A DNA stretch of 64,000 nucleotides from Methylorubrum extorquens (GTDB lineage: Bacteria; Pseudomonadota; Alphaproteobacteria; Rhizobiales; Beijerinckiaceae), in the NCBI RefSeq assembly GCF_024169925.1, contig NZ_JALJXF010000001.1, positions 4,692,501 to 4,756,500 of the forward strand, read 5' to 3'. Each line of letters opens with the position of its first letter. The stretch's first letter is position 1. Of the stretch, positions 1-64,000 are shown piece by piece. Both the position numbers and the translations under genes were made by a program. The notes under the pieces were generated by a model, which saw only the letters and a program-made list of their open reading frames with translations, did no database searches and was not told where the DNA came from.

Positions 1-1
1 G

Positions 2-409
2 GATGCCTTCCTTGCCGGATACGGCGCGGCCCAGGCCGTGCCGGGTCCGCTCTTCACGGTCGCCGCCTATCTCGGCGCGGTGGCGCACCCGGCGCCGAAC
101 GGTGTTCTCGGGGCCGCCATCGCCCTCGTCGCGATCTTCCTGCCGGGCCTCCTGCTCGTCTACGGGATGCTGCCCTTCTGGGATGTCGTCCGGGCGCGGC
201 CGGCGGCGCGGGCGGCCATGCGCGGCACCAATGCCGCCGTGGTCGGCATCCTGGGCGCGGCCCTCTACGATCCAGTCTGGACCGGCGCGGTCGGCTCGCC
301 CCGCGATTTTGCCCTCGCGGCTCTTGCCTTCGTGCTGCTGACCGTATGGAAGGCGCCGCCCTGGTTTGTCGTCGTGCTGACGGCGCTGGGCGGTCTCGCC
401 ATCGGTTGA
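2..409 (+). CDS. chrA: Chromate transporter, C-terminal part (partial)
   Basis: The reading frame is open from the first bases and ends in TGA at 407-409, so only the last ~135 residues are present. The sequence is strongly hydrophobic with several membrane segments. It contains the stretch AFLAGYGAAQAVPGPLFTVA, typical of the second half of CHR-family chromate efflux proteins (inner membrane, chromate/proton antiport in known members). The family is usually ~400 residues with two homologous halves; this is the second. The first half lies left of the window. Family assignment rests on remembered motif similarity. Confidence 0.8.
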   Translation, partial: DAFLAGYGAAQAVPGPLFTVAAYLGAVAHPAPNGVLGAAIALVAIFLPGLLLVYGMLPFWDVVRARPAARAAMRGTNAAVVGILGAALYDPVWTGAVGSPRDFALAALAFVLLTVWKAPPWFVVVLTALGGLAIG

Positions 410-494
410 GTGCGCGCTCCCAAGGCACGCTCGCCATACATGAGCGGCCTGCGGTCTCCCTGCGAAGCACCCGCCCGTCGCCTCGGTCAGCCGG

Positions 495-1508
495 TCACGG
501 CCCGTCGCGGCTCGGGGCAGGCCGGTACGCCTCGGCCGGGAGATCGCGCGACAGGCTCTCGCCGGTCGAGCGGCCCGGAGCCGGGCTCGGCATCAAGCCG
601 CCGCCCGCCCCCTCTGCCGGTTTCGGCACATCGGTGATGTAGCGCTGCGCCCCGCCCGGCGCCGGATTCGCGACCGGCGGTTCGGAGGCCGGGGCGGCGC
701 CCTGCGGCGTGGTGGGGGCGAGGTAGCGGCGGCCACCGCTCTCCGGCGGCGTGGGCGTCGGCGGGCGGAGCGGTGGCGCGGCCTGTGGCGGAGCAGCCGG
801 TGGCGGCTTCGGCGCGGCGTCGGCGGGCGGCGCGCTGGGCGCGGGCCGCGTCGCCTGCCGCTTCACGGGGGCGGGCCTTTCGCGCCGGACCGCGGAGGGA
901 CGGGATCGGGACAGGGCGGACCGCGCCCCGGGCTCGCCGGGGAGGGAGATGGTCATCCGTTCGACGGCGGCGACGAGGTCGTCGAGGCTCGCCTGCGCCG
1001 TGCGGCACAGCCGGATCCGCAGGGAGAGGGCGCGCCGGCCCGTGGTCGGGGAGACCGACGCGTCGAACAGGCCGCCGCGGCTCGCAGCGCGCTGAGCCGC
1101 GCTCGCCCGCTCGAACCATTGCCACGCGTAGAGGCAGTCGCTCCCGAGTGCGAGGCCGACCGGCCCGTAGTTGTTGCGCCGCGGCGCGACCACGCGGAGA
1201 ACCTGCCCCGGAAAGCGGACCGCGATCTCGCCGTCGATGCCGAACTGGCTCGGCTTGGCCAGCCGCGGCGGAAAGGCGAGCAGGAGGTCGCCGGTCTCGT
1301 TGCGCAGGGCGATCTCGGCATGGTTGCGGCCGTCGCCGCCCTCGAAGCGGATGCGCTGATCGAACCCGTCGCGCACCCGCGTCTCGACGACGCCCGCGAC
1401 CGTGCCGGCGCCGGGCAGGCGCAGGACCGGCGCGGTCTGCGCCAGGGCCGGACCGGCCAGAAGCAGGGCCGGGACTGCCGCGAGGAGGCCGAGGAGACGC
1501 GATCTCAC
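495..1508 (-). CDS. Secreted cellulose-operon protein, BcsN-like
   Basis: A 337-residue protein with a clear signal peptide (residues 1-23, cut after PALA). A ~170-residue conserved-looking domain with the cysteine-containing stretch DCLYAWQWFER follows, then a Pro/Ala-rich low-complexity tail. Its ATG lies 4 bases inside the end of the upstream TPR gene (stop at 1505-1507), so the two are probably translationally coupled. It is the last gene of the bcs operon. BcsN is a poorly understood accessory protein of alphaproteobacterial cellulose operons; position and the CLYAWQ region suggest BcsN, but this is from memory. Alternatively it is a genus-specific periplasmic protein. Confidence 0.55.
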   Translation of the reverse strand: MRSRLLGLLAAVPALLLAGPALAQTAPVLRLPGAGTVAGVVETRVRDGFDQRIRFEGGDGRNHAEIALRNETGDLLLAFPPRLAKPSQFGIDGEIAVRFPGQVLRVVAPRRNNYGPVGLALGSDCLYAWQWFERASAAQRAASRGGLFDASVSPTTGRRALSLRIRLCRTAQASLDDLVAAVERMTISLPGEPGARSALSRSRPSAVRRERPAPVKRQATRPAPSAPPADAAPKPPPAAPPQAAPPLRPPTPTPPESGGRRYLAPTTPQGAAPASEPPVANPAPGGAQRYITDVPKPAEGAGGGLMPSPAPGRSTGESLSRDLPAEAYRPAPSRDGP

Positions 1509-3523
1509 GGAAAACCCTTCCCGTTCGGCCCGTTGCCCGACGAGACGCGGGAGGGCACGGAGAAACGGTCGCTCTCCGGCGTGGTGGCGGCCCGGCCGCG
1601 CTCGGCCTGCTGGTCCTGCCAGAGCGTGCCCGGCGGGGGCGGGGAGAGGCCCTCCGGCTTGTCGAGGCCGTTATAGCCCGGTAGCAGGGCAAAGCCGTAG
1701 CGCTCGTAGGGCATCGCGCCCGCCCCGTTGACGCGCCGCGCCACCAGGGGCGGCCGCGCGGTCACGGGCTCGCGGGCGTAGCTGCCGGGCGCGGCCGGCT
1801 CGGTGAGCGGCCGCTGCAGCGAGGCCGGTGGGTAGCGCAGGGGATTGTCGAGGGGCACGCTCAGCGGGAACTCATTGCGCTGCACCGCCGCCGGCACCGC
1901 ACCGGTCTGGGCGCCCATCGTGGCCGCGTCCGGCCGGGGTACGCGGCCGTAGGAGGGGGCTTCGGGTTTCGGTTCGGGCCGCGCCTCCGCCCGCGCGGGC
2001 GGCCGAGGCGGGGGCGGCTGCGGCGTGGCGCAGGGCAGCGGCGGCCCGCCCGTATCCTCGCGGAACAGCATGTCGACGACCTTCGGGAACAGGCCGTCGT
2101 AGCGGTTCACGGTTTCGAGATAGGGGCGCTGGCGCTTCAGCCGTTGCAGTGTGAGGGCGTAGCCGAACACCGTGGTCTCGCTCGGCATCCAGGCGACGGC
2201 GCGCTGGAACCACTCGAGCGCCGTGTCGAACTGGCAGGAATTGTAGGCGTACCACGCCAACCCCTGCGCGCCCTCACCGGAGGCGGAGGCGATGACGACC
2301 TTGGCGTAGCGCTCGATCCGCGCGGGCTCGATGAAGGGCGGGTTGGCCAGCGTCAGCTTGCGTTCGAGCACGTCGATGAACAGCAGCTCGTTGCCGACGA
2401 AGCGGTCGCGCCAAGCATAGGCGACCTCTTCCGCCTCGCGCAGCATGTTGAGTTCGCGCAGGGTATGGGCGAGGCCGTGGGCGACCATGGCGTCGCCGCC
2501 GCGGCCGATGGCGAGCTTGAACCATTCCAGCGCCTCGCGGAACTGGCGCCGCTTGTAGGCGTACCAGCCGAGCAGCCCGGTCTGGCTCGGGTCACCGCTC
2601 TTGCGGGCGTAGGTCTGGAAGGCGGTGAGGTCGGCCAGCGTCGGCGTCTGGGCCGGCTCGTCGTGCAGGAAGGCGGCGATGCGGGCGCGGGTGATATCGA
2701 GGCGGATCGCGTCGAATTCCGAGGCGCCCTCCGAGGCGGTGCGCCCCATGGCGATGAGCCGCTCGGCCTGATCCATCTTGAGATGGCTCATCGCCTTCTG
2801 GATCGTGGCGAGCCGCGCGCCCGCATCGGCAGGGCCGTCGAGGACAGACTTGTAGAGATCGAAGGCGTCCTCGCCCGCCCCCGTCGTGGCCAGCGCGTCG
2901 GCGATGATCCAGAGACTTTCGAGGTCCGACGTCTCGAGGGCGCTGGGATCGGAGCGGTAGAGGGCGACCACCTCGTCGGCGTTCTTGCCGAGTTCGTTCT
3001 TGCCCGTCCCGTTCTTCTCCGCGGTGGCCTTGATGCTGTTGCGGAACTCCGCCCGGCGCAGTTTGCGCGCGAGTTCGTCCGAGGGCTGCCAGTTCGGTTC
3101 GAGCGAGCGCCGCGCGGCGATGGCCGCGCGCAGATCCTGGAAGCGTCCGGCGGTGAACAGATCCCACAGCGGCGCTTCTTCGGGCGGGCTCGGCTGCAGG
3201 GTGTCGAGATCACCCGGCTCGGTCCAGCCGGGATAGAGCCGCTTCAGCCGCGCGATCTCGGCCTTCATCCGGGCGGTCTGCTTCTGCGAGGCGTAGTAGC
3301 GCAGCGCGCTCTCATCGACCATGCCGGGCGTGACCCCGGTCTCGGGATCGACCACGATCGCGGGCGCGCGGGCGCCGTCGCCGTAGATGAGGCGCGTGGA
3401 CGATTCCGGCGCCGCGCCGCTCTGGGCCATTGCGGGCGCCGCACCGGCGAGCAAGAGCGCTCCGATGAGCGCGCCCGACCGCGTGACAACGGCCAACGGT
3501 CCGGCCGTTTGACCCCGGCGCAT
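1505..3523 (-). CDS. Cellulose-operon TPR protein (periplasmic)
   Basis: A 672-residue protein. The start at 3523 is preceded by a GGGAGAG ribosome site and gives a signal peptide ending in APAMA. An in-frame ATG at 3589 would add 22 residues overlapping bcsZ. Degenerate tetratricopeptide repeats fill the middle; two near-copies read GLLGWYAYKRRQFREALEWF and GLAWYAYNSCQFDTALEWFQ. The C-terminal ~170 residues are Pro/Arg-rich. In enterobacteria BcsC joins TPRs to an outer-membrane barrel; no barrel is visible here, so this is more like BcsK-type TPR proteins, with export perhaps relying on a separate porin. Likely role (inference): periplasmic scaffold for cellulose export. Confidence 0.75.
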   Translation of the reverse strand: MRRGQTAGPLAVVTRSGALIGALLLAGAAPAMAQSGAAPESSTRLIYGDGARAPAIVVDPETGVTPGMVDESALRYYASQKQTARMKAEIARLKRLYPGWTEPGDLDTLQPSPPEEAPLWDLFTAGRFQDLRAAIAARRSLEPNWQPSDELARKLRRAEFRNSIKATAEKNGTGKNELGKNADEVVALYRSDPSALETSDLESLWIIADALATTGAGEDAFDLYKSVLDGPADAGARLATIQKAMSHLKMDQAERLIAMGRTASEGASEFDAIRLDITRARIAAFLHDEPAQTPTLADLTAFQTYARKSGDPSQTGLLGWYAYKRRQFREALEWFKLAIGRGGDAMVAHGLAHTLRELNMLREAEEVAYAWRDRFVGNELLFIDVLERKLTLANPPFIEPARIERYAKVVIASASGEGAQGLAWYAYNSCQFDTALEWFQRAVAWMPSETTVFGYALTLQRLKRQRPYLETVNRYDGLFPKVVDMLFREDTGGPPLPCATPQPPPPRPPARAEARPEPKPEAPSYGRVPRPDAATMGAQTGAVPAAVQRNEFPLSVPLDNPLRYPPASLQRPLTEPAAPGSYAREPVTARPPLVARRVNGAGAMPYERYGFALLPGYNGLDKPEGLSPPPPGTLWQDQQAERGRAATTPESDRFSVPSRVSSGNGPNGKGFP

Positions 3524-3573
3524 TCTCTCCCGCCGGGCCGGCAGCCCTTTCGGTGGAGGCCGCCGCGGGGGCG

Positions 3574-4836
3574 TCAGGATTTCACGCATGACGGATACCG
3601 CATCCGGGCCGCGATCAGCGAGAGGAGTTGCAGGGTAGCCGGATAGTAGTTCTGATTGTCCTGCACCGTCCTTAAGGATTCGGGAAAGGGCGTTCCGTCC
3701 GCGGCGCAGGCGGTAAGCGCGGGGATCGCCGTGTAGCCCGGCTCGCTCAGCCACTCGACCGGCTGTCCGTCGCGGGTGTCGACGATCGGCAGGCGCTCGC
3801 GGTCGATCCCGCCCCAAAGCGTCTTGAAGGGCGCGTAGTCCTCCGGCCGCCCGACGCCGGCCCAGGCGAGATAGAGCGGCACCCGGATCGCGTTGTAGGA
3901 GAACAGCGGCGGGAAGCCGTCGGCGGGGCGTAAGCTGTCCTTGGCCGAAATCCACTCGGTCGGCAGGCTGCTCGGCCCGAAGCGGGACTGGCGCAGGAAA
4001 TCGACGCCGCTGCGGATCAGCGACGCCCAATCGTATTCGGGGGCGACGATCGGCAATCGCTGGAAGGCGGGGAAGACCCAGTAGGACAGGTTGATGAGCG
4101 GGCCGTCGGTGCGCTCGCGGGCCGAGAAGCCGGAGACGGCCGGCAGCAGGACCGGCCCGTGCGGGTCCTTGAACAGGATGGTCTTGCGGCCGAACTCGAC
4201 GGCGATGCGGCGCGCGGCGGTGCGGTAGGAGGGTTCGCCCCAGGCCTCCGCCGCCTCGGTGAGCGCCCAGGCGACCAGGATGTCGCCGTCGGTGGCGTTG
4301 TTCATGTCGGAGACCGCCGGGCGGTGGTCGGGCGCCCAGCGCCATGCCAGCAGCTCGTCGGAGCGCACCATCAGGTTGGCGCGGGTCCAGCCCCAGATCC
4401 GCTCGAAGCTGGCCCGGTCGCCGGCCGCGACGGCGAGCAGCATGCCGTAGCCCTGGCCCTCGCTGTGGCTGATCAGGCCGTTGGCGGTGTCGACGATCCG
4501 GCCCTGCTCGGTGATGAACCGCGCCCGGTAGGCGCGCCACGCCGCGTCGTCGCCCAGCGTGTTGGCGAGCATCGGGCCGGCATCGGTCCGCGCCGTCGTC
4601 TCGGCGCGTGGCGGGCTCGGCAGGGCCGTGGCGGGCGGCACCGTGGTGGCCTCCGTCTGCTGCGGCGCAGGTTGGCTCCCTTGGGGCGCGGTCTCCGGGG
4701 AGGCCGGCTGCGGCGTCGTCTGCGCCGCGGCGGATCCGGCCGCCGCGAGGGTGAGCGCCGTGGCGACCGTCCATCCGATAAGGCCCAGGGTGGCAGGGCG
4801 GCGGCGAGGACGGCACGGCGCGCGGGGGGGCCGCAT
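3574..4836 (-). CDS. bcsZ: Cellulase, glycoside hydrolase family 8 (BcsZ)
   Basis: A 420-residue endo-beta-1,4-glucanase of GH8, secreted to the periplasm, where BcsZ trims nascent cellulose and is needed for normal synthesis. Residues 1-38 form a long signal peptide ending SAAAQ, followed by a Pro/Thr/Ala linker to ~85. The GH8 signature SEGQGYGM has its catalytic Glu at residue 126, and ATDGD has the catalytic Asp at 183. The ATG overlaps the bcsB stop (TGATG), indicating translational coupling, which fixes the start. The protein ends in CVKS at 3574. Length is slightly above the usual ~370 because of the linker. Confidence 0.92.
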   Translation of the reverse strand: MRPPRAPCRPRRRPATLGLIGWTVATALTLAAAGSAAAQTTPQPASPETAPQGSQPAPQQTEATTVPPATALPSPPRAETTARTDAGPMLANTLGDDAAWRAYRARFITEQGRIVDTANGLISHSEGQGYGMLLAVAAGDRASFERIWGWTRANLMVRSDELLAWRWAPDHRPAVSDMNNATDGDILVAWALTEAAEAWGEPSYRTAARRIAVEFGRKTILFKDPHGPVLLPAVSGFSARERTDGPLINLSYWVFPAFQRLPIVAPEYDWASLIRSGVDFLRQSRFGPSSLPTEWISAKDSLRPADGFPPLFSYNAIRVPLYLAWAGVGRPEDYAPFKTLWGGIDRERLPIVDTRDGQPVEWLSEPGYTAIPALTACAADGTPFPESLRTVQDNQNYYPATLQLLSLIAARMRYPSCVKS

Positions 4837-7484
4837 CAGGAATTCCTCCGACCGAGTTGGCGAACGAGACCCGTCGTGGCGAGGCCGAGGCACAGCGCCA
4901 TGAACAGGGTCATGCCGACGTAGTAGCCGGGATTGAGGGAGAGCCAGGCCGCCGAAACGAGCCGGAAGTTCGCGAGCGACCACGAGCGGGTCTCGATCAG
5001 CGCGACGCGATCCGCATCGACCGTGGTGAGGGTGCCGTCCGAAGCGTCGAGGAAGGCGGCGCGCCCGACGAGGCGGGTCCAGACCACGGGATCGACGAGG
5101 CAGGACACCGAGGCCTTGAGCATCGACGGGTTCGGCGCGGTGACGAGCACGGTGGTCTCGCTCAGCCGCGTTCGGCCGCTGTCCTCGGCGATGATGAGCG
5201 AGGCGCGGGGATTGACCGGCACGTCTGCCGTCGGCGCCTCGATCAGGCCCGTCATGCCGTTGCGCAGCCGCAGCGCCCCGTTCGCGAGCCGGGTCCACCC
5301 CTCCCGCAGGACCGTGGGCACGAAGGCCGCGCCCGACAGGGTCTGGTCCCAGCGGGCCACGAGTTCCTCATCGGTCTCCGGGGCTGCCGGCCGCGGCGGC
5401 GTTCGTGGCGCGGGCGCGGCGGGGGCGGCTGCGGATGCCGGGGGTGCCGCGGCCACGCTGACCGGCACCGCGGCGGGCGGCAGGGCGCAGCGCATCGGCA
5501 GGTTGCGGCGCAGCCGGTCGAGGGTCAGCACGCCCTCGGGGCCGAACTGGCCCGGCGTCGCCACCGTCTCGGCCCGCCCGCCCCAGATGCGGCGGATCTC
5601 CTCGGGATCGAGGCCGACCTCTTGGATCGTCACCGGATTGAGGGCGCGGGCGGGCGCCACCACGAGCTTGGCGCCGCTCTCCGTGCCGCCGGCATCGGGC
5701 ACGAGTTCGAAGTCGATCACGCGCTTGGCGGCGATGGCGAGGCGGGCGGCCAGCGTCGCGGCCGCATCCGCCGTCTCGCGGTCGCTCACCGGCAGCACGA
5801 GGCGCGGGCGCTGGCCCGGCGCGGTGAAAGGCACGGCACCGGCTTTGACCGCCGCGAGATCGGGGCTGCGCACGGCTCGGGCCAGGGACGGGATTTCGAG
5901 GCGGGTGCGGTCGAGGAAGAGGAAGCGCGGCTGGCGCGCCGCCGGGGAGAGCGTATCGCAGACCCTGTCCGCCGCGTTGGGCAACTGCGCGCTGATCTCG
6001 ACGCTGTTCAGGCCCGGCCGCCACAGGCTCAAGGGCAGCGGGATGGCCTGATCGTCGAATACCTCGCCGCGGGCATAGGGCAGCGGCACGCTCGCGGCGT
6101 TGCGGCCGTTGATATCGACGACGATCTGCGCGTTCGAATCGAGCCCCGCGGCGTAGCCGCCGGCCAGATGCAGCATGGCCTTACCGTAATCGGCGGGCAC
6201 GAAATCGGGGGGAAAGCGCAATTCGATCCGGGTGCGCAGCAGGCGCCCGTTGAACTCGCGACTGGTGACGCCGAGGCGTTCCAGTTCGAGCCGCTCGCCG
6301 CCCTGCACCTCGTAGCCCCGGATCAGGGGCGCGAGCGCCGTGCCGGGCCCGCTGCCGCCGGCATCGCCGGCCGCGGCGAGCTGGGTGACGGCCGCCCGCA
6401 CGTCCTCGGGGCCGGTGCCGGTGACGACGAGCGTCGGCGTGCGGTTGCCCCGCGGGGGCAGCAGGGCGAGCCGGGGCCCGGTGATCGGCCCAAGATCCTC
6501 GACGCCGTCCGTGCCGCGGATCTCGGCGGCGGTGCCGACGAGCAGGTTGACCCCGCTGCGGCCGGAGAGCGGCGGCCCGAAGCTGACCGCGGGCCGGGCG
6601 AGCCGGCTCACGACGGCGAGCGCCTGCACGGCGCCGATCATCCGCTCCAGACGCGGCAGGGTCGGCTTCTCGTTGAGCAGCACGCCGATGGGCAGCGCGC
6701 CGCTCTCGTCGGGTTCGAGGGCGGCCAGCGATTTCAGGTCGAGGTCGGGGGCCGGCGCGACCACCAGCCCGGAGCGCGAGGGATCGATCTGGGTCCAGAG
6801 CTCGTAGGTCGCCTCGATCGCGCAATCGACCCGGTGGCGCTGGCTCGCCGTCAGGGTCACGGCGTTGTAGCCGGCCTTGAGGACGCCGTCGGGAATCGCG
6901 AATTCCACGACCTTGACGGCGCCAGGTGCCTGAATCCGGGTCCAGCCGACCTTGGTGCCGTTGACGAGGCCGGTGAGTTCCGAGCCCTCCGGCGCCACCG
7001 AGATCGCCGAGAGGTAGGAGACGCGCAGCCGCGCCCCGCCCCGCGCCTGCCCCTCGGTGAGGTAGACCGGGTATTGCAGCACGTCCTCCTCGCCCGAAAG
7101 GCGGAAGCCGCGGGTGCCGGCGGGCAGGCGGCGGGCCGGGGCGATGGTCGCCTGGACCTGCTGACGGCGTCCGGCGTCGGCGCTGTCGGGGGCCGACGGA
7201 CGGCCTTGCGTCGTCGGCACCGGAGTGGTGGAGGGCGCGGGGCCTCGCGGGGGGATTTGCGCCGGAGCTTGAACTGGTGCCGGACCCTGCTTTCGCAGGG
7301 CGTCTCCGGTCGGCGGTACCGTCAGGCGCTCGGCCGGCCCGGTCCCGAGGAAGCTCTGCGCGCGGGCCGGCACCCCGCCCATGAGCGCGAGGGCGAGCGC
7401 GGCGGCCAGGGCAGGCGTCCGGGGGGCCCGGCGCGCGGGTCCGAGCCCGGATCGTGGGAGAGGCCGCCCCGCCATCGCGCTCAT
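4836..7484 (-). CDS. bcsB: Cellulose synthase regulatory subunit BcsB
   Basis: An 882-residue periplasmic, membrane-anchored partner of BcsA that guides the glucan across the periplasm. It has an N-terminal signal peptide (to ~44, ending PARA), a Pro-rich linker, then alternating carbohydrate-binding-like and flavodoxin-like domains. A second Pro/Ala-rich linker lies near residues 680-710. One C-terminal transmembrane helix (GYYVGMTLFMALCLGLATTG) is followed by a basic tail, as in BcsB. The ATG overlaps the bcsA stop (ATGA at 7481-7484). A start three codons downstream (7475) is possible. Second gene of the bcsABZ core. Confidence 0.9.
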   Translation of the reverse strand: MSAMAGRPLPRSGLGPARRAPRTPALAAALALALMGGVPARAQSFLGTGPAERLTVPPTGDALRKQGPAPVQAPAQIPPRGPAPSTTPVPTTQGRPSAPDSADAGRRQQVQATIAPARRLPAGTRGFRLSGEEDVLQYPVYLTEGQARGGARLRVSYLSAISVAPEGSELTGLVNGTKVGWTRIQAPGAVKVVEFAIPDGVLKAGYNAVTLTASQRHRVDCAIEATYELWTQIDPSRSGLVVAPAPDLDLKSLAALEPDESGALPIGVLLNEKPTLPRLERMIGAVQALAVVSRLARPAVSFGPPLSGRSGVNLLVGTAAEIRGTDGVEDLGPITGPRLALLPPRGNRTPTLVVTGTGPEDVRAAVTQLAAAGDAGGSGPGTALAPLIRGYEVQGGERLELERLGVTSREFNGRLLRTRIELRFPPDFVPADYGKAMLHLAGGYAAGLDSNAQIVVDINGRNAASVPLPYARGEVFDDQAIPLPLSLWRPGLNSVEISAQLPNAADRVCDTLSPAARQPRFLFLDRTRLEIPSLARAVRSPDLAAVKAGAVPFTAPGQRPRLVLPVSDRETADAAATLAARLAIAAKRVIDFELVPDAGGTESGAKLVVAPARALNPVTIQEVGLDPEEIRRIWGGRAETVATPGQFGPEGVLTLDRLRRNLPMRCALPPAAVPVSVAAAPPASAAAPAAPAPRTPPRPAAPETDEELVARWDQTLSGAAFVPTVLREGWTRLANGALRLRNGMTGLIEAPTADVPVNPRASLIIAEDSGRTRLSETTVLVTAPNPSMLKASVSCLVDPVVWTRLVGRAAFLDASDGTLTTVDADRVALIETRSWSLANFRLVSAAWLSLNPGYYVGMTLFMALCLGLATTGLVRQLGRRNS

Positions 7485-9958
7485 GCCGTGCCGGTGCCGC
7501 GGCCGGTCCGACCGGCGAGCGCGCGCTCGTTCTCGTAGTCGAGCATCATGCGCACCCAATCGTTCGAGGCGCGGGCAGGAGAGTTGGCTGATGTGTTGGC
7601 CGGCGTATTCGCCGGCGCCTGAGGCGTTGCTTGGGCCGGCACGGGCTCCCTCGGAGCCTGCGGGGCGGCCTGAAGCGTGTGGGCCTGCACCGCTGGGGCA
7701 AGCAGCGGTTCGGGCAGGTTCGCCCCGGTCGGCGCCTGTTCCGGCGCATCGTAGATCGGCGAGGTGCCGTCGATCACCGGCGCCACCGCCGGCCGCGCAT
7801 CGGCAGCGAAGGCGTAGCGCGCGGCGCGGAACGGCTCGGAGAGCCCCCACCAGATGAACTGCAGCGTGCCGGTCAGGATGTCCTTGTGGCGGCGGCGGCG
7901 CATCTGGAAGCGGCGCATCGCTTCCGCGTCGCCGTACATCAGGCCGGCGAGCGCCACGTAATCCTGCGGGCGCAGGCGGCCGAAGCTCAGGCGGGCGAAG
8001 GCCTCGTCCCCGGTGCGGTCGATCCCCTCCAGGGTGACCGGCAGGGCACCGGCCGGGCGCGCACCCGGCACCGGGACGACGGTGAGCGCGCCCGTGAGCT
8101 TGCGGTGTCCGCCCCCCGTCGGCAACAGGGCGGCGGGCAGGCGCACGGTGCAGGCCTCGGCCGAGACGCGCTCGATCGACACGTCGATGGCCCGGCCCCC
8201 CAGCGTGATCTGGCCACGCCGGTTGATGGCGAGCGAGGGCGTCCGCTCCAGCTGTCGGCGCTCGGCGCAGACCCCGAGCGCCGCGCCCGCGGTGAGCAGG
8301 TTGAAGAAGTTCCACAGGCCGACCACCAGCATCAGGTTGGTCACGCCCGGCTCGAACAGGTAGCGCCACGCCGCCACCGCGCAGCCCGCCGCCAGCAGCC
8401 CGTAGACGGCGAAGAACGGCAGCGAGGCCGACGAGAGATGGTCGTGGTCGAGGCTGATGCCCTTGTCGGTGACGTTGAAGGTCGGCTTTCGCGGCGACCA
8501 GATCACCGAGACGATGGCTTTGGACAGATAGAGGCCCTGGACGTACTCGTAGAGCTCCGAGACGAAGGGCCAACGGAACTTGCCGTAGACGTAGTTCTGC
8601 ATCATCAGGTTGATGACGATGTAGGTTGCCGTATAGGCGATCGACTCATCGACGCTGGCCACAAAAATCTTCAGGTCGAAGAAGATGTGCAGCAACGGCG
8701 CGAACATGAAGATCAGCCGCGGCACGGGGAAGAACCAGAACGTCATGCTCGAGAGGTAGGCGATCTTCTGGATCGGCTTGAGCCCCTTCTGTAGCGCGGG
8801 GTTCTTCAGGAGCAGGATCTGGAACATGCCCTGGCACCAGCGCGAGCGCTGGCCGATGAAGGCCGAGAGCGTCTCGGGCTGGAGGCCGGCGATCAGGGGC
8901 TTGTCGACATAGGCGCTGGTCCAGCCGCGGGAATGCAGCTCGAACGCGGTCTCGCAATCCTCGGTGATGGTGATGCCGGAGAAGCCGCCGGATTCGTCGA
9001 GGGCGGTGCGGCGCAGGAGGGCGGCGGAGCCGCAGAAGAACGAGCCGTTCCACTTGTCGAGCCCGCGCTGCGTCACCGCGTAGAACATCTCGTTCTCCGA
9101 CGGCATCCGCTCGAAGGTCTTCAGGTTCCGCTCGATCGGGTCGGGATTGAGGAAGGCGTGCGGCGTCTGGACGAGGAAGAGCTTCGGGTCCTCGGCGAAG
9201 TAGCCCACCGTCTCGCTCAAGAAAGAGCGGAACGGGACGTGGTCGGCATCGAGCACGACAACGATCTCGCCGCTGGCGAAGGCGAGACCGTTGTTGAGGT
9301 TGCCCGCCTTGGCGTGCTCGTTGCGGGCGCGGGTGAGGTAGCGGCAGCCGAGTTCCTCGGCCAGCGCCGTCAGCTCCCGCCGCCGGTCGCGGGCGGCCTT
9401 GGCTTTCTCCGGGTTGGGGTCGGCGCATTTCTGGTCCGACCCGCCGTCGTCGAGAAGCCAGACGGTCAGCTTGTCGGGCGGGTAGTTGATCTGGCGCGCG
9501 GCGGCCAGCGTCATCGCCAAGATGGCGGCGTCCTCGTTGTAGCTCGGCACGAACACGTCGACGGTCGGCAGTTCGGCCGCGCTCGCCGCGGGGGGCGGGG
9601 GCCGCTTGAGCGGATCGGCGTTGATGATCAGGCTCACGAACAGGATGAAGACGCAGTACAATTCGCCCACGAGCAGCAGCAGGCCGAAGCCGAAGCTGAT
9701 TGGATCGCCGGGGGAGGGCAGCGTGTCGGTGACCCGCCACAGGATGTAGCGGAGTACCACGAGGCTCCCGAGCGCCAGGAAGACGAAGCGGGTGCGCGGC
9801 CCGTCGAGGAACAGCCACAGCACGATCATCGCCGCCATGGCGGCGAGACTCATGGCGAGCTGGTTCTGCGTCCCGACCGGTTGGCTCAGCAGGATGAGGC
9901 CGGCAACCGTCGTCCCCATCCAGGCCAGCCACCGCAGCGCACGTATCACACTCGCCAC
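7481..9958 (-). CDS. bcsA: Cellulose synthase catalytic subunit BcsA
   Basis: An inner-membrane processive GT2 glycosyltransferase polymerising UDP-glucose into cellulose. With the GTG start at 9958 (preceded by GAGGCAGG) it has 825 residues; a GTG at 9949 is also possible, and the frame is open up to 10030. Visible motifs: DDG 170-172, DAD 237-239, TED 332-334, QRSRW 370-374 (substrate and glucan binding), gating-loop FNVTDKG 494-500, and multiple membrane helices on both sides of the GT domain. A C-terminal PilZ region starts with R568-QLE-R572, the c-di-GMP RxxxR motif. The second PilZ motif reads D592-V-S-I-E-R597 instead of DxSxxG, so its final glycine is missing. Confidence 0.95.
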   Translation of the reverse strand: MASVIRALRWLAWMGTTVAGLILLSQPVGTQNQLAMSLAAMAAMIVLWLFLDGPRTRFVFLALGSLVVLRYILWRVTDTLPSPGDPISFGFGLLLLVGELYCVFILFVSLIINADPLKRPPPPAASAAELPTVDVFVPSYNEDAAILAMTLAAARQINYPPDKLTVWLLDDGGSDQKCADPNPEKAKAARDRRRELTALAEELGCRYLTRARNEHAKAGNLNNGLAFASGEIVVVLDADHVPFRSFLSETVGYFAEDPKLFLVQTPHAFLNPDPIERNLKTFERMPSENEMFYAVTQRGLDKWNGSFFCGSAALLRRTALDESGGFSGITITEDCETAFELHSRGWTSAYVDKPLIAGLQPETLSAFIGQRSRWCQGMFQILLLKNPALQKGLKPIQKIAYLSSMTFWFFPVPRLIFMFAPLLHIFFDLKIFVASVDESIAYTATYIVINLMMQNYVYGKFRWPFVSELYEYVQGLYLSKAIVSVIWSPRKPTFNVTDKGISLDHDHLSSASLPFFAVYGLLAAGCAVAAWRYLFEPGVTNLMLVVGLWNFFNLLTAGAALGVCAERRQLERTPSLAINRRGQITLGGRAIDVSIERVSAEACTVRLPAALLPTGGGHRKLTGALTVVPVPGARPAGALPVTLEGIDRTGDEAFARLSFGRLRPQDYVALAGLMYGDAEAMRRFQMRRRRHKDILTGTLQFIWWGLSEPFRAARYAFAADARPAVAPVIDGTSPIYDAPEQAPTGANLPEPLLAPAVQAHTLQAAPQAPREPVPAQATPQAPANTPANTSANSPARASNDWVRMMLDYENERALAGRTGRGTGTA

Positions 9959-10244
9959 CCCTGCCTCGTGGACGGATCCATCATGAAAATACGCCGCTTT
10001 CCGGATGCGTTCACGACGCCGCCGCCCCACTTTACCAACAGGGTTGATTTTGCGCTGCGGAGCCTAGCGTCATCCGTAGACAATGTCCGAAAATTCGGAC
10101 GAAATCTCGCGGAAATGACAGGCGGTAACGAGGAATGTCTTCCTGGTACGGAAGCCGTTGTTCACGTGAGACAGGGGTACTTTGCAGTGAGACGGGGAGA
10201 CAAGGCGGCGGATTGTCCGCTGGCGTGACCGTCGGCCCGCCCGC
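9959..10244. promoter_or_regulatory. bcsS-bcsA intergenic leader (no gene)
   Basis: A 286-bp gap between the bcsS stop and the bcsA start. It is less GC-rich than its neighbours and contains no convincing gene, hairpin or known operator. It may hold a second promoter for bcsA; I see no definite -35/-10 pair. Confidence 0.3.
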
Positions 10245-11057
10245 TCAGAAGTTCGCGCGCGCCTCGATGCTGGAATAGTAGCCCGTGCCCTGGACGCGGT
10301 CCCGCACGTAGCCGGCGGCGAGCGACATCTGGACGGGGCCGAAGCTGAGCCCCGAGAGATGAGCGCCGACGCGGTACTGGCGGAAGAAGTCGTCGCCGAG
10401 GAACAAAGCCTCCGGGCCGATATAGACGCCGTCGGCGACCATGTAGCCGACGCGGAACCGGGAATAGTAGGCGTTGAACTTGGTCGAGTAGGAGCCGTAG
10501 GCCGAGACCATGGTCCGGTCGGTCGGCGTCGCGTAGAAATTACCGGCGACCTTCAGGCCCACACCCGTTCCGACGACCGGGTTGCCGGGGTCGGGGATCG
10601 AGAGCTGGTTGCTGCGGACGTTGAAGCCGACATAGCCGGCGAGCGCCGCTTCCCGCCAGATCCACTCGTAGCCGGTGAGCAGCGAGCCCTCCTGCTGGTA
10701 GCCGGTGACGCGGGCGCCGACGGCTTGTCCGGGATAGGAGTAGGTGCCGGCCACAGCCTCGACGCGCACGCGCGCGCCGCTCACCGTCGGCGGGCTGCCG
10801 AGTGCCGTCGTCACGGTGACGGAGCCGAAGGCCGAGGAATTGGAGGTGATGCTGGTCGAGCCATCGACGGCCACCGCCCAACTGTCGTCCACCGCCTGCG
10901 CTTGCGCGCCGGTGTACCAATCGACGCTCGCGGCTGCGGGGGCCGGAGCCGGCAGGTCGGCGGCTCGGGCCGGGGCGGCGAGCACGGCCGCAAGCCCGCA
11001 GGCAAGAATACAGAGATTCCCGGGAGCCCGTTGATGGTTGCGAGAAACCACAGCCAT
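10245..11057 (-). CDS. bcsS: Cellulose biosynthesis protein BcsS-like outer-membrane protein
   Basis: A 270-residue protein. The ATG at 11057 is preceded by GAGG at good spacing and gives a signal peptide ending PARAA (residue ~33). The rest consists of amphipathic strand-like stretches rich in Gly, Tyr and Ser, with the terminal aromatic residue (ARANF) typical of outer-membrane barrels. Features such as TGYEWIWREAALAGYVG and GVYIGPEALFLGDDFFRQYR match my memory of the CBP_BcsS family. It is the first gene of the cellulose operon. Inference: it supplies the outer-membrane component that the barrel-less TPR protein lacks. Confidence 0.68.
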   Translation of the reverse strand: MAVVSRNHQRAPGNLCILACGLAAVLAAPARAADLPAPAPAAASVDWYTGAQAQAVDDSWAVAVDGSTSITSNSSAFGSVTVTTALGSPPTVSGARVRVEAVAGTYSYPGQAVGARVTGYQQEGSLLTGYEWIWREAALAGYVGFNVRSNQLSIPDPGNPVVGTGVGLKVAGNFYATPTDRTMVSAYGSYSTKFNAYYSRFRVGYMVADGVYIGPEALFLGDDFFRQYRVGAHLSGLSFGPVQMSLAAGYVRDRVQGTGYYSSIEARANF

Positions 11058-11189
11058 TCGATCCTCGGATACGCACACGCTACGCACCGATTTATCGGGG
11101 TCCACGGTTAACAGGATCCTCCCCGAATCCGGAAAAGCCTATTTCATCTCGGCCGAGATCTTGTCAGGCGTTCCCGATGCCGGGCGATT

Positions 11190-13616
11190 TCAGGCCGCCC
11201 GGGCCTGCGGGGCCGCCGCGCTCAGCACCGCCGCGAGATCGTCGGGGCGGAACGGCTTGTCCAGTTGCAGGAACTGCCGCGCCGCGGCCGGCAGGTGCCC
11301 GTGGGGGCTCGCCAGGATGATGCGGATGTCGGGATAGCGCTCGACCACCGTCGCGGCGAGCTGGAGGCCGGTCATCACCGGCATCGACTGGTCGGCGACC
11401 ATGGCGTCGTAGTCCGCGCTCTCGCCGAGCAGCGCGAGGGCATGTTCGCCCGAGGCGGCCTGAACCACGTCGTGGCCGAGATCGGCCAGCGCCTCGGCGA
11501 GGCTCGCCCGGACGAGGCTGTCGCTCTCCACCAGGAGGACGCGCAGGGTGGAATACCAGAGGGCCGGATGCTCCGGCGGCCGCTCGGCGGCCCGGAGCCA
11601 GATCTCGGCGACGAAGGCGTCCTCGCCGGTCCCGTCCGAGACGGGGCGCCAGCCGGCGCCGATCTCGGCGAGGAGCCGGGCCACCGTCTCCAGCGACCCT
11701 GAGCGGGGTGCCCGCACCGTCCGGCCGGGCTCGTGCTGTCCGCTGGCGACGAGGAGGCGCACGTAAGCGCCCGGCGGCAGGCCGAAGCCCGTCTCCGTCT
11801 CGGTCATCTCTTCAGCGGCCCCGATCGCGAAGCCATGAAGCCCGTGATCGCGGAAGTGGAAGGCGAGGTTGAGCAGGACGAGTTCGAGGATGCGCTCGGC
11901 GCACAGCACCTTCGGCAGGTCGCCGGGAACGCGGTTGATGACCGGCACGTCGCGCAGCACGTTGGCCGCCATGAAGGCGAGGGCGGCCTCGACGCTCGTG
12001 CCGAGGTCGCACTCGGCCAAGGCCTCGCCCTCGCCGCGCACGAGCCCGAGCATCCGCCGGGTCAGCGCCGCCCCGCGCGTGGCGCCCGCGAGCGCCGCAT
12101 CGACGAGGCGTGCCGGCTCGGGGTTCAGGCCGTGGCGTCGGCGCACGGTCGCGAGGTTGGCATGCACGATCGTGAGCACGTCGTTGAAGTCGTGGACGAT
12201 GCCGTCGGTCACGCGGCGCAGGACGGCGTTGCGCCGCCGCTCGTTCAGGCCCGAGGGCGTCTCCGAGACGCCGCCCTCGATCGCCCGGCTCAGGGCGTGG
12301 ATGCGGCTGCCGTCGCCCGCCGCGCGCAGGAAGCGCACCAGCACCCGCCGCTCCGCTTCGGGAGCGGGGTCGGCGCCGTCGGCGCGGGCGCGCAGCACCA
12401 CGTCGTGCGGCCCGTCCGCCCGGCGCGCCGCGTCGAGGGTGAGGTCGAGGAGGGCGTGGTCCTCCGGCTCGAACCATTCGGCGAGGTCGGACAGGTCGGT
12501 GGCGTGGTCCGAGGCCGTCGCCGTGCCGGTCCGGTCGGAATCCGACCACACGACCTGACGCGTCTCCGGGTCGATCTCCCAGCAGGTCCAGCCGGACATC
12601 GCCTCGAAGGTCTGAAGCCGGCCTTTGATCCGGTCGAGACCGGTTCCCGCCAGCGCCAGCGCCGCCTCACGGCTCTGCGAGCGGCCGGCGACCGCCTCGG
12701 TCAGCGCCGCGATCTCGCGCACCGGAGAGGCCGCAGCCTCGTCCGGCCCGGCCTCGCCCTGGGCGAGGCGCTGCAGCGGCTGCGCGGCGCGGCCCCCCAG
12801 GGCGTAGCCGAGCCCGGCGGCAGCGCCCACCACGGCGAGCGCCAGCGCCAGGAGGCGCCCGTCGGGCAGTAGACCCGCCGTCACGCTCGCCGGTGCGTAG
12901 GCGGTCACCACCCAGCCGGGAGAGCTGAGTTCGCGCCCGCCCTGGACCGGCGCGGAGGCCGAGCGGTGCTCGCCCCAGGGCGCGGACGCTGTGCCCGAGA
13001 GCCGCCGCCCGTCGGCGCCGCTCACGGTGAAGGCGGTCGTTTCGGGCAGGTCGAGCGCCCCGCGCAGGCGGGCACCGATCTCGAGGAAGGCAGGGCCGGC
13101 GCGAAGCTGGATCCGGTCGGAGCGTCCGGGCACTCCGAGGGAGAGGACGACATCGAAGGGTGCCGTCTCGTCTCCCTGGGTCGCGATGACGACCTCGGCG
13201 TTGCGCGCCCGCGCGAACCAGGGCTGCCGGGCGACGCTGCTGCCGGGCCGGCGCGGATCGGCGGCGGCGCGCACGCTGCCATCCGCACCGATCAGCGCGG
13301 CATCCCCGTAGCGCGGGTTGAGCGCGAGCCAGTCCCGCAGCAGGGCCGAGCGCTCGGCCTCGTTCAGCGTCGGATCGCCGGGGCGCAGCAGCAGCGCGAC
13401 GGTGCGCGCATCCGCGACACTGCCATGCAGCTCCGCATCGACTGCGTCCGCGAAGGCACGTGCGCCCGTCATCGCGGCACGCTGCGCGCCGTCCGTGGCG
13501 GGACCGGCCCCGAGCACAGCGGTCCCGATCCAGGCGAGCCCGAGCGCCACCGCCGCGATCAGGGCGAGCTGGGCCGCGTTCAGCACCTTGAGCGAGATTC
13601 GGACGGAATCCAGCAT
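11190..13616 (-). CDS. Membrane sensor kinase-like protein with C-terminal receiver domain
   Basis: About 808 residues from ATG 13616; the frame is open further upstream. Order: transmembrane helix 15-38; periplasmic Cache-like sensor domain (~40-230); second helix; PAS-like region; a DHp-like helix with GIVHDFNDVLTIVHANL; an ATPase-like region; and a receiver domain with intact VESD, D (VADQSMP) and K (LDKPF). The ATPase N-box reads LNLAFHFRDH where active kinases have N-x-RDA, and no clear DxGxG box is visible, so kinase activity is doubtful. It sits upstream of and co-directional with bcsS across 132 bp, suggesting control of cellulose output. Confidence 0.7.
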   Translation of the reverse strand: MLDSVRISLKVLNAAQLALIAAVALGLAWIGTAVLGAGPATDGAQRAAMTGARAFADAVDAELHGSVADARTVALLLRPGDPTLNEAERSALLRDWLALNPRYGDAALIGADGSVRAAADPRRPGSSVARQPWFARARNAEVVIATQGDETAPFDVVLSLGVPGRSDRIQLRAGPAFLEIGARLRGALDLPETTAFTVSGADGRRLSGTASAPWGEHRSASAPVQGGRELSSPGWVVTAYAPASVTAGLLPDGRLLALALAVVGAAAGLGYALGGRAAQPLQRLAQGEAGPDEAAASPVREIAALTEAVAGRSQSREAALALAGTGLDRIKGRLQTFEAMSGWTCWEIDPETRQVVWSDSDRTGTATASDHATDLSDLAEWFEPEDHALLDLTLDAARRADGPHDVVLRARADGADPAPEAERRVLVRFLRAAGDGSRIHALSRAIEGGVSETPSGLNERRRNAVLRRVTDGIVHDFNDVLTIVHANLATVRRRHGLNPEPARLVDAALAGATRGAALTRRMLGLVRGEGEALAECDLGTSVEAALAFMAANVLRDVPVINRVPGDLPKVLCAERILELVLLNLAFHFRDHGLHGFAIGAAEEMTETETGFGLPPGAYVRLLVASGQHEPGRTVRAPRSGSLETVARLLAEIGAGWRPVSDGTGEDAFVAEIWLRAAERPPEHPALWYSTLRVLLVESDSLVRASLAEALADLGHDVVQAASGEHALALLGESADYDAMVADQSMPVMTGLQLAATVVERYPDIRIILASPHGHLPAAARQFLQLDKPFRPDDLAAVLSAAAPQARAA

Positions 13617-14034
13617 GCGAGGGCTCCGCCGGCACAGCTTGCCGGCCGCAGAAAACCGGGATTGGTATTCCTGCCCGTTAGACGAGGCCGCCAAGCGCTT
13701 AAGGGCCGGTTAATGCTGGCGCCATTCACCGCCCGCCGGCCCGGTGTTCCCGGGAAGAGCTTCGCCCTGCACGCGTGAAACGTCGAAAGCTATTCCGCGG
13801 GCCGGCGAACCGGCCGTCCCCTCGAATCGGATGCGACAGGGCCCGATCCGCCTTTCGAGGGTTTTGTGGCTTTTGTGGCATAGGCGTTGCTAGGACGTGT
13901 CCGCCGGCCGTGAGGGCCGGTGACGGCGAGCATGCGAGCCTCCGTTTCGCCCCCGCGCGGATGGCTCGCGTGAGCGATTCCAACGGGATGGAATCGGCCT
14001 CGCCGTCTTCAAGGATGCGGAGCGCGAGATCGAG
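13617..14034. promoter_or_regulatory. Divergent intergenic region, kinase / amidase
   Basis: 418 bp separating the minus-strand sensor gene from the plus-strand amidase. It must contain both promoters. A short direct repeat TTTTGTGGC occurs twice back to back near 13863-13880. No coding sequence is convincing. Confidence 0.35.
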
Positions 14035-15618
14035 ATGAACGCAATGGCCCTTTCCGTCGCCGTCGCCCCCGAGATGGCCGAGGATGCGCTGGCGGACCAA
14101 TTGATCGAGATGACGGTCGAGGATTGCCAGCGCGCCTTTGCCGAGGGCCGCGTCACCGCCGAGGCGCTGGCGGCGGCGTTCCTGGCGCGGATCGAGACCT
14201 ACAATCCGCGCTACAAGGCGCTTATCGTGATGAATCCGCGGGCACTCGACGACGCCCGCGCCATCGATGCCCGCCGTGCGGCCGGCGAAGAGCTGGGGCC
14301 GCTTGCGGGCGTACCCGTGGTCATCAAGGACACGATGGACATGGCGGGCCTGCCGAGCACCGGCGGCTGGCACTTCCTGTCCGCCGAGGCCGGCGGCGTC
14401 GATCTGATTCCGGCGACCGACGCGCCGGTGACGGCGCGGATGCGCGCGGCCGGTTGCGTCATCCTCGGCAAGACCAACGTGCCGGTGCTGAGCCACACCG
14501 GCAGCCACGCCAATGATTCCTGGGCCGGCCCCACCCTCAACCCGGCCGCGCCCGACCGCATCCCCGGCGGGTCGAGCGCCGGCACCGCCACGGCGGTGGC
14601 CGCGAGCCTCGCCGTCCTCGGGCTCGCCGAGGAGACCGGCGGCTCGATCCAGAACCCGGCCTCGGCGCAGGGCTTGGTCGGCATCAAGCCGAGCTTCGCC
14701 CTCGTGCCGAATGCCGGCGTGATGCCGCTGGCCGGCAGCACCCGCGACGTGGTCGGGCCGATCGCCCGCTGCGTGCGCGATGCCGCGCTCACCCTCGACG
14801 CACTCGCCGGCTATTCCTCGGCCGACCCCAAGACCGTGGCCGGCATCGGCAAGCGCCCGGCCGCGGGCTACGCGGCGGGGCTCGATGCGGGCGCGCTGGC
14901 GGGCAAGCGCCTCGGCCTCTACGGGCCCGGCTGGCGCGACCTGCCGCTCTCGGAGGAGGCGAGCGCCCTCTACGCGCGCACGCAGAAGGAGTTGGAAGCG
15001 GCCGGCGCTACCCTGGTAGCCGATCCCTTCGCTGGAGCCGACTTCGCCGCCCTCGCCGAGCCGACGCCGGGCCTCGTCTACTTCGACGCCCGCGGCTTCG
15101 AATCCGCACCCTACGACCTTCAGCTCTATCTGGAGCGGATGGGGCCGGACGCGGCGATCCGCAGCTTCGCCGCCTTTGCCGAGGCGACGAAAGCCGAGGA
15201 CGCCTTCGCGCCGGGCGGCGTGCTGCACCCGATCACCAACCTGCCCGGGCTCGCGCCCTGCCTCGCCGACCCGGCGAGCCCGCCCGACCTCTCCGGCTTC
15301 CTCGCCGCCCGCGAGGCCTATCTCGCGCTGTTCGACCGGGTGATGGCGGAGCACGGGCTCGATGCCCTGGTCTTCCCGCAGATGCGGGCCGAGCTGCCGC
15401 CGCTGCACGGGCCGGGCACGCTCCTCGAGACCACGGTCTGCGAGATCAACATCGCTGGCCTGCCGGGGGTGACGCTGCCGGCGGGCGCCTACGCCTCCGG
15501 CTCGCCGTTCAACCTGATCTTCGTCGGGCGGATGTGGAGCGAGGGCGAGCTGCTCGCCTGCGCCTACGCCTACGAGCAGGCGACACATCACCGCTGCGCC
15601 CCGGCCCTCGACGCCTGA
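14035..15618 (+). CDS. Amidase signature family hydrolase
   Basis: A 527-residue cytoplasmic amidase. The Ser-cisSer-Lys triad is visible: Lys98 (VVIKDT), cis-Ser180 in GGSSAGTA, and nucleophile Ser204 in ETGGSIQNPAS. Gly-rich amidase-signature sequence surrounds them. The substrate cannot be told from sequence; family members hydrolyse aliphatic or aryl amides, acetamide, or Glu-tRNA-linked amides. It is not an obvious GatA, since gatB and gatC are absent. The first ATG (14035) has a weak ribosome site; ATG 14044 is an alternative. It is followed by a strong hairpin and a DeoR-type regulator, which may be unrelated. Confidence 0.85.
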   Translation: MNAMALSVAVAPEMAEDALADQLIEMTVEDCQRAFAEGRVTAEALAAAFLARIETYNPRYKALIVMNPRALDDARAIDARRAAGEELGPLAGVPVVIKDTMDMAGLPSTGGWHFLSAEAGGVDLIPATDAPVTARMRAAGCVILGKTNVPVLSHTGSHANDSWAGPTLNPAAPDRIPGGSSAGTATAVAASLAVLGLAEETGGSIQNPASAQGLVGIKPSFALVPNAGVMPLAGSTRDVVGPIARCVRDAALTLDALAGYSSADPKTVAGIGKRPAAGYAAGLDAGALAGKRLGLYGPGWRDLPLSEEASALYARTQKELEAAGATLVADPFAGADFAALAEPTPGLVYFDARGFESAPYDLQLYLERMGPDAAIRSFAAFAEATKAEDAFAPGGVLHPITNLPGLAPCLADPASPPDLSGFLAAREAYLALFDRVMAEHGLDALVFPQMRAELPPLHGPGTLLETTVCEINIAGLPGVTLPAGAYASGSPFNLIFVGRMWSEGELLACAYAYEQATHHRCAPALDA

Positions 15619-15638
15619 TTTTTTGGAACGCGCGCCGC

Positions 15639-15670
15639 ATCCTGTCCGGCTCGCCTGGGCCGGACAGGAT
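15639..15670 (+). terminator. Perfect 12-bp hairpin after the amidase gene
   Basis: Arms ATCCTGTCCGGC (15639-15650) and GCCGGACAGGAT (15659-15670) are perfectly complementary around an 8-base loop, 20 bases after the amidase stop. There is no T-run after it in the plus direction, though a T-run lies just before it. It probably ends amidase transcription or stabilises its mRNA. Confidence 0.6.
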
Positions 15671-15767
15671 CGCGGCGTGGTTGTGCACCCTGTGCACGTC
15701 TTGGAAATTGTGCGCGACCGTTCTGTGTCTGCGGCGCTATCCTGATCCCAAAGGGGACAGGGCCGGG

Positions 15768-16520
15768 ATGCTGACCGATCATCGCCACGAGGAAATTCTC
15801 TCGCAGCTCGCGCAGACGGGGCGCGTCGGCGTCACCAGCATCGCCGCCACCCTGGCGGTCTCCGACGAGACGATCCGGCGCGACCTGAAGATGCTGGAGG
15901 AGCGCGGGCTGCTGCGGCGCATCCATGGCGGCGCCGTGATGCCGCGCCTCGATCAGGAGCGCCCGCTCACCGAGCGCAGCGGGCTCAACAGCCGGGAGAA
16001 GGGCCGCGTCGCCGCGCTGGCCGAGGGGCTGGTGGAGGACGGGATGTCGATCTTCATCGACACCGGCACCACCACGCTGGCCCTGGCCCGGCGGCTCACC
16101 ACCCGCAAGCTCACGGTGACGACGAATTCCATCGACCTCGCGCTGCTGCTCGCCGACAGCCCGGCGCGGGTGAACCTGACGCCGGGCCGCCTGCGGCCGA
16201 ACGACAACGCGCTGGTCGGCTACGACACCGTGGACTACGCCCGGCGCCACTTCTTCGATCTCGCGATCATGGGCATCGCGGCCTGCGACCTTGCCCAGGG
16301 CTGGATGGATTACGAGGAGCACGAATCCGTCCTGCGTCGGGCGCTGCGGGGCCAGACCCGGCGGGCGGTGCTGCTCGCCGATTCCCGCAAGTTCGGGCGC
16401 CAAGCCAACCTCCAGACGTTCGATCTGGCCGCGCCGCTCACCGTGGTGACCGACCGGGCACCGCCCGAGCCCTTCGCCGAGCGGTTCAGCCGGCACGCCA
16501 TCGATCTGATCTGCGGCTGA
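15768..16520 (+). CDS. DeoR-family transcriptional regulator
   Basis: A 250-residue regulator. The N-terminal DeoR winged helix-turn-helix (residues ~5-60) includes LAVSDETIRRDLKMLEERG, the classic recognition-helix signature. The C-terminal sugar-phosphate-binding DeoRC domain carries IDTGTTTLALARRL and ends in ADSRKFGR-type motifs. Such proteins usually repress sugar or polyol catabolic operons and respond to a phosphorylated intermediate. The target is not evident: upstream is an amidase and downstream is the convergent cyd operon. The start at ATG 15768 was chosen because the domain begins immediately; upstream in-frame sequence lacks similarity. Confidence 0.88.
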   Translation: MLTDHRHEEILSQLAQTGRVGVTSIAATLAVSDETIRRDLKMLEERGLLRRIHGGAVMPRLDQERPLTERSGLNSREKGRVAALAEGLVEDGMSIFIDTGTTTLALARRLTTRKLTVTTNSIDLALLLADSPARVNLTPGRLRPNDNALVGYDTVDYARRHFFDLAIMGIAACDLAQGWMDYEEHESVLRRALRGQTRRAVLLADSRKFGRQANLQTFDLAAPLTVVTDRAPPEPFAERFSRHAIDLICG

Positions 16521-16544
16521 GGCCTGGGGCTCGGAGACGGCGCC

Positions 16545-16676
16545 TCACGGCGTCGGCAGCGTCGGCGTGACCTCGGGCGGGGTCTCGCGCACGGCGCGCA
16601 GCTCGTACCAGAGGGCGTTGAGCACGCCGACGGCGGCGGCCAGTCCGAGGCCGAGGATCCAGGCGAAGTACCACAT
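16545..16676 (-). CDS. cydX: Cytochrome bd accessory subunit CydX
   Basis: A 43-residue membrane protein starting MWYFAWILGLGLA, the hallmark of the CydX/YbgT family. It has one transmembrane helix and a Pro/Thr-rich tail. CydX binds CydAB and stabilises the haems. It lies 59 bp after cydB in the same direction. Slightly longer than the ~37-residue E. coli protein. Confidence 0.92.
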   Translation of the reverse strand: MWYFAWILGLGLAAAVGVLNALWYELRAVRETPPEVTPTLPTP

Positions 16677-16735
16677 CGTCGCGCGTCCTGATGCGAGGCA
16701 GGGGGGAGGCCCCGGCGGCGCCGGGGCCGGGAGCG

Positions 16736-17890
16736 TCAGTAGGCGGCCGAGCCCGGCGCGGTGATGTCGCGCTCCGAGACCTTGCCCCACAGCACCCGGT
16801 AGACCCAGGCGGTGTAGGCGAGGATGATCGGCAGGAAGACCACCGTGGCGATCAGCATGTTGCGCAGGGTCGCCCGGCTGGAGGAGGCGTCGAACACGGT
16901 CAGTGCGTGGCCCGGATGCGTGTTCGAGGGCAGGATGACCGGGAACATCGACAGGCCGACGGTGGCGATGATGCAGGCGATGCCGAGGCTGGAGGCCAGG
17001 AAGGTCAGCCCCTCGAACCGGGCGCGGAAGCCGAGCGCCGCCAGCAGCGGGCCGGCGATGCCGGAGAGCGGCACCAGGGCGAGCGCGGGATGGGCCCGGA
17101 AGTTCGCGAGCCACGCGCCGGCATCCGCCACGACCGCCTTGGTCAGCGGATTGGACGGGCCATCGCCGGGAAGCGGACTCAGCACCCGGTAGCCGCCGAA
17201 GGCGCCGGCCCAGATCAGGAGGCCGCCGAGGGCGAACAGGGCGGCGGTGGCGAGCGCGGCCTTGAGCCCGATGGCGCGGGCGCGCTCGGCGACCGGCCCC
17301 TCGGCCTTGAAGGCGAGCCACGCCGCGCCGTGCGCCACCAGCATCGCCAGAGAGACGAGGCCGCACAGCAGCGCCAGCGGGTTGAGCAGGCCCAAGAGGC
17401 TGCCCGCATAGATCGGGCGAAGGTCGCCCGTGAAGTGGAAAGGCACGCCCTGGAGCACGTTGCCGACGGCGACGCCGAAGATGAGCGCCGGGACCGCGCC
17501 ACCGACGAACAGCGCCCAATCCCAGCGCGCGCGCCAGACTACGCTCTCGCGCTTCGAGCGGTACTTGAACGCCACCGGCCGCAGGATCAGGGCGAACAGC
17601 ACGAGGAACATCGCGAGGTAGAAGCCGGAAAAGCTCAGCGCGTAGAGCGCCGGCCACGCGGCGAAGATCGCGCCGCCGCCGAGCACCAGCCAGACCTGGT
17701 TGCCTTCCCAGGTGGCAGAAACGGTGTGGATCGCGAGGCGCCGCTCGACGTCGGTGCGGCCAACGAAGGGCAGCAGGGCGCCGACGCCGAGATCGAAGCC
17801 ATCGGTGACGGCAAAGCCGATCAGCAGCACGCCGAGCAGCACCCACCAGATCAGGCGTAAGCTTTCGTAGTCCGAGAGAAGGGCGAGCAT
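16736..17890 (-). CDS. cydB: Cytochrome bd ubiquinol oxidase subunit II
   Basis: A 384-residue integral membrane protein with about nine helices, the normal size for CydB. It starts MLALLSDYESLRLIWWVLLG, and contains the conserved DGFDLGVGALLPF and TWEGNQVWLVLGGGAIFAAWP stretches. It pairs with CydA to form the high-affinity quinol oxidase used at low oxygen. Its ATG is 65 bp after the cydA stop; cydX follows. Confidence 0.95.
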   Translation of the reverse strand: MLALLSDYESLRLIWWVLLGVLLIGFAVTDGFDLGVGALLPFVGRTDVERRLAIHTVSATWEGNQVWLVLGGGAIFAAWPALYALSFSGFYLAMFLVLFALILRPVAFKYRSKRESVVWRARWDWALFVGGAVPALIFGVAVGNVLQGVPFHFTGDLRPIYAGSLLGLLNPLALLCGLVSLAMLVAHGAAWLAFKAEGPVAERARAIGLKAALATAALFALGGLLIWAGAFGGYRVLSPLPGDGPSNPLTKAVVADAGAWLANFRAHPALALVPLSGIAGPLLAALGFRARFEGLTFLASSLGIACIIATVGLSMFPVILPSNTHPGHALTVFDASSSRATLRNMLIATVVFLPIILAYTAWVYRVLWGKVSERDITAPGSAAY

Positions 17891-17955
17891 GAGGGAAACT
17901 CCTCGGGCGAGGGGCCGGCGCAATGGCGAGGTCGGCCGGCGAAGGGGGGAGAGGG

Positions 17956-19545
17956 CTACTCGGCCGCGACGAGGCCGGCGTCGGTCCGGTTCGTGCCGGT
18001 GCCGGGGAAGAGGGCGGCCGGGTCTTCGGCAAGCGTCTCCGGGCCCTTGGCGATGGCGCGCAGCATCAATTGCACCTCGATCACCGCGAGCACGCCGTAG
18101 ACCAGGGTAAAGCCGGCGATGGTGATGAGGAGCGAGGGAATGCCGAGTTCCGAGGTGGCGAGCGCGGTCGGAAGCACGCCCTCGATGATCCAGGGCTGGC
18201 GGCCGAACTCGGCGACGAACCAGCCGAACTCGATCGCGATCCAGGGCAGCGGCAGGGCCAGCAGCGCGGCCCGGAACAGCCAGCGGGGCGCCTCGGCCTC
18301 GCGGGCGGTGTACCAGAGCGCCGCCCCGAACAGGCCGATCAGCAGGAAGCCGCAGGCCGCCATCGCCCGGAAGGTGAAGAACAGCGAGGGCACGTGCGGC
18401 ACGGTGGACCACGCCGCTCGGTCGATCTCCGCATCGGTCGCCTTCAGCGGATCGCCGATCAGGGGCTTGAGGAGCTGCGCGTAGCCGAGATCCTGTTGCG
18501 TCCGGGCGAACTCGGCCCGGGCCGCCTCGTCGGTGCGGTCGGCCTTGATCCGCTCCAGCGCGGCGTAGGCGACGAGCCCGTTGCGGATGCGGCCCTTGGC
18601 GTGATCGACCAGTTCGGTGATGCCGGGGATTTCGGTCGTCAGCGAGCGGGTGCCGATCAGGCCCATCGCGTAGGGGATGTGGAGCGCGTAGCGGGTGGTG
18701 CGGCTCTCCAGATCCGGGACGCCGATCGCCGTGAACGACGCGGGCGCGGGCTCCGTGTGCCACATCGCCTCCATGGCGGCGAGCTTCATCTTCTGGTGGT
18801 CGGTGACGGCGTAGCCGCTCTCGTCGCCCAGCACGACGACGCTGAGGGCCGAGGCAAGGCCGAAGGCCGCCGCGATGGCAAACGAGCGCTTGGCGAGTTC
18901 GAGATGCCGCCCGCGCAGGATGTAGAAGGCCGAGACGCCGAGCACGAACACCGCGCCGCAGACATAGCCGGCCGAGACCGTGTGGACGAACTTCGCCTGC
19001 GCCACCGGATTGAGGATCACGGCGGCGAAATCGGTCACCTCCATGCGCATCGTGTCGGGGTTGAAGGCGGAGCCGACCGGGTTCTGCATCCAGCCGTTGG
19101 CGATCAGGATCCAGAGTGCGGAGAAGTTCGTGCCGAGCGCCATCAGCCACGTGACGATGCAGTGGGCCAATGCCGTGAGCTTGTCCCAGCCGAAGAAGAA
19201 CAGCCCGACGAAGGTCGCCTCCAGGAAGAAGGCCATCAGGCCCTCGATGGCGAGCGGGGCCCCGAACACGTCGCCGACATAGTGCGAGTAGTAGGCCCAG
19301 TTCATGCCGAACTGGAACTCCATGGTCAGGCCGGTGGCCACACCCAGCGCGAAATTGATCCCGAACAGGAGGCCCCAGAACTTGGTCATGTCGCGCCAGA
19401 TCTTGCGGCGCGTCATGACGTAGACCGTCTCCATCATGGCGACGAGGATCGAAAGTCCGAGCGTCAACGGCACGAACAGGAAGTGGTACATCGCCGTCAG
19501 CGCGAATTGCAGGCGCGACAGATCGACGAGCAGCGGGTCGGTCAT
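17956..19545 (-). CDS. cydA: Cytochrome bd ubiquinol oxidase subunit I
   Basis: A 529-residue haem-bearing subunit. Haem ligands can be placed: His in TAMYHFLFVPLTLG (b595 ligand, near residue 20), His in FVHTVSAGYVCG, and Met in FRAMAACG (b558). The GRQPW motif is present, and a long periplasmic Q-loop holds the quinol site. Length matches the long-Q-loop (E. coli bd-I) type. AAGGAG lies 8 bases before the ATG. The 99-bp region to divergent cydD contains an FNR box, predicting induction when oxygen falls. Confidence 0.96.
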   Translation of the reverse strand: MTDPLLVDLSRLQFALTAMYHFLFVPLTLGLSILVAMMETVYVMTRRKIWRDMTKFWGLLFGINFALGVATGLTMEFQFGMNWAYYSHYVGDVFGAPLAIEGLMAFFLEATFVGLFFFGWDKLTALAHCIVTWLMALGTNFSALWILIANGWMQNPVGSAFNPDTMRMEVTDFAAVILNPVAQAKFVHTVSAGYVCGAVFVLGVSAFYILRGRHLELAKRSFAIAAAFGLASALSVVVLGDESGYAVTDHQKMKLAAMEAMWHTEPAPASFTAIGVPDLESRTTRYALHIPYAMGLIGTRSLTTEIPGITELVDHAKGRIRNGLVAYAALERIKADRTDEAARAEFARTQQDLGYAQLLKPLIGDPLKATDAEIDRAAWSTVPHVPSLFFTFRAMAACGFLLIGLFGAALWYTAREAEAPRWLFRAALLALPLPWIAIEFGWFVAEFGRQPWIIEGVLPTALATSELGIPSLLITIAGFTLVYGVLAVIEVQLMLRAIAKGPETLAEDPAALFPGTGTNRTDAGLVAAE

Positions 19546-19596
19546 GGGAGGCTCCTTGTCCGATGCTGCCTCTCGCGCTGCCGCGCTTTTGCATCC

Positions 19597-19610
19597 TTGA
19601 CGCAGATCAA
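19597..19610. promoter_or_regulatory. FNR/FixK-type operator between cydA and cydD
   Basis: TTGAC-GCAG-ATCAA matches the FNR/FixK consensus TTGAT-N4-ATCAA at 9 of 10 defined bases. It lies about 52 bp before the cydA start and 35 bp before the cydD start, so one site could serve both directions. A cysteine-containing Fnr-type regulator with the matching ETVSR recognition helix is encoded ~3.7 kb downstream. Confidence 0.75.
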
Positions 19611-19644
19611 AGCCGCTCGAGCCGCCCCCGCCGCACAAGGCGGC

Positions 19645-21279
19645 ATGACCCGTCGATCCCCCCGCGCCCGTTCCGCCCCAGAGCCCGCGGCGCTGACCCT
19701 CGCCCGCGGGGCGGCGCGGGCCGGCCTGTCGCGCCTTCACGGGCTCCAGGCCCTGCGCTGCGCCGCGACGCTCGGGCTCGCCGTCGCGCTGGCGCGGCTC
19801 GCCGGGGCGCTGATCGAGACGGGCGGGCTCGACGGGCCCGCGCTCGGCCTTGCCGGGGCCTGCCTCCTCGCGGGCGCCGGGCTGGGATGCGCGATCGAGG
19901 CGCGCAGCGCCGCCCTTGAGGCGGAGATCGCCGTCGCTCTGGTCGATGCCGCGGAGGCGCGGCTCGCGGCGATGCCGGCGCGCACCGCCGCCGATCTGCC
20001 GCGCGGCGCGGTGATCGCCGGGCTGCAGCGGCATCCCGGCGCGCTCGCCCGGCTCGTCGTCGGCCACGCCGTGGCGCGGCGGATGATGGGGCTCGGGCCG
20101 GTGCTGACGGCATGCGCGGTCGCCGTCGTCTCGTGGCAGGCGGCCCTGGCGCTGCTCCTCGCCACACCGGTGATGATCGTGTTCTTTGCCCTCGTCGGCG
20201 GCATGATCCGCGAGCGGGCCGCCGCCCAGGAGGCGGCGCTCGGGCGGCTCGCCACGCAGTTCGCCGACCGGGTGCGGACGCTGCCGACGATCCTCTCCGC
20301 CCACGGCCTGCCCCGCGAGACGGCCAAGCTCGACCGTCGGCTTGAGACTTACGCCGGCGGCACCATGGGCGTGCTGGCGGTGGCTTTTCTGAACGCGGGC
20401 GTGCTCGACTTCTTCGCCTCGCTCGCCATCGCGATCCTGGCGGTTTTCCTCGGGCTCGGCCATCTCGGCCTTGCCGAGGTGCCGGGCTTCGCAGGTCTGG
20501 CGCTGTGGCAGAGCCTGCTGATCCTGCTGCTCGCCCCCGAATACTTTTTGCCGTTCCGCCGCTACGCCGAACTCTACCATGCCAAGGCGGAGGGTGAGGC
20601 GGCCGCGGAGGCGCTCGCCTGGGTGTTTTCGGAGGACGCCGACACGGTACCCGAACGCGGCGTGGTTCCCGCAATGCCGGGCGCCCGCGGCCTCGTCCTG
20701 CCCCATGCCGGACCCGTCGCCGATTTCGACCTGCCCGCGACCGGCCTCGTCGCGCTGACAGGCCCGAGCGGTGCCGGCAAGTCGACCCTGCTGCGGGTGC
20801 TCGCTGGTGTCGAGGCACCCCTCGCCGGGACCGTCCGCGCGCCGGATCAGGGGCATCCCGCGACCTGGGTCTCCTTGGACACGCCGATCCCGGCCGGCAC
20901 GCTCGCAACCGCAATCGCCGACGGCAGACCGGTGCCGCCTGAGGCGGTTGCGGCCGCCGCCGCGTCGCTCGGCCTGGACGACGATCCGCACTGGCCCGGC
21001 GGCCTCGATGCCCCCGTACGGGCGGGCGCCGAAAACCTCTCCGGCGGCCAGCGGGTCCGGGTCGCCGTCGCGCGCCTGCTGCTGCGGCCCGGCACCGCCT
21101 TCTGCGACGAGCCGACCGCCAAGCTCGATCCCGACAACGCCGCGCGGGTGCGCCGGGCCCTCGCGCGCGCCGCCCGCACCCGCCTCGTCATCGTGGCGAC
21201 CCACGACCCCGCGCTGGCGGCGATCGCCGACCGGCGCATCGCCCTGAGGCCCGCCCTTTCCGAGAGGCAGGCGGCCTGA
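19645..21279 (+). CDS. cydD: Heterodimeric cysteine/glutathione ABC exporter, CydD subunit
   Basis: A 544-residue fused transmembrane/ATPase half-transporter; CydDC exports cysteine and glutathione and is needed for cytochrome bd assembly. The six-helix domain occupies ~25-310. The ATPase shows Walker A GPSGAGKST, signature LSGGQ and Walker B FCDEP. The start at ATG 19645 gives a basic N-terminus before the first helix. The stop overlaps the cydC start (TGATG). Orientation opposite to cydABX but sharing a control region. Confidence 0.92.
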   Translation: MTRRSPRARSAPEPAALTLARGAARAGLSRLHGLQALRCAATLGLAVALARLAGALIETGGLDGPALGLAGACLLAGAGLGCAIEARSAALEAEIAVALVDAAEARLAAMPARTAADLPRGAVIAGLQRHPGALARLVVGHAVARRMMGLGPVLTACAVAVVSWQAALALLLATPVMIVFFALVGGMIRERAAAQEAALGRLATQFADRVRTLPTILSAHGLPRETAKLDRRLETYAGGTMGVLAVAFLNAGVLDFFASLAIAILAVFLGLGHLGLAEVPGFAGLALWQSLLILLLAPEYFLPFRRYAELYHAKAEGEAAAEALAWVFSEDADTVPERGVVPAMPGARGLVLPHAGPVADFDLPATGLVALTGPSGAGKSTLLRVLAGVEAPLAGTVRAPDQGHPATWVSLDTPIPAGTLATAIADGRPVPPEAVAAAAASLGLDDDPHWPGGLDAPVRAGAENLSGGQRVRVAVARLLLRPGTAFCDEPTAKLDPDNAARVRRALARAARTRLVIVATHDPALAAIADRRIALRPALSERQAA

Positions 21280-22919
21280 TGCGCACCCGCTCCGATACGA
21301 CGCCGGGCGGTTCCGGCCGCGCCGAAACGTCCCGAGCTTGGACCCTCGCCTTCGCCCTCGCGGCTTTGGCGCTCGCCGCGAATCTCGCGCTCGCCGGCAC
21401 CGCCGTGAGCTTCCTGGCCGCGGTGGCCCTGGCCGGGGCCGGGCCGGCGGCCTTCGCCTTCAACTTCCACCACCCCGCCGCCCTGGTGCGCCTGTTCGCG
21501 CTGCTGCGCACGGGCGCGCGCTACGGCGAACGCATGGCCGGCCACCGCGTGGCGCTGACCGATCAGGTCCGCCGCCGCGCTGGCCTGTTCGCCGCCCTGG
21601 CGCGGGCCCCGGAGAGCCGCAGCGCCGGCTGGCAGCTCGGGCGGCCGGAGCGGCTCGCCGACTTCATCGACGACGTGGCCGACATCGACTACGCCCGGCT
21701 GCGCATCGGCTTTCCCGTGGCCCTGACCGGCGCGTCGCTCGCCGGGCTCGTATTCGCCACGGCCCTCACGGCGCCGCTCGCGCTCCTTCCCGTCGCGGTG
21801 CTCGCGCTGGCGGGCGGCCTCGTGGCCCGGCACGCGCTGACGCGGCTCGCGGCCATCGAGGCCTGGGCCCGCCGCGCGCGGCGCACCGCTGCCGCCGATC
21901 TCGGAGCGGCGCTGGCGGGTGCGGTACCCCTCGACGTCGAGGGGCGGCGCGGCCCGGCCCTGCGGATCGCCCTCGATCCCCTGCGCGATGCCGAGCGCGA
22001 GGCCGCCTGCGGAAGGCGGGCGCTGGCCCGGTTCGAGGCCGTACTGGCGCTGGCCGGCCCCGCCATCGCCCTGGTCGTGCTGCTCGCCGCCTGGAGCGCG
22101 GGTGCCCGCGGCACCGGACTCTTGCCCGCCGCCTTCCTGGCCTTCGCTTGGCTCGCCCTCGCGGAGCCGATCCTGTCGCTGCCGCGAGCGCTGCTCGGCT
22201 CCGTCCGTGCCCGGCTCGCCCGCCAATCCCTCGCCGTAGAGGAAGGCACCGCAGAGGAAGGCACCGCCGCGGAGCCGGCCCCTCGGCCCGGTCCGGCCCC
22301 CGGCGCCCTGACCCTGCAGGGCCTGCGCCTGCGGGCGCCGGACGGGCGCGATCTCGGCCCGGCACCGGAGCTTGCCGTCGTCCCCGGCACACCGCTGACC
22401 CTCGTCGGCGCCAGCGGCTGCGGCAAGACCACCCTGTTGAAGGCGCTGGCTGGCTGGAGCGAGGAGCGGCCCGGCGAGACGATCCGGCTCGGCGGTGCCG
22501 TCCGCCCGGCGGCTGAGCGGCGGGCGCTGACGCATCTGAGCCTGCATGATGCGGCGATCCTGTCCGACACCGTCCGCGAGAACCTGTTCGCGCCCGGCGT
22601 CTCCGACGCGGCTTTGTGGGCGGCCCTGGAGGCCGTCGAACTCGACACCCGCATTCGCGCGGCCGGCGGCTTCGATGCCTGGATCGGCGAGGGCGGCCTT
22701 TCGCTGGGCGAAGCGCAACGCCTCAACCTCGCCCGCGCCTGCTTAAGCCCGGCCCCCGTCATCCTCCTTGACGAGCCGGCCGAGCATCTCGGCGACGATC
22801 AGGCCGCGCGCATCCTCGGGCGCCTGCTCGCGCACTGGCATGACCGCATCGTCGTGCTGACGAGCCACCGACCGGATCTCAGGCTGCCCGGGCGCCGGGT
22901 CTCGCTCGGGCTGGATTGA
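21279..22919 (+). CDS. cydC: Heterodimeric cysteine/glutathione ABC exporter, CydC subunit
   Basis: A 546-residue partner of CydD, translationally coupled to it. It has an N-terminal membrane domain, a low-complexity Glu/Ala/Pro linker at ~325-345, then the ATPase with Walker A GASGCGKTT and Walker B VILLDEP. The ABC signature reads LSLGEAQ instead of LSGGQ, so the composite ATP site formed by this loop and CydD's Walker A may be weak, as in many asymmetric exporters. In the family order the first gene is CydD and the second CydC; this assignment follows that order. Confidence 0.9.
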   Translation: MRTRSDTTPGGSGRAETSRAWTLAFALAALALAANLALAGTAVSFLAAVALAGAGPAAFAFNFHHPAALVRLFALLRTGARYGERMAGHRVALTDQVRRRAGLFAALARAPESRSAGWQLGRPERLADFIDDVADIDYARLRIGFPVALTGASLAGLVFATALTAPLALLPVAVLALAGGLVARHALTRLAAIEAWARRARRTAAADLGAALAGAVPLDVEGRRGPALRIALDPLRDAEREAACGRRALARFEAVLALAGPAIALVVLLAAWSAGARGTGLLPAAFLAFAWLALAEPILSLPRALLGSVRARLARQSLAVEEGTAEEGTAAEPAPRPGPAPGALTLQGLRLRAPDGRDLGPAPELAVVPGTPLTLVGASGCGKTTLLKALAGWSEERPGETIRLGGAVRPAAERRALTHLSLHDAAILSDTVRENLFAPGVSDAALWAALEAVELDTRIRAAGGFDAWIGEGGLSLGEAQRLNLARACLSPAPVILLDEPAEHLGDDQAARILGRLLAHWHDRIVVLTSHRPDLRLPGRRVSLGLD

Positions 22920-23317
22920 GGCAAGCCCAACCCGAACGCCGGGACTCCCCTTACACTTTGCCAAGTCGGCGAGAGTCGGGCCGCCGGCGAGGCTCTGTGC
23001 CGCCGGTTTGCGCCGTCGAGGCATCCGTGCGCGCCGCCTCCGGTGCGCCCTCTCTCGAAGCTGTCGCGGTCGCGAGAAGCGGCATAAATCCCTTTACGAC
23101 ATCCGTTCCGATCAAGAAGGCTGGAAAGATCAGGATAAAGATGTGGCCGCGAAAGAAGTCACTCGGCGGGAAGACATCGCCCACGCCGCCGTAATGCGCT
23201 TCCTCGGTCGTCCTTCATTATCCGCTCGCTTCGGCCCTGTCCGGTTTCGACTTCACAGGCGACGCGGAGGCAGGCTATTGAATTGCTTGGAGCGGGCTGC
23301 GGGACGGGAGGCTTCCG
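22920..23317. other. Intergenic region before the Fnr-type gene
   Basis: 398 bp without a supportable gene. The middle (~23080-23160) is less GC-rich than the surroundings and probably contains the promoter of the downstream regulator. I see no FNR half-site pair, so no sign of autoregulation through that box. Confidence 0.35.
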
Positions 23318-24070
23318 ATGCAAAGCTCTGGCGAGAGCCCCGGTGTCGAGCCGATCCCAGCCGAGCCGCCTTGCGCGCACGACCGCTCGGAGAGTGGCTG
23401 CGCCGCGTGCAAGGTCCGCCTCATCAGCGTCTGCGCGGCGCTCACGAGCGAAGAACTCGCCGGCTTGGAGGCGCTGAGCCAGCCCGTCCATCTCGACCCG
23501 CGCCAAGCCCTGTTCCAGCAGGAGGGCCGGGCGGGCGCCGTCTACAACGTCACCGAGGGGGCTTTACGCCTGTCGCGGCTTCTGCCGGACGGGCGGCGGC
23601 AGGTCATGGGTTTCGCCATGGTCGGCGATTTCCTCGGCCTCGCGCTGCCCGAGCGCTTCACCGTCACCGCCGAGGCGCTGGCGCCGACGACGCTCTGCCG
23701 GTTCGAGAAGCGTGCCTTCGCCGGCCTCGTCGCCCGGACGCCACACCTGCTGCAACGCCTCTACGAGCGGGCCGGCCATGAGCTGACGCTGGCACAGGAT
23801 CACATGCTGCTGCTGGGCCGCCGCACCGCCGAGGAGAAGGTGGCGAGCTTCCTGCTCGGCTTGCGCACGCGCTACGCCCGCATCGGGCACGATTCCATCA
23901 CTGTCGAGCTGCCGATGGGCCGGCAGGACATCGCCGACCATCTCGGCCTCACCATCGAGACGGTGAGCCGGATGCTGACCCGGCTCGACCGGGAGAAGGC
24001 GCTGCTGATCGTGCCCGGCGGCGTGCGCCTGTTGGACGTTGCCCGGCTCGAACGCATCGCGGCGAGCTGA
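23318..24070 (+). CDS. Crp/Fnr-family oxygen-responsive regulator (FnrL/FnrN-like)
   Basis: A 250-residue regulator with a cyclic-nucleotide-binding-type sensor domain and a winged helix at ~195-225. Four N-terminal cysteines (19, 28, 31, 39) and a central Cys127 provide ligands for an oxygen-labile [4Fe-4S] cluster, as in FnrN/FnrL; FixK-type proteins lack these. The recognition helix contains E214-TV-S217-R218, the residues that read TTGAT half-sites. GGGAG precedes the ATG. Location between cyd genes and the UspA-cytochrome c pair, both with candidate boxes, suggests local and global control of microaerobic metabolism. Confidence 0.85.
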   Translation: MQSSGESPGVEPIPAEPPCAHDRSESGCAACKVRLISVCAALTSEELAGLEALSQPVHLDPRQALFQQEGRAGAVYNVTEGALRLSRLLPDGRRQVMGFAMVGDFLGLALPERFTVTAEALAPTTLCRFEKRAFAGLVARTPHLLQRLYERAGHELTLAQDHMLLLGRRTAEEKVASFLLGLRTRYARIGHDSITVELPMGRQDIADHLGLTIETVSRMLTRLDREKALLIVPGGVRLLDVARLERIAAS

Positions 24071-24145
24071 AACGGTAACCCTTGATCAGAGCGGAAGCCG
24101 AACTCCGCTCTCCCGCAGGGATCGACCGGACTTCGTCCGAGCGCC

Positions 24146-24472
24146 TCACCGTTCGAGGGTCTGAAGGTAGGCGATCAGGGCCTGCGCCTCGTCGGGATCG
24201 AGCCGGAATTCCGGCATCGTCGGATGGCCCGTGGTGATGCCCTCCGCCAACGCCTCGGCCAGATCCGTGACCGGGTAGCGGCGGTGCAACGCGCGGAACG
24301 GCGGCGCGTCCGGCAACGGGCTCGCGCCGACGCGGCCGATCGCGTGGCAGCGGGCGCAGTTCGTGCGCGCGATGGTCTCGCCACGCTTAGCGCGGGCATC
24401 GAGCGCCTGGGTGGCGGCCGGGAGGGCGATCAGCAGGAGGGCCAGGATCGGAAGGGTGGTCGCGATACGCAT
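24146..24472 (-). CDS. Small monohaem c-type cytochrome
   Basis: A 108-residue exported protein with a signal peptide (MRIATTLPILALLLIALPAA), one haem site CARCH and a likely distal Met in PTMPEF. It ends with the usual C-terminal helix (AQALIAYLQTLER). It is a periplasmic electron carrier of cytochrome-c class I size. The ATG overlaps the stop of the universal stress gene (TGATG), so both belong to one operon. The redox partner is unknown; the nearby bd oxidase takes electrons from quinol, so it is not an obvious partner. Confidence 0.85.
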   Translation of the reverse strand: MRIATTLPILALLLIALPAATQALDARAKRGETIARTNCARCHAIGRVGASPLPDAPPFRALHRRYPVTDLAEALAEGITTGHPTMPEFRLDPDEAQALIAYLQTLER

Positions 24473-25284
24473 CAGTGACACATCAGGCAGGGGAGGGGGC
24501 TGCGGTGCAGCATCTCGCGGGTGACGCCGCCGAACAGCCACTCGCGCAGGCGGGTATGGCCGTAGGCACCCATCACGATGAGGTCGGCCCCCTGTTTGAC
24601 GGCGAAGCGCAGGAGTTCGTCGCCGTCGCTCACGACGGTGCGCAGCAGGTGGGTCGTGACGGCAGCGCCGTGGCGGGCAAGATGGCCGGCGACATCTTCC
24701 GCGCCCTCGTTGCGGGCGCCTTCGTCGGTGCTGACGACGAAGACCTGATCCGCCTCGCGGATGAAGGGCAGCGCGGCCGAGACGGCCCGGCGCGCCTCCG
24801 ACCCGTCCTTCCAGGCCACGACGATCCGGGCGCCCCGAAGCTGCTCGGCGCGCGGGGGCACCACGAGGACCGGGCGGGCGGCCTCCATCAGGACGGGGCC
24901 GGGCGACACGCCGAGGGTGGAGAGCGGGATGTCGTCGAGGCCGCAGCGTCCCACCACGAGGAGATCGGCCGCCCGCGCTTGCTCGACGAGGTGGGAGATC
25001 GGACCCGCCAGGGCCTCGCGCCAGTCGCGGCGCAGCGGGGCTTCGGCGGAGCGCTCGAACAGGGCGTGTGCCTGTTCGAGCAGGGCCCGCGCCTTCTCCT
25101 CGAAATGCGGCTCCTCGTCATAGATCTCGCCGATATCGCGCACGTAATCGGGTGTCGGCACCTTGCAGGCGGCCGCCCCGGTGAGCGTCGCCTCGAAGCG
25201 CCGTGCGAGCGTGGCCGCAAGCCGGATGCGCTCGGCGGCGGCCTCGTCGAGGTCGACCGAGACCAGGATGTTCGCGTAAGCCAT
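24472..25284 (-). CDS. Tandem UspA-type universal stress protein
   Basis: A 270-residue cytoplasmic protein with two Usp folds in tandem. The second half ends in GADLIVMGAYGHTRLREWLFGG plus MLHRSPLP, the classic G-2x-G-9x-G ATP-binding region of UspA; the first half has a weaker version. ATG 25284 starts MAYANILVSVDLDE at the usual first strand; upstream in-frame sequence is not conserved in character. Tandem Usp genes beside cytochromes are often under Fnr/FixK control; an imperfect box lies ~83 bp upstream. Confidence 0.85.
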   Translation of the reverse strand: MAYANILVSVDLDEAAAERIRLAATLARRFEATLTGAAACKVPTPDYVRDIGEIYDEEPHFEEKARALLEQAHALFERSAEAPLRRDWREALAGPISHLVEQARAADLLVVGRCGLDDIPLSTLGVSPGPVLMEAARPVLVVPPRAEQLRGARIVVAWKDGSEARRAVSAALPFIREADQVFVVSTDEGARNEGAEDVAGHLARHGAAVTTHLLRTVVSDGDELLRFAVKQGADLIVMGAYGHTRLREWLFGGVTREMLHRSPLPCLMCH

Positions 25285-25366
25285 GCTCGCCTCCCCGGGG
25301 CATCCCCTCCGCTTGGCGGGGCCATCCTTCGTGGGGGCATCCTTGCCGCCGGCCGGTACGGGTGCC

Positions 25367-25380
25367 TTGATCCAGCGCAA
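25367..25380. promoter_or_regulatory. Possible FNR-like half-matching site upstream of the Usp-cytochrome operon
   Basis: TTGAT-CCAG-CGCAA matches the consensus TTGAT-N4-ATCAA at 8 of 10 bases, with a perfect left half. It lies in the 167-bp divergent region between the usp operon and the BKACE gene, 83 bp before the usp start. A match of this quality can arise by chance; the Fnr-type gene next door raises its likelihood. Confidence 0.4.
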
Positions 25381-25451
25381 GGCGGGCCGAGTGGCCCCCC
25401 CTTGCGCCGGCCTGCGGCCGACCGCTTCACTCTGCGAGGCTTGAGAACAGC

Positions 25452-26288
25452 ATGACCGGCCAGCCCCCCGTCGTCGTCGCGGTCGCGATCACCGGCTCGG
25501 TGCCGCGCAAACGCGACAACCCGGCCGTGCCGATCACGGTCTCAGAGCAGATCGAATCGACCCAGGCCGCCTTCGAGGCCGGTGCGGCGCTGGCCCACAT
25601 CCATGTGCGCAACGACGACGAGAGCCCCTCGTCCGATCCGGAGAAGTTCGCCGCCGTGCAGGCGGGCCTGCGCAAGCACTGCCCCGGCATGATCGTCCAG
25701 TTCTCGACCGGCGGGCGCGGCCGCGATCCGGCGAGCCGCGGCCTCTCGCTCCAGCACCGGCCCGACATGGCCTCGCTCTCGACCGGCTCGGTCAACTTCC
25801 CGACCATCGTCTACGAGAACCACACCACTCTGGTGACAGAACTCGCCGGCCAGATGCAGCGCAACGGCGTGCGGCCGGAGATCGAGATCTTCGACCTCTC
25901 GCACCTGCACGGAGCCAAGCGCCTCGTCGAGGCCGGGCTGATGGATGCGCGCCCGCACGTGCAGTTCGTGATGGGCGTGAAGAACGCGCTGCCGGCGCAG
26001 GAGCACCTGCTCGACCTCCTGCTCGGGGAGCTGCGCCGCCTGCTGCCGGGGGCGACCTGGACCGCCGCCGGGATCGGCCGCGAGCAGGCCCGCGTGATGG
26101 ATTGGGCGCTGGCCCGCGGGGCGGATGCGGTCCGCACCGGACTGGAGGACAACATTCGGATCACGCGGGAGCAGCTGGCCGGCAGCAACGCCGAGCTGGT
26201 CGGCCTCGCCGTCGCGGCGGTGACCCGGCACGGCCGCCGTGTCGCGACCCCGGCGCAGGCCCGGACCGCCCTCGGCCTCCCTGCCTGA
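25452..26288 (+). CDS. BKACE family beta-keto acid cleavage enzyme (DUF849)
   Basis: A 278-residue TIM-barrel enzyme of the 3-keto-5-aminohexanoate cleavage (BKACE) family, which uses Zn and acetyl-CoA to convert a beta-keto acid into acetoacetate and a CoA ester. Metal ligands are visible in AHIHVR (His49, His51), and the conserved VRTGLEDN segment provides the late Glu. The family member's substrate cannot be predicted by eye; family members act on carnitine- and lysine-derived keto acids among others. No co-operonic transferase or dehydrogenase is present. Confidence 0.88.
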   Translation: MTGQPPVVVAVAITGSVPRKRDNPAVPITVSEQIESTQAAFEAGAALAHIHVRNDDESPSSDPEKFAAVQAGLRKHCPGMIVQFSTGGRGRDPASRGLSLQHRPDMASLSTGSVNFPTIVYENHTTLVTELAGQMQRNGVRPEIEIFDLSHLHGAKRLVEAGLMDARPHVQFVMGVKNALPAQEHLLDLLLGELRRLLPGATWTAAGIGREQARVMDWALARGADAVRTGLEDNIRITREQLAGSNAELVGLAVAAVTRHGRRVATPAQARTALGLPA

Positions 26289-26300
26289 CGGCGGCTGATC

Positions 26301-27197
26301 CTAACGCCTCGCGAGGCCGGGCGCGCCCGCTGCGGCGTCGAAGGGCAGCGCCCGCTCCAGCAGCCCCGCCCCGAACCGCTCGCGGAAGCCGAGATGCGGC
26401 ATGTGGGCGTAGCCGATATGGCAGCGGCATTGCGCCAGCGGGCAGGGCCGCGGCGTTAGGGCGGCGTCGAAACCCGGGTCGTAGAGGTTGCCGATCCGGG
26501 CCGGAACCACGTGGCAGCGGCGGACCTCGCCGTCGCCATCGACGCTGACCACGCTCTCGCCCGTGGCGCAGGCCCGGCCCCGGCTGCGGATCCCGGTGCG
26601 GTTGATGTCGAACAGCGGATCGAGCGCGCACAAGGTGGCGAGGTCGTCCGGCCCGTAATAGTTCGGCCCCTCGTCCCGGTAGGCGTTCACCCAGAGGTAG
26701 ATCTCGGGCCGAAGCGCCCGGCGCAGGGCGGCGAGCGCCGCGAAATGCTCGCGCTTGCCCACGATGCCGACGCTGTAGCTGATGCCGCGGGCGTCGAGTT
26801 CGGCGCAGCGCCCGAGGAAGCGGTCGAGCGGCGTCTCGCCCGGATGGAAGGTGCACCAGAAGCCGATGCGGTCGGAATCGCAACCGTCGAGCCAGCCCGT
26901 CGGCCAGGACAGGTTGGTCTGCGCGGCGACCCGCGTGACATGGGGCATCCGGCTGAGCCGCGCCATCGCCGTCCGGTAGGCCGGCCGGATCAGCGCCTCG
27001 CCCCAGGGCGTGAACAGGATGCCCAGCGTGCGCCGGGTCTGGCTGTCGGCCCAGTCGACGAAGCGGGCGAGTTGGCCTGCGTCGCGCCGCAGGGTCTCGC
27101 GGCTGTCCCGGCGCTTGGCGAAGGGGCAGTAGGGGCAGGCGTAATTGCAGCTCGCCAGCGGGCCTCGGTAGAGGATGTCGAGATGGGCGCCTGCCAT
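26301..27197 (-). CDS. STM4011-type radical SAM protein
   Basis: A 298-residue radical SAM protein. The cluster motif CNYACPYC lies near residue 17-24, unusually close to the N-terminus. A C-terminal cysteine-rich tail (Cys in RGRACATGE, RRCHVV and PCPLAQCRCHIGY) could bind an extra Fe-S cluster in SPASM style. Content and neighbours match the STM4011 family of a conserved but uncharacterised five-gene set. The start at 27197 is 2 bases after the upstream gene's stop. It is the last gene of a seven-gene operon. Reaction unknown; a SPASM-like tail suggests a peptide or protein substrate. Confidence 0.78.
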   Translation of the reverse strand: MAGAHLDILYRGPLASCNYACPYCPFAKRRDSRETLRRDAGQLARFVDWADSQTRRTLGILFTPWGEALIRPAYRTAMARLSRMPHVTRVAAQTNLSWPTGWLDGCDSDRIGFWCTFHPGETPLDRFLGRCAELDARGISYSVGIVGKREHFAALAALRRALRPEIYLWVNAYRDEGPNYYGPDDLATLCALDPLFDINRTGIRSRGRACATGESVVSVDGDGEVRRCHVVPARIGNLYDPGFDAALTPRPCPLAQCRCHIGYAHMPHLGFRERFGAGLLERALPFDAAAGAPGLARR

Positions 27198-27199
27198 GG

Positions 27200-28564
27200 T
27201 CAGCGCAGCGCGTAGGCGCGCATCCGCTCGCGCACGCCGGCCGTCTGGAGCCAGGGGCCGATCGCGTCGGAGCGTTCGAGGCCCGCCTCGGTCAGCCGGA
27301 GACCCTCCGCGTCGAGGGTGGCGAGGCCTGCCTCTGCGAGGTCGGCCAGTCCCGGCAGGTCGGCGAGGAGCGGCGTGCCGAAGCGCTCCGCGTAGGCGCG
27401 CGGGGACAGGCCGGGGGCCTGGAGCAGGTGCATCAGCACGAAGCGGCGGCGCTGGTCCTCGGCGTCGAGCCACGCGCCGTAATCGGCCCGGCCGTGGCGC
27501 CTCGCGTCGCGGGCGGTGTAGTCGGCGACGATGGCGGCGACGCCCGGCTGCCCCACGGCGTAGGCGGTCGCGTAGTGCAGGGCGGCGGTGTAGGAGCGCG
27601 CCCCGGCGCCGAGCCCGACCATGCCGTCGCGGGCGCAATCGTAGGCCGGGCCCCATGCGGCCTCGGGGGCGCGGCGGAACATCCGCATCGAGACCTGCCG
27701 GTAGCCGGCCGTCCGCAGCCGGTCGCGGGCCGCGCGGTAGATCGCGAGGCGGCGCGCATCCCAGGCGCGGTCGTCCTCGGCGGCTCCGCCCCGCCGGCCG
27801 AGCCCGGTCAGCGGCCGGACGTAGAGGGGATAGAGGAAGAGTTCTTCCGGCTCCCAGGCGAGGGCCGCCTCGACGGATTCGAGGAAGCTCGCGGGTGTCT
27901 GCCCGGCGGCGCCGTAGATCAGGTCGATGTTAAGGACCGGGATGCCGGCGTCACGGATCGTTCTGAGCGCCGCATCGACGCTGCTCCGGCTTTGCGGCCG
28001 GCCCATCGCCCGCGCCTCGTCGTCGCGAAACGACTCGACGCCGATGCTGATCCGCTCGACCCCGTGCGCCCGCAGCACGGCGAGCCGCTCCGGCGTGGTG
28101 GTGCCGGGCGCGGTCTCGACCGAGGCCGGAAGCGCCAGGGGCGTGGCCCCGAAGGTGTCGCGCAGATCCGCCAACAGGCGGTCGAGGTCAGGCGCTTCGA
28201 GGAAGGTCGGGGTGCCGCCGCCGAGTGCCATGCGGGCGACCCGGAACCGGCCGAGACTGTCGGCCACCGTCTCGGCCTGGAGCCGCAGGGCGTCGAGATA
28301 GGGCGCGACGCGGCCCTCGCCGCGGGTCAGGGTGAACAGGTTGCAGAAGCCGCAGCGCATCGCGCAGAACGGCACGTGCACGTAGAGGAACAGCCCGTCC
28401 TTGGCTTCCTCCGCCCAGGCCTCGCGCAGGGGCACCGGGTGCCGCAGCGGCCGGTAGGCGGTCTTGTGCGGGTAGGCGTATTGGTAGCCACCATAGACCG
28501 GCCCCGCGCGCAGGGCTGCCGTGCTCATGCCGGGGCCCATGCCGGTGCCAATGACGGTGTTCAT
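27200..28564 (-). CDS. STM4012-type radical SAM protein, HemN/HemW-like
   Basis: A 454-residue protein with HemN-like architecture: radical SAM motif CAMRCGFC preceded by YVHVPF, then GGGTPTFL, SVETAPGT and ISIGVESF. A C-terminal winged-helix-like HemN_C region follows. HemN-fold relatives include coproporphyrinogen dehydrogenase, the haem chaperone HemW and class C methylases. The fixed association with an ATP-grasp-like protein, a hydrolase and an LRR protein sets this one apart as STM4012 type. The ATG overlaps the stop of the hydrolase gene by 4 bases (ATGA). A later ATG (MSTAALR) is possible. Confidence 0.8.
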   Translation of the reverse strand: MNTVIGTGMGPGMSTAALRAGPVYGGYQYAYPHKTAYRPLRHPVPLREAWAEEAKDGLFLYVHVPFCAMRCGFCNLFTLTRGEGRVAPYLDALRLQAETVADSLGRFRVARMALGGGTPTFLEAPDLDRLLADLRDTFGATPLALPASVETAPGTTTPERLAVLRAHGVERISIGVESFRDDEARAMGRPQSRSSVDAALRTIRDAGIPVLNIDLIYGAAGQTPASFLESVEAALAWEPEELFLYPLYVRPLTGLGRRGGAAEDDRAWDARRLAIYRAARDRLRTAGYRQVSMRMFRRAPEAAWGPAYDCARDGMVGLGAGARSYTAALHYATAYAVGQPGVAAIVADYTARDARRHGRADYGAWLDAEDQRRRFVLMHLLQAPGLSPRAYAERFGTPLLADLPGLADLAEAGLATLDAEGLRLTEAGLERSDAIGPWLQTAGVRERMRAYALR

Positions 28565-29364
28565 GCCGCCTCCTGGATGAACTCGGCGTAGGGCACGTCC
28601 CACACGGTCGGGTGCGCGAGGCGGTGGCCGCGATAGCCGTCCTCGCCGAAGGCGGTGCCGTGGTCGGCGCACAGGATGCAGAGGGCCGGCCCGCGCGCCT
28701 CGAGCGCCGCGAAGAGCGGGGGCAGGGCGCCGTCGGCGTAGGCCAGCGCCGCCGCTTGCGTCTCCGCGCTCTCCCGCGTCGCGCCCGGCAGGTAGGCGCG
28801 GGTCGGGTGATGGGTCGCCGAGACGTTGAGGAATAGGAACAGCCGCCGCTCGCGCTCGAGCGCGGCGATCCGCTCCACGGCGAAGCCGACCTGCGCCGCG
28901 GTCGAACCCTTCGCCTGCACGCCGAAGCCGCCGTGCCAGTGGCTCTCGGCGAACAGGCCCGGCAGGACGCGGCCGAGCGGGGTGCGCTTGTTGAAGAAGC
29001 CGACGCCGCCGATGCACAGCGTGTGATACCCGCGTGCGGCAAGGCCGGAGACGATGTCGGGCGCGTCGAACACGGCGGTGTCCGGCCCGGTGGTGCGGCT
29101 GCCGTCGAAGCGCAGCGCGAAGAGGCGCGGGTGCGGTCCCGGCTCGGCGGGCGTCGGCAGGAAGCCGGCGAAAATCGCCTGATGCGCGGCATAGGTGAAG
29201 CTGCCCGGCGCGTGGCGGCGCTCCCAGGCCTCGCCCGGCAGCAGGCGCGCGAGGTTCGGCGTCCGGCCCTCCGCCAGCGCGGTCGCGGCCACGTCGTAGC
29301 GGAGCGAATCGAGCGTCACGAGCAGGATGTCGTGCGAGCCCACGCGTTCGGCGGCGCGGATCAT
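28561..29364 (-). CDS. STM4013-type hydrolase, alkaline phosphatase/sulfatase fold
   Basis: A 267-residue predicted metallohydrolase. The N-terminal strand ILLVTLDSLRYD places the first metal-binding Asp and a candidate catalytic Ser/Thr region; CADHGTAFGEDG near residue 235 supplies the Asp-His metal pair typical of the sulfatase/phosphopentomutase superfamily. It has no signal peptide, so it acts in the cytoplasm with its neighbours. It overlaps both the upstream ATP-grasp-like gene and the downstream radical SAM gene by 4 bases. Substrate unknown. Confidence 0.75.
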   Translation of the reverse strand: MIRAAERVGSHDILLVTLDSLRYDVAATALAEGRTPNLARLLPGEAWERRHAPGSFTYAAHQAIFAGFLPTPAEPGPHPRLFALRFDGSRTTGPDTAVFDAPDIVSGLAARGYHTLCIGGVGFFNKRTPLGRVLPGLFAESHWHGGFGVQAKGSTAAQVGFAVERIAALERERRLFLFLNVSATHHPTRAYLPGATRESAETQAAALAYADGALPPLFAALEARGPALCILCADHGTAFGEDGYRGHRLAHPTVWDVPYAEFIQEAA

Positions 29365-30509
29365 GCGGCGAGTCCCACGGGACGGCGCGCGGCGATCCAG
29401 CCGGGCAGGCGGGCCACCTGCCATTCGTAGGGGTCGAGCCCCTCGTGCCGGACACGGCGGATCAGGTCGCCGAAGGCGTTGGCCTCGAAGAAGACGTGGC
29501 GGCGCAGGCCCACGGTCAGTGCCACGTCGAAGGCGACGTGGAAGGTCTGCGGGAACAGCCTCGCGAAGCGGCGGCAATCTGCCCGCATCGCCTCCCAGAC
29601 GGCGGGCGGCGCCAGGGCGCGAAGCGCGTCCGCCTCGCCCCGGCGCCCGCCGAGATCGAGGTTGGTGATCGGGCCGCGGGCCTTGCGCAGCACGCTATGG
29701 GCGGGCTCGCCGTCGACCACGAGCACGCGCAGGTCGCAAGGCCCGCCGTCGAGAGCGGCCTTCGGCACCCACTGCTCCACATGTGCGTCCTGCGCCAGGA
29801 TCGTGTCGATCAGCGCCACGGCCTCAGCTCCGCGGTAGCGCCGTAGCCGGTGGGAATGGTGCAGCACGCCGGGCCCGGCGCCCGGCACGTGCTCGGCCGC
29901 GGAGTCCGCCACAATCCCGTCGCGGGCGACCGTGAGCGCGGCGATGCCGGCGGCGCCCGAGCCGAAGCGCGGCTTGACGAAGACGCGGGTCAGACCGGCC
30001 GCGCGCATGGCTTCCACAAGCGCGTCGAACGAGCCGGCCGGCGGCAGCGCCCGCGGCACCGGCAGGCCGTGCGCGGCCATGGCGGCGTGGCAGGCCCGCT
30101 TGTCGTAGAACAGGGCGACCGTCTCGGCCTCGTGGGTCAGGGCGACGCCCGGCGGCACGACCCGGCGGGCGAGCCGCAGCGCCGCCGTGAGCCCGCGCTG
30201 CAGGCCGTGGTCGGGCCGCAGCCGCGTCGCCTCGTCGTCGGCCTCGTCCTCACCGCCGAGGCGCAACAGGGCCCGGCGGATGCCTGGATCGCCGCCGGGC
30301 GAGTCGATGCGCAGCAGGCCGCGCCCCTCCGGGAACAGCGCGCTCAGCCGGTCCGGCGCTTCAATGAAGCGGGCGTAGTCGAGTACGGGCGCAGGCGGGT
30401 GCCCGGCCCGGACCAGCGCGGCGCTGAAGCCCTCCGTGCGCTCGTCGCCCGCGACCCCGAGGATGACGCAGGGGGCAATCCCAGTGAGCGAGTCACCGGC
30501 GCCCGTCAT
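29361..30509 (-). CDS. STM4014-type protein, ATP-grasp-like
   Basis: A 382-residue cytoplasmic protein. Segments resemble the ATP-grasp fold: KRACHAAMAAHGLPVPRA (start of the ATP subdomain), VFVKPRFGSGAAGI (Lys plus Gly-rich loop), LRVLVVDGEP, and a late FEANAFGDL resembling the metal-binding Glu/Asn region. ATP-grasp enzymes ligate a carboxylate to an amine or thiol, as in peptide maturation and lysine modification. Assignment to the fold is by eye. Four-base overlaps on both sides indicate tight coupling. Confidence 0.68.
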   Translation of the reverse strand: MTGAGDSLTGIAPCVILGVAGDERTEGFSAALVRAGHPPAPVLDYARFIEAPDRLSALFPEGRGLLRIDSPGGDPGIRRALLRLGGEDEADDEATRLRPDHGLQRGLTAALRLARRVVPPGVALTHEAETVALFYDKRACHAAMAAHGLPVPRALPPAGSFDALVEAMRAAGLTRVFVKPRFGSGAAGIAALTVARDGIVADSAAEHVPGAGPGVLHHSHRLRRYRGAEAVALIDTILAQDAHVEQWVPKAALDGGPCDLRVLVVDGEPAHSVLRKARGPITNLDLGGRRGEADALRALAPPAVWEAMRADCRRFARLFPQTFHVAFDVALTVGLRRHVFFEANAFGDLIRRVRHEGLDPYEWQVARLPGWIAARRPVGLAA

Positions 30510-31432
30510 TCCGAGACGGCGATGTTGCGGTAGATCTCGCCGGCATACTCGTCCGGCTCCTGCTGCTCGGAGAGGTCGACCGCCGGCCCGAGAGCCGCCA
30601 GCCGCGTCATCGTCGCCTCGGTGAGGAAGTGGTGGTGCAGGTCGAGCCGCGACAGCTTCGCCACCGCCGGCGAGGCGATGAGCGCCTCCGCGCCCGCATC
30701 CGTCAGGTTGCCGAGGGAGAGGTCGAGGGTCGAGACGCGTTCCAGCACGGGAGCGGCGGCGACCGCCGCGGCGAGGTCGTCGGCATAGGCGCAGTCGCGG
30801 AGCGCCAGGGTGTTGAGCTTCGGGAACAGCCGGCCGGCGAAGAGATCCGCAAAATCTGCCGGCGTGCTGTCGCCGCCATACTCGTCGGTGCCGAGCCAGA
30901 GTTCGAGATGGCGCAGCTCCGGCGCCCCGGCGGCCAGCGCCTCCCCCACCACCCGGCGCGGCAGGCCGCCCGATTCGACGATGAGCGCGGTCAGGCGCGG
31001 CGCCTCGAACCGCCCGAGCGCGAGGCCGGTGGCGCCGCGCACCTGCATGTGCTCCAGCTGCGGGAAGGCCGGCCAGAGCGCCGAGAGGTCGCTCTGGTTG
31101 ATCCAGGAAATCTCGTTCTCCTCCGAGACGATGTCGCCGAGGAAGAGCGCGCGCAGGTTGGGAAACCGCTCGGCATAGGAGACCAGCGCCTCGACGACCG
31201 CCTGGGACGTGCCCTCGGAATCGTCGCCCTGCCAGTAGCCGATGACGAGGGCGTCGGTCGCCTCGGCGCCGGGCAGCGCCGCGTAGCTCCCGAGCATGGC
31301 CGGCACGTTGTCCTCGGAATCGTACGCGACGCGGAAGCGCGGCACCGCGCGCTCGAAGTCCCAGGCCTCCATCCCGTTCTGGAAATCCTCGACCGGCTTG
31401 CCGAAGAAGGTCGTCAGGTTCTCGTAGGGCAT
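30506..31432 (-). CDS. STM4015-type leucine-rich repeat protein
   Basis: A 308-residue protein made mainly of irregular leucine-rich repeats: units such as RTLDLSLGNLTDAGAEAL-type and LSRLDLHHHFLTEATMTRL recur from residue ~80 to 290. No signal peptide and no membrane segment. LRR folds bind proteins, so it may recruit the substrate or hold the enzymes together (inference). It overlaps the STM4014-type gene by 4 bases and lies 38 bp after the DUF6745-like gene. Confidence 0.72.
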   Translation of the reverse strand: MPYENLTTFFGKPVEDFQNGMEAWDFERAVPRFRVAYDSEDNVPAMLGSYAALPGAEATDALVIGYWQGDDSEGTSQAVVEALVSYAERFPNLRALFLGDIVSEENEISWINQSDLSALWPAFPQLEHMQVRGATGLALGRFEAPRLTALIVESGGLPRRVVGEALAAGAPELRHLELWLGTDEYGGDSTPADFADLFAGRLFPKLNTLALRDCAYADDLAAAVAAAPVLERVSTLDLSLGNLTDAGAEALIASPAVAKLSRLDLHHHFLTEATMTRLAALGPAVDLSEQQEPDEYAGEIYRNIAVSE

Positions 31433-31470
31433 CGGTTCCGGCTTCTCGTTCGGGCGGTGGCGGGACCGGT

Positions 31471-32382
31471 TCAGGTCTCGATCAGCGGGGCGTAGTCGGC
31501 CGGGTCGTCGAAGCCGGCGGTCCAGGCCACGGCTTGGTGGCAGGTCTTGGTGGTCGGCGGAACGCGCAGGAAGTAGCGCCGCCCGGTCGAAGGACAGCCG
31601 ACCGAAACGCAGACGAGGGGCTCGTCGCCCGCGAGATCGACCCGCAGCAGCCGGCGCTCGCCGCCGGGGTCGCGGTCCCGGTCGAGTTCTTCCGCTTCGG
31701 CCGCCTCCATGAAGGTCTCGAAGCCGAAGCGCTCCAGCATCACCCGCCGCCGCTCGGCGTTGCGCTCCTCCAGGATCTCGGCGATCCCGAGCTCATGCGG
31801 CCGGAAGGCGATGCGCGCATCCACCGGCACCCCGCGCCAGCGCAGGCCGATGCCGGGCAGGTGCGGCGGCGGTTCGGTGAGGCCGGAGCCGGCCACGTCG
31901 ATCCACGAGGTGACGCGAAAACTCTCCGGCACGTGGTCGATCCGGCCGCAGCCGGCGATGTCGAGCCCGGCGACGGAGCCCCGCGTCGGTAGGGCGCCGA
32001 TCAGGGCGCAGTCGCGGATGTTGAGCCGCCCGCCACGTAAATGGAGATCGTCGGGCAGGGCCTTCAGCGCCGAGCAGCCTTCGAGGTCGAGGAAGGCCGG
32101 CGACAGGCCGGGTGGCAGGGTCTCCAGGGCGAGGCAATCGCGCAGATCGACGATGCCGGCGCGCAGGTCCGCCGGCAGGGTCGTCAGCCGGTGGCAGGCG
32201 CGGGCGGAGAGGCGATAGGTGATCGCGTTGCCATCCTCGATCCGCGCGATGGCGGAGCCGTCGAGCACGAGTTCGCGGCAGCGGATGCCGTGGCCGAGCG
32301 TGTCCAGCCGGCTCGCGGGCGCGAGGATCCGGTGACAGACGAGACCGTCCGGCAATGCGCGGGCGGCCTCGTTGCGCGGCAT
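31471..32382 (-). CDS. LRR-like DUF6745-type protein
   Basis: About 303 residues from ATG 32382; the frame is open to 32601, so a longer product overlapping the upstream gene is possible and no ribosome site settles it. The first half has short leucine/cysteine repeats (for example LDLEGCSALKALPDDL and LNIRDCALIGALP). The second half, with MLERFGFETFM, GERRLLRVDL, DEPLVCVSVGCPSTGRRYFL and a TCHQAVAWTAGF segment, resembles the DUF6745 domain as I recall it. Function unknown. Its place upstream of the STM4015-4011 genes suggests a common operon. Confidence 0.6.
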   Translation of the reverse strand: MPRNEAARALPDGLVCHRILAPASRLDTLGHGIRCRELVLDGSAIARIEDGNAITYRLSARACHRLTTLPADLRAGIVDLRDCLALETLPPGLSPAFLDLEGCSALKALPDDLHLRGGRLNIRDCALIGALPTRGSVAGLDIAGCGRIDHVPESFRVTSWIDVAGSGLTEPPPHLPGIGLRWRGVPVDARIAFRPHELGIAEILEERNAERRRVMLERFGFETFMEAAEAEELDRDRDPGGERRLLRVDLAGDEPLVCVSVGCPSTGRRYFLRVPPTTKTCHQAVAWTAGFDDPADYAPLIET

Positions 32383-32503
32383 GTCGAGCCGGTCGAGAAC
32401 CTGCCCGGCCTCTTGCCCGGCCTCGTCGGCAGAGAGCGTGTCCTGAGGGCGCAGGATGCGCCGGGCGGGTGCGGGGGGGCATCGGCGATCGATTCCCCGA
32501 CAC

Positions 32504-32800
32504 TCAGTCCTGCACGGTGACAATGCGCTGCGGCGTGTATTCGCGCTGCCGCCACACCCGGTAGACGCCGCGGTCGAGGGTGATCGTGCCGTGCTCGTCA
32601 TGGACGACGCGGGCTTGGTCGGCGCGCACGTCGAGGTAGAAACAGCCGTCGCCGGCGAACAGAGCGGCGGGATCGACGACGCGGTGGCTATGGCCGGTCA
32701 ACTCGCCATGCGCGAGCACGGTATGCGGCAGCGGCCGGCTGGCGGCCTCCTGCGGAACGGCGGAAATCGCGCGAATGAAGATATCGCCCTGACGCCACAT
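32504..32800 (-). CDS. Small His-rich hypothetical protein, first gene of the radical SAM operon
   Basis: A 98-residue cytoplasmic protein from ATG 32800, preceded by GGAG at 6 bases. Histidines cluster in AHGELTGHSHRV and VHDEHGTITL, and the C-terminus reads GVYRVWRQREY; the spacing looks like a small beta-barrel (cupin-like) metal site, but this is inference. The sequence is the kind often found next to LRR/DUF6745 proteins. It is followed by the DUF6745-like gene. An open frame continues upstream to 32926 but lacks conserved character. Confidence 0.6.
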   Translation of the reverse strand: MWRQGDIFIRAISAVPQEAASRPLPHTVLAHGELTGHSHRVVDPAALFAGDGCFYLDVRADQARVVHDEHGTITLDRGVYRVWRQREYTPQRIVTVQD

Positions 32801-33206
32801 GCCCGTCTCCGCCCATGTTTCAAGAGCAAGAGCCGACTTAAGAGCCGCTTGCCGCTCTTTGTCCGGCTTATGATCGTGGTGCACGCCCGGCGAAGGCCAT
32901 GCCTCGACAGAGTTGCGCCCTGACAATACTCTGTTGGCACGAGGCTAACCCGGCGATCGACTGACGGTCAACCGGTGGCGGGCTGTTACGGTATCTCTGC
33001 CAAGCCCGATCCGCCCGCCGGCCGATGTGAGATCCCGGTGGGCCGAGGCTCCCCCGCCGACAGGACAACATTCGGTTGACCTACGGGCTCAGCAGGGTAG
33101 AAATCCTACCAATCCGGGTCTCTCTTGTGTTGCGCACAACTTTAATAGCCTGGAACTGACGACATCTGCGGAGTCGTCATCGCCGTCGTCGGCCGGCATT
33201 TTTCGC
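32801..33206. promoter_or_regulatory. Divergent intergenic region, radical SAM operon / M48 protease
   Basis: 406 bp with no convincing gene. It must contain the promoter of the seven-gene minus-strand operon and that of the plus-strand protease. Base composition is lower in GC than the flanks near 33080-33200. No recognised operator. Confidence 0.3.
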
Positions 33207-35450
33207 ATGTCCGGCTTATCCGCATGTGGGCCTTGCGGTCGCCCGCGCTTCAGGAGGCTGACCATCCCCGAAGCAACGACTTCGCCCGCGCGTTCTCGTC
33301 CGGGTGCCTTGGCGCGCCTCGTCGCGGCCACCGTGCTGCTGCCGCTCGTTCTCCTGCTGCTCGGCCTGTGGGAGGTTCGGCGCGGCGCCGACGATCACGC
33401 CGCGTTCGAGGCCGAATCGCAGCGGCTCACCGGCCTCGTGACGCAGATGGAAGCGCGGGCGCCGCGGGACGGTCGCTTCGATCCCCGCCTTCAGTTCCGC
33501 TACGAGGGCCGGCTCTATGGCGGGCCGCTCGCGATCGATAAGGCGCGCGAAGCCCGCGACGAGGCTGGGCTCCTCGCCACGCTCATGGATTGGCGGCGCG
33601 TGCTGCCGCCGGTCGTCGTCGCGGGCGGCGCGCTGGCCGCCGCGCTCTCCGTGCTCGTGCTGCTCGCGGGCGCCGTCCTGGGGCGCCTCGGCCGCGCTTC
33701 GCGCGATGCCCTGGTACGCGGCTTCTCGCTGATGCGCCGGCTGCTCCCCGCGACGCTCTCGCTCCAGATCCTGGCGGCGACGGCGAGTTTCGTCGCTGCC
33801 GTGACCTTCGAGGCGGCGGCCCTGCTTCAGGGCGGCTTCGATGGCGGTGCGCTGAAGCTCCTGGCGATCGCCGTCGTCGCGGTCGGCGCCGTCGTCTTCG
33901 TGGCCGGCACGACGGTGCTCGGCCTGCGCCGGGCGCTCGGCGCCTTCGAGCCCGATCCGCTGCCGATCGTCGGCCGGACGGTGACGCCCGAGCAGGCGCC
34001 GGGCCTGTGGCGCCTCGTCGAGGGGCTCGCCGCGCGGCTCGGAGCCCTGAAGCCCGAGGCGGTGGTGGTCGGGCTCACCGAAGGCTTCTTCGTCAGCGCC
34101 GGGCCGGCGGTGCTGGAACCCGGCGGGGTGCGGGTCACCGGCCGGATTCTCTACCTGCCGCTGCCCTATCTCGCCCTGATGCGGGGCGACGAGGTGGCGG
34201 CGATCATCGGCCACGAACTCGCCCACTATGCCGGCGGCGACACCATCTACAGCCAGCGCTTCCTGCCGATCTATGCCGGCGTCGAGCGCTCCCTCGACGC
34301 GGTCGCCGAGGGCCACCAGGGCTCGCTCGGGCTGCTCGGGCCGTCGCTGCGCCTCGGCGTCTTCGTGATGGAGCGCTTCCACCTCGCCGTGCGCCACTGG
34401 AGCCGGACGCGCGAGTTCGCGGCCGACGCGGCCGGCGCGGGCGTGACCTCGATCGATGCCTCGGCCCGCGCCTTGCTCCGCGCCGGCGCGGTGGGGCCGC
34501 GCGTCGCCGAAACCCTTCAGGCCGCGGCCGACGCGCCGGATGCGGCGCCGCCCGACCTCGTCGCCGCCGCCCTCGACCGTGCGATCCGGAACGGGCTCGA
34601 CGACCCGGCGGCGCATTGGCAGGAGGAGCAGGCCCACCCGACCGACACCCACCCGCCGACCCGCGAGCGCGTCGCCGCCCTCGGGCGCAGCATCGACGCG
34701 GATCTCCTGGCCGCGGCCGGCGCCGTGCCGCCGCCCCACGCGCTCGGGCAGCTCGCCGCCTATTTCACCGACCCGACCAGGCTCAGCCAGGCGGCGACCG
34801 ACGACTTCCTCGGCGCGCTGCGGGCGCAGGACGCGGCGTACCGCGCCCATCTCGAGGCGACGGCGGCGGAGGTCGGCACCGAGGAGCGGGTGCTGCGCGC
34901 GAACTACCGTCCGCGCGGGATCGCGCTGGCGGTGGGCGGCGGCCTGTTTGCCGTCATCGCGCTCGCGATCGCCGTGTTCGGCGTGCCGGGGATTTCGCCG
35001 AAGGACAACGGCGTCGTCCTCGCAATCGCGCTCGGCTTCGCCGTGCTCCTGGGCGGGGCCGGCGTCCTCATCCTGCGCCGGGGCGAGCCCGTGATGCTGA
35101 CCCTCAGCCCCGCGGGGCTGAAGGCGCCGGGGCTCGACCGGACGATCCCCTGGGACTCCATCGCCGACCTCGACATGACGCTGAACCAGACCGGCATCCT
35201 CACGCGCCTGCTGCTGCCGCCCGAGGCGGACTGGCCGCAGCGCTTGCCCGGCCGGAACGGAATCAAGCTCGACGCGAAGCGCCGGATCATCACGTTCCCG
35301 ATCGGCCTGCCGCGCGGAATGAAGCCGCCGGACTTCGCCGAGCTGATCGGCCGCTACCAGATGGCCGCGCAGGCCCGGCGCCTCCTCGCCGAGACCGAGG
35401 CCCTCGCGCCGCGATCCCCCTCCGAATCCCAACGCGCCGAGGCTTCATGA
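33207..35450 (+). CDS. Multi-pass membrane M48-family metalloprotease
   Basis: About 747 residues. Zn motif HELAH in IIGHELAHYAGGD, with the third ligand Glu in TREFAADAAG. Two hydrophobic helices near the start, a helical pair after ~130 and two more at ~560-610 anchor it in the membrane, so it may resemble HtpX/Ste24-type quality-control proteases. The start is uncertain: ATG 33207 has no clear ribosome site, whereas AGGAGG at 33252-33257 sits 6 bases before an in-frame ATC (33264) and abuts an in-frame CTG (33258). The stop overlaps the next gene's ATG. Confidence 0.8.
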   Translation: MSGLSACGPCGRPRFRRLTIPEATTSPARSRPGALARLVAATVLLPLVLLLLGLWEVRRGADDHAAFEAESQRLTGLVTQMEARAPRDGRFDPRLQFRYEGRLYGGPLAIDKAREARDEAGLLATLMDWRRVLPPVVVAGGALAAALSVLVLLAGAVLGRLGRASRDALVRGFSLMRRLLPATLSLQILAATASFVAAVTFEAAALLQGGFDGGALKLLAIAVVAVGAVVFVAGTTVLGLRRALGAFEPDPLPIVGRTVTPEQAPGLWRLVEGLAARLGALKPEAVVVGLTEGFFVSAGPAVLEPGGVRVTGRILYLPLPYLALMRGDEVAAIIGHELAHYAGGDTIYSQRFLPIYAGVERSLDAVAEGHQGSLGLLGPSLRLGVFVMERFHLAVRHWSRTREFAADAAGAGVTSIDASARALLRAGAVGPRVAETLQAAADAPDAAPPDLVAAALDRAIRNGLDDPAAHWQEEQAHPTDTHPPTRERVAALGRSIDADLLAAAGAVPPPHALGQLAAYFTDPTRLSQAATDDFLGALRAQDAAYRAHLEATAAEVGTEERVLRANYRPRGIALAVGGGLFAVIALAIAVFGVPGISPKDNGVVLAIALGFAVLLGGAGVLILRRGEPVMLTLSPAGLKAPGLDRTIPWDSIADLDMTLNQTGILTRLLLPPEADWPQRLPGRNGIKLDAKRRIITFPIGLPRGMKPPDFAELIGRYQMAAQARRLLAETEALAPRSPSESQRAEAS

Positions 35451-35965
35451 CCGCATCCCCTGATCGCGCCGAACGCACCGAACCCCTGCGGCTGCCGCCC
35501 CAGGGCCAGGGCTGGATGGCGACCTTCTGGGTGCTGTTCGGCGTCGTGGCGCTCGGGGCCATGCTCGCGGCCTGCGCCATCTACACGGCGCCGGCCCTGA
35601 TCTCGGACTGGCAGGTCCGCGAGACGGCCGTGCCGGTGGCGGAGGCCCGGATCAGCGACGGCAAGTGCAGCTCCAAGATCGCGATCCACATCTGCGACCT
35701 GACCTTGAGCCTGCGCCGGCCCACCGGCACCGTGACGCGCCGGGTGAACTACGTGTTCGCCGGCCTGCATGTCGGCGATTTCGGCGCCGGGCCGATGGCC
35801 GATCCGGCTCGCCCGGACCTGATCACCACCGATCTCGGCCTCGAGCGGCTGTGGAACCGCACGATCACCCTCGCGGTAATCATGGCCGCGCTCGCGGCGA
35901 CCATCGTCGGGGCGCTCATCTCGCTGGTGCGCAACCGGCGCGCTGCCGCCAATGCAGCCGGGTGA
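35447..35965 (+). CDS. Two-helix membrane protein coupled to the M48 protease
   Basis: A 172-residue protein with one transmembrane helix at ~28-52, an extracytoplasmic domain carrying two cysteines (GKCSSKIAIHICDLTL), and a second helix near 145-168. This is a DUF3592-like layout. The ATG overlaps the protease stop (ATGA), so the two are co-translated and probably interact. Function unknown. Confidence 0.65.
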   Translation: MTASPDRAERTEPLRLPPQGQGWMATFWVLFGVVALGAMLAACAIYTAPALISDWQVRETAVPVAEARISDGKCSSKIAIHICDLTLSLRRPTGTVTRRVNYVFAGLHVGDFGAGPMADPARPDLITTDLGLERLWNRTITLAVIMAALAATIVGALISLVRNRRAAANAAG

Positions 35966-35983
35966 CGGGCTGTCCCGGCCGGA

Positions 35984-36310
35984 TCAGTCCGCATGCTCGG
36001 CGGCATCGAGCGCCTTCCGGACCGCCGGATCGCGGCCGTAGCGCTGCCGCAGCCGCGTCTCGTCCGCCTCGATGGCGTCGCAGCGCAGGGTCTTGACGGC
36101 GGCGGCGATCTGCCGGCCGCGGGCCGCGTCGTAGGCATCCTCTCCGGACCAGTGGTTGCAGCCCTGCCGCCGGTCCAGATAGGCGACGACCGCGGTGGGC
36201 AGGCTCTTTCCCTCCGCAGGCGAGAGGTCCGGATCGGCCCAGGCCGGAGCGGGCCGATCCGCGAGAATCAGCGCGGCGAAGAGCGCGGCGGTGGTCCACG
36301 ATCGGGTCAT
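35984..36310 (-). CDS. Small secreted hypothetical protein
   Basis: A 108-residue protein with a signal peptide (MTRSWTTAALFAALILAD, cut near PAWA). The mature part is charged with two cysteines (RQGCNHW and TLRCDA) that could form a disulfide. It contains YDAARGRQI and a helical C-terminus. Not recognised. It is convergent with the protease-partner gene and divergent from the next gene. Confidence 0.6.
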   Translation of the reverse strand: MTRSWTTAALFAALILADRPAPAWADPDLSPAEGKSLPTAVVAYLDRRQGCNHWSGEDAYDAARGRQIAAAVKTLRCDAIEADETRLRQRYGRDPAVRKALDAAEHAD

Positions 36311-36360
36311 CGTCACATTCTTCCCTTCATGGTTGTGGCCCCGCTTAGCAGGGATTCGAC

Positions 36361-37110
36361 GTGAGACGCACACGCACCGAGCCGCTTCTCTCCTGCTCCG
36401 CCGTCGCCGGGCTCTTCATCGGCCTCTCCACCGCGATGCCGTCCGCCGCCGAGGGTTGGAACGCGGCGCGGTTCGATCCGCCCGCGAAGGTCGAGACCGT
36501 CACGGATGCCGAAGGCCGAGAGATCACCTGCACCGTCTATCCCGATCTTGTCATCCGCGAGAGCGACACCGGTACGCCCGAGCCCGGGGATGCAGCGCTC
36601 ATCCCGATCCGCGGCGGCCCGCCCGTGGCCTGCCGCGCCGCGCCCGGCGTCAGCGCGCGTACGCTGGAAACCGGCGGCCAGCGCTTCATCGGGCGGGCGG
36701 ACGGGTTCCTCGTGTTCGAGGATGCGAGCAGCAACGGCACCATGCCCTTCGCGGTGATCGATGCCGGGACCGGCCGCAGCCTGTTCACCGACACGACCAC
36801 CTACGACGGCATCGACAGCTTCGCAGCCGAGGGCGCGACGCTGCGGCTCGGCTTCCGCCGCGGGGTGCAGGGCACCTGCTCGATCCCGCAAGGGGGCGCG
36901 GCCTGCTGGGCGCGGATCGTGCGCGAGGAAAAGCTCCCGGTATCGGTCGCAGCCCTGCCGGTGCCGGCCCAGGTTTGCGCGCAAGCCTACCGCGCCGGGA
37001 AGGCCCCCAAGGATACCCCAAGCATCGTCTCCTTCCCGGTGCGGCTCGTCTGGAGCGGCAGCCTCGCCGTCGAGGCCGACGGCCCGGTGCGATGCCTGCC
37101 GACGCCGTGA
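36361..37110 (+). CDS. Secreted hypothetical protein with several cysteines
   Basis: A 249-residue protein starting at GTG with AGGG seven bases before. A signal peptide runs to ~30 (PSAAEG). The mature domain is beta-rich with six cysteines at dispersed sites (TCTV, VACRA, GTCSI, AACWA, QVCAQ, VRCLP), pointing to a disulfide-stabilised periplasmic protein. Not recognised. It is followed in the same direction by three further small exported proteins. Confidence 0.55.
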   Translation: MRRTRTEPLLSCSAVAGLFIGLSTAMPSAAEGWNAARFDPPAKVETVTDAEGREITCTVYPDLVIRESDTGTPEPGDAALIPIRGGPPVACRAAPGVSARTLETGGQRFIGRADGFLVFEDASSNGTMPFAVIDAGTGRSLFTDTTTYDGIDSFAAEGATLRLGFRRGVQGTCSIPQGGAACWARIVREEKLPVSVAALPVPAQVCAQAYRAGKAPKDTPSIVSFPVRLVWSGSLAVEADGPVRCLPTP

Positions 37111-37178
37111 CAACGCACCCGCCCTTCACCACGTCCGCGCCCGCGATGCGGGCCGACCCTTCGAGGAGAAACCGTCGC

Positions 37179-37679
37179 ATGATCTCACGCCGCAACGCGC
37201 TCGCCGCCGCCGCGACCCTGCTCTGCGCTTCCGCCGCCTGGGCCGAGCCGGCGATCGGGCTCGCCGAGCGCCGGGCCATCGCCGCCTATCGCGAGAGCCG
37301 TTACCCGGCGCAGGAGAAGGCGATTCAGGAGGCCGCGGGCTTTCCCGTGCCGGTCGAGGTGGCGTGGGACCAGATCACTCTTCCCGGTGACGCGAAGTAC
37401 TATGCCGACGAGGGCTATTTCGAGAAGACGATCTTCGAGCCGATCGCTGCGGGGCTGAAGGAGGTCGGCAAGGACAAGATGGGTCGCGAGGCTTTGCAGG
37501 CGAAGCTGAAGTCGATCCGCATCCGCTTCGACGAGAAGACGGCGCCGGCCTCGAACTACCCCAACGGCCTCAAGTTCGACGGCGGTGTCCTCGATGTGAA
37601 CTGGCGGCCCTTCTCGAACGTCGCCGACTTCAAGGACCGGGTGGCGGCAGTGGTGCAGGTGCTGGAAAAGAACCTGTGA
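37179..37679 (+). CDS. Small secreted hypothetical protein
   Basis: A 166-residue protein preceded by GAGGAG. The twin-arginine-like start MISRRNALAAAATLLC and cleavage after AWA give a ~130-residue mature part rich in charged residues (PVPVEVAWDQITLPGDAKYY, FEKTIFEPI). There are no cysteines after the signal. Not recognised, though such sequences recur as conserved hypothetical proteins. Its stop overlaps the next gene's GTG start. Confidence 0.6.
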   Translation: MISRRNALAAAATLLCASAAWAEPAIGLAERRAIAAYRESRYPAQEKAIQEAAGFPVPVEVAWDQITLPGDAKYYADEGYFEKTIFEPIAAGLKEVGKDKMGREALQAKLKSIRIRFDEKTAPASNYPNGLKFDGGVLDVNWRPFSNVADFKDRVAAVVQVLEKNL

Positions 37680-38296
37680 TCCCGTCGGTCCGGTACGGGT
37701 GCCGCGGCTTCGCGGCCGTGCTCGCCCTGTGCGGCGCGGCCGCCGCCGAGCCGCTGCCGCGCTCGGGCGTCTACGACAGCATGACCCTGGCGGTGGAGGG
37801 CGAGGCCGTCTCCGGCGTCTTCGTCGAGGAGCGCGGCGGGGCCGGCGGGGGGGCGTCCTTCAGCTGCATCTTCCTGCTGCGGGGCCGGCTCTCGGGCCTG
37901 CGCGCCGAGGTCGAGACGTGGTTTCCGGGCGAGCCGGAGCGCATCCGCGGCAACCTCGCCTTCACGCCGGAGGGTGCCGCGCTGACGCTTGCCGAGGATC
38001 ACGGCGGCTGCCCGATGACCACGGGCAGCATGACGGCCAAGCCCTACACGCTCCTGCGCGAGGCGGATGAGCCGGCACAGGGCTGGCGCGGCGTCGCCCT
38101 TGTCACCGCCCGGCGTGCCCGATTCCGGCCCGAGCCGGGTCCGGCCCCGGAGCGCGGCGCCTACCTCGTGCGCCACGATCCCGTGGCGATTCTGGAGCGG
38201 CGGGACGGCTGGGTGCGGGCCCTCTACCGGCGCGGCGCAAAGCCGATCACGGGTTGGCTGCCGGAGGCCGACCTCGCCCTGGCCGCTGCGCCCTGA
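37676..38296 (+). CDS. Secreted hypothetical protein with SH3-like C-terminus
   Basis: A 206-residue exported protein, GTG start overlapping the preceding TGA (GTGA). A short signal peptide (RGFAAVLALCGAAAA) is followed by a domain with two cysteines (FSCIFLL, GGCPM). The last ~50 residues (ILERRDGWVRALYRRGAKPITGW) look like a bacterial SH3 domain, which binds cell-wall or peptide ligands. Function unknown. Confidence 0.55.
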   Translation: MIPSVRYGCRGFAAVLALCGAAAAEPLPRSGVYDSMTLAVEGEAVSGVFVEERGGAGGGASFSCIFLLRGRLSGLRAEVETWFPGEPERIRGNLAFTPEGAALTLAEDHGGCPMTTGSMTAKPYTLLREADEPAQGWRGVALVTARRARFRPEPGPAPERGAYLVRHDPVAILERRDGWVRALYRRGAKPITGWLPEADLALAAAP

Positions 38297-38351
38297 GGCG
38301 CCGCGGCCGATCACTCCGCGGGCTGAGGCCCGCCCACCGCAAAGGTTCGCC

Positions 38352-38639
38352 ATGCTCCGCTTCCCCCTTCCCACCCTCGTTGGGCTGGCGCTCGCTGGCG
38401 TTCCCGCCGCCTCCGCACAGACCCCGCCAGCCGCCGCACCGCCGCGCCTTCCGACCACCTGGGAGGCGATCGACCAACCGATGAGCACGCTCCTGAACGG
38501 CGGCCACCGCATCGTCTCGGCCACCGGCCCGAGCTTCACCCTGGAACGGCAGGGCAAGTACGTCGTCTGCGAGGTTCGTCCTCCGGGCGGCCTGCGCGGC
38601 AACGCGGAGGCGACCTCGACCTGCTACCGCGTGAACTGA
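38352..38639 (+). CDS. Small secreted hypothetical protein
   Basis: A 95-residue protein with a signal peptide ending in ASAQ and a ~70-residue mature part with two cysteines (YVVCEVR, STCYRVN), probably disulfide-bonded. It lies in a run of small exported proteins and ends 8 bases before the HD-hydrolase gene. Not recognised. Confidence 0.55.
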   Translation: MLRFPLPTLVGLALAGVPAASAQTPPAAAPPRLPTTWEAIDQPMSTLLNGGHRIVSATGPSFTLERQGKYVVCEVRPPGGLRGNAEATSTCYRVN

Positions 38640-38647
38640 GGCCCGCC

Positions 38648-39316
38648 GTGAACGATCGCACGAACGACCGCCTGCGCGCACGCTTCGACGAACTCTGGGC
38701 CCGGACGGTGCGGACGGACGCTGCCGAGGCGGCGTGGCGGGCGCTCGATGCCGGCTACGGGGAGGCCGGGCGCCACTATCACGACTGGCGCCACATCGCG
38801 GACCTGCTCGAAGGGCACGACGCGGTGCGGGCGCTTCCGGACTTCGCCGGGCTCGATCACGACGCGATCGATCTCGCGATCTTCTTTCACGATGCGGTCT
38901 ACGACACCGCCCGCACCGACAACGAAGCCCGCAGCGCCGCATTGCTGCTGATCCATGCCGGACCGGCCGCAGAATCCGGTCCGATCCGGGCGGCCGAGGC
39001 GATGATCCGGGCGACCGCCGCGCACGCGCCGAGCGACGACGCGGCCACGCGGCTGATGCTCGACCTCGATCTCGCGGTGCTGGGCGCGCCCCGTCCGGTC
39101 TACGAGGCCTATGCGGCGGCGATCCGGCGCGAATACGCTGCGGTTCCGGAAGTGGCGTGGCGGTTCGGCCGCGCGGGCGTCCTCGACCGCTTCCTCGCCC
39201 GGCCCAACCTCTACCAGACCGGCCCCTTTCGCGACCGCTCCGAGACGTCCGCCCGAGCCAACCTCGCGGCCGAGGCGGACACGCTCCGGGCCGGCCATGC
39301 CGGCGAAGGGGCGTGA
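38648..39316 (+). CDS. Predicted HD-type metal-dependent phosphohydrolase
   Basis: A 222-residue protein resembling the COG4339-type predicted metal-dependent hydrolases. It carries HYHDWRHI near residue 38 and FFHDAVYD near 79 (the HD pair), with further acidic residues LMLDLDLAVLG that can complete a di-metal site. GTG start with GAGG upstream. Substrate unknown; related proteins are HD-superfamily phosphohydrolases. Probably co-transcribed with the small gene before it. Confidence 0.72.
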   Translation: MNDRTNDRLRARFDELWARTVRTDAAEAAWRALDAGYGEAGRHYHDWRHIADLLEGHDAVRALPDFAGLDHDAIDLAIFFHDAVYDTARTDNEARSAALLLIHAGPAAESGPIRAAEAMIRATAAHAPSDDAATRLMLDLDLAVLGAPRPVYEAYAAAIRREYAAVPEVAWRFGRAGVLDRFLARPNLYQTGPFRDRSETSARANLAAEADTLRAGHAGEGA

Positions 39317-39486
39317 GAGATGCCTTCGTGCAGGCCTGGGCCAACTCTTGCCCGGCGCCGTCGGTATCTCGATCGGGTGGTGCCGAGCACGGCCTGTTCC
39401 GCGCTCATCTTTTTGACTTTACCGCACTCCGATCCGGGCGGATCGTCTCCATCGGCCCGGTCCAATCGCCGGCCCAAGCCTGAGGC

Positions 39487-39729
39487 TCAATCGCCAGGTG
39501 CCCAGTTGATCTTGGGCTTCTGCGATAGGATCCGCTCGAAGTAATTGGCCACCGCTTGCGCGCCGTCCGCATGCATCATGGCAACCGGATGCGCGAGGTA
39601 GGCCCGGGCCAGATCGAGCGGGATCTCGCCCGCTTGGAGCGCAGTGAGCACCGCGTCGATGAAGGCGTCGTTGGCCTCGTTGAAGTCGCCCGACAGTTTC
39701 TTACGATCGTTCAGGGCTTTGATCGGCAT
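39487..39729 (-). CDS. Small hypothetical protein
   Basis: An 80-residue, mainly helical cytoplasmic protein beginning MPIKALNDRKKL and containing EIPLDLARAYLAHPVAM. A plausible ribosome site (AGGAA) lies upstream. No domain recognised. Isolated between the HD hydrolase and the IS5 remnant. Confidence 0.5.
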   Translation of the reverse strand: MPIKALNDRKKLSGDFNEANDAFIDAVLTALQAGEIPLDLARAYLAHPVAMMHADGAQAVANYFERILSQKPKINWAPGD

Positions 39730-39889
39730 TGTGTGGCGGTTCCTGTCGCTGGGGCGAGCCGCGCTCCAGCCGCTCCCGTCGGAATGCCCTACTCTCGGCA
39801 GCCCGAGCCAGCCAGCCCGGATGTGCGAATCGGCGCGTTACCGCCTGTCGCCCGCACGATGCCTCCGTGGTTCCCTGCGACGGGGTTCC

Positions 39890-40413
39890 GACATGCAGCC
39901 CGAAATGCAGCGAAGAGCGCCTGACAGAACCGTCTGATTTGAGCGAGGGTGATGAGGCTTGCCGCGAGGCCGGTGAAGGCCTGGTAGATGTCGGTGCGGG
40001 GCTCGTCGCGGACGGGCAGGCGGCGGAATTCGTTGAAACACGCGTGGTTGCGCGCGGCGACCCAGCGGTGGCGCCCGAGCCTCTCGCTGCTTTGGATACC
40101 CTTGGGGACGATGCGCGGAACGATCCCGCGCGCTCGGCACTCTTGCCCAGCACTCTTGCCGACGCACCTTGGCATCGTAAACCTGGTCGGCGTGCAGCTT
40201 GTCGGGGCGCCGACGTCGCCGGCCGCGCCGGCCCGTGCTCAGTGGCAGGATGGCATCGAGGGGCGGCGCCAGCAACGGGCTGTCGTGCCGGGTGGCGCCC
40301 GTCAGCCTCATGCCGAGCGGCGTGCCGCGGGCGTCGGTGACGAGATGGCGCTTCGTGCCCGGCTTGCCCTGGTCCGTCGGGTTCGGGCCGGTGGCAGGCC
40401 CCCTTTATGGATG
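39890..40413 (-). pseudogene. IS5-family transposase remnant (frameshifted, 3' portion)
   Basis: The minus strand encodes, in one frame, PGTKRHLVTDARGTPLGMRL and ATRHDSPLLAPPLDAI down to about KLHADQVYDAK. After a frameshift near 40150 it continues as IQSSERLGRHRWVAARNHAC to DIYQAFTGLAASLITL. These are typical IS5-family (DDE) transposase segments. The N-terminal third is missing. The left limit (~39890) is approximate. It abuts a 5' tRNA fragment at 40452-40466. Confidence 0.72.
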
Positions 40414-40451
40414 GCCCGCCCCTCACCGGCCTCCACAGCCAGAGCTTCTCT

Positions 40452-40466
40452 CTGAGCTACGGGTGC
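40452..40466 (-). repeat. 5' fragment of a tRNA-Arg gene with flank
   Basis: On the minus strand these 15 bases equal the first 15 of the tRNA-Arg(CCG) gene at 62626-62702. The ~45 bases outside the tRNA start (40467-40510) also resemble the flank of the intact gene (shared CTGACTGTG/CTGACCGTG, GCCCAACTG, CGCAACGG). The rest of the tRNA is absent and IS5 remnant sequence follows. This looks like a disrupted tRNA copy or an integration scar. Confidence 0.65.
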
Positions 40467-40696
40467 TGACTGTGTCTCACGAGCCGCCCAACTGAGCGGC
40501 GTCCGCAACGGCGTTTGGCGGTGGTGTCGAACCGCGTGATGGCCGAACCGGCAGCCGGGCCTTCCTCCACCGGTTGGCCCGGTGGTCCCCAGGAAAGTTC
40601 GGTGGAAACCGGGGATGGTGTCGCAGAACAGGAACCGCTGGCAGGCTGTGCGGCGTTCCTGGCAGCTGACCCCTGAAGTCGTTCGACGGAACAGAA

Positions 40697-43600
40697 ATGG
40701 CACAGCCCAGGACCGCCAAGCCCCGAGACGATCAGGATGCGAGCTCGGATGGCGGCGTCGCCCCGCTCGTCCCGACGGGAGCCCTGGCGGTAGCTCTGCT
40801 GGGTTTCGCGCAAGCCGCGCGGCCGTTGATCCACGTGGCCCACGACGGGCGCCGCCTTGATGAGATCGCCGCGGTTCTGCGCGCGCTGGCACCGGAGCGG
40901 ACGGTGGCCGTCTTTCCCGAATGGGATTGCCTGCCCTTCGACCGCGCGTCGCCCTCGCGCGGGGTCATGGGCGCGCGCACCGGCGTGCTGCGCTGGCTGA
41001 CCGATGACCGGGCGCAACCGGACATCGTCCTCACCACTGCCCCCGCGCTGTTGCAGCGCGTGCCCCCGCCGAAGACGTGGGAATCGGCCCATATCGAGCT
41101 GCGCGTCGGTGAGCCGCTCGATCCGGAGCGACTGACGGCACAACTGGCACGGCTCGGCTATATCCTCGACGATCGCGTCGATGAGCCCGGCGAGGTGGCG
41201 GTCCGGGGGCGGACCATCGACGTGTTCCCGGCCGCCGCACCGCTTCCCTGCCGGGTGGAGCATGACGGCGCGCGCATCACCGCGATCCGCTCCTACGATC
41301 CGGTGTCGCAGCGCTCGCGCGTCGAAACCGAGCGGCTGGTGATCGACCCGGCCACCGAAATCGTCCTGGACCCGGATTCGGGCCTCGCCTTGGAGCCGTT
41401 CACCGGGCAGGAGCACCGGCTCGCCCGGTTCTATCCCGCGCTCGTGACGATGCTCGATTACGTGCCCGAGGCGCGTCTCGTGGTCGAAGCCGGGGTGGAA
41501 GAGCGGGCCGCTGCGTTCTTCGAGCAGATCGCCGAGGGGCGAGAGGCGGAAGGAGCGGTATCACCTTCCGGGAGCCGGCGGGATGACCGATCCCCACGGA
41601 AGCCCGCACCGGATCTCTATCTCGCGCCCGGGGAATGGGCGGAACTGGTCGAAGCACGCAGTCTCGCGGCGGCGACGAGCGCCGAGGCGGAGCGGATCGC
41701 AGGGCCGGTTTTCACCCGCGAGCGCCGCCCTGAGGCCTCCTTCGCCAAAGCCCTGCGTGCTGCACTGAAAGCGGGCGAGCGCGTCGTGCTCGCCGGACCC
41801 AAGGCGCCGCTGCGCCGCCTCGTGCGGGCGGCCGCCGCGGCCGACGGGCGAACCGTGCGCCTGATCGACGCCTGGGCCGAGGTCGAGACGGCTGAGCCCG
41901 GCGCGATGCTGGCGTTTGAGATGCCGGTCGAGGCGGGATTCCACCTGCCGGAGGCCGGCGCGACGGTGATCGCCGCGGCCGACCTGTTCGGGGCCCTGGC
42001 GGCGGGGGCGGGGCGGCGGGCCGCCGTGCTGCCGATCGGCGAGGTCGAGCTACGGGTCGGCGATGTCGCGATCGACCGCGATCACGGCCTGTGTCTGTTC
42101 GAGGGGCTAGAGGCGATCCGCGATGGCGAGGCGGACGAGGAGGACGCCCTGCGCCTGCGGTTCGCCGACGATGCCATTCTCATGGTGCCGGTGAGTCAGG
42201 CGGACCGGATCTGGCGTTACGGCTCGGAGGCCGAGGCCGTAACCCTCGACCGGCTCGATGGCGGCACCTGGGCCCGACGGCGCCTGGAGGCGGAGGCGAC
42301 GCTCGCTAGGGCAGCGCGGACGATGCTGACCGCTGCGGAGGAGCGCCGCAAGGCGCATGCGCCGCAGATCGTGCCGCCGGAGCGCGAGATGGAGCGCTTC
42401 GCCGCCGGCTTCGGCTTCCCGCTCACCGGCGATCAGGCCGGCGCGGTGGAGGAGACGCTGGCCGACCTCGCCCGCGAGATCCCGATGGACCGGCTCGTCT
42501 GCGGCGATGTCGGCTTCGGCAAGACCGAGGTGGCCCTGCGCGCTGCCGCTGCGGCGATCTTTGCCGGACGGCAGGTCGCCGTCATGGCGCCGACGACGGT
42601 GCTGGTGCGCCAGCATGTCGAGACCTTCCGGCGGCGTTTTGCCCGGTTCGGCATCGAGGTGGCGCACCTGTCGCGCCTCGTCTCTCCCGCCGAGGCCAAG
42701 CGGGTGAAGCAGGGCTTGGCCGATGGCCGCGTGCGTCTCGTCGTCGGCACCCAGGCACTCGCCGGGCGCGGCGTGTCGTTCCACGATCTCGGCCTTGCCA
42801 TCATCGACGAGGAGCAGCGCTTCGGCGCCAAGACCAAGGCGAGTTTGCGCAAGGCGGCGGGCGATGCCCACATCCTCACGTTGAGCGCGACGCCGATCCC
42901 GCGCACGCTCCAGGCGGCGATGGTCGGCCTGCAGAGCCTCAGCGTGATCGCCACGCCCCCGGCGGTGCGCCAGCCGATCCGTACGGTCATCGCCCCCTTC
43001 GAGGAGACGACGCTGGCCGCGGCGCTGCGGCGTGAGCACCGCCGGGGTGGGCAGAGCTTCGTGGTCTGTCCGCGCATCGAGGACATCGCGCCGATGGCCA
43101 AGCGCCTGCGCACACTCGTGCCGGGGCTCGACGTGGTGACGGCGCATGGCGAGATGAAGCCGGCCGCGATGGACGACGCGATGGTGCGCTTCGCCGACGG
43201 CGAGGGCGACGTGCTGCTCGCCACCAGCATCATCGAGAGCGGGCTCGACGTGCCGCGCGCCAACACCATGCTGGTCTGGGACGCGGAGCGGTTCGGCCTC
43301 GCACAACTGCACCAGTTGCGCGGCCGGGTCGGGCGCGGGCAGCGGCGCGGCGTCGTCTATCTGTTCGGGCATCCCGACAAGCCGCTCAGCCCCTCGACGG
43401 AGAAGCGGCTGCGCACGCTGGAGGCCCTCGATCGGCTCGGCGCAGGCTTTGCCATTTCCGCCCGCGACCTCGACCTGCGCGGGGCGGGCGACCTCGTCGG
43501 CGACGATCAATCCGGCCACGTCAAGCTCGTGGGGCTCGGCCTCTACCAGCATCTGCTGCAACTGGCGCTACGCGCGGCCAAGGGCGAGGCGGCCGAGGAT

Positions 43601-44032
43601 TGGAGCCCGGAGGTGCGGATCGGCCTGAGCGGGCGTGTGCCCGCCGACTACATCCCCGAACCCGAAATCCGCCTGAGCCTCTACACCCGCCTCCTGCGCC
43701 TGCGCTCCGAGGCCGAGATCGATGCCCTGCGCGACGAGATCGAGGACCGCTTCGGGCCCCTGCCGGAATCGGTGGACGCACTGTTCACCCTGGCGCGCCT
43801 GCGGATCGGATGCCTCGCTCTCGGCATCGTCCGCCTCAGCGGCGGCCCGCAGGGGATCGCGGCCGATTTCCATCCCGACAGGCTGGCGCCGGTGATCCCG
43901 GTCTCCGAGGAGATGACGGTTCGGGATAAGCGAATCGTCATCCGTGGGGGCTGTGACGACGGGGTCGAGCGCGGCGCCCGCGCCGCCGTCTTCCTGCGCC
44001 GTCTCCAGGAAGCCCGCGACCGGCGTGGCTGA
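40697..44032 (+). CDS. Transcription-repair coupling factor (Mfd)-like helicase
   Basis: A 1111-residue Mfd-family DNA translocase. Order: UvrB-like N-terminal region (~20-260, with EWDCLPFDRASPSRGVMGAR); an RNA-polymerase-interaction CarD-like module (VGDVAIDRDHGLCLFEGLE, ~450-470); helicase core with Walker A GDVGFGKTEVAL, DEEQ box, SATPIPRT and QLRGRVGRGQRRG; then a TRG-like RGAGDLVGDDQSG motif and C-terminal domain. Full Mfd removes stalled RNA polymerase and recruits UvrA. Its position beside mobile-element debris and a tRNA fragment suggests a second, accessory copy rather than the housekeeping gene, which cannot be confirmed here. Confidence 0.85.
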   Translation: MAQPRTAKPRDDQDASSDGGVAPLVPTGALAVALLGFAQAARPLIHVAHDGRRLDEIAAVLRALAPERTVAVFPEWDCLPFDRASPSRGVMGARTGVLRWLTDDRAQPDIVLTTAPALLQRVPPPKTWESAHIELRVGEPLDPERLTAQLARLGYILDDRVDEPGEVAVRGRTIDVFPAAAPLPCRVEHDGARITAIRSYDPVSQRSRVETERLVIDPATEIVLDPDSGLALEPFTGQEHRLARFYPALVTMLDYVPEARLVVEAGVEERAAAFFEQIAEGREAEGAVSPSGSRRDDRSPRKPAPDLYLAPGEWAELVEARSLAAATSAEAERIAGPVFTRERRPEASFAKALRAALKAGERVVLAGPKAPLRRLVRAAAAADGRTVRLIDAWAEVETAEPGAMLAFEMPVEAGFHLPEAGATVIAAADLFGALAAGAGRRAAVLPIGEVELRVGDVAIDRDHGLCLFEGLEAIRDGEADEEDALRLRFADDAILMVPVSQADRIWRYGSEAEAVTLDRLDGGTWARRRLEAEATLARAARTMLTAAEERRKAHAPQIVPPEREMERFAAGFGFPLTGDQAGAVEETLADLAREIPMDRLVCGDVGFGKTEVALRAAAAAIFAGRQVAVMAPTTVLVRQHVETFRRRFARFGIEVAHLSRLVSPAEAKRVKQGLADGRVRLVVGTQALAGRGVSFHDLGLAIIDEEQRFGAKTKASLRKAAGDAHILTLSATPIPRTLQAAMVGLQSLSVIATPPAVRQPIRTVIAPFEETTLAAALRREHRRGGQSFVVCPRIEDIAPMAKRLRTLVPGLDVVTAHGEMKPAAMDDAMVRFADGEGDVLLATSIIESGLDVPRANTMLVWDAERFGLAQLHQLRGRVGRGQRRGVVYLFGHPDKPLSPSTEKRLRTLEALDRLGAGFAISARDLDLRGAGDLVGDDQSGHVKLVGLGLYQHLLQLALRAAKGEAAEDWSPEVRIGLSGRVPADYIPEPEIRLSLYTRLLRLRSEAEIDALRDEIEDRFGPLPESVDALFTLARLRIGCLALGIVRLSGGPQGIAADFHPDRLAPVIPVSEEMTVRDKRIVIRGGCDDGVERGARAAVFLRRLQEARDRRG

Positions 44033-44053
44033 TCGGTGATCGCATGAACGGAA

Positions 44054-44082
44054 GCCCTCCCGGTTGCCGAAACCGGGAGGGC
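44054..44082 (+). terminator. Terminator-like hairpin after the mfd-like gene
   Basis: Arms GCCCTCCCGGTT (44054-44065) and AACCGGGAGGGC (44071-44082) pair perfectly around a 5-base loop, 21 bases after the stop codon. No strong T-run follows. Confidence 0.7.
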
Positions 44083-44117
44083 ACGAGGCGGGGAAGGCCG
44101 CGTGTTTGGAAAATGAA

Positions 44118-44430
44118 CTAGGTGCTTGGTCCCAGTATTTGGTGGAGTGGGTTTGCCCTGTAGCGGCTGGGCTCAGCAGACCATGCCTTGCAGATGGCCT
44201 CGTAGCGCGTGAGCCCCGTAGGGTATTCAGGCGGTGTGCGAATTTGTAGGCGCTGACGAACTCAGCCAGGTAAGCGCACAGCTGTGCATGGCTGTTGTAA
44301 TGGTAGTGCTTGACCGTCGCGTCCTTGATCGTGCGGTTCATTCGCTCGACCTGACCGTTGGTCCAAGGGTGGCGCGGCTTGGTCAGCCGATGGTCGATAT
44401 CGTTGCGGGCGCAGGCAAGCTCGAAGCTGT
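44118..44430 (-). pseudogene. IS481-family transposase C-terminal remnant
   Basis: The minus strand encodes RHPWTNGQVERMNRTIKDAT and ...LAEFVSAYKFAHRLNTLRG, then after a one-base frameshift (~44217) YEAICKAWSAEPSRY to LHQILGPST and a stop at 44118. This is the end of an IS481-family integrase domain, different from the intact IS481 at 58.4 kb. Its upstream part is cut off at 44431, where an IS3-type inverted repeat begins. Confidence 0.75.
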
Positions 44431-44609
44431 TGACCTGACCGGCTGGCTTTGGCCCTGGCTGATTGAGAGGATCAGCCAGGACCGGAGGAGTTGGTAATGA
44501 AGCGAGGTCAGAAGACGAGCGCGGAGCAGGTTGTGCTCAAGCTGCGACAAATCGAAGTGCAGACAGCGCAGGGCAAGCGTTTGGCTTTGGCCTGCAAGGA
44601 GGCGTCCTT
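44431..44609 (+). mobile_element. IS3-family element, left end fragment (orfA start)
   Basis: It begins with TGACCTGACCGG, the same 12 bases that open the IS3 fragment at 57383. ATG 44497 starts MKRGQKTSAEQVVLKLRQIE, the N-terminus of an IS3 OrfA. It is interrupted after ~35 codons by the next IS at 44610. The rest of the element is absent here; the missing type of sequence (OrfA end and OrfB) occurs at 57383-58370. Confidence 0.7.
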
Positions 44610-44671
44610 TGGCCTGCTGCCGGTTTTACGGACACCCGGTTTAGGTGTGATGGTGAAGCCGGAGGTGCTCC

Positions 44672-44962
44672 ATGCAGCGTCGCAAGTTCGGACGTGAGTT
44701 CAAGGTCGAGGCAGTTCGACTGGTTCGGGAACGTGGTGTCAGTGTTGCGCAGGCCGCGCGCGATCTCGATGTTCACGAGACGATGCTGCACCGGTGGGTG
44801 AAGCAGGCGGCGGTCGATCCGCACCATGCCTTCCCTGGTCAGGGCCAGATGAAGCCTGAGCAGATCGAGATCGATCGCCTGCGCAAGGAGGTCGCTCGTC
44901 TGAAGGCGGAGCGTGATATCCTAAAAAAGGCCGCCGCATACTTTGCGAGGGACGCGATATGA
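44672..44962 (+). CDS. IS3 transposase OrfA
   Basis: A 96-residue DNA-binding OrfA. It has a helix-turn-helix (VSVAQAARDLDVHETMLHRW) and a leucine-zipper-like tail with IDRLRKEVARLKAERDILKK, as usual for IS3. Its stop overlaps the orfB start; full transposase OrfAB is normally made by programmed frameshifting in this overlap. Confidence 0.88.
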   Translation: MQRRKFGREFKVEAVRLVRERGVSVAQAARDLDVHETMLHRWVKQAAVDPHHAFPGQGQMKPEQIEIDRLRKEVARLKAERDILKKAAAYFARDAI

Positions 44963-45813
44963 AGTTCGCCTTCATCGCAAAGCATCGCGCTGTCTGGCCG
45001 GTCGCGTGGATGTGCGCTGCGCTGGGCGTGTCGCGCTCCGGCTTCCACGCGTGGCTCACCCGGCAACCCAGCCAACGTGCGCGGGACGACGAAGCCATCC
45101 TGAGCAAGGCCCACACGAGCTTCGTGGCCAGCGACCGCACCTACGGCGCGAGGCGCGTCTGGCGCGACGTGCTGGCCGAGGGCGTCTCATGCGGGCTGCA
45201 CCGCATCGAACGGATCATGCGCGAGAACGCCCTACGGGCACGGCCACGCCGACGTGGTCTGCCGAAGGACGAGGGAGAGCGGGCGACCGCCTCGCCCAAT
45301 CTTCTGGATCGGCGGTTCGCGGCCGACGCCCCGAACCGGAAATGGATCGCCGACTTCACGTATATCTGGACGGCCGAGGGCTGGCTCTACGTTGCCGCCG
45401 TCATCGACCTGTTCTCGCGCCGTGTCGTGGGATGGTCGATGCAGGCCAGCATGACGGCTCAACTCGTCACGGATGCGCTCGTCATGGCGATCTGGCGCAG
45501 AGGCAAGCCGGATGCTTTGCTGCATCACTCCGATCAGGGCTCGCAATATACGAGTGAACCCTTCCAGCGCCTGATGGCCGAGCACGGCGTGACCTGCTCG
45601 ATGAGCCGGTCCGGCAACGTCTGGGACAACGCGGCAATGGAGAGCTTCTTCTCCTCGCTGAAGACCGAGCGCACGGCCCGACGGACCTACCGGACACGAG
45701 ATGAAGCCCGTGCCGACGTGTTCGATGACATCGAGCGCTTCTACAACCCGGCGCGGCGGCACTCGACCCTGGGCTACCTCAGCCCTGTCGAGTTCGAGAA
45801 CCGAGCCCAATGA
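44959..45813 (+). CDS. IS3 transposase OrfB (DDE integrase)
   Basis: A 284-residue catalytic subunit. An HTH_21-like N-terminal region is followed by an rve integrase core: Asp in WIADFTYIWT, Asp in LHHSDQGSQYTS and Glu in DNAAMESFFSSLKTE. It ends in YNPARRHSTLGYLSPVEFE. It is complete, so this IS may still be active. Confidence 0.92.
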   Translation: MKFAFIAKHRAVWPVAWMCAALGVSRSGFHAWLTRQPSQRARDDEAILSKAHTSFVASDRTYGARRVWRDVLAEGVSCGLHRIERIMRENALRARPRRRGLPKDEGERATASPNLLDRRFAADAPNRKWIADFTYIWTAEGWLYVAAVIDLFSRRVVGWSMQASMTAQLVTDALVMAIWRRGKPDALLHHSDQGSQYTSEPFQRLMAEHGVTCSMSRSGNVWDNAAMESFFSSLKTERTARRTYRTRDEARADVFDDIERFYNPARRHSTLGYLSPVEFENRAQ

Positions 45814-45849
45814 GCTTAGGACGGTGTCCACCAAACCGGCAGCAGGCCA

Positions 45850-46501
45850 GTTCGAAGGCCTGCTCCAGCAAAAAGCTGAACCCCGTTCGCCCGGACTGGG
45901 GCAGCGGGCGTGCAAGACATTCGAGTGTAGCTTGGCAATCATCGACTGCGCGGTGTGCAGAGTAAATGAAGCCGAGATCCGCGGCGATGTAGCAGAGCTT
46001 GCCTCCCATCCCTTCAGCCGCCCAGGGGATTTGCACGAGCGAGCACCCCCAAGGCTTGGCCGCGAGTGCTGGACAGAGGTCCTCGGCGAACTTCCGATCG
46101 AAATTGGCGTTGTGCGCGATCACGAGATCGGCGTCATGCACCATGGCAGCGACGCGGGATCGATCAATCATCCGGCCCTCGACCATCGCTCCGTCGATCC
46201 CGGTCAGCCGGGTGATTTCGGGCAGGATCGCTCCAAAGGGCTGCTGAAACGAGCCGTACGGCGTGCCGGCTGCGACCAGGCGTCCGTCAACAGTATATGT
46301 GAATGGTAGCAGTCCCACCTCGATGATTTCGTGCTAAGCAGGGTCGAGACCGGTAGTCTCTAAATCGATGATGAGGCCATTTCGGACCTCTGCATCGCCA
46401 GGGGCATCGAAAACGCGACGAGGTTTGTGGCGGCGGAGGATGCGATAATCGCCGTTTCGCTCTAACGCAGAGGCGATGATCTCAGGATCTATGTCGAGCA
46501 T
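45850..46501 (-). pseudogene. DnaQ-like 3'-5' exonuclease, nonsense-mutated and IS-truncated
   Basis: From ATG 46501 the frame reads MLDIDPEIIASALERNGDYR then the Exo I motif IIDLETTGLDPA, where a TAG (46334-46336) stands in a position normally coding (CAG to TAG fits). It continues in frame with HEIIEVGLLPF, VIAHNANFDRKF (Exo II) and HRAVDDCQATLECL (Exo III) up to the IS3 boundary at 45850. Apart from the stop, all DEDDh motifs are intact, so decay is recent. The last residues are replaced by IS sequence. Confidence 0.8.
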
Positions 46502-46595
46502 CTGCTTTGCTCAATATTTGTTGCGGGCAAGCTGAATATAGGGTTTCCTGTGGAAAGCGATACACGAGATATCGTTTTGACCCGATCACATTTTT

Positions 46596-46880
46596 GTGAA
46601 CGGGGCTTACAACGTGGATAGCCGACTGATTAGAGCTGGACGCATCATACTTGGATGGTCGCAAGCCGAGTTGGCGGAGCGTGCCGGGGTGCAGCGTCTC
46701 GTGGTGGCGCGCTATGAGACCGATGTGCAGGTTCCGCACCCGCGAACGATGGCGAGCTTGGTCGCGGCTCTGCGGGTCGGTGGCATCGAGGAGATTGTCC
46801 GAGACGACGGGGCGACCGGAATCGTCCTGCGAGCTGATGTCTATGCGCGGGGGAAGCTTGATACTAAAAACGACGCGTGA
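46596..46880 (+). CDS. XRE-family helix-turn-helix protein
   Basis: A 94-residue protein with one Xre-type HTH (ILGWSQAELAERAGVQRLVV, ~18-38) and a short C-terminal extension. GTG 46596 is used; GTG 46614 is also possible. Small regulators of this kind control mobile elements or toxin-antitoxin pairs, but no partner is seen. It is divergent from the exonuclease pseudogene. Confidence 0.7.
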   Translation: MNGAYNVDSRLIRAGRIILGWSQAELAERAGVQRLVVARYETDVQVPHPRTMASLVAALRVGGIEEIVRDDGATGIVLRADVYARGKLDTKNDA

Positions 46881-47079
46881 TGCGGTGTGCTGCTCATGCT
46901 TCGTTTTTAAGTTGTTTGCGTCAGGCTTTACGTCTTTGTGCAGTCTGGCCGTTCACGTCCCAGGCTGGCGCAGGTACCTGTCGTCGGTCATTCTGGCGGA
47001 GCATTGGCAGGATGCCCTGGTTCCCTTGATTGGCCAACGACAATGTGCGCGCTTAACACTTCCCGCGTCCAAGTCCTCT

Positions 47080-48063
47080 TCATAAGTCCTTCATCCACGA
47101 GAGTAGAAGCGACTCCCGTTCCATGTGGAACCGGCTCTGGCTCTCGCTGTCGACCTCGCTCGGGTTCAGCCCGTACTTCCGCCGGAAGGCGCGGCTGAAC
47201 ACCCGGTCGTTCTCGAAGCCCAGGGTGTAGCCGATCGTCGCGATCTGCGACTTGCGCTCCTCGGGCTGAGCCAGGATCTGCATGGCCCGGGACAACCGTC
47301 GGTCGCGGATGTAGGCGTAGACGCCGCCATCGGCCTCGAACAGTTTGTAGAGCGGGGTCCGCGAAAGCGCGAACCGGGTCATCAGCATCTCGGCGTTGAT
47401 GGTCGCGAGGTTCTCGTCGATGAACTGGCGGATGGCGATGCTGGTGACCGCGGCCTGATTGTAGGCGCTGTCGGCCTCCGACAGGAACATCGCGTTGCAC
47501 AGGGCCGTCGTCGCCGGAATGACGTGGCTCATCTGCGCGGGCGTCGCCGTCTTCAAGCAGGCGCTGACATTGCGGAAGTGGTCTGCGAGCAGCTTGGTCA
47601 CGGGGTTAGAGGCGGACGGAACGATCTGACCGTGCCAAGCCGAGACGTCGCCGACGCGGCCCTCGAGGATCCGGCGTGGGATCGCGAGGTTGAGCCCGGT
47701 CATACCCTTGGTCTCGGACAGGATCGGCTGCGAGAGATCGAAGGTGACGAAGGATTCCTGCGTGATCTCCCGCGCCTGTCCGGCGATGGAGATGTTGGTC
47801 CGTCCGGAGGTGTAGAGCCGCAGCACAATGTGATCGAGGTTCTGGGCCGCCACCAACGCCGGCGTCCGCTCGATCGTCTGGGGTGACGCGTCGATCTCGC
47901 CGAACACCAACTGGTTCATGTGATGGTAGCGGTGGAACGCGGTCGTCGGCACGACGCTGTCGGGATCGACGTGCGTGACGAAGAACGACGACAGCGTGTC
48001 GATCCAAGCCCGGCGACGTTTCTCGGCATCGAGGATATGGTCGAAGCGATGATCGATGATCAT
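47080..48063 (-). CDS. AraC-family transcriptional regulator
   Basis: A 327-residue regulator. The AraC_binding_2-like N-terminal half (VFGEIDASPQTIERTP..) precedes two C-terminal HTHs; the final one shows IGYTLGFENDRVFSRAFRRKYGLNPSEV. Such proteins activate catabolic or stress genes on binding an effector. ATG 48063 overlaps the stop of a small upstream open frame (48060-48215). Confidence 0.85.
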   Translation of the reverse strand: MIIDHRFDHILDAEKRRRAWIDTLSSFFVTHVDPDSVVPTTAFHRYHHMNQLVFGEIDASPQTIERTPALVAAQNLDHIVLRLYTSGRTNISIAGQAREITQESFVTFDLSQPILSETKGMTGLNLAIPRRILEGRVGDVSAWHGQIVPSASNPVTKLLADHFRNVSACLKTATPAQMSHVIPATTALCNAMFLSEADSAYNQAAVTSIAIRQFIDENLATINAEMLMTRFALSRTPLYKLFEADGGVYAYIRDRRLSRAMQILAQPEERKSQIATIGYTLGFENDRVFSRAFRRKYGLNPSEVDSESQSRFHMERESLLLSWMKDL

Positions 48064-48215
48064 GGGAGCCGAAAGCCGGACGCGACGGGGATACACACGG
48101 TGCCGTGAAGGTCCGTGCCGGCTTCACACGCAATGATTGCGGTTGGGTTTCGATCTGCTTCCGGACGGGCGACGAGGGACGGTCCGTCCTCACAACGGAA
48201 CGTAGCGTCCGTCAT
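48060..48215 (-). CDS. Possible small protein coupled to the AraC-type gene
   Basis: A 51-residue open frame starting MTDATFRCEDGPSLVARPEA, ending with a 4-base overlap (ATGA) with the AraC-type start. It has two cysteines and no recognised domain. Overlap suggests translational coupling or a leader-peptide role, but length and lack of known relatives keep confidence low. Confidence 0.35.
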   Translation of the reverse strand: MTDATFRCEDGPSLVARPEADRNPTAIIACEAGTDLHGTVCIPVASGFRLP

Positions 48216-48301
48216 CGCCGCCCTGCCGCACGCTGCGGTTCCCGAATGTTCGATCGACGAGGGACGGGCGGCTGTCCGCCGTTGCGCTCGACCGGACGCG
48301 C

Positions 48302-48892
48302 CTATGTCCGGGTTGACCACATTCTCGTGGCGATCTCTCGCTCCTCCGCCCCCACCGCGTTGGCATAGATCGCCGTCGTCGCGATGTCGGCGTGGCCGAG
48401 CCAGCGCTGCAGGAGGTTGAGGGGGATGCCGGAACGAAGGGCATGCACGCCGAAGCCGTGGCGCAGTCCCTTGGGCGAGGCTGCGGTTTCGCCCACCTCC
48501 GCGAGCGCCATGACCATTTTCACGTGACGCCACGCCGTGGTGCGTCCGATCGGCCAGAGCCGGTCGCCGGATCGACCCTGGCCATGGACCTGCCGAACGC
48601 ACGCGAGGAAGGCAAGCGGGACCGGCACTTCGCGGACGACGCCAGCCCGTCGCTTCTTCAAGCTGCGGACGGACACCATGCCGCCTTCGATATCGAGATC
48701 GGCATGGGTGAGATTGAGCGCCTCGGTGATTCGACACCCGGTCCAAGCGAGCATCAGGCAGAAGGTGGCGACTTCGGGTGGGTGAGAGGCGACCGCAGCG
48801 ACGAAACGTTCGCGCTCGTGCGCCGTCAGGTACTTGCGCCGTCCGCTGCCGGTGTAGAGCGACATGGATGAGGCCGGCACTGTTCGGGCCAT
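48302..48892 (-). CDS. Minimal tyrosine recombinase/integrase
   Basis: A 196-residue protein with the complete catalytic set: Arg54 (GCRITEAL), Lys79/80, His150-x-x-Arg153 (VHALR), His167 (LGHADI) and Tyr176 (AIYANAV). It lacks the usual N-terminal SAM-like DNA-binding domain (family norm ~300 residues). ATG 48892 was chosen because the sequence further upstream is unlike integrases. A perfect palindrome and a partial copy lie 65-210 bp upstream. Confidence 0.82.
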   Translation of the reverse strand: MARTVPASSMSLYTGSGRRKYLTAHERERFVAAVASHPPEVATFCLMLAWTGCRITEALNLTHADLDIEGGMVSVRSLKKRRAGVVREVPVPLAFLACVRQVHGQGRSGDRLWPIGRTTAWRHVKMVMALAEVGETAASPKGLRHGFGVHALRSGIPLNLLQRWLGHADIATTAIYANAVGAEEREIATRMWSTRT

Positions 48893-48956
48893 CGTGGGGT
48901 GTCCTGGAGCCGACCACGGCAGCAAGGCTGCGCATGGCGCGTTGGAACGCATTTGC

Positions 48957-48968
48957 CAATTCTGTTCC
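48957..48968 (+). repeat. Direct repeat copy upstream of the recombinase
   Basis: CAATTCTGTTCC here recurs exactly at 49089-49100, where it forms the right half of a palindrome. The two copies are 132 bp apart and flank the probable recombinase promoter. Confidence 0.6.
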
Positions 48969-49077
48969 ACGCCGCGGCCCTGACATTGTTCGCCATGGGT
49001 ATGGAGAGAATGGGCAAGCTGGTAGCTCCGACCCGGAAGACGATCAAGTGTAAATCGCAAGACGTTGCAGGGACGTA

Positions 49078-49098
49078 AACAGAATTGGCAATTCTGTT
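49078..49098. promoter_or_regulatory. 21-bp perfect palindrome (operator or recombination site)
   Basis: AACAGAATTG and CAATTCTGTT flank one central G. A perfect, AT-rich 10-bp inverted repeat in this GC-rich context is very unlikely to be accidental. It lies 186 bp upstream of the recombinase start. It may be an operator or a recombinase core site. Confidence 0.6.
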
Positions 49099-49547
49099 CC
49101 GCGAATCGCTGCACGACTATGAATGAATCGCCGGGATCGATAAACCTCACCAGCGGCGCTTTTGCGATTCACGACTTTCGAGGTGCGGCTTTTGTCGTGT
49201 CGCGCCGCTTGTCAGATGGCTGCGCGGTCTGTGTGTCCTGGGCCGAAGCGTTGGCCTCTCAGTCGCGGACGCAAAGTACCTTCCAAAGAACGGATCATCC
49301 TCCCGTAGAGCCAATCCTCTTTTTCATGGAAAGATTTCAGAAAGGCGCTCAACCCCAACTTAGAATGGCAAGGTGACGTCGAGTTCAGGTGCCGAGCGAA
49401 AGATTGCGCCACCTTCATGAACCCCACGTAGCGGCTGGAAGAATATGCAACGGCAGTTCTTTGACTGTCCGACCGACCGTGGAAAATCTTGTTTCAACGC
49501 CTGCATCGGCTTGCAGGTGAATGATGTTGCGTGTGGAGTTCACGATC
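49099..49547. other. Gene-poor stretch before the porin gene
   Basis: About 450 bp, less GC-rich than the neighbours, without a convincing gene on either strand. Probably contains the porin promoter and decayed mobile DNA. Confidence 0.3.
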
Positions 49548-50387
49548 ATGGCCAAGACTAAGCTCGCTGCCCTGCTGCTGCCCCTCCTCATGGCGGGAGC
49601 CGCTCAGGCGGCGGATCTGCCGGCAACCCGCTACGCGCCTGCCCAGGCCGTCCTCCCCGTTTTCACCTGGACCGGATTCTATGCCGGCGTGAACGCCGGG
49701 GCCGCCTTCTCCGATTCAGGCCGGCCGCGCTACAGCGAAGGCCCCGGCTTCGTCGGCCTCAATCCCGGCACGCTCGCCGGTTTCCAGCGCTCGCGGGAGC
49801 AGACGGGCTTCGTCGGCGGCGGCCAGCTCGGCTACAACCATCAGGTCGGACGGATCGTCCTCGGTCTCGAGACCGACTTCCAGTATGCCGGTCTGGACCG
49901 CCGCCGTTCAGGGACGGGCACGTTTCCGAACCTGCCAGCGGGCATCACAGACAACGACAGTCTGACCGCCCGCTCGCGTCTCGACTATCTCGGCACCGTT
50001 CGTGGCCGCGTCGGCTTTCTGCCGAGCGAGCGCCTGATGGTCTATGCGACCGGCGGTCTCGCCTACGGCGATGTCGACGTCCGCACCAGTTACACGGTCA
50101 TCGGCACCGGCCCGTTTTTCCCCGGTGGCGTCAACGTCATCCCGTATTCCGGTTCTCGCGCGTCGGTGCAGGTCGGCTACGTCGCTGGCGGCGGCGTCGA
50201 ATACGCCTTCACCGATCGTCTCAGCGCCAAGCTCGAAGGCCTCTACGCCGATCTCGGCAGTTCGAGTGTGACCGCCCGCTACACTGGCACCGGCGGAACC
50301 GGCCCGACCGATATCTACACCGTACGTGAGACCAACCGCTTCGGTCTGGTCCGGGCCGGCCTGAACTATCGCTTCACCGGCCTCTGA
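49548..50387 (+). CDS. Outer-membrane beta-barrel protein (Omp25/31-like porin family)
   Basis: A 279-residue protein. Signal peptide MAKTKLAALLLPLLMAGAAQ, mature start ADLPATRYAPA, then FTWTGFYAGVNAGAAF, the hallmark opening of rhizobial Omp25/31-type barrels. Alternating strands end in the terminal RAGLNYRF motif recognised by the BAM machinery. GGAG precedes the ATG. Probably a structural outer-membrane protein; several paralogues are usual in these bacteria. Confidence 0.85.
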   Translation: MAKTKLAALLLPLLMAGAAQAADLPATRYAPAQAVLPVFTWTGFYAGVNAGAAFSDSGRPRYSEGPGFVGLNPGTLAGFQRSREQTGFVGGGQLGYNHQVGRIVLGLETDFQYAGLDRRRSGTGTFPNLPAGITDNDSLTARSRLDYLGTVRGRVGFLPSERLMVYATGGLAYGDVDVRTSYTVIGTGPFFPGGVNVIPYSGSRASVQVGYVAGGGVEYAFTDRLSAKLEGLYADLGSSSVTARYTGTGGTGPTDIYTVRETNRFGLVRAGLNYRFTGL

Positions 50388-50498
50388 GGCCTCAGCTTCG
50401 TATCCTCGACCGTCCCAGCGTTCAGCTCGCCGAGCGTCGGCGGGGCCGGTCGAGGCTGCACCCATGCCTGCCGACTCTTCTCCGAACGAGATTCATGG

Positions 50499-52496
50499 AT
50501 GTCTAGACACGTCCTGTCGCCGCCGATGTTCGCCGTTGCCATCCTGGCCTTGGGCGGGACTCCCGCCTTCGCCGCCAGCCCGCCGACCATCCCCGACTGG
50601 GTCGAGGCCTACACCCGGGAGGCTCTCGCGGCACCCGTCACCCTCGACAACGCCCAGAGGTACCGATGGTATCAGATCGGTGCCGCCATCCGCGCGCAGC
50701 ACCCGATGGTGTACGACATCGATATTCGGCCGATGCAGGAGCAGCTCAGGCGGCATGGCAACGCCGCCGTCGGGGACCTCAAGCAGCGGCTGGATGAGCG
50801 CTTCGCGGCGATCCGCTCCCTCGAGGAGGCCGGCCCGTTCCTTGGCCGATGCGACTGGATCATGGCGCGCGAGCGCGGTGAGGGTGCGACGCAGCTCCAG
50901 ATCGACCTCGACGCCCATTGCCGCGAGCGCGCACTGCCCGCCCTCTACGTCCGGCTCGTGCGCAAGCGAGCCGAAGCGCTCGACGTGCGCCTCGCGACCC
51001 TGCGCCGCCTCGATGTGGGCTATCCTGGCCATCTCGTCGGCAGCCCTGGGTTCGTCGGACGCGCCGATGTCGCCGGTGTCTACGCACGGGCGCTGGAGGA
51101 TCGCCTGACCGCCGCGCAGCCTCAGGTGATCGCAGACCTGACAGAGGGCTTCCGGACCAAGACAATCGGCGACAATCCCCTGCAGACCGATGTCGCGCAA
51201 TGCCGCGACCTGCTCGGACCTTGGTTCCCGCAGCGCGATCCGGTTCGCGACATGATGCTGAGCGATCCCTTGCGCAGCGCCGGGGCCGGAACCGAGGCGG
51301 CCCTGCGCTTCGGGCAGGCCGTGGGCAGCGCGTGCCGCCGCGAGGCGAAGGCGTGGCTGATGCGTCAGCAGCCCGGGATCGATGCGGCCATCCGCGCCAG
51401 CATCACCGCGCTCGATCCGAAGCAGGGGCCGATCCTCGCTGTCGGCACGCGTTGCTCCGGAGTACTCGGCCGGTGGTTCACCGCCTTCGACGGTTTCGAT
51501 CTCACCCTGACGGGGCCGCTCCATCAGACCTGTCGGGAGCAGGCGCAGGGGCTGAACGTGCGCGCCGTCGATATCCGGGCACAAGCCCTGGCCGCGCGCT
51601 TCTCCGCCGCCCCGAAGACGCGGGACGGACTGGAACGGAACGGCTGGTTCGCGGTCTCGTCCGATGACCTCCAGGCCGCGCACGACCCGCGCGATCCCGA
51701 ACGCGGCGAGGTCGATGCCCTGATGCAGGCGCGGACCGAGGCGCTCGTCCAGCCCCTGCGCGAGGCCGCGCGCGAGGCCGCCCTGACCGAGATCCGCGAC
51801 CTCTACGAGCGGGCCGGGTTGGGCGATGCGGAATTGCAGTCGGCCCGCCGTATATGCAGCCCGTATGTCGGTGGGACGACGCGCACGCTGCCGCCGGGCG
51901 GCGCGGACCTGCGCAAGGCGATCAGCGACGCCTGCCGCGAGCAGGAGAACCGGGTCGCCGTGCGGCGCGCCGAGGCTGCCGTCGCCGCGGCAGGGATCGA
52001 GCCGGTCCTGGGCGAGGCGCGTCTCGTCCTGAGCGCGCCCGACGGTCGTCAGACCTACGCGGATCCGCGCGCGGTGGTGATCGCGGCCGCCGGCAACGGT
52101 CTGCAGATCAGCTTCCGGCGCACGACCTCTTGGTTCTTCTGGACGACCGAGACCCTCCGCGTCACGCCGTTCGGCCGAGACAACCCGGCCCTCGTTGGAC
52201 ATCTCGTCGCCGATACCCATCCGGCCGGCGGGCAGGTCCGGCGCATCACCGACCTTCAGGTCCTGCCGGGTCTCGATGGGCCCTTCGCGACGTTGGCCTG
52301 CCTGACGCAAGGGCCGGAGGCCGCGCAGGCCCTGGCTGGCCTGGGCTTGGCCGGAATGGCGAGTATCTTCCTGCTCGACCTGCCGCGGACCGGCGTCGAG
52401 CTGCTCTCGGCCGCGGGCACCCTGACCACGAGCATGGGCCAGTGCGCGGACGCGCGGCGCAGCTACTTCGCGCTCCCGGGCTCGGGGGCCTCGTGA
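50499..52496 (+). CDS. Large secreted hypothetical protein
   Basis: A 665-residue protein with a signal peptide ending AFAA. The mature part is helical and Arg/Ala-rich, with a repeated pattern of isolated cysteines (LGRCDW, DAHCRE, AQCRDLL, SACRRE, TRCSGV, QTCREQ, RRICSP, DACREQ). Repeats of this kind suggest several disulfide-linked helical units. Its C-terminal ~150 residues are more beta-like. Not recognised. Its stop overlaps the next gene's GTG. Confidence 0.6.
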   Translation: MSRHVLSPPMFAVAILALGGTPAFAASPPTIPDWVEAYTREALAAPVTLDNAQRYRWYQIGAAIRAQHPMVYDIDIRPMQEQLRRHGNAAVGDLKQRLDERFAAIRSLEEAGPFLGRCDWIMARERGEGATQLQIDLDAHCRERALPALYVRLVRKRAEALDVRLATLRRLDVGYPGHLVGSPGFVGRADVAGVYARALEDRLTAAQPQVIADLTEGFRTKTIGDNPLQTDVAQCRDLLGPWFPQRDPVRDMMLSDPLRSAGAGTEAALRFGQAVGSACRREAKAWLMRQQPGIDAAIRASITALDPKQGPILAVGTRCSGVLGRWFTAFDGFDLTLTGPLHQTCREQAQGLNVRAVDIRAQALAARFSAAPKTRDGLERNGWFAVSSDDLQAAHDPRDPERGEVDALMQARTEALVQPLREAAREAALTEIRDLYERAGLGDAELQSARRICSPYVGGTTRTLPPGGADLRKAISDACREQENRVAVRRAEAAVAAAGIEPVLGEARLVLSAPDGRQTYADPRAVVIAAAGNGLQISFRRTTSWFFWTTETLRVTPFGRDNPALVGHLVADTHPAGGQVRRITDLQVLPGLDGPFATLACLTQGPEAAQALAGLGLAGMASIFLLDLPRTGVELLSAAGTLTTSMGQCADARRSYFALPGSGAS

Positions 52497-53143
52497 ACAC
52501 CGCTTCGGTCTCGATCCCCTCCATCATCGGGTCGCCAGCCATGCTGCCACAGGCCTCGCACCGCCACAGCAGCGGATTGCAGCACTACGACGACGTCCTG
52601 GCGCTGACCGGTCAGCAGTACCGCCTGGAAGCAGATGGCGTGACCGTCGGCGTGGTGCTGGGCATGCTCGACACGCGGACCGGGCGCATGCCGATCGGCC
52701 TCGTCGATGCGCGACGCGCCTACTGGGCGGACACGCTGTACTACGACGCCAACCGGCGCTGCTTCGACGTCGTCGATCCAGACCGCTGGGTGGCCTTCGT
52801 CGGCACCTACGCGGGCGGCGGCTGGCTGCTCAGCCTCGTCGGCGGTCTCGGCGGCTTCGCGCTGATGACGGTCGCGGCAGCCGGCTCGGTGGTGCTCGAC
52901 ATGGTTCGGTTCGCCCTCTTCCCGGCCATGCTGTTCGGGCTTGTCGGGCTGCTCGTCTACGGCTTCGTCGGCTACGCCCTGGTCCTGACCGCGCTGCAGG
53001 TTCTGCCGTACCTGCTCGGCGGCATCGCGGTCTGGCTCGGGCTCCGCGGTCTGATCGCCCTGGAGCGGCGCGCGCGCTGCCGCCGGGTCGGGCGCGCCAT
53101 CGAGACCCTGCTCGAACGCCAGCTCATGCCGGTCTTCGGCTGA
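52493..53143 (+). CDS. Membrane hypothetical protein coupled to the secreted protein
   Basis: A 216-residue protein. The GTG start overlaps the TGA of the preceding gene (GTGA). The N-terminal ~100 soluble residues precede two or three transmembrane helices (~103-175), then a basic tail (ALERRARCRRVGR). Tight coupling suggests it works with the large secreted protein. Not recognised. Confidence 0.6.
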   Translation: MNTASVSIPSIIGSPAMLPQASHRHSSGLQHYDDVLALTGQQYRLEADGVTVGVVLGMLDTRTGRMPIGLVDARRAYWADTLYYDANRRCFDVVDPDRWVAFVGTYAGGGWLLSLVGGLGGFALMTVAAAGSVVLDMVRFALFPAMLFGLVGLLVYGFVGYALVLTALQVLPYLLGGIAVWLGLRGLIALERRARCRRVGRAIETLLERQLMPVFG

Positions 53144-53202
53144 TCTCGTGCAGGTTGGGCCATGCCGTCCGACGAGCACGCTCTATCCACCCCAGTGAGA
53201 CG

Positions 53203-53718
53203 ATGATGACCATGAACCGCCTCGTGATGCCGGCGGCGCTTGCCGCCTGCGCCATTCTCAGCCCTGCGCATGCGGAGACCGCGTGGCAGAGGCTGACCTA
53301 CTCGGATCCACGCCACCCCTCCGTATTCACGCCGCTCGTCGCACCCCTGTGGCAGCGCGAACTCGCCGGCACGCCGTTCCACCAGATTCATGCGACCCGC
53401 ATCGAGACGGACGGCGCGACCTACCTCGTGAGCGTGGCCTTCGCGGGCGGCCTCTGCGAGATGGGTGCGAACGGGCGCAACGCGGTGGCCGAGCCGGCGA
53501 TCTGTCCGGCACGCGTCGATCTGCTGCGCGACAGCAAGGTCGTGAGCACCACCCGCGGTCGGGTCTGCTCGGTCGCACCGCTACCGGAGGATGCCACGGC
53601 CAACCAGTCCGATAGGACCGAGGTCCGGTTCGATCCGGCGTCGCGGACAGTGAGCTTCCGCTCGATCATGAGCGGCAAGCCGGTTCGAACCTGCCAGAGA
53701 CTGATGAAGCTGCGTTAG
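53203..53718 (+). CDS. Secreted hypothetical protein
   Basis: A 171-residue exported protein (signal to ~23, ending AHAE). The mature part has four cysteines (GGLCEM, AICPAR, RVCSV, RTCQRL) and beta-rich character. It follows the membrane-protein gene in the same direction and probably belongs to the same unit. Not recognised. Confidence 0.5.
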   Translation: MMTMNRLVMPAALAACAILSPAHAETAWQRLTYSDPRHPSVFTPLVAPLWQRELAGTPFHQIHATRIETDGATYLVSVAFAGGLCEMGANGRNAVAEPAICPARVDLLRDSKVVSTTRGRVCSVAPLPEDATANQSDRTEVRFDPASRTVSFRSIMSGKPVRTCQRLMKLR

Positions 53719-53765
53719 CGGAACGCGCGACAGGCCGGCAGCAGCTCGTACCGGCCGCTGCCCTA

Positions 53766-54311
53766 TCAGGGAGCCCGGTTCTCCAAGCCGTTGCGGGCCC
53801 GCTCGGCTGGGATTTCGGAGCGGCGTGCGGCGATCGATATCACGAGACCGTCGAGGCCGTTCTGGACGGTCCGGAGTTCGGCAGCGTGTTTCTCCTTGGA
53901 GGTGAAGCCGTTCGGTGTCGCAGCATCCCAGTCGAGTGCGGCCCGCATGGAGCCGATCCATCCGTCCACGTCGCCCCCAGCCCACTCGTTGATGGGCTTC
54001 CCGATCGTATGGAGCAGCAATGCGAGCAGCGCCGGGTCGCCGTCCTGCCGCAGTCCCGGGTTCGCCGCGATGTGGAAGCGGTAGCGGATCTGGCCGACAT
54101 AGAGCCAGCGCACCGCTTCGTCTCGCGCGCTGGCCGCGAACGTGCGGCTCGCCAGGACGAAATATGCGGAGGGATGCTCGGTCGGTGCGATCCGTTCGAG
54201 TTCGGCGAGCGGCATCGTCAACGGATCCGCAGCGTCCTGCGCCCGCCCAGGTGACGACGCGATCGCCAGGAGGGTGAGAAGGGCCAGGAACAGGCCACGC
54301 ATGATGTCCAT
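53766..54311 (-). CDS. Secreted hypothetical protein
   Basis: A 181-residue protein with a signal peptide (RGLFLALLTLLAIASSPGRA). The mature part is helical without cysteines and contains AVRWLYVGQIRYRFHIAANP. Similar exported helical proteins are common hypotheticals. Convergent with the preceding gene. Confidence 0.55.
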   Translation of the reverse strand: MDIMRGLFLALLTLLAIASSPGRAQDAADPLTMPLAELERIAPTEHPSAYFVLASRTFAASARDEAVRWLYVGQIRYRFHIAANPGLRQDGDPALLALLLHTIGKPINEWAGGDVDGWIGSMRAALDWDAATPNGFTSKEKHAAELRTVQNGLDGLVISIAARRSEIPAERARNGLENRAP

Positions 54312-54451
54312 GTCCCTCTAACGCGCCGTTCGAAGTCTCGCCGGTATGACCTCGTACTGCAACCGTGTCTCGCATCGATCGCCCACGCCGACACTTCCCG
54401 GCGGACAGGCCCGGACATAGCTTGCGGTAACTGTGGTACGTCGCACCCTGG

Positions 54452-55485
54452 ATGGCTCGGCCGATAGAACAGCATGCGTCTCAGCGTGGCCAGCGCGTCG
54501 AGGCGCTGGCCGGGACCATCGAGCGCGTCACCTTCCACTCCCCTGATACCGGCTTCTGCGTCCTGAAGGTCCAGGCCCGCGGCAAGCGCGACCTCGTCCC
54601 CGTCATCGGACACGCCCCGGCCATCGGCGCGGGCGAGTGGATCACCGTCACCGGCACCTGGCACACCGACCGCCAGCACGGCCTGCAGTTCAAGGCCGAT
54701 ATCCTCAAGGTCACGCCTCCCACCGGCGTCGCGGGGATCGAGAAGTACCTCGCCTCGGGCCACATGCGTGGCATCGGCCCCGTCATGGCCAAGCGCATCG
54801 TCGCCGCTTTCGGGGAGGGCACATTCGAGATCATTGAGGCCGAACCTGCCCGCCTGACCGAGTTCGGCGCTATAGGCCCCAAGCGCGCCGCGCACATCGT
54901 CGCCGGCTGGGCCGAGCAAAAGGCGATGCGCGAGATCATGCTGTTCCTGCACGCCCACGGGGTGGGGGCGGCCCGAGCGGTCCGGATCTTCAAGACCTAC
55001 GGTCATGACGCGATCGCGGTGATGACCGAGGATCCCTATCGGCTGGCGCGGGACATCCGCGGCATCGGCTTCAAGACCGCGGACGCCATCGCGATGCGTC
55101 TCGGGCTGACCGCCGACGCCCCGCAGAGGCTGCGCGCAGGGGTGTCGTTTGCGCTGCAGACCGCCGCCGACGGCGGGCACTGCGCCCTGCCAGTGGCCGA
55201 ACTCGTCACCCTGGCGACCGAGCTGCTCGACGTGCTGGAACTGGGCGAGGTCGTGCAGGACATCGTCGGCGACAAGGCGTGCATTTTCCTCGCCGGCCTG
55301 CACGCGGCCGAGCGGATGATCGCCGAGCGCCTGCGCGCCCGGGTCGCCGGTCACCCGCCCTGGCCGGAGATCGACCTCGAACGGGCGCTACCCTGGGTCG
55401 AGGGCAAGACAGGCCGGGCTCTCTCGCCCTCGCAGACCGAGGCCGTGCGCCTCGCGCTTGGGGCCAAGCTCAGCGTCGTCAGGGG
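54452..55485 (+). pseudogene. RecD2-like helicase, truncated before Walker A
   Basis: The N-terminal ~345 residues of a RecD2/TraA-type 5'-3' helicase: OB-like start (GTIERVTFHSPDTGFCVLKV), helix-hairpin-helix region (MRGIGPVMAKRIVAAFGEGTF and RDIRGIGFKTADAIAMRLGL), then LSPSQTEAVRLALGAKLSVV. Intact proteins run straight into the GGPGTGKT Walker A here. Instead, at ~55485, the frame enters sequence complementary to an exonuclease gene and stops at 55513. No ATPase domain remains, so it cannot be a helicase. Confidence 0.8.
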
Positions 55486-55716
55486 GTCGAGCACGGTACC
55501 GCTCGCGGTGTAGGCGAACCGGATCATGCCGAGTTCGATGACGGCGTCCTGGTTGGGATCGGTCCCTGTCGTCTCGACGTCGAGCAGGAGGCCGATCTTG
55601 ACCTCGCCCGGGAGCGGCCACTCGTAGAACGGCCGGGGGCTGAGTTTCCGCAGCACCTTGTGGTAGGGCGAGGCGGCGAGCGCGATCGCGTGGCATTCGG
55701 CTTCGAACGGGTCCAT
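55486..55716 (-). pseudogene. DnaQ-like exonuclease, truncated after Exo I
   Basis: From ATG 55716 the product begins MDPFEAECHAIALAASPYHK and reaches the Exo I motif LLLDVETTGTDPNQDAVIEL and DPLTT. It then enters the complement of the RecD2-like gene (open to 55351). Exo II and Exo III are missing. It resembles the exonuclease pseudogene at 45.9-46.5 kb. A LexA-type box lies ~86 bp upstream of its start. Confidence 0.75.
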
Positions 55717-55801
55717 GGCGAGGGTCTGGCTCCGTCAGCCCCGCGCGTCGACATAAGAATTTATGCCAGATTGTTGGGCTTATGATCCGATCATGGAATT
55801 A

Positions 55802-55816
55802 GAACGAAACAAGAAC
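55802..55816 (-). promoter_or_regulatory. LexA (SOS) box, alphaproteobacterial type
   Basis: GAAC-N7-GAAC on the plus strand equals GTTC-N7-GTTC on the minus strand, the classic alphaproteobacterial LexA site. It lies 86 bp upstream of the truncated exonuclease start. The match is exact in all 8 specified bases. Confidence 0.7.
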
Positions 55817-55869
55817 GATACGCCGGATCACGGGTGCGACTGTCCCGGAATGAGACGGATTTCGCGCAC

Positions 55870-56955
55870 TTAGCTGCGACGTCGGACTCTGCGACGGGCG
55901 GGATTTTGCTTCGTCGCGGCGCGCTTTTTGGGCTTTGGATCATCCCCGTTTTCCACAGATTGCGTGGGGACGTCGTCGGCTTCGGCATAGGCGTCGAGCG
56001 CTTCGGCGGCGCTGGTAGCCTCTCCCTCCTGATAGGCGTGGGTGGGCATCGAGACGAAATCGAGAGTCGCCGGGTTGATGAAGTAGATGCGGTGCGCCCC
56101 CTCCGCTTCGAGGCGCAGCATCTCATCGTCGGGCACGTCCTCGCCGAACTCGAACAGGGGATAGAACGCCCCGTAGAGATCCTCCGGGTCGACGTCGCGG
56201 GCCTTGCGCAGGCTTCCGGACGAGAGCTGCCAGATCGTGTCGATCGCCTTGGAAAGGAGGTGCTTGGACCGCTCCTTCGCCTGGGCGCGGCATGCCTCGA
56301 TGTCTTCGGCCGGAAACCGACCCTCCGCGATCTGTGCCTCCAGATACGTCTCTGAGGCCGAAACCATCGCGCAGACCCGCTCCACGTCCCGTTCTTCGTA
56401 CTCCTTGAGGGCGTCCTCATCGAGAGCTAGGGCGGCGATGATCTCCCAATCGCGCGGGTCCGCGATCCGCTCGTCGGTGAAGCGCGGGTAGTCTTCACCC
56501 TTGAGGCCGAAGTAGTCGTAGGCCTCGCTGGAGAAGGTCAGATCGGCGATGGCCGCCTTGCGGATCGCGACCGTCTCATTGGTCAGGCTCTGCACGGTCA
56601 CGAAGACGGCGCTGTGCTGCAGGTCGCGGTGGAGGCGGCTGAAGGCGTCGTCGGAGATCGATAGCAGCAGCGGCTTGCCGCCACCGTGGAAGTGGACAGC
56701 GACCTCGCCGTAGTGGCTCAGGGTCGGATCGCCGCCGAAGCCGACGGGATCGACCTCGATCGGCGCATGACGGGCGAGCAGGGCGTCAGGGCTGGTCTCC
56801 AGGACCTTCGCCAGCGTGGCGAGCTTGTCGTCCGGCACGGTGGCCGAGCCGGCCTCCCAGCGCTGGTAGGTCGGCTGCGTGACGCCGACGAGCTTGGCGA
56901 GCGCCGCTTGGGTGAGCCCCGCTCGCACCCGATACTGCTTCAGCTTCTGCGTCAT
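55870..56955 (-). CDS. XRE-family regulator with long C-terminal domain
   Basis: A 361-residue protein. The N-terminal HTH (RAGLTQAALAKLVGVTQPTY, ~12-31) is canonical; the ~300-residue remainder is unrecognised, acidic and helical, with a Lys/Arg-rich last 20 residues. A near-perfect palindrome overlies its own promoter, suggesting autorepression. Large XRE proteins of this kind resemble phage-type repressors or mobile-element regulators. Confidence 0.75.
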   Translation of the reverse strand: MTQKLKQYRVRAGLTQAALAKLVGVTQPTYQRWEAGSATVPDDKLATLAKVLETSPDALLARHAPIEVDPVGFGGDPTLSHYGEVAVHFHGGGKPLLLSISDDAFSRLHRDLQHSAVFVTVQSLTNETVAIRKAAIADLTFSSEAYDYFGLKGEDYPRFTDERIADPRDWEIIAALALDEDALKEYEERDVERVCAMVSASETYLEAQIAEGRFPAEDIEACRAQAKERSKHLLSKAIDTIWQLSSGSLRKARDVDPEDLYGAFYPLFEFGEDVPDDEMLRLEAEGAHRIYFINPATLDFVSMPTHAYQEGEATSAAEALDAYAEADDVPTQSVENGDDPKPKKRAATKQNPARRRVRRRS

Positions 56956-56969
56956 GCCGCCCTCTCAAG

Positions 56970-56992
56970 TTATGCGTATGATATGCGCATAA
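56970..56992. promoter_or_regulatory. Palindromic operator upstream of the XRE-type gene
   Basis: TTATGCGTAT, a 3-base spacer and ATGCGCATAA form an inverted repeat with 9 of 10 pairs, starting 15 bp before the ATG. Placed to block transcription; presumably bound by the XRE protein itself. Confidence 0.6.
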
Positions 56993-57109
56993 TGTGGCTT
57001 GGCAAGGGCGAGCGTCGACGCCTTCAGCGTGGGTGACCGATTTTCGTGTCCGGCGTGAGGTCGATGGACGTCATCCAGGCTTTGTAAGGCGCGTCGGGAG
57101 GCGCAACTG

Positions 57110-57244
57110 ATGGTGACCGAGAAGGTCAAGGCCGCCGGCGAGGCCGCGATGACGATCGCAATGGGCGGCACGCCGCGTAAGGTTGTGCGCGGCTACCCGA
57201 GCGCTTCGCGGTTCCGCAAGCGGAGTTCTCCTTGCGCGACATGA
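57110..57244 (+). pseudogene. Possible phasin-type protein C-terminal fragment
   Basis: The frame reads MVTEKVKAAGEAAMTIAMGG then TPRKVVRGY, reminiscent of the C-terminal region of phasin-related proteins, and then loses likeness. Upstream sequence in the same frame does not extend it convincingly. Likely gene debris next to the IS cluster. Confidence 0.3.
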
Positions 57245-57382
57245 TCCGGCGTTGAGACGATCCCGGGCCGGGTAGCGCTGTCTGGTGGGCGCGGGTCAAG
57301 CAACCTGCACCATCTCCGCGGCCGCGATCAGGTTGACCTGTCCGCTCCGCTCGCCGCGCATGCGCAGCAGGAACCCGGCAGG

Positions 57383-58370
57383 TGACCTGACCGGTATTTT
57401 GGACCGAGCCGAGTGAGAGGCTACTGCATGGCGGCTGCCATGGGTAGCCGGAAGGCCATGTGGGGGAAGCTGACGGGCGCGGGTGGCCGGTAGCCCAGGG
57501 ACGAGTGCGGCCGGACGCGGTTGTAGGTGTTCTGCCAAAGGGCGATCACGGCCTGGGCTTCCTTGAGCGAGTAAAAGATTTCTTGGCGCAGGCACTCGTC
57601 CCGCAGCTTGCCGTTGAAGCTCTCACAGTACCCGTTCTCCCACGGCGAGCCCGGCGCGATGTACTGGATTTGCGAGCCAGCTTTGGCGACCCATTTGCGC
57701 AGTGCTTTCGAGATCATCTCAGGGCCATTGTCGCAGCGGATGTGCTCTGGGATGCCATGCAGGCACATGGCGTCGGCCAGCGCCTCGATCACACCGAGGC
57801 TGTTGATGCGCCGCGCCACCTTCAGCGCGAGGCATGCCCGGCTGTGCTCATCGATCAGCGTCAGGATGCGAAGGCTTCGCCCATCGTGCGTCTGGGCCTG
57901 TACGAAGTCGAAGCTCCAGACGTGATTGCGGCGAAGCGGCCGTCGTCGCACGCACGAGCCGTCGCTCAGCCAGAGGCGGCTGCGGGGTCTATGTCGGCTG
58001 GGGACCTTCAGCCCCTCGCGACGCCAGATGCGCTGAACCCGATCCTTGCCCACCTGCCAGCCGTCTGCCTGCAGCAGCGCGGTGACGCGGCGGTAGCCAT
58101 AGCGTCCGTACTCGGACGCCAGGGCAATGACGGCGCGGGTCAGATCATCCTCGTCGGCCAGCACGGTCGGCACGTAGCGTTGCGTGCCGCGGTGCTGACC
58201 GACGATCCGGCAAGCGTGACGTTCCGAGAGGCCGTACTTCTCCCGAATGCCGTCGACCGCCTGCCGGCGTCGCTCGGGGGCTACAAGTTTCCCGAGGCGA
58301 CGTCCGCCAGCACCTGCTTTTCCAGCGATAGGTCAGCTACAAGCCGCCGCAAGCGAGCGTTCTCGCGCTC
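57383..58370 (-). mobile_element. IS3-family element, right part (orfA end and orfB)
   Basis: The right inverted repeat TGACCTGACCGG starts at 57383. The minus strand carries the end of OrfA (LERENARLRRLVADLSLEKQ, ~58285-58370) and OrfB. OrfA's start is missing because an IS481 element sits at 58374. The fragment at 44431-44609 has the complementary left end. Confidence 0.75.
57421..58173 (-). CDS. IS3 transposase OrfB
   Basis: A 250-residue DDE integrase core: Asp in VWSFDFVQAQT, Asp in HIRCDNGPEM and Glu in NGYCESFNGKLRDE, ending in RPHSSLGYRPPAP. The reading frame continues upstream toward the OrfA end (58281), so the full protein is probably longer with an upstream non-ATG or frameshift start. 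The element has lost its left end, so it is likely immobile. Confidence 0.85.
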   Translation of the reverse strand: MPTVLADEDDLTRAVIALASEYGRYGYRRVTALLQADGWQVGKDRVQRIWRREGLKVPSRHRPRSRLWLSDGSCVRRRPLRRNHVWSFDFVQAQTHDGRSLRILTLIDEHSRACLALKVARRINSLGVIEALADAMCLHGIPEHIRCDNGPEMISKALRKWVAKAGSQIQYIAPGSPWENGYCESFNGKLRDECLRQEIFYSLKEAQAVIALWQNTYNRVRPHSSLGYRPPAPVSFPHMAFRLPMAAAMQ

Positions 58371-59323
58371 TAGCTGTGGATGCTCAATAGGTTGTCCTCG
58401 GCCAAGCCGAGGCGGCTGATGGGTGTTTTGCCGTTGATGCCGCCGTGCGGGCGCTTCCAGTTGTAGCGGAACAGGAAGGCGGGCAGTTCCGCACCGCGCT
58501 GCTCCGAGGTGTCGTAGGCGCGGGCATAAGCCCATTCGCGCAAGGACGTCTGGACGAAGCGCTCGACCTTGCCGTTGGTTTTCGGCGTGTAGGGTCGGGT
58601 GCGCTTGTGCCGGATGGTCAGGCGGCGCAACGCCTTGGTGTAGCGTCTGGATTTGAAGGCCGGCCCGTTGTCGGTCATCACACGCTCGACCGCGATGCCG
58701 TGGCGGCGGAAGAAGCGCAGCGCGTTGAAGAGGAAGGCGAGGCAGGACACTCGGGTCTTGTCGGGGTGGATCTCGGAGTAGGCCAGCCGCGAATGGTCGT
58801 CGACGGCGAGGTGCAGATACTCCCAGCCGATGCCGCGGCCCGAACTCTGCCGGGTGCGGTCGCCGGTGATGCGATGGCCGGCGCGTTCGAAGCGGCCGAG
58901 CTTCTTGATGTCGATGTGGATCAACTCGCCCGGCTTGTCGCGCTCGTATCGCTGGACCGGCATCGGCGGTTCGAGGTCGCGCATGCGGCTCAGGCCGTAC
59001 CGGTGCAACACCCGGCTGACGGTGGCCGGCGAGACGGCGAGATCACAGGCGATCTGCGCGCCGGTCAGACGCTGACGGCGCAAGGTCACAATGGCTTCCT
59101 GGGTCGCGACCGGGGTCGGGCGGTGCAGCGTGTGAGGCCGCGAGGAGCGATCCTGCAGCCCGGCGGCTCCTTCGGCCTCGAAGCGGGCAACCCACTTGCC
59201 CACCGTCTTGGGGCACACACCCATCGTCGCGGCCACCGCCTTCGGGCTGAGCCCGCTCTGGGCCAGTCGCACAAGGCGCTCTCGACCCGAGGGCGTCAAA
59301 CGCGCATTCTGGTGGATGTTCAT
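58370..59323 (-). CDS. IS481 transposase
   Basis: A 317-residue protein. The N-terminal HTH is of Leu-Xre type (SGLSPKAVAATMGVCPKTVGKW), followed by an integrase core with Asp in LIHIDIKKLG, Asp in VMTDNGPAFKSR and Glu in NGKVERFVQT. Appears complete. Confidence 0.9.
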   Translation of the reverse strand: MNIHQNARLTPSGRERLVRLAQSGLSPKAVAATMGVCPKTVGKWVARFEAEGAAGLQDRSSRPHTLHRPTPVATQEAIVTLRRQRLTGAQIACDLAVSPATVSRVLHRYGLSRMRDLEPPMPVQRYERDKPGELIHIDIKKLGRFERAGHRITGDRTRQSSGRGIGWEYLHLAVDDHSRLAYSEIHPDKTRVSCLAFLFNALRFFRRHGIAVERVMTDNGPAFKSRRYTKALRRLTIRHKRTRPYTPKTNGKVERFVQTSLREWAYARAYDTSEQRGAELPAFLFRYNWKRPHGGINGKTPISRLGLAEDNLLSIHS

Positions 59324-59406
59324 CCGGTCGCTCCGAGATCGCTGAAGCCTCGCAACTCCAGCGTCCTCGGTTCAGGCCGGATGGACAACCTCCTGAAAGC
59401 TCACAT
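58374..59406 (-). mobile_element. Complete IS481-family insertion sequence
   Basis: About 1.03 kb with imperfect inverted ends (AGGTTGTCC shared ~15 bases in from both ends). It is flanked by CTAG on both sides (58370-58373 and 59407-59410), the known target preference of IS481. The left flank is IS3 DNA while the right is the IS630 edge, so these were not one original target. Confidence 0.75.
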
Positions 59407-60486
59407 CTAGTGGTGCGAGTCTAACACTTGGTGCCCGCGCCTTGCGGCCTGGATGATGCGATCCGGGTCGGCGGTCCAGGTGAAGGGCTTGGGGTCGCCG
59501 TTGCTCTCGGCGATGAAGCGTTTGATGGCCGCCTGTACCTCGATCAGCGATCCGAACACGCCGCGTCGCAGGCGGCGTTTTGCGAGCTTGGCGAAGAAGC
59601 CCTCAACGGCGTTGAGCCACGAGGCTGAGGTCGGGGTGAAATGGAAGGTCCAGCGTGGGTGGCGATCGAGCCAGGCGCGGACCTTCGGGTGCTTGTGAAC
59701 GGCATAGTTGTCCAGGATCGCGTGGACGATCTTGCCCGCCGGAACCGCCGCCTCGACCGCGTTGAGGAAACGGATGAACTCCTGATGCCGGTGGCGCTGC
59801 ATGCAGCGGCCAATCACCTTGCCCTCCAGGATGTCCAGAGCGGCAAACAGGGTCGTCGTGCCGTGGCGCTTGTAGTCGTGGGTGCGCGTCGTCGGCTGGC
59901 CCGGCTTCATCGGCAACGGGGCCTGCGTGCGGGCGAGCGCTTGGATCTGGCTCTTCTCGTCGACCGAAAGCACGACGGCATGGGCGGGCGGATCGACGTA
60001 GAGCCCGACGACGTCACGCAATTTGGCAGCGAAGGCCGGGTCGGTAGAGAGCTTGAACTGCCGGACCCGGTGTGGCTGTAGGCCGTGCCTCCGCCAGATC
60101 CGCTGCACCGACGAAATGCTTATGGCTGTGACCTTGCTCATGGCGGCGGCCGTCCAATGCGTGGTCTCGCCGGGCGGATCTTCCTGCGTCAGAGCCACAA
60201 CACGCGCCGCCACCTCCGGCCCCAGCGGCGGGATGCGCGCCGGCCGCGTCTTGTCTCGCAGGAGCCCTTCGACGCCCTCCTGCGCGAAGCGGTCCTGCCA
60301 GCGCCAGACCGCCGTCTTGGACACGGCCGCCTCACGCATGATCGCGTGCGTCCCGATCCCATCGGCGCTCAGCAGCACGATGCGAGCGCGCCAAACGTGC
60401 TTCTGCGGAGTGTTTCGATCCGCGACCAGGGCCTCTAGCCGAAGGCGATCCGAGGCGGAGAGCGTGAAAGAGATGTCACTGCGCAT
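59407..60486 (-). CDS. IS630-family transposase
   Basis: A 359-residue single-frame transposase. N-terminal HTH (AVSKTAVWRWQDRFAQEGVEGL); catalytic Asp in VVLSVDEKSQIQ, Asp in AILDNYAVHKH and Glu in SWLNAVEGFFAKL. The stop codon overlaps the CTAG at the element's right-hand edge. Appears intact. Confidence 0.9.
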   Translation of the reverse strand: MRSDISFTLSASDRLRLEALVADRNTPQKHVWRARIVLLSADGIGTHAIMREAAVSKTAVWRWQDRFAQEGVEGLLRDKTRPARIPPLGPEVAARVVALTQEDPPGETTHWTAAAMSKVTAISISSVQRIWRRHGLQPHRVRQFKLSTDPAFAAKLRDVVGLYVDPPAHAVVLSVDEKSQIQALARTQAPLPMKPGQPTTRTHDYKRHGTTTLFAALDILEGKVIGRCMQRHRHQEFIRFLNAVEAAVPAGKIVHAILDNYAVHKHPKVRAWLDRHPRWTFHFTPTSASWLNAVEGFFAKLAKRRLRRGVFGSLIEVQAAIKRFIAESNGDPKPFTWTADPDRIIQAARRGHQVLDSHH

Positions 60487-60558
60487 CCCACGAGACTCGC
60501 AGGACGGACTTCAAACCGGAACCCCGGACGGACTCAACCGTCAGGGCTGAACCACTAG
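59407..60558 (-). mobile_element. IS630-family insertion sequence
   Basis: Both ends read CTAGTGGT inward (59407 and, on the complementary strand, 60558), consistent with insertion at a TA dinucleotide. Inside lies the transposase gene. It interrupts the gene starting at 60560. Confidence 0.7.
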
Positions 60559-60559
60559 G

Positions 60560-61918
60560 ATCACCTTCGACCAGCTGGCCCTGCTGTATCGTCATATCGC
60601 CTTCGATCCGCATGGCGATCAGGGAAGGCTGTCGATTGCGACCCCCGAAGTTCTGGAGATCATTCAACTTATCGACAATGACCAGGATGTTGCCGCTGAC
60701 GCGGACATCGCTGTACTCGACGACGATGCGCCGCAAGTCGGTCAGGACGTATCAGTCCGCGTCGGTCCACCGCGGACTGCGCTCGGCTACCTCGTTCGCG
60801 ACTTCGACGGGTTGCTCGACACGCCGGAAGCGCGGGTCCAAGAACCACACGCCTACTTCGTCATCGAAGGCGGCATTACATCGGACATCGATCCGTGCCC
60901 CGAGCGCTTGGCGACCTATCGCAATGTTCTTGAGTTCACGAATCTGGTCGGCGAAGCAGCATCATATGTCGATCAATCAAAAAGGGAATTGATATTCATC
61001 AAGGATGACAAATTCAGCGTTCCGCTGGCGTATACAGCTGCCGACTTGGATCGCGTATTCATCTCCGACGCCGACGCCATTCTCAGTGCCTTCTCCGACG
61101 AAATTCACCGAGATCAGAAGCTCGCCATCCTGGCGGAAGCGGTTATCGGTATCTGTGCCTCTCAACCGGTAACAGCTCGCTTTCGACACCTTATCGCGAA
61201 CCTTGATGCGGTGAAGGAGGAAGTACGCAACGGATATAGGCTATTCGCGTCGAGCTTCTCTTACTCAAAAATACGAAACGAAATCGAAGCCGCGCGTGTC
61301 GATTATCTTAAAAAAATCCATAAAACAATCATCGATATTCAGACGCAGTTGCTCGGTATTCCCGTTGCAACGGTCATCGTCGCCTCTCAGCTAAAAGTCA
61401 CATCCGCTTGCAGTGTGGAGTTCTGGACCAACTTCGCCATCGTTGTGGGAGCGTGGATCTTTCTCGTGCTCTTGTGGATCGCCATCGGAAATCAGTGGGC
61501 GACCCTCGCGTCCATATCCGACGATATCGCTCGCCAAAAAACCAAGTTTCAACGGGATTTCGCAGCTCTCAGCGATCAGTTTGACACGATCTTTGTCACC
61601 CTTGGGAGGCGAATTTTGTGGCAGCGGGTGTTTCTGGGGTTCGTCGGCGCTCTGGCAGTCGCCGGAGCAGGGGTGGCCACGTTCGTCGCATACCGTGTGA
61701 CTAACGTCCCGTACATGAGCTGTTTGTTGGGCGAAATCCCTGCTTTGGTGACGACGTCGATCCCGTTAGCTCCCGGGCCTGCCCAGCCAGCGAACACGGT
61801 GACGTCTCAGCCCAGCCCGTCTCCAAGCATAGATCCGCCGGCTTCGCCTTCGGACAAGCTGAAGGCTGCTCCCACGCCGCAGCCACACCTATCATCGAGC
61901 GAGCGTGACGGCCAGTAA
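60560..61918 (+). pseudogene. 5'-truncated membrane protein gene beheaded by IS630
   Basis: The frame is open from the IS630 edge (ITFDQLALLYRHIAFDPHGD) to the stop at 61918, ~452 residues, with no ATG or GTG start nearby; a TTG at 60812 could start a shorter product. Two transmembrane segments (about TNFAIVVGAWIFLVLLWIAI and the VFLGFVGALAVAGAGVATFV region) flank a coiled-coil-like linker. A Ser/Pro-rich tail follows. The 60950-61400 part is AT-richer than the window norm, a sign of transfer. Function unknown. Confidence 0.6.
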
Positions 61919-62625
61919 GTGTACTAGAAGAGGAGTGGGTGGAGCAACGCAACGCTCGGTATTGAGCGCTCACAATTCCACAGGCTGCAATCACCCCTCG
62001 GTCATTCTGCAACCTCGCTCACGCAAAAAGCAGTGAAACTGCCCCGCTCAGTACCAGGGTAGGACGCTTTGACGCCGACTTGGGAAACTCCGTGAGCTGA
62101 TTCTGTTCTTTGGTTCATAGCGGCTCACATACACGATGAACGCTGCGCGCAGTATCAGCGCCACCATCATCCGCACGTGCCTCTGGCAGTTCCACTACGA
62201 TAGGGAAGGGAGCGAGGCCGCGTGGGTCGAGAGTTCGGCCAAGGTCGCCGGGGCCAAGAACGACCGGAACGGGCAGATCAAGGTCTACCGAGCGCGCTTC
62301 ACCTCGGCGGCCGAGCAGACGACCTATGACGACTTCTAGCCAAACTTGCCGGGCTAACACCTACTGGGACCGGCTGAGCGCCTTCCCACCCATGCGCAAG
62401 GGGAAAGGGCGTTTTCCGGCAGCTAAGGGCGCACGAATTACCACGCGGTCCCTGCGCATAGGCTGGCCTGCGCGGATGCGAACGCATGCGAAGGGAGCCG
62501 AAGCGATGAAGAAAGCGGAATCTTCGCCGTGAGGTTCTGACAGCCCCTCGGACACGACACATAAGTTGAAACACATTCCACTTTTGTGGCAGCGGTTTCA
62601 AGTTATATGTCGCGAGACAAATGAT
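61919..62625. other. Gene-poor stretch upstream of tRNA-Arg
   Basis: About 700 bp with lower GC. The only candidate is the weak small open frame at 62136-62339. The remainder shows no recognised gene or repeat. Confidence 0.35.
62136..62339 (+). CDS. Weak small hypothetical open frame
   Basis: A 67-residue open frame beginning MNAARSISATIIRTCLWQFH. No domain, no good ribosome site and atypical composition for this genome. Could be a decayed gene end; listed with low confidence. Confidence 0.25.
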   Translation: MNAARSISATIIRTCLWQFHYDREGSEAAWVESSAKVAGAKNDRNGQIKVYRARFTSAAEQTTYDDF

Positions 62626-62702
62626 TGGCGCACCCGACACGATTCGAACGTGTGACCTTTGCCTTCGGAGGGCAACGCTCTATCCAGCTGAGCTACGGGT
62701 GC
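62626..62702 (-). tRNA. tRNA-Arg(CCG)
   Basis: 77 bases on the minus strand, GCACCCG...CGGGTGC acceptor stem with encoded G-CCA. D-arm GCTC/GAGC, anticodon stem TTGCC/GGCAA with loop CTCCGAA (anticodon CCG, codon CGG), T-arm with TTCGAAT. All stems pair. tRNA-Arg genes are common integration targets; two damaged copies of parts of this gene occur in the window. Confidence 0.95.
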
Positions 62703-62769
62703 TGACCGTGGTGCGTGAGTAGCCCAACTGGAGGCGCCGCGCAACGGGGCTGTGCGGGGTGATGAAATG

Positions 62770-62844
62770 CCCTGATCGTTCAGAGGGATGGCAGCGTGCC
62801 CTCCTCAGGCAAAGGTCACACCTTCGAATCGTGTCGGGTGCGCA
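62770..62844 (+). pseudogene. Degenerate tRNA-Arg-like copy in opposite orientation
   Basis: The plus strand aligns along its length with the tRNA-Arg at 62626-62702. The 3' half (62796-62844) is nearly identical (GGCAAAGGTCACAC, TTCGAATCGTGTCGGGTGCGC). The 5' half is diverged and the acceptor stem cannot pair. The first T-stem pair is also broken (C against C). The loop would read CTCCTCA. Probably a tRNA pseudogene or an attachment-site remnant. Confidence 0.65.
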
Positions 62845-63136
62845 AGGGGTGGCGGAGGGGCCGCACAAGCGCCGGCAATGTGTCCGCGGATGCGGACGGC
62901 CTGCGGCCTGGGTGAGGCGCGTGTGCCGCGAGCGCGCCGCTGGGCTTCTGGTGGGATCATCGAGCGATCGCGACGACGGCTCGAGCACGCAGCGGAGCAC
63001 CAGACAGTCTCCACAGCACGGGCAACTTGAGGATGCGAATCCGCTAGCCAGGATCAAACGCCTGTGCTGGATTGACGAGCGTGAAGGCCGCTCGGCGCTC
63101 GAACGTCGGCGCTTACCTCAGTAATGCGGTTTCGGT
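62845..63136. other. Spacer between the tRNA-like copy and the nuclease-like gene
   Basis: About 290 bp without a supportable gene; no clear promoter recognised. Confidence 0.3.
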
Positions 63137-64000
63137 TTGCAACCGTCCCTGAATCCCGACGCTGCGGCGCGACCGCGGATCACGGCAGGCGATCTGGCTC
63201 GAGGCATCCTCCGCCTCGTGCCGGGGCAGCGTATGGTCGTTGTGGGGACGGGCCTCGAAGGCATCGCTGCCCTCGTCTCGGAAGCCTCTGATAGCCGCCG
63301 CGGCGCACTCTTGATCTCGTGCGAAGGACTTCCAACGGTGTCGGCCATCGTCGACCGGCTGCTCGATGACCTTGCCGAACTGGCGCTCCATCGCTGGCCA
63401 CGCTGGCACGGTCGGGGCGATGGCGTCGATCCGGTCGCGGCCGATCCCTGGCTGAAGGCAGCCGCGAAGCGCGCAGGGCTCGGCCATGCCCCACGCTTCC
63501 GACGGATGGCTCACACGCTCGAATTCGGCCGGCTGCTCGGGGCGATTGATCCGGCCGGTATCGTCCTGATCTGGGAGGTCGATCCCGCTTCGGCGATGCG
63601 AGCCCGGCCGGTGATCGAGGCGCTGGAATGGTGCCTCCGGCATGGGGCTGCCGTGGTGGTGGCTTTAACCGTGGAGCCAGCCGAGACGGCACCTTACGAC
63701 CGAATTCTCTACGGCGCCTTCGACCTGGTTCGGGAGGAGCGTGCGGCGGTCGCGCGCTTCATCGCACCGGCCGGAACGCACCATGCCAGCGAGATCGAGC
63801 GGCGAGTCGCGGCCGCCTTGGAACAGGACGCCGAGCTTGCGGGTCTCTTCGCCTGCAATGCGTCGGTGCCGGTTGGCGCCTGGGGCGCGCGACCGCGTGT
63901 CGACTTGCTCTGCCACGCCCATCGCGTCGTCGTGGAACTCGACGGGCCTGAGCACCGGAGCGAACCGAAGTTCGGCAATGACCGCCACCGCGACTACGAA
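63137..64000 (+). CDS. Protein with C-terminal PD-(D/E)XK (DUF559-like) nuclease features, partial
   Basis: An uninterrupted frame from TTG 63137 (an in-frame TAA is 15 bases upstream) to the window edge, 288 codons. An ATG at 63233 is an alternative start. The first ~190 residues (LARGILRLVPGQRMVVVGTG, PTVSAIVDRLLDDLAELALH, LIWEVDPASAM) are unrecognised, with an alpha/beta pattern. The last ~40, RPRVDLLCHAHRVVVELDGP plus EHRSEPKFGNDRHRDYE, resemble the Asp...Glu-Leu-Asp-Gly-x-x-His pattern of DUF559/Vsr-type endonuclease folds. The end lies outside the window. Confidence 0.6.
   Translation, partial: MQPSLNPDAAARPRITAGDLARGILRLVPGQRMVVVGTGLEGIAALVSEASDSRRGALLISCEGLPTVSAIVDRLLDDLAELALHRWPRWHGRGDGVDPVAADPWLKAAAKRAGLGHAPRFRRMAHTLEFGRLLGAIDPAGIVLIWEVDPASAMRARPVIEALEWCLRHGAAVVVALTVEPAETAPYDRILYGAFDLVREERAAVARFIAPAGTHHASEIERRVAAALEQDAELAGLFACNASVPVGAWGARPRVDLLCHAHRVVVELDGPEHRSEPKFGNDRHRDYE

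Follow-up and report, generated by a model that had tools for sequence, protein, structure and literature searches.

A widespread radical SAM/ATP-grasp enzyme set that may modify a leucine-rich repeat protein ending in glutamate, joined in Methylorubrum extorquens to a gene pair also found in phages

RimK has the C-terminal end of ribosomal protein S6 as its target, and LysW, of the lysine AAA pathway, is a small globular domain with an EDWGE-type end. In amino-group carrier proteins, charging takes place on the gamma-carboxylate of the C-terminal glutamate, according to PMC9303977, which also describes the pearlins, products of PEARL enzymes in carrier-peptide biosynthesis. Among radical SAM enzymes, PMC6231123 defines the twitch type by CX3CX2C plus one set of cysteines for an auxiliary cluster (CX9-15GX4C and, later, CXC). 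For the set of families called STM4011 to STM4015, a literature search returned passing mentions only and no described function, which agrees with their characterization in an initial annotation of the present DNA as named but functionally undescribed.

The window considered here is a stretch of 64,000 nucleotides from M. extorquens, and its open reading frames include all seven genes of the locus, on the minus strand between positions 26301 and 32800 (Table 1). The initial annotation described an unbroken run in which the five core genes are joined by overlaps of 4 bases or a gap of 2, and the coordinates confirm it: STM4015/4014, STM4014/4013, and STM4013/4012 overlap by 4 bases each, and 2 bases separate STM4012 from STM4011. 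The gene encoding the DUF6745 protein ends 38 bases before STM4015. Its start is uncertain, either the TTG at 32523, which aligns with the start of an annotated protein of Methylobacterium currus, or the ATG at 32601. A plasmid of M. currus is annotated with the identical order of seven genes, the small one as a hypothetical protein. The family names proposed earlier also hold. In HMM searches all five core proteins exceed the NCBIfam cut-offs, and their genes are clustered; the supposed phosphatase/sulfatase-fold hydrolase matches PF00884 (29 bits, cut-off 25); the ATP-grasp-like and LRR assignments are borne out by NCBIfam matches and solved relatives, and the DUF6745-like one by Pfam. A scan of positions 26000 to 33200 found no promoters or terminators.

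Table 1. Features of the locus, in coordinates of the window
Feature	Position	Strand	Basis
STM4011 family radical SAM protein, 298 aa	26301..27197	-	NF038073, 376 bits (cut-off 200)
STM4012 family radical SAM protein, HemN-like with HemN_C domain, 454 aa	27200..28564	-	NF006067, 546 bits (cut-off 380)
STM4013/SEN3800 family hydrolase, alkaline-phosphatase superfamily	28561..29364	-	NF038075, 400 bits (cut-off 250)
STM4014 family protein, ATP-grasp type, pI 8.8	29361..30509	-	NF038074, 292 bits (cut-off 175)
STM4015 family LRR protein, 308 aa, pI 4.3, C-terminus ...YRNIAVSE	30506..31432	-	NF038076, 320 bits (cut-off 275)
C-terminal heptapeptide RNIAVSE of STM4015, proposed attachment/recognition tail	30509..30529	-	terminal Glu conservation
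LRR protein with C-terminal DUF6745 domain, end ...YAPLIET	31471..32523 (TTG) or 32601 (ATG)	-	PF20530, 88 bits (cut-off 27)
98-aa beta-rich protein, partner of DUF6745	32504..32800	-	paired in 40/40 loci

One genome scan confirmed at least 565 relatives of STM4013. The best 80 of these, together with the window and 7 of 13 plasmid records, make up 88 loci, some of them cut by contig ends. The set is patchily distributed and is found also on plasmids. The order of the five families here is that of a Salmonella plasmid record and is shared by many of the 88 loci. The locus is modular, consisting of three movable units. STM4015 lies directly upstream of STM4014 (same strand, within 500 bases) in 73 of the 74 loci holding both, as against 55 of 75 for STM4014 and STM4013 by the same measure. 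STM4014 is missing from the hydrolase locus in 13 genomes, ten of which hold it elsewhere above the cut-off, and in eight of those ten, by coordinates, it again lies no more than 200 bases downstream of a match to STM4015 (a weak, partial match in one of the eight). A locus may carry from zero to four copies of STM4015 but never more than one of STM4014, suggesting several scaffolds for one ligase.

The two upstream genes form a unit of their own. The 98-amino-acid protein and the DUF6745 protein occur together in 40 of the 88 loci, neither occurs in 48, and one is never found alone, so the co-occurrence test marks them as real partners; the split is 32 with and 32 without among the 64 loci having at least 6 kb on either side of STM4013. 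In one locus counted as lacking the pair (L060), the contig does carry it, at a distance of about 19 kb. Strand and order within the pair are constant in all 40 loci, but the pair shares the strand of the core in only 11 and opposes it in 29. The earlier view of seven genes as a single operon thus stands for this locus but does not describe the general case. None of the Salmonella, Paenibacillus, and Bacteroides loci examined has the pair, so relative to them the set is extended here. The same pair is common in viral contigs: the 98-residue protein matches PHROG 27831, a family of unknown function (6.6e-18), and the phage unit consists of the same two genes with the same last residues, in most pairs in the same order, unaccompanied by STM4011-4015 in the viral stretches read. 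The pairs linked to the core fall into two separate groups, one beside phage branches, and the pair was probably recruited at least twice.

How far the pair depends on the core, and the core on the pair, can be judged from whole genomes. Thirty genomes from among the 48 loci without the pair were searched for DUF6745; ten have it elsewhere and 20 have none, which argues that the core works without the 98-residue protein. Conversely, among 121 genomes of one genus, 44 have the pair with the strong type of DUF6745 (DUF6745 above 350 bits, small protein below 1e-20), and all 44 have STM4011, a count uncorrected for kinship. Five genomes (G291, G309, G316, G337, and G374) have only the weaker type of DUF6745 above the cut-off and no STM4011 above its own, so the weaker type does not accompany the core.

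The 98-residue protein has no match in Pfam or NCBIfam. Its motifs G-H-x-H, H-x-E-H, and QREYxP are nearly invariant, and its last residue is aspartate in 40 of 40 loci, in 119 of 120 among the matches listed, and in 81 of 81 in a third count. The AlphaFold model (pLDDT 86.7) consists of beta strands and one short helix, and a second look gave no clear fold match, cupin or other. The near-invariant histidines make a metal site possible. The initial annotation went further, suggesting that this His-rich protein could be the substrate or metal carrier of the pathway, and that suggestion lacks support, the protein being half of a unit that many viral contigs contain unaccompanied by the core and that is absent from 48 of the 88 loci. 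Its partner ends in Y-x-P-x-x-[EQ]-[TA] in all 40 linked relatives. DUF6745 was not found by name in the literature search. A match of the protein to XopL-like LRR proteins (25.7 bits, cut-off 500) is read as generic LRR similarity, and a link of the pair to RNA repair through a neighboring VWA protein (TROVE) is unsupported, as Pfam shows VWA domains only.

Within the core, it is the end of STM4015 that stands out. Glutamate is the exact last residue in 104 of 106 locus copies (L049 and L091 being the exceptions), in all of the best 120 of 1901 relatives, in 51 of 51 in a further count, and in all 16 copies read outside STM4013 loci. Those 16, one of them cut by the edge of its locus, were drawn from 19 matches of at least 150 bits (L241, being the L085 copy itself, was excluded); one match in G250 and two in G253 were left out. 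The locus copies of STM4014, STM4013, and STM4011, unlike STM4015, show no conservation at their C-termini. Directly before the stop codon, STM4015 usually reads R-[YF]-x-[AS]-[VL]-x-E, with Arg at -7 in 100 of 106 copies (it is missing from those of Salmonella and Bacteroides) and Tyr or Phe at -6 in 97. The protein of the window has Asn at -6 (relatives have Ser), which weakens the idea of a PQQ-like Tyr-Glu cross-link. The proteins are acidic (median pI 4.46, n = 101), whereas those of STM4014 are mostly basic (8.73, n = 74). The AlphaFold model of STM4015 has a mean pLDDT of 95.9, with residues 281-300 at 94-97 and the last eight at 88, and its structural alignment with PDB 2ra8, an uncharacterized protein of Bacteroides fragilis, extends to residue 308. 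A free, flexible tail is therefore unsupported: as modeled, the tail is ordered, would not swing freely in STM4015 by itself, and may have a structural role. The B. fragilis protein has an additional N-terminal stretch, which in a relative from B. finegoldii we take to be WGR-like.

STM4014, the near-constant neighbor, has 22 solved relatives in its list, headed by LysX 1uc8 (1.6e-5), 3vpd, and RimK 5zct/4iwx, with the match to LysX spanning two short stretches. D328 and N344 are found in 45 of 45 aligned rows and E342 in 44; these are presumably the Mg/ATP residues. Detectable similarity and these residues place the protein among the wider RimK/LysX-like ATP-grasp proteins, so far as its sequence can tell. 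Its scores are well short of the cut-offs for the RimK (TIGR00768, 20.6 vs 143.4 bits) and LysX (TIGR02144, 19.8 vs 275.6 bits) families, and it is thus distantly related to both without belonging to either.

The sequence resemblance to LysW/LysX and to Vzb22 is that of an acidic protein with a C-terminal glutamate beside an ATP-grasp protein, one whose closest solved relative is LysX itself. Here, however, the putative scaffold is an LRR protein, and the set also includes a phosphatase-like hydrolase and a pair of radical SAM enzymes. STM4015 shares with amino-group carrier proteins both its acidity and its last residue but has neither the small LysW-type domain nor the EDWGE-type end, and for this reason it is not classed with them, only likened to them in how it might work. 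With the pearlins, as PMC9303977 portrays them, the common principle would be modification of a ribosomal scaffold at its C-terminus, but the five families include no PEARL enzyme, and the putative ligase here is of the ATP-grasp type.

The C-terminal part of STM4011 carries a twitch-type pattern of cysteines, C210-X12-G223-X4-C228-X23-C252-X4-C257-X-C259. All eight motif cysteines, those of CX3CX2C included, are present in 43 of 43 aligned rows, and the spacing 12-4-23-4-1 is kept in 42. The protein thus has the twitch motif as defined in PMC6231123, and cluster binding is predicted. It does not have the full seven-cysteine motif of SPASM domains (CX9-15GX4C-gap-CX2CX5CX3C-gap-C): five auxiliary cysteines are conserved, the second part reading CX4CXC. 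Its auxiliary pattern, CX9-15GX4C and CX4CXC, is also that of the RiPP maturase SkfB and other SPASM/twitch maturases, and SkfB (6efn) is the sole solved relative found, at an E value of 0.0022 over the twitch domain only. Unlike these maturases, STM4011 has no N-terminal RRE, since its radical SAM motif begins at residue 17 and leaves no room for a peptide-recognition domain, and its partner is an LRR protein of 300 residues rather than a short peptide. STM4012 matches PF04055 and PF06969, with CX3CX2C and GGGTP invariant in 33 of 33 rows.

The relatives of STM4013 include sulfatases, NPP, and EptA, the best single match being the arylsulfatase 6hhm. D19, T57, H185, D234, H235, H247, and H251 are invariant in 44 of 44 rows. 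Thr57 occupies the nucleophile position, where formylglycine sulfatases have Cys or Ser, and NPP 2gsn aligns at the Thr stretch. The protein is therefore no type I sulfatase, and the same invariant Thr rules out sulfatase maturation, i.e., conversion by STM4011 of a Cys or Ser of STM4013 into formylglycine. A Thr with Asp and His metal ligands fits the Thr-nucleophile branch (NPP, EptA), whose kind of activity is predicted.

These parts, a twitch-type radical SAM enzyme, a distant LysX/RimK-like ligase, and a fixed C-terminal glutamate, are consistent with the pathway of peptide or protein modification put forward in the initial annotation. Tentatively, and at rather less than an even chance, we favor STM4015 as scaffold, whether substrate or carrier, of the five-gene core. 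STM4014 would activate the carboxylate of its terminal Glu and join an amino compound to it; STM4011 and the HemN-like STM4012 would then alter the group so attached or the tail next to it. STM4013, in some lineages with an HAD phosphatase, might perhaps supply or trim a phosphorylated intermediate. The pair would be an optional accessory unit of phage-carried kind, evolving separately; as a guess, it might bind the LRR scaffold or the scaffold's product. Complementary charges and the closeness of STM4015 and STM4014, the closest pair of the core even when relocated, speak for this pathway. Against it are the predicted order of the tail, the distance of STM4014 from the RimK and LysX cut-offs and the shortness of the stretches matched to LysX, the differences of STM4015 from LysW in fold and end motif, the match to SkfB at E 0.0022 over one domain, and the two copies of STM4015 lacking Glu; no releasing peptidase is seen in the gene set.

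Perhaps, though this is somewhat doubtful, the tail is instead structural or a docking element, capping the LRR fold or bringing STM4015, itself an unmodified scaffold or regulator, to enzymes that act on a soluble small molecule such as a nucleotide. The tail is predicted to be ordered, and the alignment to 2ra8 reaches the last residue. A small-molecule substrate would suit the NPP and EptA kinship of STM4013 with its Thr, as well as the HAD gene that lies upstream of it in 11 of the 88 loci and the HAD domain fused to STM4011 on a Bacteroides plasmid. A structural tail leaves unexplained, however, why STM4015 is almost always partnered by an ATP-grasp protein, and why one such protein serves up to four copies that share their last residue. 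It is unlikely that STM4015 is a large RiPP-like precursor, with the LRR as leader, the radical SAM enzymes oxidizing or cross-linking the Arg, aromatic, and Glu at -7, -6, and -1, and STM4014 confined to a secondary step. The SkfB-like domain and the conservation of -7 and -6 would agree with this, and the LRR could be the handle for an STM4011 with no room for a recognition domain, but only the terminal Glu is near-universal, the protein of the window and relatives depart at -6, the Salmonella and Bacteroides copies at -7, and neither a peptidase nor an exporter was seen to accompany the set constantly.

Most improbable of all is that the core is a defense or stress system in conflict with phages, and the pair its target, trigger, or counter-factor. 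Patchy distribution, plasmids, the many viral contigs with the pair, its two groups, and its predominantly opposite strand could be so read. Yet PADLOC-DB 2.0.0, which gives the seven proteins no support as a defense system, has no match for six of them and one weak match (2.2e-5) for STM4012; at the search sensitivity used, no more than 3 viral contigs contained relatives of STM4013, with no other core gene in the stretches examined; and the most recurrent neighbor among the 25 clusters of neighbors listed is the HAD hydrolase family. Returning to modification of the glutamate, its broadest form must be worded with more reserve: STM4015 might represent a class of LRR carriers or precursors in many bacterial phyla, on whose last residue a LysX-like ligase would build a group for remodeling by two radical SAM enzymes, with some genomes scattering several scaffolds for one enzyme set and the phage-type pair recruited at least two times.

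The operon of M. extorquens is a widespread enzyme set joined to a pair of genes found in phages as well, and the radical SAM and ATP-grasp enzymes of the set may modify an LRR protein whose last residue is nearly always glutamate. The locus resolves into three movable units, its two upstream genes belonging to a pair common in viral contigs. STM4011 to STM4015 are curated names for which no described function was found, and yet a single genome scan confirmed at least 565 relatives of STM4013. If STM4015 is indeed charged at its last residue, it would be a new class of scaffold for ribosomally based biosynthesis, one served by two radical SAM enzymes.

The initial annotation had read seven minus-strand genes as one operon, and all seven were confirmed in place, as were the families proposed for them: each of the five core proteins scores above its NCBIfam curated cut-off, and a DUF6745 domain (Pfam) is found in the product of the sixth gene. 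The core genes are joined, as described there, by 4-base overlaps at three junctions and a 2-base gap at the remaining one. The 98-aa protein (hereafter the small protein; together with the DUF6745 protein, the pair) has no match in Pfam or NCBIfam, and its sole match in PHROG is a family of unknown function. STM4015 and DUF6745 are each present in one copy in the genome of the window. The same seven genes, in identical order, occur on a Methylobacterium currus plasmid.

Features of the window and of two comparison loci, with their coordinates
Sequence	Coordinates	Strand	Feature	Remark
Window	16545-24541		Low-oxygen respiration island	Near the radical SAM operon, 2-10 kb past its 3' end
Window	16736-17980		cydB-type cytochrome bd subunit	
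Window	within 17956-21204		cydA-type cytochrome bd subunit	
Window	21279-22919		CydC-like exporter	Below cut-off
Window	23318-24070		Fnr/FixK-like regulator	Below cut-off
Window	24146-24541		Cytochrome-c-like protein	
Window	25452-26288	+	BKACE-type enzyme	Convergent with STM4011; passes cut-off of NCBIfam 3-oxoadipate:acetyl-CoA acetyltransferase model
Window	26301-32800	-	Operon of seven genes	Small protein, DUF6745 protein, STM4015, STM4014, STM4013, STM4012, STM4011
Window	33027-35450		807-aa protein	Divergent, directly upstream of operon; weak HtpX-like stretch
L012 (Bacteroides finegoldii plasmid)	8572-8953		Reduced core	STM4015, STM4014 and an STM4011-HAD fusion kept; STM4013 and STM4012 as short remnants only
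L185 (viral)	4393-4713		DUF6745 N-terminal part	GASVRDSV-type repeats, in at least this one case

For comparison, profiles built from the gene set were used to annotate 88 loci defined by the hydrolase STM4013 (that of the window, seven from plasmids and 80 from genomes, the last being the best 80 of at least 565). Two genes were counted as adjacent if they lay on the same strand, in order and no more than 500 bases apart. By this measure STM4015 adjoins STM4014 in 73 of 74 loci, STM4013 adjoins STM4012 in 77 of 83, and STM4012 adjoins STM4011 in 78 of 80; for STM4014 and STM4013 the count is 55 of 75. The weak joint of the core lies here, between a 4015-4014 unit and a 4013-4012-4011 unit, and several myxobacterial loci have the former inverted or missing from the stretch examined. 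Ten of the 13 genomes without STM4014 in the hydrolase locus carry it elsewhere, above cut-off. In eight of these ten it lies at most 200 bases downstream of a match to STM4015 (weak and partial in genome G394), in another about 1 kb from STM4015, and in the last about 5 kb away, in reversed order. The remaining three genomes are metagenome-assembled; two lack both STM4014 and STM4015, and one has STM4015 only.

The pair behaves as a unit of its own. Both genes are present in 40 of the 88 loci (the genome loci again being the best 80 of at least 565) and neither in 48; one is never found alone, and the two are adjacent in all 40. The pair may stand upstream of the core, downstream of it or in between, and it shares the strand of STM4013 in 11 loci, that of the window included, vs 29 on the opposite strand, so the arrangement in the window is a minority case. 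Since both position and strand vary, the link between pair and core is not an inherited fixed order. The locus consists, then, of three movable units.

Of the 106 STM4015 ORFs in the loci, 104 have Glu as their last residue, as do all 120 listed of 1901 relatives and 51 of 51 aligned sequences. The last residue is Glu also in all 16 copies read of the 19 matches (at least 150 bits) outside STM4013 loci. The C-terminus usually reads R-[YF]-x-[AS]-[VL]-x-E and follows an Asp- and Glu-rich segment (a fraction of 0.35, vs 0.16 for the whole protein), and 40 to 51 residues separate the last well conserved leucine of the leucine-rich repeats (LRR) from the C-terminus. No comparable fixation is seen at the C-termini of STM4014, STM4013 or STM4011. 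By median pI, STM4015 proteins are strongly acidic (4.46, n=101; 4.34 in the window) and STM4014 proteins mostly basic (8.73, n=74; 8.80 in the window). As many as four copies of STM4015 accompany a single STM4014. Four relatives of STM4015 (P0190, P0200, P0201 and P0208) also carry WGR (PF05406) or Lon N-terminal (PF02190) domains.

The best solved relatives of STM4014 are LysX (1uc8, 1.6e-5), 3vpd and RimK (5zct; 4iwx). The relation is distant, as STM4014 comes nowhere near the cut-offs set for the RimK and LysX families; its ATP-grasp-type residues are invariant or nearly so. In amino-group carrier systems, according to PMC9303977, a C-terminal Glu is activated at its gamma-carboxylate and coupled to an amino compound, which is modified afterwards. 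The likeness lies in the almost constant pairing of a LysX/RimK-related ATP-grasp protein with an acidic partner ending in Glu; because this pairing and the terminal Glu recall those systems, a charging scheme is proposed. The pairing, the fixed residue, the charges and the family relations are observed, and each reaction step is inferred. STM4014 would charge STM4015, and the radical SAM enzymes would act on the charged tail. STM4015 is not itself classed as an amino-group carrier protein, because its fold and end motif differ.

The fixed Glu alone is no proof of a reactive site, because other LRR positions are equally fixed: nine more columns of the STM4015 alignment are without variation. 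What is unusual about this residue is that it is the last. A strong rival to the charging scheme is that the tail is a structural or docking element, since it is predicted to be ordered (pLDDT 94-97 at residues 281-300 and 88 over the last eight) and since the alignment to a solved member of the family, 2ra8 (annotated as uncharacterized), runs through the final residue.

Among the other enzymes, STM4011 has one solved relative, SkfB (E 0.0022, over the twitch domain). Its auxiliary cysteines are spaced C-X12-G-X4-C-X23-C-X4-C-X-C in 42 of 43 sequences, a spacing compared with the SkfB twitch pattern in PMC6231123. STM4012 is HemN-like and has the HemN_C domain. STM4013 belongs to the alkaline-phosphatase superfamily; it is not a formylglycine sulfatase, because the nucleophile position is Thr in 44 of 44 sequences. 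Immediately upstream of STM4013, 11 of the 88 loci (genome loci from the best 80 of at least 565) encode a HAD hydrolase. In the Salmonella record such a gene adjoins STM4011, and on the Bacteroides plasmid STM4011 carries a fused HAD domain.

The set is rare in the class to which the window belongs (STM4011 passes its cut-off in 2 of 240 genomes, and DUF6745 is found in one, the window's own). It is common outside it: a scan with the STM4013 alignment confirmed at least 565 relatives in species genomes, and the titles of the 80 best records name, among others, Myxococcota, Chloroflexota, Planctomycetota, Cyanobacteria, Streptomyces, Actinoplanes and Janthinobacterium. Across 121 genomes from the genus to which Streptomyces acidicola (locus L060) belongs, the strong DUF6745 type and the small protein occur in the same 44, all among the 55 positive for STM4011 (Fisher p 5.7e-23, uncorrected for kinship); five further genomes have a weaker DUF6745 type only and no STM4011 above cut-off. 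On plasmids the small protein is found in 9 of 72,556 records, seven of them among the 13 that bear STM4011. In the other two, from Deinococcus ficus and Skermanella rosea, it adjoins DUF6745, with no STM4011 in the stretch examined. Where the pair is missing from the STM4013 locus (30 genomes), DUF6745 lies elsewhere in 10 and is absent from 20. Several cyanobacterial genomes (L096-L113) have one to seven DUF6745 matches outside the STM4013 locus; many of these end in [EQ]T, and some are adjoined by the small protein.

The pair is also found in phages. Ten phage records carry the small protein, adjoined by DUF6745 in both of the two opened, and 460 IMG/VR contigs, which may include prophages, encode a relative; 56 of the best 80 of these also have DUF6745. 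Judged by eye from one representative, a cluster of 19 viral loci has at the expected place what looks like the N-terminal part of DUF6745, cut at the contig end. STM4013 relatives occur in three viral contigs (L227, L228 and L229), none of which shows a further core gene in the stretch examined. In a FastTree phylogeny of the pair (106 loci, 225 columns), core-linked pairs fall in two separate places: 24 actinobacterial pairs form a single clade (support 1.0), next to 45 phage pairs (0.857), and 16 others are mixed with three bacterial pairs not directly linked to the core and one phage pair (0.994). The pair may therefore be read as having become associated with the core at least twice, on a tree limited by best-hit sampling and a short alignment. 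The small protein is predicted to adopt a beta-rich fold (pLDDT 86.7), and no clear structural match to the model was found. Its motifs G-H-x-H, H-x-E-H and QREYxP are near-invariant (H39, H67 and H70 in 24 of 24 aligned rows, H37 and E69 in 23), and in three sets of sequences it ends in Asp in 40 of 40, 119 of 120 and 81 of 81.

In the open-licence literature searched, STM4013 and STM4015 appear only in passing, in single table rows, and STM4011, STM4012, STM4014 and DUF6745 were not found. No paper there was found to join radical SAM, leucine-rich repeat and ATP-grasp/operon, or leucine-rich repeat, RiPP, radical SAM and precursor peptide; some papers, among them PMC9303977, mention both radical SAM and an amino group carrier protein. 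The families, then, are already known by name, with no functional description found in that literature. New here are the modular structure of the locus, the fixed C-terminal Glu of STM4015 and the phage-type pair.
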